Positions 1-28,206 of a stretch of DNA of 28,206 nt are shown one piece after another. Location of the stretch: the IMG/VR virus record IMGVR_UViG_3300020203_000076, positions 1-28,206 of that record. One strand, 5' to 3'. The first letter of the stretch is position 1, and each line of letters begins with the position of its first letter. The notes under the pieces are model-generated. The model was not told the DNA's origin, ran no database searches, and worked only from the letters and a program-made list of their open reading frames with translations. The stretch comes from a virus. The translations under genes were made by a program, and so were the position numbers.

Positions 1-136
1 CGAAAGCGGGCGAGGGAATGACCTTAAGCGCATCCGAAAGCGCGTAAGCCCCGTCGGAGTTCTGCGGGATGGCGGACAACACCGCATCGGCGGCGACGAA
101 AGTTCGGAGTGCCGTTTGTTGTTGTGGCGTGAGCAT
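1..136 (-). CDS. Small tail-region phage protein, 3' part cut by window edge
   Basis: An open frame starts at ATG 136 and runs off the left edge without a stop. A good ribosome binding site (GAGGG) lies about seven bases before the ATG. The visible 45 residues begin MLTPQQQTALRTFVAADAV and continue with an ...IPQNSDGAYALSDAL... stretch. From memory this matches a common small phage protein type that starts like 'M..aQ...Lk..I.ADp.L..lp..sDGa.aIa.a.N', usually found beside tail genes. I know no assigned molecular function for that type. It is the next gene after the 767-residue tail protein, on the same strand, with a 48-base gap. The identification rests on the N-terminus only. Confidence 0.65.
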   Translation of the reverse strand, partial: MLTPQQQTALRTFVAADAVLSAIPQNSDGAYALSDALKVIPSPAF

Positions 137-184
137 GTATCTTCCCTCTGGGTAAAATGAACATCTGAATTATAGCGGATTTTT

Positions 185-2488
185 CTACAATTCGACAATC
201 GCAGCGTCGGGCCCGCCGATCCGTGGAAACTGCACGAGAAACTCGGCGGCTTGTTGTGCTGGTGCGCCGCAATCCGCCGCGCTAACTGTTGTGCCTTCGG
301 GCAAACACAAATCCCTCGTGCAAAACGTGAACGTGCAAGTGGCGGAGTCAAAAGATATCGAGGTGACGACGGTCACCGGCACCTCGCACGATGCCTCAAC
401 CTCGACCACGTGCCATTCGTCCTCCATCCATGCGATCATGCACCACTTGCCATTTTGCACGCTCACGCACTTGCTTCTCGCTGCGATTGAGTATGGAATC
501 AAAACGTCGCCATTCCCGTACCGCTGGCACGTGCCAACACCCCCTCGGGGAATCAAGCTGGTCGCCTTGCATTTGAGGACGCGGCTTTCAACTTCGATGA
601 CGCGGTATCTCACCTCGTCATCAATAAAAATAACGTGGATGACTTGACCTTTGAACAGCGGCTGGATTCCATAAGTCGAAACCTGAATCATGGCCGCGCC
701 GGTCAGATAATCCCCGGCGGCTTGGTCCCACGGCTCAACGCCGCCAACAGCCGAATTTGGGAAAATCGTTTCGTCGAAAACCTTGCAGCGAATGACGGGA
801 TTGCCGCCGCCGCCGCCGCCTTCGCTTTCAACGACAACCCAAGCCCCTTCCGACCATGCGATAAAAACCCATTCGCCGACTGCAATTGCGCGACATTTAG
901 ATATGACGGCTATGTCCAATGCGATTACAACGTCTACCGAATCATAGCGACGAACTGTGCCTGGACCGCCTTTGGAAGCGGCTACCGTAACCTTGCATTT
1001 ATGGACGCGGCTTTCAATTTCGGCGACTTGCCACTCGTTCTCGTCCGCGTTCCAGTGGATTTTGATAATTTGATTCTTGAACAGCGGCTGGCAACCGTCC
1101 GTCGAAATGTTAATCCGACTGGCACCGGTCAAATATGCGGTTGTTGCCTGGTCCCACGGTTCCACGCTGCCGGTCGCGTTCGTGGCGATGTCGGCGTCGT
1201 AAACCTTAGCCCTGACCCAATGCACCTGCTTGGCTACGATATTTTGGCTGAGGTTGGTATCCCACCCGAAATTAACGGGCAACGATTTAATTCGCGTCGT
1301 TGCTTCGTACTCCCACTCACCGTTGGCCGATTGTCGCTGTGCTCCAAATTGAATGTAGATTGAATCATCCGCCCCGCAGGCTTCAACGTCGGCTACGCCC
1401 GCCACGGTTATGTCATAGGGCGTGATATTAAACCAAGCCTTTAGGTCTTTTGTGATTTCCGTTGCCAAGCCGTCAACGTCCGCCGCATTGTCCGGCGTCG
1501 CGCCGCCGGTTGTAAAGTCGGCGAACATCGAGGAATGAATTGTAAAAATCGAGCTGGCTTTGAATAGATTGCTGCCTTTGAGTTTATTGAGTTTGGCGTA
1601 AACTTCGCCGGTAAGAAGCGGAACGCCATTCTTGATCTTTGGGAAAATTACCTCGATAGATTCAGGACCGAAGGCGTCGTTGGCATTACCGCCAGCTATT
1701 CCGTATTTCAGCTTGGTGGTGCGGGCGTATAGTTCCTTGAGAGCGTTCGTCGCCGTTTCGGCTGCGAACGGACTGCCGTTTATTTTTTGAACAAATCGCT
1801 GGCAAATTGACGCCAGTGCTGCGTCAATTAAAACTGCTCCGTTGTCGTATCGGCGAGTGAACTCCGTTTTGTCGGGCGTTTTATAAGCTGCGTTGGGTGC
1901 GGCGATGATTGCGGCAAATCCAAGCGTGTTCGATGTTAGGTGCTGATAAATGCCAAACCATGTCCAGTCGGCCACGTTGGCGGTGTCAAGTTTTACGACG
2001 TTGCTTAATTGGGAATAGTAGCGTCTATCGACTAGCGGAAGCAGCCAAAGCCCGGTATTGATCGCGCCTGCACCGGGCATAGTGATCGGCATTGGCGGCA
2101 GGCAGTACATTTTCGGTCGAAGACTGCCGCCCTTGATTTTACTAATCGACAACGTTGCCGGATTGGCAAATTTGCCAGTTGCCGCCATGATCTTCGGCAG
2201 TGTTTCCTCGCTGCAAAGAAAATACCCCCTCGCCCACCGCGTAGCCCCCGTACATGGCCAATAGAGGGTATTGATTCGCGGTTCTGGCGGATCGGGATAG
2301 TTAGGGACGGAAAGCCCGACGCCGAATGAATTGTCGTAACGAGATTGAGTCGCCCGGTTGGATTGCAGGGCAACCGACTTGGATTGGTGGCCGTACATTC
2401 GCGCGGACTGGAACCGCTCCTGCCATTCGGAGAGTTCTCCGGCAGTATCGGGCAGTAGGAGCGGATATCCGGCGTAAGTGAGGGACAC
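185..2488 (-). CDS. Large tail/tail-tip structural protein with tandem 132-aa C-terminal repeats
   Basis: A 767-residue protein placed after the tail module. I do not recognise a named family. Residues 1-150 contain aromatic and proline-rich patches. The middle (about 150-420) is mixed. Residues 425-556 and 565-697 are two copies of one module, each carrying VEPWDQA near its start, QPLFK in the middle, a VESRV/IESRV-K-C-K segment, and a W-V-V-E(V/S) end. They are separated by a six-glycine linker. The last 70 residues are Cys-containing and beta-rich. Tandem beta modules at the end of a late tail protein suggest an exposed fibre or receptor-binding role, which is inference. Start: ATG 2488 is the first in frame, 76 bases after the preceding gene. 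No strong Shine-Dalgarno sequence is seen. Confidence 0.75.
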   Translation of the reverse strand: MSLTYAGYPLLLPDTAGELSEWQERFQSARMYGHQSKSVALQSNRATQSRYDNSFGVGLSVPNYPDPPEPRINTLYWPCTGATRWARGYFLCSEETLPKIMAATGKFANPATLSISKIKGGSLRPKMYCLPPMPITMPGAGAINTGLWLLPLVDRRYYSQLSNVVKLDTANVADWTWFGIYQHLTSNTLGFAAIIAAPNAAYKTPDKTEFTRRYDNGAVLIDAALASICQRFVQKINGSPFAAETATNALKELYARTTKLKYGIAGGNANDAFGPESIEVIFPKIKNGVPLLTGEVYAKLNKLKGSNLFKASSIFTIHSSMFADFTTGGATPDNAADVDGLATEITKDLKAWFNITPYDITVAGVADVEACGADDSIYIQFGAQRQSANGEWEYEATTRIKSLPVNFGWDTNLSQNIVAKQVHWVRAKVYDADIATNATGSVEPWDQATTAYLTGASRINISTDGCQPLFKNQIIKIHWNADENEWQVAEIESRVHKCKVTVAASKGGPGTVRRYDSVDVVIALDIAVISKCRAIAVGEWVFIAWSEGAWVVVESEGGGGGGNPVIRCKVFDETIFPNSAVGGVEPWDQAAGDYLTGAAMIQVSTYGIQPLFKGQVIHVIFIDDEVRYRVIEVESRVLKCKATSLIPRGGVGTCQRYGNGDVLIPYSIAARSKCVSVQNGKWCMIAWMEDEWHVVEVEASCEVPVTVVTSISFDSATCTFTFCTRDLCLPEGTTVSAADCGAPAQQAAEFLVQFPRIGGPDAAIVEL
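398..796 (-). repeat. Second copy of the 132-aa module in the 767-aa tail protein
   Basis: Encodes residues 565-697. It aligns end to end with the module at 821-1216. The similarity is visible in DNA too: GACGCGGCTTTCAA near 581 and 1005, and TGAACAGCGGCTGG near 651 and 1079. This points to a fairly recent duplication. Confidence 0.85.
821..1216 (-). repeat. First copy of the 132-aa module in the 767-aa tail protein
   Basis: Encodes residues 425-556. It pairs with 398-796 across a poly-glycine linker (residues 557-562). Confidence 0.85.
1371..1381 (-). repeat. Dispersed G-rich repeat, copy 1 (weak)
   Basis: GCCTGCGGGGC read on the minus strand, inside the 767-residue tail gene. It matches only the core of the dispersed element. 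Confidence 0.4.
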
Positions 2489-2520
2489 GGGCGAGAGTCG
2501 ATGTTGGAAGGCGGGCTATT

Positions 2521-2537
2521 GGCCTGCGGGGGTGGGG
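2521..2537 (+). repeat. Dispersed G-rich repeat, copy 2 (reference copy)
   Basis: GGCCTGCGGGGGTGGGG in the 76-base gap between two tail genes, so it is not there for protein reasons. Its first 16 bases are identical to the copy at 7862. Confidence 0.8.
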
Positions 2538-2564
2538 AAGGTTTTGTTTGCGGCGATTTTCCGA

Positions 2565-3062
2565 CTACGTTAAATCAACGTCGTAATCCAACAGGAACGT
2601 CTGTAGCACGCCGTGCCACTTCCGGCCGTCCGACGATGTGACAAAGTGCCGCTGGTTTGGCAACAGCGGGTTTCGAGTTAGCTCGCTGTCCGCAACGCCT
2701 GGCGACCATCCCAGCAACGCCTTGACCACCTTTCGCCAGAGCGGAAGTAGGCCGCGAGTCGCGTCTTTTAGGGCGTGGTCGTGACGCTGGGCGATGTCGA
2801 TTTGGATCGGCGTATAAATTCCGACGATGATCTCGCCCTTGAACGTGGCCTGGGCCGCTCCGCCTCCTTCAATCAAATCCTGATCGAATAGGCCGTCGCC
2901 CGGTCCGACAAGGAAGCAAATACTTCCGGCCGTCATGGGTGGCTGATTCCAGTCCAGGCAAAGACGGATATTGTCGGCCGTTACGGCTTCGGTTAGCTGG
3001 GAGTCGATACGGGCAATTACCGCGTCTAAAATCGCTTCTTCGGTTCCAACGTCGCGGGGCAT
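2565..3062 (-). CDS. Probable tail terminator / tail completion protein
   Basis: A 165-residue protein. The N-terminal helix (EAILDAVIARIDSQL) is followed by beta-rich segments (ICFLVGPGDG, EIIVGIYTPIQID), a helix of the form DxALKDATRGLLPLWRKVVKAL, and a C-terminal strand. This order (helix, strand pair, qlD-type motif, helix, final strand) is that of tail terminator or neck proteins that cap the tail tube. That is a fold-level impression, not a family match. It sits downstream of the tail structural genes, separated from them by the plus-strand moron. Its ATG at 3062 is divergent from the moron and shares the intergenic region 3063-3178. Confidence 0.45.
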   Translation of the reverse strand: MPRDVGTEEAILDAVIARIDSQLTEAVTADNIRLCLDWNQPPMTAGSICFLVGPGDGLFDQDLIEGGGAAQATFKGEIIVGIYTPIQIDIAQRHDHALKDATRGLLPLWRKVVKALLGWSPGVADSELTRNPLLPNQRHFVTSSDGRKWHGVLQTFLLDYDVDLT

Positions 3063-3079
3063 GGTTTACGGTCCTGGGC

Positions 3080-3096
3080 GGAATGTATTGCATTCC
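3080..3096. promoter_or_regulatory. Operator-like palindrome between divergent genes
   Basis: GGAATG-TATTG-CATTCC is a perfect six-base inverted repeat with a five-base centre. It lies in the only divergent intergenic region of the window. It overlaps the TTGCAT that would serve as the -35 of the plus-strand gene. No repressor is identified. Confidence 0.4.
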
Positions 3097-3117
3097 GTTG
3101 GGTGTGGCGGCTAAAAT
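3088..3117 (+). promoter_or_regulatory. Candidate sigma-70-type promoter of the moron gene
   Basis: TTGCAT (3088-3093) and TAAAAT (3112-3117) are spaced by 18 bases. The -10 matches five of six consensus bases, the -35 only the leading TTG. It lies about 60 bases before the ATG at 3179. The gene is the only one on its strand, so it needs its own promoter. Confidence 0.4.
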
Positions 3118-3178
3118 TATTTTTGGGTAGTTTTGGTTGGTTTTGGGTCGGATTCCTCTTGGCTCTTTTAGGTGAATT

Positions 3179-3775
3179 ATGAAAACTTTCGTCGCCTTGC
3201 TGTTGGTGTGGCTTGCGGGGTGGGTGGTGGTTGCCGCTGCTGATTTGGAAATCAAGAATTACAGGTTTGAGTGGGTGGTGGCGGAGAAGGGGCGAATCAA
3301 GTTTGTAATATTCAAGAATCAGACCAAAACTGTTGTTTCAATCAGAATTTCACAAGGTGGTTCTGGTGAAGGTGGCTCTGGCGATGGAGTTACGACCTTT
3401 CGTCCGGAAACGATAGCCAGTGCATCGGAGGCAATTAACAAGGCGTTGGCGGCATACGAAAAAGCTGAGGCGGATGGGGTTGGTTCGGTTAACGACACTC
3501 TAAAGGGCGGTTTCAAGTACAGGATTGATCGTGGCGGCAATGGCGAGTATTCAATTACTGTCGAGTCTCCGCAAATCAAGGTCCAAGGTCATCCTGATGC
3601 CGAGGGCCGCAGTGAGTTTTCGCTGTACGTTAAGCCCCATGAACTTGAATATATTTTGAAAGAACTTCCGAAAATGGTTGATGCCGTAAAGCTGGTTAAC
3701 GAACGAGTTCGGCCAAACGAAAATCTAGACCCTAAAGCCCCTCGCCCCCCGCAGGCCAAAAAGGCTACGCCATGA
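3179..3775 (+). CDS. Secreted moron-type protein, unknown function
   Basis: The only convincing plus-strand gene. The 198-residue product starts MKTFVALLLVWLAGWVVVAA, a clear signal peptide with likely cleavage after the alanines at 20-21. The mature part is beta-rich and hydrophilic, with a Gly/Ser-rich turn (QGGSGEGGSGDG, about 59-70), a charged helical segment near 85-100 and a lysine/proline-rich tail. No known domain is recognised. A strong ribosome binding site (AGGTGA) precedes ATG 3179. It converges on the 541-residue tail gene, with an 11-base tail-to-tail overlap at 3765-3775. A lone, oppositely oriented, self-promoted exported protein inside late genes fits a moron, for example one altering the host envelope or excluding other phages. 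That role is inference. Confidence 0.8.
   Translation: MKTFVALLLVWLAGWVVVAAADLEIKNYRFEWVVAEKGRIKFVIFKNQTKTVVSIRISQGGSGEGGSGDGVTTFRPETIASASEAINKALAAYEKAEADGVGSVNDTLKGGFKYRIDRGGNGEYSITVESPQIKVQGHPDAEGRSEFSLYVKPHELEYILKELPKMVDAVKLVNERVRPNENLDPKAPRPPQAKKATP
3210..3224 (+). repeat. Dispersed G-rich repeat, copy 3
   Basis: GGCTTGCGGGGTGGG, coding for part of the signal peptide (LAGW) of the plus-strand gene. Confidence 0.6.
3745..3757 (-). repeat. Dispersed G-rich repeat, copy 4 (inverted)
   Basis: GGCCTGCGGGGGG on the minus strand, at the 3' end of the plus-strand gene (codes PPQA). Confidence 0.7.
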
Positions 3776-5390
3776 GCGAATCCAGCTGCGTCGGTGTTAC
3801 GTTCGACGGCAGCGTTAGCTGCTTTTCCCTCAAGGCGAAATTGCGGTCGCAATATTCATTAAGTTCACCTGCGCGGTTGTTGGCGATCACAAGCGTGAAG
3901 TAGTCGGCCCGTGCATTAACGCTTCCCGCCTTTACCGCAGTCTTGCCGCTAAAGATGGCGACTCGCGGCCCGTCGGCGTAAATCTCGGTCGGCTCGGCCA
4001 GCGTTGCGTCGTCCAGGAATAACTGGGTTCCGCCGCTAACCGCCGTGGTCAATCTGATTTGCAGGTAAACCGTGTTGGGTAAAATTCGCGGCGTACTAAA
4101 TGAGAAGTTTTTTGCCGCAAACGCCGTCGTTAATCCGCTCGCATTAAAGCTGCTGGAAATTGCGATCCCTTGTTGGTCATTCAGGATCGTGCCGCTGATT
4201 CCGTCGATCAGCGCGACGCGAACCACTCCCGCCGCCGGCACAACGTCAACCGCTGCCCAGAGATTGAATGCGTAAACTTGTAATGCGCTAAGTCTGACTT
4301 GCTGATAGAGTTCGACGTTCAGTCCAGAGCCGAGAATCAGGGACTTGCCGCGAAACGCCGGCGTGTCGCCGTTCGTAACCGTGGCGACGGTGTAGATTCC
4401 AGTGTCGGTATATTGGGTGGTGGTTAATGCCGTGACGTTCCCGGCCACTCCGATAAATTCAATCGCGTGAACGTAGTTCGGCGACGTTCCGGTTGTCGTT
4501 ACGGTGACTGGGCCGAGTCCATCTAATGCCTGCAATGCGGCTTGAACGTCCGTTTCGCTGGCGTTATAGACCAGCGGGGCAGTGACAAGGATTTTACCGC
4601 TTGGCGTGGTGTAATTGATTTCCCAAACGCCGGTCGTCGGCGTTCCCGACACAGTGATTGTTTGTTTTTCGACATTGGAAATTTTGACGCCTGCTCCCGG
4701 CGTGGTGTTGCGGATCGTCCAGCCGTCCGGCGCGTCGGCTATCGTAGTCTCTAGCTCAAAATCTCCATTCGATAGAAAGCCGCCGTTGCTGGGATTGGAT
4801 ACCGTAACTGAGTCCAGGCTGCCGCTGCCGATGGGCCAGTCCTGCGAAAGCAAGTCCGTAACGCTGTCGGGTCCGCTGAGCGTGAATGAAGCGTTTGCGG
4901 GGTCCGTATCTTCCGTACACTCCAAAAGCAGCGTTTCCGCAATGACGTATTCGCACGGCAGTCCGTCTCCGCGAATAGCAGTCGCCACCAAAACGGCGTC
5001 GCCGTTGCCGGTGATAGTTGACGGCGTGGCGGAGACTGCGCTTCGCTCGACCGACTGCACTCCGGACTGCATTTGCTGGATGAGTTCGACTAAGGCGACC
5101 TCAAGCGTCTTACTGGAAATTTTCTTGTCGGCCCAGACGGTTTCGATAACGATGTTTTCCGCCGACGTTCGGCAAAGCGACATTGCCGAATCGAGTCCGC
5201 TTTTGGCACTGGCGTCCGCTTGGGCAATTTGCTCAAGCGTCCGCTTGAGGTCGATGGATTCGCCGTTGAACTGGTCGAGTACGTCCTTGGCCAGCGGGGG
5301 AAGGGTAGTCAGTCGGGCTGTGTTGACGGCCTTCTGGTACTTGAAGATTTTTCCAAGTCGAGTGAACAGCGTAGTAATATTGATGGCCAT
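3765..5390 (-). CDS. Tail protein with split carbohydrate-binding-like fold and inserted VQAAL module
   Basis: A 541-residue protein. Residues 1-120 are helical and probably anchor it to the virion. Near 205-235 a motif resembling the start of CBM4/9-type jelly rolls is seen (NGDFE...PDGWTI). The rest of a jelly-roll-like sequence resumes near 345-465 (FRGKSLILGSG ... ILPNTVYLQIRL ... LFLDDATL). Between them, residues about 245-335 form a separate module with a YNASETDVQAALQAL core, a type I recall as repeated in planctomycete secreted proteins. A glycan-binding tail protein acting in adsorption is plausible. Domain names are by motif resemblance. ATG 5390 is used; the gap to the preceding gene is 27 bases with no clear Shine-Dalgarno. 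Confidence 0.7.
   Translation of the reverse strand: MAINITTLFTRLGKIFKYQKAVNTARLTTLPPLAKDVLDQFNGESIDLKRTLEQIAQADASAKSGLDSAMSLCRTSAENIVIETVWADKKISSKTLEVALVELIQQMQSGVQSVERSAVSATPSTITGNGDAVLVATAIRGDGLPCEYVIAETLLLECTEDTDPANASFTLSGPDSVTDLLSQDWPIGSGSLDSVTVSNPSNGGFLSNGDFELETTIADAPDGWTIRNTTPGAGVKISNVEKQTITVSGTPTTGVWEINYTTPSGKILVTAPLVYNASETDVQAALQALDGLGPVTVTTTGTSPNYVHAIEFIGVAGNVTALTTTQYTDTGIYTVATVTNGDTPAFRGKSLILGSGLNVELYQQVRLSALQVYAFNLWAAVDVVPAAGVVRVALIDGISGTILNDQQGIAISSSFNASGLTTAFAAKNFSFSTPRILPNTVYLQIRLTTAVSGGTQLFLDDATLAEPTEIYADGPRVAIFSGKTAVKAGSVNARADYFTLVIANNRAGELNEYCDRNFALREKQLTLPSNVTPTQLDSLMA
3809..3826 (+). terminator. Weak candidate terminator of the plus-strand moron
   Basis: GCAGC-GTTA-GCTGC followed by TTTT, 34 bases after the moron stop and inside the 3' end of the convergent tail gene. 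The five-base-pair stem makes it weak. Confidence 0.3.
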
Positions 5391-5417
5391 TGGGTTGCGC
5401 TTTGTTTCGGGGTCTAC

Positions 5418-7223
5418 TTAGTTTCCGTACCATCCCTGCGCGCCATCTACTGGAATTTTTGTTTCCATTTTTTTGCCGCGTTCAAGGGGCGGCTTTCCGA
5501 TGACGATAGGTTTCGCCTTGGTGGGGGCGCGGTTGGCGGCGTAGGTATATTCGGCGCGAATCGTGTAGAGGTAGTTTTTGCCGTCAACGGATCGGCGTTG
5601 GTCTTTGGCAATGATCTTGGTTTTCAAGACGTTATATTTCACGCCGCCCAAGACGAAGTTTTTGCTATCCGGAAGCGTCGGCCACTTGCCAAGGCGTTCG
5701 GCGGAAATGCGGACGGTGCGAGTATGTACTGAAGAATGAAGCGTAACGATAACGATGCTGTCGGTGGTATCGCTGGAAGTCGTCGGCGCCTGGGCGACCG
5801 GAAGGGCAATTCTGCCGTGATGCACTTCGGTATCCGTGTCCATTTCAACATGGGTCCACGGATTCTCTTTATGTTCTTTCGTGTGTTCGAGATTTGCCGT
5901 GTTGCCGTTCAGCGACTCGCCTTCTTTGATTTCGCGGTATTCGGCTTTTGGAGTTCCTCTGTCGGTGTCTGGCCTGTCTTTGGCGGATCGGTTTTTTGAA
6001 CCGGTGTCATTGTTGTCTGGTCCGCCAAAAAAGAGGCCCGGCACATTAAGCGTATGGTCGGGCGTGCATGGCGATTGCAGATAGCAAAACATGGAGTAGG
6101 CTAATGCTGTTCCGGCCATTTCGGAAATATTGACGTATCCCTCCTTATTGAATACGACAGGCTTTCCTATGTTCTTGAGTCTTGCCGCTCCAATTGTCCT
6201 GCCATTGACTTCGTCGTTGGCGCAATGCAGAACTCGCATTCGATATTCAATGGCGTTGGTGTCCGGACCAAAATAATCAACGATTGAAATTGATTGAACG
6301 AGCGATTTTGATTTTACGGTAATGCCCAGTTTTTGGTTTGCAAGCTGTGCGGCGAATTCGATAAGCTCCGATTTTGACGTGCCGGGCAGTCCCTCGAAGT
6401 AGGCCGAGACTTCGCCGGTTGCCATGTGTCCGGAATATGCGACAGATTCGGTATGCGTTCCCCTCATGAACGTGGCGGGTGCGGGCGGCATTTGACCGAC
6501 GATCTGCTCATCGTCGATGGAATAATTCAGCTCAAGTCCGTTCGCACTGCCAAGAAATCTCATTTGTTTCCGGCGAAAGCCGTCCACGAGCGGCGGCAAC
6601 GCCAGCGACCTGAGTGCGTGAACAATCTGAACTGGGCTGGCAGCGTAGGCGACCCGTAGCGTCCCTTCCCATCTTCGGCTCACTTTTCCGTGTTGGTCGA
6701 TCTCGTCGCCGCAACTCCATCGATTGCCGAGTACCAGTCGGCCTGGCCCGCCTTGTCCGCCGGTTGGCGCCCTGCATGCCCTGCAGACTTCAATTTCCCA
6801 TTCAATGCGGAATGTATCTTTACTGAATTGCGTGATGTCGCAACTAATCGGCGCTGGCCCGTTATTGGCGTCTACTGTTGCAGCATTGGGAGAACCGCCG
6901 CCTGTCGGAGGCGGGTAGGCGAGAAGAATGACGATACCGTCCACTGACATTATGAACGTCAGTCGGTTGGTTAGTAGTTTTTCCCGGATTTCGGCGATCT
7001 GCCTTGCGGCGGACGTGAGCGAATCGCCAAAATCCAATACTCCAAGATGCTGGACGCCGCCAAAGCCGGAAGATGGGAAGCTGGCAACTACGGTTGAAAC
7101 GGCAACTCGATATTTCCAGTACCAAATATCCGTCTTGCTGGGATCGTATACCGGCTCCTCGTGAAATGTTTTTGTGTAAACATTCCTGAGTTCAATTGAA
7201 CCGTATTTGATTGTCGTTCCCAT
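5418..7223 (-). CDS. Large tail protein, unrecognised (possible distal tail/baseplate component)
   Basis: A 601-residue protein directly after the tape measure (nine-base gap), the usual place of distal tail or baseplate proteins. No family is recognised. It starts MGTTIKYGSIELRNVYTKTF. It has a Cys pair (CRAC) near residue 170, a stretch with AYFEGLPGTSKSELIEFAAQL, and a hydrophilic, charged, low-complexity region about 390-455 (many Asn, Asp, Lys, Glu) that looks like a linker. The C-terminal 140 residues are beta-rich. No transmembrane segment is seen. The function is assigned only from position. Confidence 0.65.
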   Translation of the reverse strand: MGTTIKYGSIELRNVYTKTFHEEPVYDPSKTDIWYWKYRVAVSTVVASFPSSGFGGVQHLGVLDFGDSLTSAARQIAEIREKLLTNRLTFIMSVDGIVILLAYPPPTGGGSPNAATVDANNGPAPISCDITQFSKDTFRIEWEIEVCRACRAPTGGQGGPGRLVLGNRWSCGDEIDQHGKVSRRWEGTLRVAYAASPVQIVHALRSLALPPLVDGFRRKQMRFLGSANGLELNYSIDDEQIVGQMPPAPATFMRGTHTESVAYSGHMATGEVSAYFEGLPGTSKSELIEFAAQLANQKLGITVKSKSLVQSISIVDYFGPDTNAIEYRMRVLHCANDEVNGRTIGAARLKNIGKPVVFNKEGYVNISEMAGTALAYSMFCYLQSPCTPDHTLNVPGLFFGGPDNNDTGSKNRSAKDRPDTDRGTPKAEYREIKEGESLNGNTANLEHTKEHKENPWTHVEMDTDTEVHHGRIALPVAQAPTTSSDTTDSIVIVTLHSSVHTRTVRISAERLGKWPTLPDSKNFVLGGVKYNVLKTKIIAKDQRRSVDGKNYLYTIRAEYTYAANRAPTKAKPIVIGKPPLERGKKMETKIPVDGAQGWYGN

Positions 7224-7232
7224 AAAGTTTTG

Positions 7233-8045
7233 CTATATCGGCGGAAGTGGCGGCCTGGCGTTTCTCTTGTTTTTGTTGTTGATTTCTTCTAGGTCGAGCG
7301 AAATTCGATTGAGCCACGGAATGTCCACGTTTTGTCCGTTAATCCAATCCAGAACTGGCTTGAATACGCCGCCTAGTCCAGTGACGATTGAAGCCGCCGC
7401 CTTGTTGATGTATTCCTGAACGCGGTTGGCGACGTTGTCCCACGCCGCCGCGAAGGGTTGTATCGAGTTCTCTAGTTGATTTTGTGATTTCGCTAAATCC
7501 TTGAATGTTCCGCCGGTCTGCCCTGCCGTCTTGATGTCCCGGCCAATTCGACCGCTTTCTAACTCGAAAACCGCTCCGGCTATTTTTCCGCTGTAGGCGG
7601 CAAGATGCCGCTGCGAGTCGATTAACGCTGCGCCCCATTCCTTGATTTTGCTGGGCAGTCCGGTAACTTGGCTGGCCAAATCTCCGATTGGTCCGGTCGC
7701 TTTTTTTAATATGTTGGTTAGTCCACCCAATGCTCCGCTACCCGTCCTTGACGCCGCATCGAATTCACGGATAGAATCAGCCGCCTTGGTAAGGGAACTG
7801 GTTGCATCCGACGGCATGGCTGGCGATTGCGATGACTGGGCGAGCGGGCTAGACCCGCCTGGGCCTGCGGGGGTGGGCGGGGTCTGCTGACCGCCACCCC
7901 ATCCAAACGCCGACTTGGTTTGATTCCAAAATCCACCTGCCGTTTTCGCATTGGAAGCCGTCGCTCCCCCTGTACCTGCCGCCGATCCGGCCTTCGCTAA
8001 TTGCGGGCCGATTCTGCCAATCGCGGCTAGTAGTCCCTGGATCAT
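7233..8045 (-). CDS. Short tape measure protein (putative)
   Basis: A 270-residue protein immediately after the tail assembly chaperone frames, the canonical place of the tape measure gene. It starts with an amphipathic glycine/alanine-rich helix (MIQGLLAAIGRIGPQLAKAG). A Pro/Gly/Gln/Ser linker at about 50-80 contains a copy of the dispersed repeat. Long helical segments follow (about 85-240), with glycine-rich hydrophobic patches (GALGGLTNILKKATGPIGDLASQV; AAASIVTGLGGVFKPVL) typical of tape measure proteins. At 270 residues it is very short for the family. Using the usual rule of about 0.15 nm of tail per residue, the tail would be near 40 nm. A different measure gene outside the window is possible. 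Confidence 0.55.
   Translation of the reverse strand: MIQGLLAAIGRIGPQLAKAGSAAGTGGATASNAKTAGGFWNQTKSAFGWGGGQQTPPTPAGPGGSSPLAQSSQSPAMPSDATSSLTKAADSIREFDAASRTGSGALGGLTNILKKATGPIGDLASQVTGLPSKIKEWGAALIDSQRHLAAYSGKIAGAVFELESGRIGRDIKTAGQTGGTFKDLAKSQNQLENSIQPFAAAWDNVANRVQEYINKAAASIVTGLGGVFKPVLDWINGQNVDIPWLNRISLDLEEINNKNKRNARPPLPPI
7862..7877 (+). repeat. Dispersed G-rich repeat, copy 5
   Basis: GGCCTGCGGGGGTGGG, identical to the copy at 2521 over 16 bases. It codes TPAG in the tape measure candidate. Confidence 0.8.
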
Positions 8046-8047
8046 GC

Positions 8048-8365
8048 TTAATTCGGTCCCATGTCGCCGATGTCCATTCCGTCAATTCCGCCGCTTCCGC
8101 TCCCCCCGCTCCCCCCGCCCGCTTCGTTCTGCAATTCAATGATCGTTCCAGTAATCTCCGCTTCTTCCGGCGTATCGTGAATCGCTTTCATAATTTCCCT
8201 GGACGGCTTTTGACTGAGCGCCTCGCCGATTCCCCGCATGAATATTGCCGCCTTGCGAAGCTCCGATCTCTCAACATTCATAACCAAGCCGACTCGCATT
8301 TCGTGGCTGATTATTCCCAATACCGCTATGCCGTAGCATGTTGCGATGTCGGCGGCGGCTTGATG
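8048..8365 (-). CDS. Tail assembly chaperone, frameshifted C-terminal part (GT-type)
   Basis: This is the -1 frame entered at the slippery site at 8365-8371. From there it reads without a stop for 105 residues (begins HQAADIATCYGIAVLGI) to the stop at 8048. The fusion with the upstream 118 residues would be about 223 residues long. As an independent gene it would have to start at a TTG (8320) or an internal ATG, none with a good ribosome binding site, which favours the frameshift reading. The protein is helical, with a Gly/Ser-rich end (GGGSGGSGSGG), and stops two bases before the tape measure ATG. In lambda-like systems the GT fusion binds the tape measure during tail assembly. That role is transferred from family knowledge. 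Confidence 0.7.
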   Translation of the reverse strand, partial: HQAAADIATCYGIAVLGIISHEMRVGLVMNVERSELRKAAIFMRGIGEALSQKPSREIMKAIHDTPEEAEITGTIIELQNEAGGGSGGSGSGGIDGMDIGDMGPN

Positions 8366-8718
8366 TTTTTTTTTATGTTCTCAAGCCAGTAGACGAATTG
8401 GCGTAGAATCTCGACTGCCTCGACGCGAGTAAGTCCGACGTTGCCGATCTCGTCGTCGCTCTCGAATGGCGGAATGCCGAAAGACTCGTAAACGACGTTC
8501 GCGTATTGATAGTTCGCGTCAACGTCTCCCTCATCCAATCCAACGCCGTCGCGGGCCAGATTGTAGTCGGGGTGGTCTTTCAGCTTTTTGAGAATTTCAA
8601 GCGGATCGACTTTGCGGATTTTCGACCCGTCCCAAAACGAAAATATCATTCGTTCGTATTGCGATGCCTTGAATAACTGACTGAATCGCTGGATAAGCCT
8701 GCGGATCAAGCCGAACAT
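8326..8718 (-). CDS. Tail assembly chaperone, zero-frame product (G-type)
   Basis: A 130-residue helical protein encoded just before the tape measure and just after the tail tube candidate, the standard location of the chaperone gene. Residues 1-20 are basic and amphipathic. Residues 24-50 (IFSFWDGSKIRKVDPLEILKKLKDHPD) resemble the entry segment of such proteins. Near the end, codons AAA AAA AAC for Lys-Lys-Asn (116-118) form a slippery site. Normal termination gives the 130-residue form (ending PPPTSQHATA); slippage gives the longer form. Start: ATG 8718, after a short gap from the tail tube gene. The sequence family itself is not recognised; position and slippery site make the call. Confidence 0.7.
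   Translation of the reverse strand: MFGLIRRLIQRFSQLFKASQYERMIFSFWDGSKIRKVDPLEILKKLKDHPDYNLARDGVGLDEGDVDANYQYANVVYESFGIPPFESDDEIGNVGLTRVEAVEILRQFVYWLENIKKNIKPPPTSQHATA
8365..8371 (-). promoter_or_regulatory. Programmed -1 ribosomal frameshift site A-AAA-AAC
   Basis: On the minus strand nine consecutive A residues end in C. In the zero frame the codons read ATA AAA AAA AAC, so A_AAA_AAC obeys the X-XXY-YYZ rule. This heptamer is among the most efficient -1 slippery sequences in bacteria. The codon register was checked by counting from ATG 8718 (AAC is codon 118). The -1 frame continues open into the next reading frame. Confidence 0.8.
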
Positions 8719-8781
8719 AGTTGCTCCTGTTCGTTTCTGATTTTGTCCTGGACGCGATGGTTTGTCTTTGACGCAATACTC

Positions 8782-9273
8782 TTAGGTCACGGTGGCGTTG
8801 TGGAGCACCCCGGTTGTGATATTGCGGTAGGCGTGGGCGATTAAAACTAGGGTCGAATACTTTGATCCGACATTGATTTCCCTGCCTCCCCGAAACACAA
8901 CGTCGGTGTAGTTACGATTAAAGCCGACGCTGGCGAGAGCTAGGCGATAGTTCACTCCGCCCTGCCGCATGAGCGTTCCCCGCACGCCGATTGCTCCTAA
9001 CGCCAATCCCGCATAGCCTGCCTGGACTTTTGCGGCAACAACCGTGTCGTACTTTGACAGGGCCATTGTGATAATGTGCTTTTCGCCAAAGTATTGAACG
9101 TCGGCTTCCGGCCCCAGTTCACCGCCGTCTTCATCGCAAGGAACGTCGCCGTAGTAAACCTGTTCAAGGATTTGCACGCCGCCGACGGTGTGGCCAAGTT
9201 CCTCTAGCGTGCCGCCAGTCGGGGAAGCGATCTTAATCAGTGTTGCGCCTGCAACGACGATTGCTCTGGCCAT
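8782..9273 (-). CDS. Putative major tail tube protein
   Basis: A 163-residue protein lying between the gp36-type connector and the chaperone pair, the normal slot of the tail tube gene. It is beta-rich. It has an acidic loop (VPCDEDGGELGPEADVQYFGE, near 43-63) followed by HIITMALSKYDTVVAAKV, then a further beta region ending in LVLIAHAYRN. This pattern of a DxxGGxxGPxxDVQYxG loop followed by an I.M.LsKyD helix is one I associate with tail tube or related virion proteins of Mu-like and planctomycete-type phages, but I cannot name a family. ATG 9273 follows a 23-base gap from the connector gene. Confidence 0.55.
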   Translation of the reverse strand: MARAIVVAGATLIKIASPTGGTLEELGHTVGGVQILEQVYYGDVPCDEDGGELGPEADVQYFGEKHIITMALSKYDTVVAAKVQAGYAGLALGAIGVRGTLMRQGGVNYRLALASVGFNRNYTDVVFRGGREINVGSKYSTLVLIAHAYRNITTGVLHNATVT

Positions 9274-9296
9274 TTTTCATTTCCTTCTTCGTTCGA

Positions 9297-9800
9297 CTAT
9301 TCGCCGTACAAAAACCGTGGCGGATAAAAGTCGCTGTATCGGTCCCGCATTAAGTTCATCGAATCAAGATTGAGTCTGGTCGGCCCGCTGGTCTCGATAT
9401 TCCCGGCGTCCTTCTGATCGTCTAAATCGAAAACCAATTCGCCGCTGCGGAGTTGTTCGATGAATCGTCGCGCGTCGCCCTTCGCCTGGTCGTATTGATC
9501 GTTCTCCGCCCACGATGGGCGGCGTTCCCACAAATACCAAAACGCGATTTTGCAAGTGATTCGCTTGAGTAGGGCGAGCGAATTGCCGGATACCGCCGCT
9601 AAGTTGGCTGTCGAGTAACGTCCGCCGCGCTTCAGTGATGTCTCTACCTCCCCGCTGGCGTCGTCTAGCGCCGTGGCGACGATAGCCGACGATTCGACTG
9701 CCGCTTGGTTTACTGCCGCCGTCCCGTTGTCCAGGACTAAATCGGCAATGGATCGCCAATCGTATCGAGCGGTCAAATCGGTGGCGGCGGCGTAGGCCAT
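9297..9800 (-). CDS. gp36-type (DUF1320) head-tail connector protein
   Basis: A 167-residue protein resembling Mu gp36/DUF1320. It starts MAYAAATDLTARYDWRSIADLVLDNG (family: 'Yat..dL..Rfg...l..L'). A helix follows with ASGEVETSLKRGGRY, then LKRITCKIAFWYLWERRP and a C-terminal helix (YDQAKGDARRFIEQLRSGELVF). Family members typically act as adaptor or completion proteins between head and tail and are about 140-170 residues long, which agrees. It is first after the terminator that follows the capsid gene, and the tail tube candidate follows 23 bases later. Confidence 0.75.
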   Translation of the reverse strand: MAYAAATDLTARYDWRSIADLVLDNGTAAVNQAAVESSAIVATALDDASGEVETSLKRGGRYSTANLAAVSGNSLALLKRITCKIAFWYLWERRPSWAENDQYDQAKGDARRFIEQLRSGELVFDLDDQKDAGNIETSGPTRLNLDSMNLMRDRYSDFYPPRFLYGE

Positions 9801-9831
9801 GAACGATGTTCGCTATTCGGAGTCATTGTCG

Positions 9832-9865
9832 AAAAAAGCCGGGCCGGTCTGTCCGGTCCGGCTTT
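9832..9865 (-). terminator. Rho-independent terminator between capsid and connector genes
   Basis: On the minus strand AAAGCCGGACCGG-ACAGA-CCGGCCCGGCTTTTTT forms a long stem with one mismatch and a T run. It sits 58 bases after the capsid stop and only about 31 bases before the connector ATG. Confidence 0.85.
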
Positions 9866-9870
9866 GTCTT

Positions 9871-9884
9871 GGCTTGCGGGGGTG
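9871..9884 (+). repeat. Dispersed G-rich repeat, copy 6
   Basis: GGCTTGCGGGGGTG in the intergenic gap downstream of the capsid gene. Confidence 0.7.
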
Positions 9885-9923
9885 ATGGAGGCCGCGTTGC
9901 GTTGCGTTGGCCGTCCGCTAGGG

Positions 9924-10964
9924 CTAGTTGACCGCCGACGTGAACAGGAACCCGCTCACTGGGGCCGTCATTATCGCCCCGATATCGTCGGTGACAAAAC
10001 CCTCATGCCGACGGTGCTTCTTCTCGTAAAACTCCTCGACGCTCATGTCTTCGTAAATGTAAAGCGAGAGAGTTGAGAAGCTGCTTGAATTCGGCAGGCG
10101 TTCGTCAACCAACGCTCCGACCCGCGAACACATAAACGGAGTCGTGTCGGAAAGGATTGCGGCGCGAGTGACCGACGACGCTCCCTTTTTGGTCGTGACC
10201 TTATAGCTGTCCTCGATGACGATTGGATAGCCGTAGAGTCGGTCGGGCAGGCCGAACATGACGTTCTTGCCTTCGCCGCGAATCTGATTCATCGCGTCCG
10301 GCGATCCCTTGATGTAGTCGATCAGTTCCTGGGACAGCGCCATTTTGCGGGCGCAGCCGGGGGACATAACTAACATGATGTCTTCGGCACTGATGCCGTT
10401 AAGCGAGTCCTTTATCAGGAGTTCGGCGACGTGATGAAGCGAACGCTTGATATCAGACCGGGCCGTGGTCGATTGCTCCCAAGTCCCGGCGTTGCCGGCA
10501 ATGGAGGCGACGGCCGAAACGTGGGTAGTATCGTAATTGCCGGACGTGGTGGCCAACGTAACGATCTGTTGAGTCCGCATGCGCATCGCTTTTTCGGCGG
10601 CGACGGATGCGGCTTTGGCTTTCACGTCAAAGCTGGCTTGATCGACGGCTTTATCGCCCAGCACGAAGCCGAACGAGCGGCGATAGGTCCGGTACGTCTC
10701 GAATGTGAATTCTTCGTTGTCGCCGTTCTCGGTGGGGCGATCTTGCGAGTCGGCCCACATATTTTCCAGACCGTTGGTCGAAAGCACTCGGCCCGCTTCC
10801 TCGCGGTTGATCCGAGTGTAGTAACCGACTTCCTTGTCGACGGGTACGATTTGGGCGTACTTGTTGACGGGAAATTTTTGTTGGTTTCGGCTAAAGCTCG
10901 AAACAAGACCGGCCTGCAATTCCGGTACGAATGTGTTGGAACTTTCGGGAACGGTAGCGGCCAT
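9924..10964 (-). CDS. Major capsid protein
   Basis: A 346-residue HK97-fold-type capsid protein of the Mu gp34-like kind. The N-terminus MAATVPESSNTFVPELQAGLV has no maturation delta domain obvious by eye. It includes YRTYRRSFGFVLGDKAVDQA, a helix with AAEKAMRMRTQQIVTLATT, and MLVMSPGCARKMALSQELIDYIKGSPDAM, which resembles the spine and peptide-to-domain transition of capsid proteins. VMFGLPDRLYGYPIVIEDSYKV is the typical 'l.G.Pvvv.d' strand, and the C-terminus contains RRHEGFVTDDIGAIMTAPVSGFLF. The gene is monocistronic between two terminators, as expected for the most expressed virion gene. The ribosome binding site AGAGAGG lies about ten bases before ATG 10964. Confidence 0.9.
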   Translation of the reverse strand: MAATVPESSNTFVPELQAGLVSSFSRNQQKFPVNKYAQIVPVDKEVGYYTRINREEAGRVLSTNGLENMWADSQDRPTENGDNEEFTFETYRTYRRSFGFVLGDKAVDQASFDVKAKAASVAAEKAMRMRTQQIVTLATTSGNYDTTHVSAVASIAGNAGTWEQSTTARSDIKRSLHHVAELLIKDSLNGISAEDIMLVMSPGCARKMALSQELIDYIKGSPDAMNQIRGEGKNVMFGLPDRLYGYPIVIEDSYKVTTKKGASSVTRAAILSDTTPFMCSRVGALVDERLPNSSSFSTLSLYIYEDMSVEEFYEKKHRRHEGFVTDDIGAIMTAPVSGFLFTSAVN

Positions 10965-10991
10965 GTTTCTGTGCCTCTCTGGCGGTCAACG

Positions 10992-11034
10992 AAAAAAGCC
11001 CGCTGACTAAGCCGGGTGGCTTAATCGCGGGCTT
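10992..11034 (-). terminator. Rho-independent terminator directly upstream of the capsid gene
   Basis: On the minus strand AAGCCCGC ... GCGGGCTTTTTT forms an eight-base stem. A nested second hairpin (AAGCC/GGCTT) sits inside the loop, followed by six T. It ends about 27 bases before the capsid ATG, leaving no room for a full promoter in between. Confidence 0.85.
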
Positions 11035-11090
11035 GGGGGTATCCAATGCCTATGACGTGAACTGATTAACTGTTAAGCGAAAGTCGAATT

Positions 11091-11102
11091 GGCCTGCGGG
11101 GA
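11091..11102 (+). repeat. Dispersed G-rich repeat, copy 7
   Basis: GGCCTGCGGGGA in the gap between the decoration gene and the terminator before the capsid gene. Confidence 0.7.
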
Positions 11103-11124
11103 CGGGCTAGGTTGCTAATGCGGA

Positions 11125-11514
11125 TTAAACCTTGCCGGACCTGACGTAAACGGAGACTTTTTCGCCAGCCGAACCGGCTTGCCGCGAGATTGCCCCGAAC
11201 AAGTCGTTCGCTACGGCGGTGGCAACGCCCTTACCGGCGGCGTCGGCTTTGAGCATTGCTCCTGCCGTGCAACCGCCAGCGCCAAGCTCAAGCAAGCATT
11301 CCTCGGTCTCGGTGAATACGCGAATCGGACGGCCCGCACTTCCAGCGAGCGCGGACGAGCCGGCAATCGGTGCGTCTTGTTGGCCAGCTTGCGAAACGCC
11401 AACGGTCCGTTCGCCAGTGCTGGCTTCAAGAAACGTGTAGTCGGCGGCGGTCGAGTGCTTAACGAAACGGCTGGGATTGATGTCGCCGCCAGCGATACCG
11501 TGCATTTGAGACAT
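11125..11514 (-). CDS. Capsid decoration / cement protein (DUF2190-like)
   Basis: A 129-residue protein just upstream of the capsid gene, the standard place for head decoration proteins. It starts MSQMHGIAGGDINPSRFVKHS, then LEASTGERTVGVSQAGQQDAP, LELGAGGCTAGAMLKADAAGKGVATA and a C-terminal ISRQAGSAGEKVSVYVRSGKV. Small beta-barrel cement proteins of the DUF2190 or lambda-D-functional type share this 'G.....G..l..d..G.a..a......ga.al..a..G..v.V.v..G' pattern. It would bind outside the capsid at three-fold sites. The family name is from pattern memory. Confidence 0.75.
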   Translation of the reverse strand: MSQMHGIAGGDINPSRFVKHSTAADYTFLEASTGERTVGVSQAGQQDAPIAGSSALAGSAGRPIRVFTETEECLLELGAGGCTAGAMLKADAAGKGVATAVANDLFGAISRQAGSAGEKVSVYVRSGKV

Positions 11515-11578
11515 TGCGATTTACCTCGGCAGGAACGAAAACGAATTCGGTGGTGGTCGTTGGTGGTCGGTTGCGTGA

Positions 11579-13153
11579 TTACTTTATGTCGCAATCGACG
11601 CTGTTGTCGGCACAAACCTGGGCGAGTGCGGCCCGGTACGATGCGTTGGGATTTTTCTTTTGCTGTTCGCCCTGCAACTTTTGGGCTTGCTTGCGGAAGT
11701 CCTGCCGCTGGCCGTCGTCCAGCTTGCTGTATTGCAACCGGACGCTACCCGCCGCAGTTCGCAGGCCGGGCAAACTGGCTTCGCCGCGTTGGTAGTGCAA
11801 CTTCACGATGCCGACGTGGCGGTCGAAAAACTCATCGCTTGCGTCGGCAAGGTGCTTCATTTCCTCTTGCGGATCGACGATGATTCCCTCGGCGACGCAC
11901 GATTCAAGTTTGGAAAAACGCAGAGCCGTCCGCTGCTTGGTTTCCATTTTCTTGATCTTGTCGAGCAGGGCATTTTTCTCGGCTTGTTCGGTGGCGAGTT
12001 GGGATTGCAGTTGGGCAAGAGGGTCGGCGGCTTCGCCTGCGGCGGCTGATTTGGAAAAGCTCATGGGTTTTTTCTTGTCCTTGTCGTCGTCGGAATCGCT
12101 ATCCGGCTTGTCGCCGGTCGCTTGGTCTTTGGAGTCGTTGAATCCGTCGCCCGGACTCGAATTTTTCCCGCCCCCCGCAGGCCCTTGTCCGTCGCCGGAC
12201 GGCGGCATATTGCCCGGTGCGGTCGGCGCCATTCCTTCTGCCGGAACGGGCGGCTCGCCCATATCGTCGGGATTGCCGCTTTGCTCCAGTGCGGCGTTTT
12301 CGCCGGTGAGCGGATTAAGCCCTAATTGTTTTTGGAGTTGGGCAAGTTGGTCGCGTAGGTCGGCCGTTTCCTCCTGCACCTGCAACCGAACTAGCTCGCT
12401 CATCGCGTTGGCGATTTGGTCAATGTCGCCCTGGGACAGCGAACCGGCGTGAGTGCTGGGATGAAAATCCTGGTTGTTGCCAGTTCCGCCGTCTGCCCCG
12501 ATTCCCCCGGCTTCATAGTCCATGCGTTTGTCGCGGCCGGATGTTCCGGGGACAAACGTATTTCCGCTTTCGGGCGAGGTGGGCATTGCCATTTGGTAAT
12601 GAAATCTCTGTTGGTCGGGATGGTCGACGGATCGTGCGTAACGCAAGCCCAAGTCGAGTTCCGGGGTTTCACTTCCCAAAAGGCAAACCGGGTCGATTAC
12701 GCCGGTCGTTGGGTCGCCGTTCTTTTGCAGCCAGCATTCCACGCTAAGTCGCGGATACTTTTCGGTTTCTTCCTTGTCCCGCTTGAAAATTCGGAGTTCC
12801 GCAAAGATCGCCATTAACGGCGTTTTGCGGCCGAATTTCCCGGTCCAAAATGGTCCGGCAAAGCCCACCACTTTGCGGTCGTCGCCTGCGTGGGTGAGGG
12901 GATTGTGCCGCAAAACAATTGGCACGAAATCGCCCGTATCCTCGATGCGACGGTTGCAATTTTCGGCTATCGCCTCCATCGCGTCGTCGTCGAATTCAAT
13001 CGTTCCGGGGTCCGCGTCGGGATTCTTTTTGTCTTTCGGAAGGCGGCGGCTGTTCTCTTTGAAGACCGCTACCTTGGGATAGACAACGAATTCCTTTTCC
13101 TCATAACACTCCGCCCGTTCGGGTCGCTTACGCGAGAGAGCGGCGGCGGTCAT
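11579..13153 (-). CDS. Prohead protease fused to scaffold
   Basis: A 524-residue protein upstream of the decoration and capsid genes. The N-terminal domain (about 20-170) has PIVLRHNPLTHAGDDRKVVGFAG (H83/H88) and YPRLSVECW (S137). Their spacing resembles the His and Ser of serine-type prohead proteases, in the style of Mu protein I. The middle (about 200-360) is Gly/Pro/Asp-rich linker containing an inverted copy of the dispersed repeat. The rest (about 365-524) is coiled-coil and helical (LAQLQSQLATEQAEKNALLDKIKKMETKQ, then CVAEGIIVDPQEEMKHLADASDEFF), typical of scaffold C-termini. One polyprotein that directs procapsid assembly and then cleaves itself is the usual function. Residues 194-202 (PESGNTFVP) closely match the capsid N-terminus (PESSNTFVP). 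Confidence 0.75.
   Translation of the reverse strand: MTAAALSRKRPERAECYEEKEFVVYPKVAVFKENSRRLPKDKKNPDADPGTIEFDDDAMEAIAENCNRRIEDTGDFVPIVLRHNPLTHAGDDRKVVGFAGPFWTGKFGRKTPLMAIFAELRIFKRDKEETEKYPRLSVECWLQKNGDPTTGVIDPVCLLGSETPELDLGLRYARSVDHPDQQRFHYQMAMPTSPESGNTFVPGTSGRDKRMDYEAGGIGADGGTGNNQDFHPSTHAGSLSQGDIDQIANAMSELVRLQVQEETADLRDQLAQLQKQLGLNPLTGENAALEQSGNPDDMGEPPVPAEGMAPTAPGNMPPSGDGQGPAGGGKNSSPGDGFNDSKDQATGDKPDSDSDDDKDKKKPMSFSKSAAAGEAADPLAQLQSQLATEQAEKNALLDKIKKMETKQRTALRFSKLESCVAEGIIVDPQEEMKHLADASDEFFDRHVGIVKLHYQRGEASLPGLRTAAGSVRLQYSKLDDGQRQDFRKQAQKLQGEQQKKNPNASYRAALAQVCADNSVDCDIK
12167..12183 (-). repeat. Dispersed G-rich repeat, copy 8 (inverted)
   Basis: GGCCTGCGGGGGGCGGG on the minus strand, coding PAGGG in the scaffold linker. 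Confidence 0.7.
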
Positions 13154-13194
13154 GGCTGGATAAATAAAACGGTGGGGAACATTGAAAATCGAAA

Positions 13195-13233
13195 CGAAAA
13201 AAGCCGGAATCTCCCATTAGGAAATTCCGGCTT
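13195..13233 (-). terminator. Rho-independent terminator upstream of the protease/scaffold gene
   Basis: On the minus strand AAGCCGGAAT ... ATTCCGGCTTTTTT gives a ten-base perfect stem with a T run. It stands 107 bases after the zinc-ribbon gene and about 42 bases before the protease ATG. Confidence 0.9.
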
Positions 13234-13239
13234 CGGCGG

Positions 13240-13286
13240 TATCCGATAGCTTTCGGTGAATCGTTGAAGATTGACCGTATCGGATA
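13240..13286. repeat. Inverted repeat TATCCGATA / TATCGGATA
   Basis: Perfect nine-base inverted repeat (13240-13248 and 13278-13286) with a 29-base centre, in the 107-base gap between the zinc-ribbon gene and the terminator. It could be a protein-binding site pair or an RNA hairpin. No other function is visible. Confidence 0.4.
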
Positions 13287-13340
13287 AGTACGCGAAAAAC
13301 GAAAGTCGTTAACAAACGTTTTTGGCTGAAATATTGCGTT

Positions 13341-13712
13341 TTAGAAAATAGTTCCGTCAGTTTCGGTCGGCCGGGATTGATTTTTGGTGTTGAACGACCT
13401 GAACTTCGCCATTTTGTCGCTCGGGTCCGGTCCGGTTTTTTCTCGTTCCTGGTTCACCAAGAAATAGGTCAACCGTTCAACGGCCTTGGCGAGCCGGGCG
13501 ACTTGATTATCCTCTTGGTCACGATGTTCATTCAGGATTGACTCGCCTCGCATAAACTCGCGGATCGCCGAGAGTTCGTAGGCAATGATCCGCTCGGCCT
13601 TGGTCATGCCGATTAGGCAGTCGGAACAGGCGCGTGGGAATCCGTCCGAGTAGCGGGCGACGGTAATTTCCTTACCGCATCCGGAGCATTTTGGGGGTTG
13701 GGATTTGGCCAT
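13341..13712 (-). CDS. Small zinc-ribbon protein downstream of the sigma-fusion gene
   Basis: A product of about 123 residues with a CSGCGKEITVARYSDGFPRACSDC segment: two CxxC knuckles spaced like a zinc ribbon. A helical middle (AERIIAYELSAIREFMRGE; VARLAKAVERLTYFLVNQ) and a polar tail follow. The family is not recognised. It lies 16 bases after the sigma-fusion gene and is the last gene before a strong terminator, so it is co-transcribed with that protein. An accessory or modulating role for it is possible but speculative. ATG 13712 is preferred; a TTG at 13718 in the same frame is an alternative. Confidence 0.65.
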   Translation of the reverse strand: MAKSQPPKCSGCGKEITVARYSDGFPRACSDCLIGMTKAERIIAYELSAIREFMRGESILNEHRDQEDNQVARLAKAVERLTYFLVNQEREKTGPDPSDKMAKFRSFNTKNQSRPTETDGTIF

Positions 13713-13728
13713 TGCCAAAGTTTAACCG

Positions 13729-15297
13729 TTATTCCGTTGTCGCGGCAACCGTCACGCCGAATTTTCGGTAAATCGTGAGTATCGCCTCTTCCCGCAAGCG
13801 TTGAAATTGAAGTTTTCGCTCTGATTTGCTGACCGGGAATAAATTGCCGCTTTTGTCTTTCTTGTTGATGCCGCGGCCGCTTTCAATGCTTTCGCGGATT
13901 TTTTTCAGGCCGGTCAGGATCGTGCGGCTGACATATGGGTCCGATACATTGTTTTTTCTGGCAACTTCGCTTTGCTGCATTCCGTCCATATAAACCGCTT
14001 TAATCAGTTCCTGTTCCGTCTGGCTCAATCCCTCGAAATGTTCCGAGATAACGTCTAAGTCGAGCCGGTCGCCCGGTCCAATGATGCTGCTTTCGCGGTG
14101 GTCGGGGATTTGTCCGGCCAGCGATGCCGCTTCGCCGTCGCTGCTTTCAGATCGTTCGGCATTCAGACTGGCAACAGGTCCGCCGTCACGTTTTTTTCGC
14201 TTCGACCTGCGAAGTATTTCCTTGGCGTGATTCTCGGCCACTGTGCCGATCCACATTCCGAACGTCGCCTTGGTCGAGTCGTAACTGTCCTGACCCTTGA
14301 TCGCATTGAGTTGTACGTCTTGGATAAAGTCGTCCATGTCCTGCTCTTTGACGTGGAACGACTTACCTTTCTTGCGGATTAGGTTAGTCCATTGGAAAAG
14401 CTGCGTTTCAAATTCCTTGGGGGTCGGCTTGCGGGAAGGGGTGGCGGCGGGAACGGGAGCGGCGGGGGCAGTGGGAGCGGGAGTCGATTTGGCCTGCGGG
14501 GTGGAGAGAGGTGCGGCTGCTGGTGCGGCGGTTGTCGTCCGTGGTTCCGCAACCGGCGATGCCTTCTCCGCGATTCCGATCCGATGCCCCTGCTTCACTA
14601 GATTTTCCAAGTGACCTTGCGACTCGTGGTGCGGAAACGATTCGACGCCAATCGCTTTCCGCAATCGCTCGCCGTCGCTGCCGTGCGCTCGGTAGGTATT
14701 GTTATGCTTGAAAATCAAAATGCCCTTGTCGCCCGCTGACGTTAGGTCCGGCAGTGCGTTCCGGATTTCCTCGTAGTTGCTCGGTAGCAGCGGCTTGGGC
14801 GGCTCCTTGGCGATTCCCGCCTGGTGCAATGCCTTGTGGGCCGCATGTTTCGCTAGGTCGATATGATCGTGAAATAAAGCAAGTTGCGACTTGGGGCTTG
14901 CGGGCCGCGGCGTGGTCCCCTGCGTAAATCCTTCCCCTAAATCGTCGTATCCGAAGTGTTCCGGCTGGAACATTGAAGCTTGAATATCGCTGCTGGCCTT
15001 CTTGCGAAATTTGCCCCCCTGCCCTCGCGGGTGCTTGCTTTCGTCCTCGGCGTTCCATGATGATGCTTCTTCGCCTTGGATCGTGCTGCGTAAGCGGCGT
15101 CCGTCTTGGACTACGGCGGGGTTGGTTTTTCGCGGCGGCTCTTGGCCGGTGGGAGCCGGGGCGGGCGAGAGATTGTTGAATAGTCCCGGCTGTTGATATG
15201 GGGAATTTTTATGAAACAACAACCGAATAGCGTCCGTCAAATTCTGACGGGCCTGCGGGAGGGTGAAGGTTTCGGCGGCGTTTTGATTTTTAGTCAT
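13729..15297 (-). CDS. Multidomain phage protein with MutS-I-like domain and complete sigma-70 regions 2 and 4
   Basis: A 522-residue protein with unusual architecture. Residues 1-140 contain the motif ESKHPRGQGGKFRKK (86-100), of a type common in phage head and polyvalent proteins. Residues about 190-245 (ILIFKHNNTYRAHGSDGE ... FPHHESQGHLENLVKQGHRIGIAE) resemble the MutS N-terminal domain I. A Pro/Ala linker (250-292) follows. Residues about 296-370 match sigma-70 region 2: DMDDFIQDVQLNAI, then FGMWIGTVAENHAKEILRRSKRKKR. Residues about 422-470 match region 4: LSQTEQELIKAVYMDGMQQ, then SEVARKNNVSDPYVSRTI as the HTH. A basic C-terminal helix ends it. The sigma part is ECF-like (no region 3) and looks intact. 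It is encoded in the head-gene operon, six bases after the DUF5664 stop. Predicted role: redirecting host RNA polymerase, perhaps after injection. The role is inference; the sigma homology is strong. Confidence 0.85.
   Translation of the reverse strand: MTKNQNAAETFTLPQARQNLTDAIRLLFHKNSPYQQPGLFNNLSPAPAPTGQEPPRKTNPAVVQDGRRLRSTIQGEEASSWNAEDESKHPRGQGGKFRKKASSDIQASMFQPEHFGYDDLGEGFTQGTTPRPASPKSQLALFHDHIDLAKHAAHKALHQAGIAKEPPKPLLPSNYEEIRNALPDLTSAGDKGILIFKHNNTYRAHGSDGERLRKAIGVESFPHHESQGHLENLVKQGHRIGIAEKASPVAEPRTTTAAPAAAPLSTPQAKSTPAPTAPAAPVPAATPSRKPTPKEFETQLFQWTNLIRKKGKSFHVKEQDMDDFIQDVQLNAIKGQDSYDSTKATFGMWIGTVAENHAKEILRRSKRKKRDGGPVASLNAERSESSDGEAASLAGQIPDHRESSIIGPGDRLDLDVISEHFEGLSQTEQELIKAVYMDGMQQSEVARKNNVSDPYVSRTILTGLKKIRESIESGRGINKKDKSGNLFPVSKSERKLQFQRLREEAILTIYRKFGVTVAATTE
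14426..14444 (+). repeat. Dispersed G-rich repeat, copy 9
   Basis: GGCTTGCGGGAAGGGGTGG, opposite the codons for the Pro-rich linker (TPSRKPT) before the sigma domains. Confidence 0.6.
14491..14506 (+). repeat. Dispersed G-rich repeat, copy 10
   Basis: GGCCTGCGGGGTGGAG, opposite codons for STPQA in the same linker, 65 bases from copy 9. Confidence 0.7.
14895..14904 (+). repeat. Dispersed G-rich repeat, copy 11 (core only)
   Basis: GGCTTGCGGG opposite codons for RPASPK in the N-terminal part of the sigma-fusion protein. Confidence 0.45.
15250..15269 (+). repeat. Dispersed G-rich repeat, copy 12
   Basis: GGCCTGCGGGAGGGTGAAGG opposite codons 11-17 (FTLPQAR) at the N-terminus of the sigma-fusion protein. 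Confidence 0.7.
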
Positions 15298-15303
15298 GTG
15301 CGG

Positions 15304-15858
15304 CTATGCGGCGGGTGGTTTGGCGGGCGGCGTGCATCCGGGGCCGCGTAGGTGGCCTTCATTAAGGTGTGGCCAAAGTTCGATGGAATGAATGGCGGCT
15401 AGTAAGTTCCATGCCGCGTGGGCAAGGTGGGGTTCGGATCGGTCGCCGCCAAGGAATAGGTATTGGTGTCGCAACGAGTGATTGAGTAGGTCGTGGGCGG
15501 CGAACCCGGACTCCCAGTTAAAATCTCCATAGCGATTTGCACCCTCCCTGCATGTTTCTGCTACCGCCTTCAGTCCAATAGGGCTAATTAAATCCCATCT
15601 TTCACTGTCAGCGTCAGCCGATCTTTTTGCTCCCGTGGCGTGGATTCGGACCGTTTCGTCCTGCGGCTGACCAAGACAAATATTGGATTGCTTGCGTAAG
15701 TCCTTCGATTGTGTCTCCGAGTCCGCCAAGCGAGACGTTGCACCTACGGCAAAGGATTCCACGGACGGCTCCCGTTGTGTGGTCATGGTCAACGCATGGC
15801 CGGTGTGGCCCGGTTTCTTTTGCTGAAAGAGTTTTGTCGCAAAGCTCACAATGCCCAT
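15304..15858 (-). CDS. DUF5664 dATP/dGTP diphosphohydrolase-like protein, 5' end inside the endonuclease VII gene
   Basis: The conserved part is residues about 66-160. It contains DETVRIHATGAKR, WDLISPIGLKAVAETCREGANRYGDFNWESG, HSLRHQYLFLGGD, and then HLAHAAWNLLAAIHSIELW. This fits the phage DUF5664 family (Pfam name: dATP/dGTP diphosphohydrolase, N-terminal), which would act on the dNTP pool. The family-like DETVRIHATGAKR segment lies in the region also coding for endonuclease VII, so translation must start inside that gene. ATG 15858 has a good ribosome binding site (GAGGG, six bases away). ATG 15786 is the alternative and lacks one. No ATG, GTG or TTG occurs closer to the domain except a TTG near 15729. 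The overlap with the endonuclease gene is 245 bases from ATG 15858. Confidence 0.65.
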   Translation of the reverse strand: MGIVSFATKLFQQKKPGHTGHALTMTTQREPSVESFAVGATSRLADSETQSKDLRKQSNICLGQPQDETVRIHATGAKRSADADSERWDLISPIGLKAVAETCREGANRYGDFNWESGFAAHDLLNHSLRHQYLFLGGDRSEPHLAHAAWNLLAAIHSIELWPHLNEGHLRGPGCTPPAKPPAA

Positions 15859-16198
15859 TGCATTCCCTCAAGAATTGTTCGTACTGGTCGATGGTGATTC
15901 CATAACGCTTGGCGAGATTCCATTCGCGGCGGTAGCTCCGCATGTTGGCTTGGTATTTTTCGGTTTTTCGGTGTCCAGCGGCCTTGCGCTTGATTTCTTC
16001 CGCGTAATGCAGTGCGTAGTTCTTTTTGCTGGCTTTTACCTTATCCTTGTTCGCAAGTCTCCATCGTGTGTTTTTGGCTTTAATGCACTCCTTGCAGGTG
16101 GCGTACTTGCCGCATAAACTGCTTACCGTGTTGTGGTATTCGCTAAGTGGCTTTGCGGCTTTGCATTGGCGACAAACCCTGCTTTCTTTGTTGTTCAT
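15614..16198 (-). CDS. Recombination endonuclease VII-like HNH nuclease
   Basis: A 194-residue protein. The N-terminus has a zinc knuckle (CRQCKAAKPLSEYH ... CKECIKAKN, residues 9-43), and a basic helical middle follows. The C-terminal half carries the endonuclease VII signature CELCDK ... PCVDHDHTTGAVRGILCRRCNVSLG (117-157), with catalytic-type DHDH and paired CxxC zinc ligands. Such enzymes cut branched DNA before packaging, and related HNH enzymes assist terminase. The start is ATG 16198, which overlaps the DUF4406 stop as ATGA, a sign of translational coupling. A longer upstream frame exists but lies inside the preceding gene. The 3' 245 bases are shared with the DUF5664 gene in another frame. 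Confidence 0.9.
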   Translation of the reverse strand: MNNKESRVCRQCKAAKPLSEYHNTVSSLCGKYATCKECIKAKNTRWRLANKDKVKASKKNYALHYAEEIKRKAAGHRKTEKYQANMRSYRREWNLAKRYGITIDQYEQFLRECNGHCELCDKTLSAKETGPHRPCVDHDHTTGAVRGILCRRCNVSLGGLGDTIEGLTQAIQYLSWSAAGRNGPNPRHGSKKIG

Positions 16199-16527
16199 TC
16201 GGACTCCTCTTTGTGAAATAAAATTAGCTCTTTTATTTCCTTGAAAATCGGAATCCCGTGCTGCTGTGCGTGCTGGCATTCCATTTCCGCCCCCTTGCTC
16301 TTGCCGGGCAGGAGCAAAATCGCGTCCGAAGCCGCTACCCACGGCAGGTCGATGTCGATCCATGTTTGGTGCGACAAATCGTTGGCGTAAGGGTAATAGC
16401 ACGAAAGATGCGGACAGAACGGAGCGAAGCCCGCGTTGATTAAAGTTAACGCCGCGTCGGTCGCCTGCTTGATGTTATGTGCGCGGTTGCCGAGAGTAAT
16501 TGGGCCGCTGATGTAAATGCGTTTCAT
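16195..16527 (-). CDS. DUF4406 / nucleoside deoxyribosyltransferase-like protein
   Basis: A 110-residue protein. It starts MKRIYISGPITLGNRAHNIKQA and has the DUF4406 pattern: YISGPI at the N-terminus, a helix with A...L..aGF.PFCPHLS, a WIDIDLPWVAASDAILLLPG segment, and a GAEMECQHAQQHGIPIF end. The fold is that of nucleoside 2-deoxyribosyltransferases. The GAxxE (G79-E83) region would hold the catalytic Glu and S7-G8 the nucleotide loop. It probably handles nucleotides or bases, with unknown substrate. The start is ATG 16527; the open frame extends upstream to 17070, but that part is a shadow of the metallophosphoesterase gene. Confidence 0.85.
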   Translation of the reverse strand: MKRIYISGPITLGNRAHNIKQATDAALTLINAGFAPFCPHLSCYYPYANDLSHQTWIDIDLPWVAASDAILLLPGKSKGAEMECQHAQQHGIPIFKEIKELILFHKEESE

Positions 16528-16568
16528 TTCTGGCTTGCTCCGACGGTAGTCATGGAATGTCGCCGCTT

Positions 16569-17618
16569 CTAGTTGCAAAATAGCTTCCTGACGCTGACCA
16601 TGCCGCGACGATGATCGCACAATGCGAACGTCTGTAGGGGGTCTTGGTATGGAAAGCCAAGGAAATTTCCGTATGCCCCGTATCCAATGAGACTGCCATT
16701 GGCTTGAAAGTTTGGTCCCGGCCAATAGGTGTGCTTGTCGCCAAAAAAATCGAAGTCCGCTTTTTGCTTTTCGTTTCGGCGGTAAATCTGCTTGATGACG
16801 GGAATGGTCATGCCGCCGATGCCGCCCTGATATTTGATCGAGTCGCCGTGCATAAAGCGGCCAACGTGACCGCCGCCAATGTCCAGCATTGCAACGTAAC
16901 CGGCGTGCGGCGATAGGCTGTGCCAACCTAGCCTCGTGCCTTTCAGGCTGCGGGCCAACTGACAATACATTCCGTATTCGTGACTCGTTGCCGTGCGATT
17001 TGCTGCTTGGGTTTTCTTGGTGTGCCGTCCGTGGTTTCCTACCAGGGAGACAATATGAATCTGCGAGCACCCTGAATTCTTCTCAAACGACCGCAACGAC
17101 GTTTCAAGCAATTCGCCCACAAACAATGTTTCCTCGATTGGGGGCATTGCGTTAGTTTGCGATAGCTCATCGTGAATCCATCCTGTAATAAAATCGCCAA
17201 GCAGTCCGATAACCAGCGTGTCAACCGTCGCCATGCCCCTCGCATCCTCAATCAGCCGCAACGCATTTTGGGTAACTGCTTCCGCCCGCTTCTTGGCAAT
17301 CGCGGGGCTGTATTCATTCAGTCCGTTGACTTGCTCCGGTCTTACCGTCTCGCCGACGTGCCAATCGCTGAATATTACAATCGCCGTCGCTGGGTGTTTC
17401 TGGTCTTTGGCAACGCTCTTGAACGGCTTAGTTGGTTTTCGGTTAGTTATCTCAGCAAAGTCGGCAACTTCTTGTTTCAATCCGTCAATCGTTTGGTAGC
17501 TCGATTTCAGCTTGGTTTGTGCCGTGGCCAGTTCGCGTTTTAAACGGGCAAATTCCCGCTCGCGGTCCTGTGCGGCTTGCTTCTCGATCGCGGCAGATAG
17601 TGTTTTAGAATTCGCCAT
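16569..17618 (-). CDS. Calcineurin-like metallophosphoesterase
   Basis: A 349-residue protein. Residues 1-55 form a charged coiled coil. The phosphoesterase domain follows, with motifs SDWHVG (84-89: D85, H87), LLGDF (D142), GNHGRHTKK (194-202: N195, H196), MHGD (256-259: H257) and FFGDKHTYW (291-299), the last in place of the usual GHxH. The four main metal-binding motifs are intact, so it is likely active on phosphodiester or phosphomonoester substrates. Similar phage proteins are common near DNA metabolism genes. The start at ATG 17618 overlaps the small HTH gene by 14 bases. The last motif reading GDKH is a deviation worth noting. Confidence 0.88.
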   Translation of the reverse strand: MANSKTLSAAIEKQAAQDREREFARLKRELATAQTKLKSSYQTIDGLKQEVADFAEITNRKPTKPFKSVAKDQKHPATAIVIFSDWHVGETVRPEQVNGLNEYSPAIAKKRAEAVTQNALRLIEDARGMATVDTLVIGLLGDFITGWIHDELSQTNAMPPIEETLFVGELLETSLRSFEKNSGCSQIHIVSLVGNHGRHTKKTQAANRTATSHEYGMYCQLARSLKGTRLGWHSLSPHAGYVAMLDIGGGHVGRFMHGDSIKYQGGIGGMTIPVIKQIYRRNEKQKADFDFFGDKHTYWPGPNFQANGSLIGYGAYGNFLGFPYQDPLQTFALCDHRRGMVSVRKLFCN

Positions 17619-17856
17619 TCAGCCACCCGGTTGCGGTTGAGCGTCCGACTCCGAATTCCTCCCTGAGGACTTTGGCTATTGTGTTTTTCTTGTGCGATAA
17701 ATTGCCTGCCGCAAATTCCGCCTGAATTTCCTTAACTTCGCATTGTTGTGCTGGCGTTAAATCAGCAAACGCATTGCGTCTGACGACTGGCGGCATTGCC
17801 TTAATCCTCGCCAGTAACGATTTCGGCTTCGCCTTCGTTCGCTTTGCTTTGCTCAT
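17605..17856 (-). CDS. Small HTH protein
   Basis: An 83-residue protein with a lysine/arginine-rich start (MSKAKRTKAKPKSLLARIKA). A helical middle (AFADLTPAQQCEVKEIQAEF) and a C-terminal helix-turn-helix (NTIAKVLREEFGVGRSTATGWLNG, about 58-81) follow. The HTH at the extreme C-terminus and the basic arm suggest sequence-specific DNA binding. It lies between the zincin and the metallophosphoesterase in a chain of tightly packed genes. The target is unknown. Confidence 0.75.
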   Translation of the reverse strand: MSKAKRTKAKPKSLLARIKAMPPVVRRNAFADLTPAQQCEVKEIQAEFAAGNLSHKKNTIAKVLREEFGVGRSTATGWLNGEF

Positions 17857-17868
17857 CGTCGCTCCCCG

Positions 17869-18165
17869 TTAGTCGTGGTGCTCATCCGACAAGTAGTCCA
17901 GCGCTAGTAGCATCGCGGTCAAATCGCGTGCGGCTTCCTGTACATAAAACTCATCAATCCACGGGAATATTGCGTGCAACAGTTCGTGAATGCTGACTTC
18001 GGTTTTTTCGAGTTGCGAAAGTCGGTCGGCGACATTCAATACCTTGCCGCGATAGTTACACCAGCCGCGACTCTTTTTCAGTTTGCAAACTCGATGCGTC
18101 CACGCTTGCGTTCCGATTTCGGACGCCGTAATCGTGATCGACGTATCTCCCGGTCGAGTCGTCAT
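17869..18165 (-). CDS. Minimal HExxH zincin-like protein
   Basis: A 98-residue protein with HELLHAIFPWIDE (residues 60-72). HELLH is a zinc metalloprotease motif, and a downstream Glu (E72 or E77) could be the third ligand, followed by a helix (AARDLTAMLLALDYL). The N-terminal 50 residues are beta-rich and basic. Phages often encode such minimal zincins of about 100-150 residues near structural genes. Their targets are unknown. It starts six bases after the portal stop, so it is translated from the same message. Confidence 0.75.
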   Translation of the reverse strand: MTTRPGDTSITITASEIGTQAWTHRVCKLKKSRGWCNYRGKVLNVADRLSQLEKTEVSIHELLHAIFPWIDEFYVQEAARDLTAMLLALDYLSDEHHD

Positions 18166-18171
18166 GGGTCG

Positions 18172-21100
18172 TTAAATCGCGTATAAGTCGGGGTTGGCCT
18201 GGCGTTCGTAAATAATCTTCAGCGCGGTACGACGGCTGGGCGTAACGAATTCATCGTCGATCAATTCGTGGTGCGACTCGCCGCCGTCGCCGCCGTCAAT
18301 AGATTTCTGGAACGGCAACGGCTTACCCTCTTTCCCGCCGGCCTCTGCATCGTGGTCCCAGAACGCCTCGTCCTGCTTGGCGTTCATCTGCTTCAAGTAC
18401 CTGACCGCCTCGGCGATAACTTCGTCGTGATGGCGGGCGGGGGGTGGCGTGACTCCTTCTTTGATTCGGTCCCAGATATCTTGCAAGTTGCGGATCGCCA
18501 GAGTCGAAAGTTCGCGCTGGGCAATCGGCACGATTGTGTCGAGTCCCTTGACGTTGGCGTAGTCCCCGCCTCGGCTGTCGTTTTCCAGTCGGTTAATGTC
18601 GGCTTGCGTTAAGTTAGTCATTTTTCGCAATTCTTTTTTCTCAGACTCGCGGTCCTTGTACGACGATTGCAAGTCGGAATAAATATCGTCGATCGCTGAA
18701 TTTAAGTCCGCCACGCTAACGCCATGCTCCTGGGCTGCTCGTTCGATTCTTTTTCTTGGCGTGTTTTCCGCTTCGGCGCGGTTTTGCCCCCATAGCGAAG
18801 CAACATGGCGAATCGCCCCGCTCGAAGTTTCTCCTTTTTGTCCTTTGGTGGCGACGGTTTCTCGATTCGCTCTGGAAAGAAAATCCTGGAGTTCTTCGGC
18901 GTTGCGGACGATGCCCTCGTCAACTGCCTTTACGAATTCAGCAAGGGCCGATTCGTCAACGCTTAATCCCGCGCTGGTTAGCGCTCTCGCTCCGCCGTCG
19001 CTTCCGATAATGCCGCGTTTTTCTGACGGCATTGCGGCAATCTTTTGTTCTCGCTGAATCTTCATCGCCTGCTCGTTCGCCTGGTGCTTCTCGGTTGCGG
19101 CGGATTTTCTTTTTTCATTCGCCTCTGACATTTTCTGGTTGTGCTCGGCGACTTTCGCTTTCGCTTCGTCTAGCGATAGCTGGTTGATTTGGTCAACCGT
19201 CATGCCGCCGCGAACTTTCAGGATTTCGGTTGCCGCCACGCCAATGACGTTAGACGTGGAATTTTTGTCGGCGACTTCCCCCTTCCGCTTGCCGCTAGTC
19301 GCCGTCTGATCTTTCGACTTCTGTGACCGTGCCAATACTTCGGGATATTCCGAGAGAACATTGACCGGCACTTGCTCGCCGCGTAGCAATGCGTCGTGGA
19401 TAAATTGCTTGTGCTTTACTACGGGCAGGTGCTGGCTAAATTCGTCCCGCGTCATTTGGTGAAACGGCGTGCCGCTTGGTCCCTTGCCGGTGCGGAGCAT
19501 TACATCTGCGGCCTGCTTTTGGGCGGCGGTTTGGTTTTTCGCTTCCCACTTCTGTTGGCCTAGCTCGTCGTCCTTGGTCCGCTTCGCCTTCCGCTCGCTC
19601 TCCTTGTCGATCATGGATTGAATCGAGAGGGCATTTTTGGCGACGGATTGCTGGGCCGACTGCTTGCGAATATCGTGAAGTTCCGCTTGCCGCTGATTTG
19701 CGGATTCTGTTTTCGATTGTTTCTCTTGGTCTGCGGCCTGCGTTTTCGATTGCTTCTCTTGGTCTTTGGCTGTCGATCCGCTTTTCTTTTTTTCCGCCTC
19801 GATATGTTTTTCGAGTTTCTTTTTTTCCTCCTCGATTTCGCTCTCGACCTTGGTGTGGTAGTCCTCACCCGCCTTCTCGTGTCTCTTGGCCAAAGCGTCG
19901 GCGGTGCTGGCCCGCGATTTCAATGCCGCGACGTGCGTTTTCCAGTCCGCATGGCCCTTGCGGTCGAGCTGGCTTGCATTGGCGAGTTCATGCCACTTAT
20001 TGACCGCGTCGGAAAGCTCCTGGCGGAGTGTGTTAGCCCGTTCGCGGTGTGGCGCGGGGTCTTCGTAGGGGAGTTTTTCGGCGGGGGGTGCGGCCTGGTT
20101 TGAACTATCCGGAGTTTCCGGAGAGTCGGCCTGCGGGAGGGGTGGGGGCTGTTCGCGGCTGGTTTGCTCGCCGGTGTCGAGAAAATTGGTTAGATCGGAA
20201 GATTTCCCGGAAAGGCTTCGTACTGCTGCGTGGTATGCTCTGGTGTCGCCACCGGTTTGCCTGGTTTTTTCAAGAGCCTTTTCTAGTAGGCTGCGACTTA
20301 ATCCGGCACCAACGTCGCTCATCACGTCATGTTTCAGTGATTCCGTTGGATTGATTCCGGCTTTGGCAAGCAATGAATGTCCGTGGTCGCGTCCCAAAAT
20401 TGACAGTACTCTTGCCTTTTGGTTTTCGTCGAGTTCCTTGTCAAAAGTGCGTTGTCGGCTGGCTCGAACGGCCCTGTCTCCTGGGCTTAAGTCGTTTGGG
20501 TTTTCTTTGTGAATTCCGAGTTTCCCGGCGATAGCTCTCCCTGCTCCTTTGATCGAGTCGTCGCTAAGGGCGGCGGCCGCTTTGTTGGCGAGTCCGGCGA
20601 TGGGGTTGGTGAGTCGGTCGAGAATCGTTGGTTTTTGGGCGGAAGTCCGGTTCGAGTCCGGTTCGAGTCCGGTTTGTGGTGGATTTGCGTTATTTGGCTG
20701 GTTTTGTGCATTCAAACCGGAGTCCGGTTCGGTGACGTTTGGTCCGGTCTGGGGTCCGGTCTGGGGATTTTGCAACGCCGGTTGCCCCTTCATCGCCCGT
20801 GCCACCGGTCCCGTCATTGCCGTGTAATGGACCTGCCATTTCGCCCCCTCGGCCTGTGGCGGGATAAGAACCATCGCCCCCGCCGGCGACGAAAATCCGA
20901 TAGCCCCTTGACCGTGTGACTGGCCAAGGTCAACCACGCGGCCACCGCCAAATTCCTTGCCCACTTGGGCGGAAAACTCCTGATGCAATCTGCCGACCTG
21001 TTCCGGGGCAAAGCTGTGGGTTGAATATTCGCCTCCTTTTTTGAATTGCGGGGATGCTTGCAATGCTCGCATGACGCCAGCGGCGGGGCCGTGGATCGCG

Positions 21101-23328
21101 TGAAGCTGCTGCCCGGCGTATTGCTGGCGTTCGTGGAGCGGTGGGCCGTCGCGGAATGATGGCTTGGGTGCGGCAGATTGGCTCTGGTCTTGGCCGTCTG
21201 CCGCGGCACCGCTGGCGGGTTGTGCCGCGGCCTGCGGTGCTTTCGGTGGTTGCTGGGCTTGCGGGGGCGGGGATGCTGGTCGCGTGCCGATGGGTGTGCC
21301 GGTCGGAATCGGTTTCGCCATTGGAATTCGATTCTGCTGGCCCTCTTTCGCCCGCTCGTCGGTCGGGATTCCCCCCTTGTTCGGCACTCCGCCGCCGATC
21401 TGCGGCGTGTTCGGCGTAGCCGTCTTGGTCGCCTGGACCTGCTGGGGATCGGTCGGCTTTGTCGATTCCCAGCGGCTATTGGGATTAAATTTAAGGGTGC
21501 TCTGACCTTCGTTTTTGGTGTCGCCGACGTGGTGCTCTGGCTGGTCGATGCCGCCACCGCCGCCGCTGGTCCCGCCGCTCGGCATGGTCGATTTAAATAA
21601 ATTTTCTTCCTCCGCCTTAAAATCAAGGCGAACAAAATTTTCTAAATCGTGCGAGTAATTGAATGCGACTTGCTCTTGGCTTAGCCCGGCAAGTGGGCCG
21701 AACAAGTCCTCTAAATCTTCGCCGCCCGGCCCTGCCGCCCCTCCCGCTGGCCCTTGCTGCGGTTGTCCATCCGGCCCTATGCCACCGTCGCCGTTCGGGT
21801 CGTTGGGATCGCCGCCCATGCCCCCCATTTCCATTTCCTGCTGCTGCCACAATCGTTCCTGCTGGCGAATCTGCGGATTCTGCAAAACCTGATCGTCGTC
21901 GGTCGGGGTGCTCGCCCCGATGATGTCCATTACGTCGCTTTCCTTGATCCGCGCTCCCATATTCCAAGCGGCCTGGAACGCGGAGAGCTTCTTTTCGGTT
22001 TCGCTCGACTCGGTGTCAATCTTGAAATAAACGTCGATATTCTTCGCGCCGGGAAAATTCATATCCTTGATGTTTTTCAGGGCGTCGCAAGTAATCGTCT
22101 CCTCTAAATTCGTCGCGTCGTATTTGGAAATCTGCAAAAACGTCGCGTAGTGCAAGTCGGCAAGCCCCGAGCCAAGTCCGGTTGCGTCCGATTCGCTCGT
22201 GAGATTTTGACCAAGGATGTAGCGTTTGATCCGATGACCGAAAAGCTCGTGGCAGATTTCCTTTAGCGCTGCCGCCCCGGCCGGGTTGGGGTCGATGCGG
22301 TCGATGCCGAAGGCGTCCATCGCCGGATCGCCGGACATTCGCGGCATGAGGATGACGTTGGACGGGCCGCGTTCCATCGCCGCCTCGCGGGCTTTGTTCT
22401 CCCCCTCTTTCGACCCGAACGGAAAATAGTAAATCCAAATTCCTTGCGAAGTCCGCTCGATAAACTCCATTAAATAAGCAAGGATTTCTTGCATTTGAAT
22501 CCACGTCCAGTAGATTCGACTGCGGACGCCAAGCCCGTGAACCGCTCCCGCCGAAACGTAATCCTCAAACGCGGCGTCCTCGACCATGTGCTTGTGTACG
22601 ACCATCAACTTGCGTTCCCACGGCCTTAGAAAATACGCAAGTCCAAATTCGGTCGCCTCTAAAACGTGGTCGCCTTGCAGGATATCGCCGGGCATATGCG
22701 CCCCGGTGACCTTAATGCCGATTTGATCCTCATCGAACCTTCCGCTGCCGTCGTCAAAGCGAAATGCCAATTTGTCGCCGTTGATCGGCTTCCATCCGGC
22801 GATGCCCCAGAACTGTTGTCCGTCAACATGAATGCGAGAATACTTCATTTGCACGGCGTAGCGGCCGTACCAAACGGCTTCCAATAAATTCCGACGCATT
22901 TCCGTGAATCGCGGAGTTTTCTTTAGGATCGAAGTCAACTTGTCGCAAAGCGATTTCTGGTCCTGGCTTCGCGGGTTTTCCGGTTCGATGTGCCAATTGA
23001 GCAACGCGACGGCACGCTGACGGGCCTCGACGCATTCCATCACAAAGCAATCCCGCCGCATTCTTAATGCGTTCTCACGGCTATGCTTAAACGCTTCGTC
23101 GGGGTTGCGGTAGGCGTGTGCGGCCGATGTGGCGAGTCCTTGGAACGTCGTAATGTGCTGGATCGGGAAGCGGCCGTAATTCGGCGGCTGGTCAGTACCG
23201 GTCCCTTGCGACAAGTCCGCCTCGCGGGTCTGCATTTGCTTACCGAGACGTGACGGCAATTTTTCGCCTGGGCGGTAGGTTTTCCCGCCAGCGCGAAGTC
23301 CTGATTCCGGTGCAAGATATTTAGGCAT
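18172..23328 (-). CDS. Giant portal protein (DUF935/Mu gp29-like) with polyvalent-type C-terminal extension
   Basis: A 1718-residue protein. Residues 1 to about 480 are a Mu gp29-like portal. Key segments are RRDCFVMECVEARQRAV (91-107), EAVWYGRYAVQMKY (150-163), FLRPWERKLMVVHK (233-246) and KRYILGQNLTSESD (368-381). The portal forms the dodecameric DNA gate bound by terminase. Usual length is about 450-550 residues. From about 500 to 905 come Gly/Pro/Gln-rich linkers with a small globular part (about 725-845). Residues about 1090-1280 are a long charged coiled coil. Residues 1288-1333 (FHQMTRDEF ... HDALLRGEQVPVNVLSEYPEVLA) match a signature common in injected polyvalent proteins. A helical region ends it. 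Two dispersed-repeat copies lie in linkers. ATG 23328 is used, with no strong ribosome binding site. A sequencing-level fusion cannot be excluded, but the frame is intact. Confidence 0.85.
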   Translation of the reverse strand: MPKYLAPESGLRAGGKTYRPGEKLPSRLGKQMQTREADLSQGTGTDQPPNYGRFPIQHITTFQGLATSAAHAYRNPDEAFKHSRENALRMRRDCFVMECVEARQRAVALLNWHIEPENPRSQDQKSLCDKLTSILKKTPRFTEMRRNLLEAVWYGRYAVQMKYSRIHVDGQQFWGIAGWKPINGDKLAFRFDDGSGRFDEDQIGIKVTGAHMPGDILQGDHVLEATEFGLAYFLRPWERKLMVVHKHMVEDAAFEDYVSAGAVHGLGVRSRIYWTWIQMQEILAYLMEFIERTSQGIWIYYFPFGSKEGENKAREAAMERGPSNVILMPRMSGDPAMDAFGIDRIDPNPAGAAALKEICHELFGHRIKRYILGQNLTSESDATGLGSGLADLHYATFLQISKYDATNLEETITCDALKNIKDMNFPGAKNIDVYFKIDTESSETEKKLSAFQAAWNMGARIKESDVMDIIGASTPTDDDQVLQNPQIRQQERLWQQQEMEMGGMGGDPNDPNGDGGIGPDGQPQQGPAGGAAGPGGEDLEDLFGPLAGLSQEQVAFNYSHDLENFVRLDFKAEEENLFKSTMPSGGTSGGGGGIDQPEHHVGDTKNEGQSTLKFNPNSRWESTKPTDPQQVQATKTATPNTPQIGGGVPNKGGIPTDERAKEGQQNRIPMAKPIPTGTPIGTRPASPPPQAQQPPKAPQAAAQPASGAAADGQDQSQSAAPKPSFRDGPPLHERQQYAGQQLHAIHGPAAGVMRALQASPQFKKGGEYSTHSFAPEQVGRLHQEFSAQVGKEFGGGRVVDLGQSHGQGAIGFSSPAGAMVLIPPQAEGAKWQVHYTAMTGPVARAMKGQPALQNPQTGPQTGPNVTEPDSGLNAQNQPNNANPPQTGLEPDSNRTSAQKPTILDRLTNPIAGLANKAAAALSDDSIKGAGRAIAGKLGIHKENPNDLSPGDRAVRASRQRTFDKELDENQKARVLSILGRDHGHSLLAKAGINPTESLKHDVMSDVGAGLSRSLLEKALEKTRQTGGDTRAYHAAVRSLSGKSSDLTNFLDTGEQTSREQPPPLPQADSPETPDSSNQAAPPAEKLPYEDPAPHRERANTLRQELSDAVNKWHELANASQLDRKGHADWKTHVAALKSRASTADALAKRHEKAGEDYHTKVESEIEEEKKKLEKHIEAEKKKSGSTAKDQEKQSKTQAADQEKQSKTESANQRQAELHDIRKQSAQQSVAKNALSIQSMIDKESERKAKRTKDDELGQQKWEAKNQTAAQKQAADVMLRTGKGPSGTPFHQMTRDEFSQHLPVVKHKQFIHDALLRGEQVPVNVLSEYPEVLARSQKSKDQTATSGKRKGEVADKNSTSNVIGVAATEILKVRGGMTVDQINQLSLDEAKAKVAEHNQKMSEANEKRKSAATEKHQANEQAMKIQREQKIAAMPSEKRGIIGSDGGARALTSAGLSVDESALAEFVKAVDEGIVRNAEELQDFLSRANRETVATKGQKGETSSGAIRHVASLWGQNRAEAENTPRKRIERAAQEHGVSVADLNSAIDDIYSDLQSSYKDRESEKKELRKMTNLTQADINRLENDSRGGDYANVKGLDTIVPIAQRELSTLAIRNLQDIWDRIKEGVTPPPARHHDEVIAEAVRYLKQMNAKQDEAFWDHDAEAGGKEGKPLPFQKSIDGGDGGESHHELIDDEFVTPSRRTALKIIYERQANPDLYAI
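19710..19765 (-). repeat. Tandem 33-base repeat in the portal coiled coil
   Basis: TTTTCGATTGYTTCTCTTGGTCT occurs at 19710-19732 and 19743-19765. It encodes DQEKQSK twice with an 11-residue period. Confidence 0.75.
20128..20148 (+). repeat. Dispersed G-rich repeat, copy 13
   Basis: GGCCTGCGGGAGGGGTGGGG opposite the codons for PPPLPQA (residues 1061-1067) of the portal extension. Confidence 0.75.
20645..20760. repeat. Clustered GTCCGGT microrepeats in a portal linker
   Basis: GTCCGGT occurs six times within 120 bases (20645, 20656, 20667, 20722, 20742, 20754), the first three with an exact 11-base period. It encodes TGP and PDS/PDSG turns in an unstructured linker. This looks like slippage-type expansion. 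Confidence 0.7.
21256..21273 (+). repeat. Dispersed G-rich repeat, copy 14
   Basis: GGCTTGCGGGGGCGGGGA opposite codons for ASPPPQAQ of the portal linker. Confidence 0.7.
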
Positions 23329-23425
23329 TGTCGAGCGTCGATTTGCAAACGTGATTTAGTGGCCAGCGGGAAGGGTGGCAGAGGGAGCGGCTTCGCTTCG
23401 CCTTACCCGCTGGCCTTGAATAAAA

Positions 23426-23464
23426 ACAAAAAAGCCGTCGCCTATCGGATGACGGGCGACGGCT
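23426..23464 (-). terminator. Rho-independent terminator between the packaging and portal units
   Basis: On the minus strand AGCCGTCGCC ... GGCGACGGCTTTTTTG gives a ten-base perfect stem plus T run. It lies 60 bases after the 99-residue gene and about 98 bases before the portal ATG. Confidence 0.9.
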
Positions 23465-23523
23465 CAGTGGTGTCTGATGCCGGTGGTAGTGAGTTGCTGG
23501 TTGCTGCTGTTGGTAAACTAAGG

Positions 23524-23823
23524 TTATTTGAACTTGAAAAGTTTCTTCAGCGTTGATCCGATCAGATTCAATTTGCCGTTTTGGAACGTCGCGGTAATGA
23601 CTAGCTCGCCGAAAACCGACTGGGAAACGGCCTGGATTATGTCGGCCTGGCAACATTCGGAAATTCGGGCAAGCACGTCGTCCACGTCCCCCCGCAAACT
23701 CAATGGCTGTCCCGACCGGTGCAAGTCCTGCGGCGGAATGCTATTGGAATTAGCAACGCTTCCGTTCGCGGCGGGTGGCCTGCGGGGTGGAGTGGGTTCG
23801 TAGTACTGGCTGGTTTCGATCAT
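23524..23823 (-). CDS. Small unrecognised protein between KTSC gene and portal
   Basis: A 99-residue protein. The first 45 residues are polar and proline-rich (a dispersed-repeat copy codes PRRP here). Residues 46-99 are a compact alpha/beta segment: DVDDVLARISECCQADIIQAV, VFGELVITATFQNGKLNLI, then a lysine-rich end (TLKKLFKFK). No family is recognised. It starts 15 bases after the KTSC gene stop and is the last gene before a strong terminator. Confidence 0.6.
   Translation of the reverse strand: MIETSQYYEPTPPRRPPAANGSVANSNSIPPQDLHRSGQPLSLRGDVDDVLARISECCQADIIQAVSQSVFGELVITATFQNGKLNLIGSTLKKLFKFK
23777..23796 (+). repeat. Dispersed G-rich repeat, copy 15
   Basis: GGCCTGCGGGGTGGAGTGGG opposite codons for PTPPRRP of the 99-residue protein, a different reading frame from copies 5 and 12. 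Confidence 0.75.
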
Positions 23824-23838
23824 AGTGGCTTCATGCTC

Positions 23839-24780
23839 CTATTTGCCGCTGCGCCTGCTGCTGAATGTCTGCTCGGGCAATGTGCTTACGAAGTATCCCC
23901 GTCGCCCTTCTCGCTGCACGGTGCTGGCAATCGCCCGCGTCTTGAATCCATCGCTGGTCGCTCGCCGCGGAACGTACCACATTGGAATTCCATCGTGGTC
24001 GATCAATGCCGCGTTCACAAGCGAGTAGCGATATTGATGCCCGTAAATCGTTCCGCGAATTCTCAATTTATCCCAAACGAATTTCCCCTTGCTGCTGGCA
24101 AGTTTCATTTGGGTAAAAATTCCTGGCGGTACGCCGAAATAAGCGTAGGTCGGTCCCTCTGTATTCGACTTCCCTTTGATCGCTCCCTTTTCCCCGCCCA
24201 GTTCATTCCATCCGACTCGGTTCTTGCGTTTGTGAACTTTGTCGCCGTCAAGGATCGGGGCTTTGAACGAAACGTAAAGCGTACCGAGTTTTTGGCCCGC
24301 GGGGCGGTGGTAGGTGAATGAATAGACGTTGCTGCTCTGCGGCGTCATTACGACTTCTTGCGCTCGCCGCTCGACTTCGCCTCTCGACCAATCGTCTTTC
24401 CAGCCGCCCGCTTTCACTCGCGGATCGCCTCGCCCGCGTCCTAGCCGATGATCGCCGCCGTCGCCTCCGCTTCCTCGCCCGTCGCCGCCGCGTCCGCCGC
24501 CACCTCCGCCCCCTCCCGTAGGCACCGGCGATTTAGCCGTCGCTCTCGCGGCCGTCATTCGCCCGGAACTATCGACCTCCAGTCGGAAGCCGGTCAAATG
24601 CAGCATTGCAATACCGGTTGCGACTTCCTCCGCCTTAGCCCTGCGAAGCAGCTTCCCCGCCGCATCGCCGAGTAGTCGCTCAAATTTCCGTCGGTCGTTG
24701 CCGGACTTCTCTTTAATGAGTTGCAGTAGCTCGTTGGCGCGGACTTGCGACTTGTCGTGACTAAATCGGGTGATTGCCAT
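23839..24780 (-). CDS. KTSC-domain protein with interrupted domain
   Basis: A 313-residue protein overlapping the large terminase 3' end by 20 bases. Residues 1-70 are helical. Residues 88-125 are a Gly/Arg-rich low-complexity linker (a run of eight Gly). Residues about 148-255 resemble a KTSC domain (SSNVYSFTYHRPAGQKLGTLYVSF ... YAYFGVPPGIFTQMKLASSKGKFVWDKLR). It is split by a charged insertion at about 176-208. The C-terminus is basic. KTSC domains occur in phage and prophage proteins, often near head or replication genes, and lack a firm function. The domain call is by motif memory. Confidence 0.65.
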   Translation of the reverse strand: MAITRFSHDKSQVRANELLQLIKEKSGNDRRKFERLLGDAAGKLLRRAKAEEVATGIAMLHLTGFRLEVDSSGRMTAARATAKSPVPTGGGGGGGGRGGDGRGSGGDGGDHRLGRGRGDPRVKAGGWKDDWSRGEVERRAQEVVMTPQSSNVYSFTYHRPAGQKLGTLYVSFKAPILDGDKVHKRKNRVGWNELGGEKGAIKGKSNTEGPTYAYFGVPPGIFTQMKLASSKGKFVWDKLRIRGTIYGHQYRYSLVNAALIDHDGIPMWYVPRRATSDGFKTRAIASTVQREGRRGYFVSTLPEQTFSSRRSGK

Positions 24781-26347
24781 ACTTTCCGCCCTTCCTTGCC
24801 TGAACGGAATTTCTGTTGCCGCCGCTGCCGCCGTTTCCGCCGCTGCTTGATCGCTGCGATACCGCCGAACCGTAAGCCCGCAGTCTGGCGGGAATCGGAT
24901 ATGACTGGTTGGTTTGCTCTCGCGTCCGCCAAACGCCTTCGGGCGCTCCGTTAGTCATGTTCATTTCTTCGGTGGCCAGCGCGTATCGAAGTGAGTCAAT
25001 TCCGTGGTTAAAGAAGTCAACCGGCACTTCGTTGGGGTTCTTCTGCTTGCCGCTTCCTTCTCTCCCCGTCGGGTCCGCCCAGCGATATGCCGGGATTTCC
25101 TCGATCAGTTTTTTGCATGTCGTGAAAACATACAGCCGTGACTTGCCGGTTGCCTTATTTATCGTCATCAATCGCCGCATAACGTCGATGCCGCGATGAA
25201 TGTTTTTGTTGGCTAGTGCGGTGTGAATGCCTCTGAGCGATAATTCCGCTCGCTCTTGCGGGTCGTGGTCGCTGTAGGTTTGGCCGATATGCGGATCGTC
25301 TAAATTCCAGTATCGTTCCTTGATCTTCGCCGCGTGGTAATCGTGGGTCTGCTGGGACTCGTAATGCTCGTCGTAAACGTAGTAAACGCCGTCGTAATTC
25401 CGGGCAATCCACAAGCAACAAAACGGATTGTTGTATCCAAAGTCGATGCCCCTCGTTCTGTGCCAGTCGTGCGGAATGCGGAACGGCTCGATAACGTGGT
25501 GGTTCGGTCGCCACTCTTTGAATACCTGCCCTCGCCGCGTGCTGAATGCCCCGATCTGGCGAGTCTCCCGCATGTCCTCCGGGATGCTCTCTAGGTAATC
25601 CCGCATAAACCCTTCGGGCAGGGTTTCGTTTTTTAGCGAATTGAGATGAAAAAACCTCCACCCTGGCGGCGGCTTATGATAGCGATTCTCCCATTCGGTT
25701 GTCGGCATATCAATCGGCGTGAAGTCCGCCCACCCTGGCGAACCGTAGTCGCGGCAGCGGGCTTGTACTTCTTCGACAATCGACATTGGGACCGCTTCGT
25801 TGAACCAATATCCTCCGATTGAGCGGGCCTGAAATAGCTCGCGTCCCTGCTCGTAGGATTTGAATTCGATTGTCCATCCGTCACGATCCGGATGGAGCGG
25901 GTGGCGCAACACTACTGCGGCCGGCCAATGTCGCTTTGAATCTCTCCATGAAATGTGCTTTATCAGTTCCGGCGGAATGAACGTCGATAGTTTTTCGACC
26001 CAGCAAACGGCGCAAGCCAGCTCGTAGCTTGCTCCGATTACCCAGAAGGGGATTCCTTCCCGCATTGGCATTGTGCCAAGTAAATACCGTGCCGTTTTTA
26101 AAGCTGCCGCCGCGCTCTTGCCTGACCCGTTTCCGCCAAGGCAAATCGAAAACTTGGCGTTGCTGTTTACGAACGACGTTTGCTCATCGTAGTCCTCGGG
26201 GCAATCGGGCCTCGGTCGAAAAGTGTAGTACGGATGGGTAATCAGGAGGTGAATCTTCCGCTGCAATTCAAAATCATCCCCCGCAAAAATCGCTTCGATT
26301 TTTTCTAGCGTTATGCCTGCGGGGAGTGGGGATTTTGTTCCGTGCAT
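24761..26347 (-). CDS. terL: Terminase large subunit
   Basis: A 528-residue DNA packaging motor. The ATPase domain carries Walker A GGNGSGKS (71-78) and a Walker B-like strand GGYWFNEAVP (178-187). In the latter the usual Asp is Asn183, with Glu184 kept as the catalytic carboxylate. The nuclease domain is RNase H-like. Its metal-binding acidic residues are in RGIDFGYNNP (D302), YYVYDEHYE (D326) and YSDHDPQE (D360/D362), and the domain ends with FFNHGIDSLRYAL. Length is normal for TerL. ATG 26347 is used; AAATGCACGGAA occurs twice around the start, a small direct repeat. It is preceded by the multi-HTH gene (35-base gap) and followed by the KTSC gene (overlapping). Confidence 0.95.
   Translation of the reverse strand: MHGTKSPLPAGITLEKIEAIFAGDDFELQRKIHLLITHPYYTFRPRPDCPEDYDEQTSFVNSNAKFSICLGGNGSGKSAAAALKTARYLLGTMPMREGIPFWVIGASYELACAVCWVEKLSTFIPPELIKHISWRDSKRHWPAAVVLRHPLHPDRDGWTIEFKSYEQGRELFQARSIGGYWFNEAVPMSIVEEVQARCRDYGSPGWADFTPIDMPTTEWENRYHKPPPGWRFFHLNSLKNETLPEGFMRDYLESIPEDMRETRQIGAFSTRRGQVFKEWRPNHHVIEPFRIPHDWHRTRGIDFGYNNPFCCLWIARNYDGVYYVYDEHYESQQTHDYHAAKIKERYWNLDDPHIGQTYSDHDPQERAELSLRGIHTALANKNIHRGIDVMRRLMTINKATGKSRLYVFTTCKKLIEEIPAYRWADPTGREGSGKQKNPNEVPVDFFNHGIDSLRYALATEEMNMTNGAPEGVWRTREQTNQSYPIPARLRAYGSAVSQRSSSGGNGGSGGNRNSVQARKGGKYGNHPI
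26314..26332 (+). repeat. Dispersed G-rich repeat, copy 16
   Basis: TGCCTGCGGGGAGTGGGGA opposite codons 6-11 (SPLPAG) at the terminase N-terminus. Confidence 0.65.
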
Positions 26348-26382
26348 TTCCGTTCATTTTCCGTGCATTTCTCGTTTGCACC

Positions 26383-27483
26383 TTATTTAGTCAGCGTCCG
26401 ATTGACCTGGCTCAAGGGAATGCCGAGAACCTTGGAAATTTCCGTCGCGGTATTCCCTTCCCCCGCAAGCTCGCGGATCGTATCGGCCGTGGACTTCGTG
26501 GTGTCGGGCTTGGGCAATTCCGAATTGCGGCTCGTGGTTGCCGCCGTCTCCGCCTTCGTTGACTCGTGTGCCTTCTCGTGGGCTTCGTCATGGGCTTCAT
26601 CGTGCATCAGCGATGGATGGAACGACGCCTCCTTGATCGGCAGGGCAACCTTCCGTTCGCCTTCGGGAATGAATGTTGCGATTTTCCCGGCGTCGTAATC
26701 TTCCTTGGCTTTTTTGAATCCCTCAAACATTTCCTCAACAGCGTGAATCGGCTTTTGCAGCATTGCCGCCGACTGCGATAGGTTGACGCCCTGCGTCCAC
26801 AATTCAAACGGCGTTTCGTGGCAGGGCTTTTGGGTTGGGTTAATCGCCTCGGCCGTCGCTCGTTTCGTTTGCTGTGCGTCCTGCCAGTCCTGTACGGTGC
26901 GGCCGTGCTCTCGTCGCCAGCGGGCGATACGCGGATCGGTCCAGCTTTCGTTGATGACGCTGCCGGGCTGGCCAAGCTCCATCATCACGCGAGAAATATC
27001 GACGTTGCCGCGTTCGTCATAAAGCTCGTAGATGATGGCGATCTGTTGGTGCGTACATCCGGATTTCAGCAAGTCCGCCATTTTTTCCAGCGGAGCGTAA
27101 ACCGGCTCGCGGTCGGTCGGCTCGTTCATGGCCGCTTCAATCGCATTGATTGCCTCGAAAAATTCAACGCGCGGATCGAGCTTGGCGACGTTTTTGCGTT
27201 GATCGTATTTGTTCAATTCGATTTGCATCCGTCCGACGGTCCCCGCCAGTTTTCGGCAGTCGGCGGGAACATCGCCGCGTTCAAATTGGGTGAACAAATC
27301 CTCAAGCGAATCCCAATAAATCGTATCGGGAACCGGGCGATTGGAGTCATTAAGCCATTTGTGGTGCGATTCGCAAAGCAGTTTCGCTGCGCCAAACAGT
27401 TCGGCGGAGCGGTGTCGGCCGGGCATGGTTTGGCTTGGGCCTGCGGGGCGGGCGGCGGTCGGGTCGGTTGCTGTTGCGGTCAT
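26383..27483 (-). CDS. Multi-HTH DNA-binding protein, possible packaging partner
   Basis: A 366-residue protein directly upstream of terL. Three HTH-like segments are visible: ADLLKSGCTHQQIAIIYEL (136-154), LWTQGVNLSQSAAMLQKPIHAVEEMF (228-253) and LAGEGNTATEISKVLGIPLSQVNRTL (339-364). A tandem tetrapeptide run (DEAHDEAHEKAHE, 295-307) forms a charged spacer. The N-terminus is a Pro/Ala-rich stretch coded by a dispersed-repeat copy. A strong ribosome binding site (AGGAG) lies before ATG 27483. Position suggests recognition of packaging or replication sites together with the neighbouring TerS-like protein. The family is not recognised. Confidence 0.65.
   Translation of the reverse strand: MTATATDPTAARPAGPSQTMPGRHRSAELFGAAKLLCESHHKWLNDSNRPVPDTIYWDSLEDLFTQFERGDVPADCRKLAGTVGRMQIELNKYDQRKNVAKLDPRVEFFEAINAIEAAMNEPTDREPVYAPLEKMADLLKSGCTHQQIAIIYELYDERGNVDISRVMMELGQPGSVINESWTDPRIARWRREHGRTVQDWQDAQQTKRATAEAINPTQKPCHETPFELWTQGVNLSQSAAMLQKPIHAVEEMFEGFKKAKEDYDAGKIATFIPEGERKVALPIKEASFHPSLMHDEAHDEAHEKAHESTKAETAATTSRNSELPKPDTTKSTADTIRELAGEGNTATEISKVLGIPLSQVNRTLTK
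27438..27455 (+). repeat. Dispersed G-rich repeat, copy 17
   Basis: GGCCTGCGGGGCGGGCGG opposite codons for AARPAG (residues 10-15) of the multi-HTH protein. Confidence 0.7.
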
Positions 27484-27527
27484 GTTTTCTTCGCTCCTAA
27501 AAAAAGTAACTGGACGTTAATCGTCGG

Positions 27528-28206
27528 CTAAACTCCGGCAATTTGTTTTTGAATCTGATCGAGCATTTCCGATGAATCGGGCGTAATACCTCCGCCGGCG
27601 AGATAGAAATTATTCTGAGTGTTGTTCGCGTTTTCCTTCTCTGGCGGTGCGTGGGTTTTCAGTCCGTACATTTCCGATAGCTCCTTGGCGATGCTCAAAA
27701 CGGACTTCGCACACTCGCGCGCCTCCTTGCCTCCGTTTGCCATTGCGTGCGGCATGTAATGGGACATAAGCAATTGCAGCGACGATTTAATTTGGTCTCT
27801 ACAGTGCCTTCTCAACGCTGGATCATGCCGCAATTTGTACGCATAAAAATTATTGATCGTGTAAATGACGGCTTTGGTGGAAATATCGAATCGTGCGGCA
27901 ATTTCCTTCGGCTCCATGTGATAGACGGCGTACAGGTCGAATATCTTCACCGCTCGCGTGAAGTGCCGATGAATCAGCCAAATCGGGTCCGCCGCCTTGG
28001 ATCGCCGGACGGATTTCGGATCGTTTAGGTCGGGCGGATTGACCTGTGTTTTCGCGTCGGTGAGTTGCTTTTCATTATGATCTTTTAGCGTCTCCGGCTT
28101 TTCGATCAGGTCCGCCCACTTGGCGGGCGAGTTAGGGAACGGCTCGACGGGAAAGTTTTCGTCGATCTTGATGGGGGGCGGGGGCGGAGTCGGCGGTTGG
28201 TTGTTG
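27528..28206 (-). CDS. Terminase small-subunit-like protein, 5' end cut by window edge
   Basis: The frame is open without a stop from 27528 to the right edge (about 225 residues visible), so it is longer than the part starting at GTG 27950. It begins inside a Pro-rich stretch (QPPTPPPPPIKIDENF). An HTH follows (KIFDLYAVYHMEPKEIAARFDISTKAVIYTINNF). Then come helices ending ARECAKSVLSIAKELSEMYGLKTHAPPE, the 'a...l.i.k..aeL.GL' end typical of small terminase subunits, and a polar tail. TerS binds the packaging site and loads TerL. The terL gene lies one gene downstream, which supports the role. The multi-HTH neighbour is a competing candidate for TerS. Confidence 0.65.
   Translation of the reverse strand, partial: NNQPPTPPPPPIKIDENFPVEPFPNSPAKWADLIEKPETLKDHNEKQLTDAKTQVNPPDLNDPKSVRRSKAADPIWLIHRHFTRAVKIFDLYAVYHMEPKEIAARFDISTKAVIYTINNFYAYKLRHDPALRRHCRDQIKSSLQLLMSHYMPHAMANGGKEARECAKSVLSIAKELSEMYGLKTHAPPEKENANNTQNNFYLAGGGITPDSSEMLDQIQKQIAGV

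Follow-up and report, generated by a model that had tools for sequence, protein, structure and literature searches.

Gene order of the window and the portal-protease slot

The window, by which we mean the whole stretch of DNA analysed, is a linear virus record of 28.2 kb. Its genes run on the minus strand in the order terminase, KTSC protein, portal, cargo, protease/scaffold-like protein, major head protein, Gp36-like protein and tail genes, with the following features around and within the gene of interest, P0001.

24761..26347, minus strand: terminase large subunit (Pfam/PHROG)
18172..23328, minus strand: ORF of 1718 aa for a Mu-type portal, its C-terminus greatly extended (aa 89-470 match Portal_Mu, 2e-38)
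13341..18165, minus strand: portal-protease cargo slot (Pfam/PHROG; slot length varies widely in relatives)
13729..15297, minus strand: P0001, 522-aa putative polyvalent protein with a sigma factor (open frame; Pfam and PHROG domain matches)
15007..15057, minus strand: predicted linker motif W..ESKHPRGQGGKF of P0001 (aa 81-97; motif confined to portal and slot ORFs of the clade)
14554..14730, minus strand: MutS-I-like segment of P0001 (aa 190-248; sub-threshold Pfam match, 0.0022; reciprocal phmmer match with the L019 protein)
14428..14553, minus strand: Pro/Ala-rich linker of P0001 (aa 249-290; from sequence; low confidence in the AF2 model)
14197..14364, minus strand: sigma-70 region 2 of P0001 (aa 312-367; Pfam 9e-7; fold match to sigmaE region 2)
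13891..14034, minus strand: sigma-70 region 4 of P0001 (aa 422-469; Pfam 9.5e-5; fold matches to region 4 domains)
13200..13234, minus strand: terminator-like hairpin, 16 pairs and a T run (consensus match only)
11579..13153, minus strand: protease/scaffold-like gene closing the slot (PHROG head maturation protease, 3e-4, weak; position conserved in relatives)
9924..10964, minus strand: major head protein (PHROG 2e-5; 43-48% identity to relatives)

The 522-residue frame is exactly as the initial annotation had given it, on the minus strand, which was not stated there, and the portal-to-scaffold position is equally borne out, with the Mu-type portal on one side and the protease/scaffold-like gene on the other. 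The description of this setting as a head operon holds in part: the gene does lie between portal and protease, but its immediate neighbours are cargo genes inserted between the two, not head genes. The slot contains small ORFs, the sigma fusion, a 125-aa ORF and, at 15304-17618 (minus strand), endonuclease VII, DUF4406, dATP/dGTP-diphosphohydrolase-like and phosphoesterase-like genes, the last assigned by inspection. Because the slot genes are mostly closely spaced and the strong terminator-like hairpin stands past the cargo genes and ahead of the protease gene, the P0001 gene appears to belong to the portal transcription unit, amid cargo genes rather than head genes proper. A promoter scan yielded fewer sites than expected by chance. 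Elsewhere in the window, about 1,200 aa of the C-terminal portal extension (18172-21900, minus strand) carry no recognised Pfam domain, and a lone plus-strand ORF of 198 aa with a signal-peptide-like start (3179-3775) is embedded in the minus-strand tail region.

An ECF-like sigma factor within P0001

From its N-terminal side, P0001 has an HPRGQGGKF motif (aa 89-97, the end of ESKHPRGQGGKF at aa 86-97) and a weakly matched MutS-I-like domain; a Pro/Ala linker then leads to sigma-70 regions 2 and 4. In Pfam, Sigma70_r2 (aa 312-367, E 9e-7) and Sigma70_ECF (aa 344-459, E 2.6e-4) exceed their curated cut-offs, Sigma70_r4 (aa 422-469, E 9.5e-5) falls slightly below at 22.3 bits against 24.1, and MutS_I (aa 212-248, E 0.0022) is just short. 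The MutS-I-like segment also links P0001 to the protein of a relative, L019, weakly and in both directions (phmmer, whole-protein E 1.5e-4 and 5e-4). Among PHROGs, P0001 is best matched by a family of RNA polymerase sigma factors (E 9e-17). Only the region 2, region 4 and ECF models of Pfam match the sigma half, regions 1.1 and 3 being absent, and the Pfam and PHROG matches of P0001 include no RNA polymerase catalytic domain; nor is there a polymerase family among the Pfam matches of its sigma-bearing relatives.

A model of the sigma half (aa 291-475), built with three relatives, gives a pLDDT of about 90 for regions 2 and 4 and low confidence for the linker joining them (model residues 82-122). 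ECF sigma factors make up most of its top Foldseek matches in the PDB. On superposition, region 2 fits that of sigmaE at 1.7 A over 79 residues (Z 11.5), and region 4 fits its known counterparts at 1.4-1.9 A. Pfam, PHROG and the modelled fold all agree that the two sigma regions reported in the initial annotation are real, and the regions taken with the predicted fold identify the sigma half as an ECF-like member of the sigma-70 family. The full protein modelled alone in AF2 has a mean pLDDT of 49, and we therefore make no claim about the fold of the N-terminal half.

A clade of uncultured phages and its probable host

Relatives were gathered via the portal, with profile queries built from alignments. 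The portal profile recovered 47 viral loci. Genome assemblies contributed seven more, all but one of them assigned to Planctomycetes, and a second profile gave further records; prophage-like copies are mostly within Planctomycetes MAGs, those of L067-L069 being in Schlesneria MAGs. The clade, which is uncultured, probably infects Planctomycetes. The window portal had no match in 50,697 phage records, and its full-length sequence and the major head protein (MCP) found nothing as single queries. No isolate was matched. P0001 itself found no relative in viral or genome contigs and, among phage records, had only weak matches to stand-alone sigmas. An MCP profile run against 294 genomes of the phylum of our Planctomycetes reference matched the reference genome alone. 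With P0001 as query, all matches in 199 genomes of the same phylum were weak (best 4e-8, 24-40% identity), and a cellular donor can therefore not be named.

Most records that show both ends keep the order KTSC-portal-protease-MCP, with rearrangements in L041, L054, L055 and L062. Portal and protease are almost adjacent in L035, L037, L039 and L066, and up to about 9 kb apart in other records; being nearly absent in these minimal relatives, the slot is therefore accessory cargo.

What the slot and the portal extensions carry

Several relatives also lengthen the portal ORF itself with cargo domains. ART-PolyVal occurs within the portal ORF of L020 and L042 and also in L044, InPase within the portal ORF of L005 and L029 and also in L019 and L069, and ArdcN in L051, where it has a small ORF of its own; LPD1 and methyltransferase domains are likewise found in slot ORFs or portal extensions. 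Of these, ART, InPase, LPD1 and ArdC-N have been described in polyvalent proteins. Iyer et al. inferred that such proteins are packaged and injected, arguing from their fusion to portals and their virion context; by the same authors' account, MutS-I is known outside MutS only from this class (PMC5512222). The comparison with polyvalent proteins made in the initial annotation is strengthened by these canonical domains in the same slot. Other observations on slot and portal ORFs of the relatives concern L026, where a Mu-type portal and the catalytic domain of a topoisomerase IB (PF01028, E 7e-16) share a single 1,826-aa ORF (9860-15340, plus strand); L020, where portal, ART-PolyVal and a sub-threshold S-adenosylmethionine lyase domain share one of 1,969 aa (9842-15751, plus strand); and L063, whose slot holds a trypsin-like protease (17974-19584, plus strand; PF13365, E 2e-18).

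The N-terminus of P0001 had been called head-protein-like, a reading that does not hold as such. The HPR..GKF/W motif occurs 25 times in portal-to-MCP ORFs (89,920 aa), portal extensions included, and not once in 130,991 aa of other ORFs from the same loci, where shuffling predicts about 0.1 occurrences in either set. On this distribution, HPR..GKF is a predicted linker motif that belongs to portal extensions and the other portal-to-major-head-protein ORFs and occurs nowhere else in these loci.

Sigma domains in other phages of the clade

Sigma regions were sought in 63 viral records belonging to the clade, the majority of which are fragments. Five have a sigma domain, two of these being copies of one phage, which leaves four phages besides that of the window. 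All four have the sigma either in the portal-protease slot or within the portal ORF. Were location random, the chance of this would be about 4e-4, a rough figure given that the records were fetched by their portals and several are fragments.

The architectures vary. In G001, a 1,577-aa slot ORF carries regions 2 and 4 near its N-terminus, followed by HPR modules, a MutS-I-like domain and InPase; regions 2 and 4 are matched at 2e-17 and 2e-13 in L019. In G038 (L051), a 1,034-aa ORF directly after the portal gene has a sigma resembling that of P0001 (BLASTP 4e-14), and L051's phage alone was found when viral contigs were searched with a sigma-domain profile. In G023 and G046 (L036 and L059), regions 2 and 4 are found within a 1,419-aa portal ORF. 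On one side of them is the portal core, which has 55% identity with the L051 portal, and on the other a C-terminal region that the L051 portal likewise has (E 7e-31); the sigma is therefore an internal domain of the portal rather than an accident of ORF joining. This ORF is intact in both assemblies, which differ by 1 base in 4,260 (99.98% identity). In G356 (L134), finally, a 1,201-aa portal ORF contains a diverged sigma-like segment (profile E 1e-8; PHROG sigma 3.5e-7), of which Pfam recognises region 4 alone, below threshold, with no match to region 2. The shared C-termini of the L036 (9845-14104) and L051 (9881-14473) ORFs, both on the plus strand, end in a hydrophobic, transmembrane-like stretch and then basic residues. 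A region-4-like HTH in G010 (141-aa ORF, one TGA inside the profile match) was not counted as a sigma factor, being away from the portal and without region 2.

The homologues keep the fusion, and the sigma is not a separate late gene in any of the four phages, standing instead in large ORFs (1,034-1,577 aa) and in two of the four inside the portal ORF. The sigmas are diverse, with 18-28% identity to that of the window, and domain order and partners are shuffled among G001, G038, G023 and G356. This diversity and variable order suggest that the sigma module has been recruited repeatedly, as expected for polyvalent proteins.

Is the sigma factor delivered with the particle?

Judged from sequence, P0001 shares two traits of polyvalent proteins. 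First, it combines several distinct domains in one polypeptide, and these are shuffled among relatives. Second, it is encoded among the virion genes of a portal-terminase phage, between portal and protease/MCP. Relatives are in addition predicted to be fused to a virion protein, the portal, in L036/L059 and, in diverged form, in L134. We therefore favour, at a probability of roughly two in three, the reading that P0001 is a polyvalent virion-cargo protein whose effector is a complete ECF-like sigma factor that is packaged, injected and redirects host RNA polymerase to phage promoters. The fusion would be made late, together with the head genes and portal, and incorporated into the particle, covalently as a domain of the portal polypeptide in G023/G046 and G356. 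It would enter the host along with the DNA, the linker modules possibly being cut by the neighbouring protease to free the sigma, and in the new host regions 2 and 4 would bind core RNA polymerase so that phage promoters are selected at once. What is encoded is a sigma on the portal or in portal-proximal cargo; from this we infer packaging, injection, processing, RNA polymerase binding and the targeting of early promoters.

The portal fusions predicted in relatives point strongly to packaging. Counting against it, P0001 and the portal of the window are separate ORFs, and since its slot neighbours are DNA-metabolism genes, residence in the slot is alone no proof of packaging; a portal extension could, moreover, be cleaved off before packaging. 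Other points against the favoured reading are that no more than five of the 63 clade records have a sigma domain, that the sigma of L134 is diverged, and that the region 4 and MutS-I matches of P0001 fall just short of the Pfam cut-offs. An unpackaged fusion might instead act in the producing cell, for example on late genes, its place in the head operon reflecting co-expression only. Phage sigma factors are usually intracellular regulators, the sigma genes of the other phages examined are stand-alone (in phiRTG5 outside the head genes), and the products of the DNA-metabolism genes in the window slot do not have to be packaged. Such a regulator would, however, leave unexplained why sigma is joined to MutS-I and HPR modules or to InPase, why it is present inside a portal polypeptide and why the sigmas are confined to the slot, and we consider it unlikely.

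We give still less credence to the idea that the sigma-like part has lost its sigma function and become a DNA-binding or structural module, for instance one aiding packaging or ejection. The strong divergence from the window's sigma and the degenerate region 2 of L134 are what this would predict, but the window keeps both regions with the expected fold, the strong matches of L019 argue against decay, and a bare DNA-binding module has no need of region 2. That misassembly or a chance ORF has joined a sigma gene to an unrelated gene, as might be feared of a single metagenomic contig whose whole P0001 is without close relative, is already refuted by the relatives, since independent phages have the same type of fusion in the same slot and two assemblies agree on an unbroken portal-sigma ORF.

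To return to the delivery of a sigma factor with the particle, ART (L020, L042) and sigma (L036) stand at equivalent positions of the portal ORF in different clade members, which suggests that they solve one problem in two ways, that of redirecting host RNA polymerase at entry. On balance we think it probable, if somewhat less so than the reading of P0001 itself, that these presumed Planctomycetes phages deliver a sigma factor with the particle, as portal domain or portal-proximal cargo, interchangeably with ADP-ribosyltransferases, and this has to our knowledge not previously been described.

Comparison with known systems

P0001 resembles known phage polyvalent proteins in being multi-domain, in lying among the virion genes of a portal-terminase phage and, through its relatives, in portal fusions and in ART, InPase and LPD1 companions of the same slot, and would do so too in its sub-threshold MutS-I-like segment; it differs in that its effector domain is a sigma factor (PMC5512222). 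Sigma factors are never mentioned in the polyvalent survey of Iyer et al. 2017 (PMC5512222), and in the available part of the same authors' 2021 jumbo-phage survey sigma factors and polyvalent proteins are handled separately (PMC7824862). The new elements are thus the sigma effector and the portal-sigma fusion, within the known class of polyvalent proteins. In the open-access literature we found no phage case of a virion, packaged or injected sigma factor, which is weak evidence and no proof of novelty. In the Twort-like phage fRuSau02, Sig was detected by LC-MS in particle preparations and judged by the authors to be co-isolated (PMC5618024). Stand-alone phage sigmas such as Twort-like Sig and that of phiRTG5 are, like P0001, phage-encoded, but each is a separate small gene; the other phage sigma genes we examined are ORFs of about 190-270 aa, except for a longer overlapping frame in one unannotated fecal record. 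Cellular ECF sigma factors (e.g. E. coli sigmaE) have the same regions 2 and 4, the same folds and a flexible linker between them, but are small stand-alone proteins usually paired with an anti-sigma, whereas the sigma of P0001 is part of a larger phage protein.

The virion RNA polymerase of phage N4 is alike in being transcription machinery delivered by the particle for the first phage genes; N4 brings its own polymerase, whereas P0001, without a polymerase domain, would redirect the host enzyme. Phage T4 Alt, a head-packaged ADP-ribosyltransferase, likewise redirects host RNA polymerase at infection, as P0001 is presumed to do, and in relatives of the window phage the equivalent slot holds ART domains. 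Alt modifies RNA polymerase chemically, whereas P0001 would act as a specificity subunit.

Two virion-borne ways of starting phage transcription are known: N4 and jumbo phages package a polymerase, and the Alt enzyme of T4 modifies that of the host. To package a sigma factor, and so bring only the specificity subunit, would if true be a third and simpler way. The portal-sigma fusions make packaging testable, as sigma peptides must then occur in particles unless they are cleaved off, and they raise the question of the route that a sigma domain located at or close to the portal would take to RNA polymerase. More generally, the slot together with the HPR..GKF linker may serve as a marker for further injected effectors in uncultured phages.
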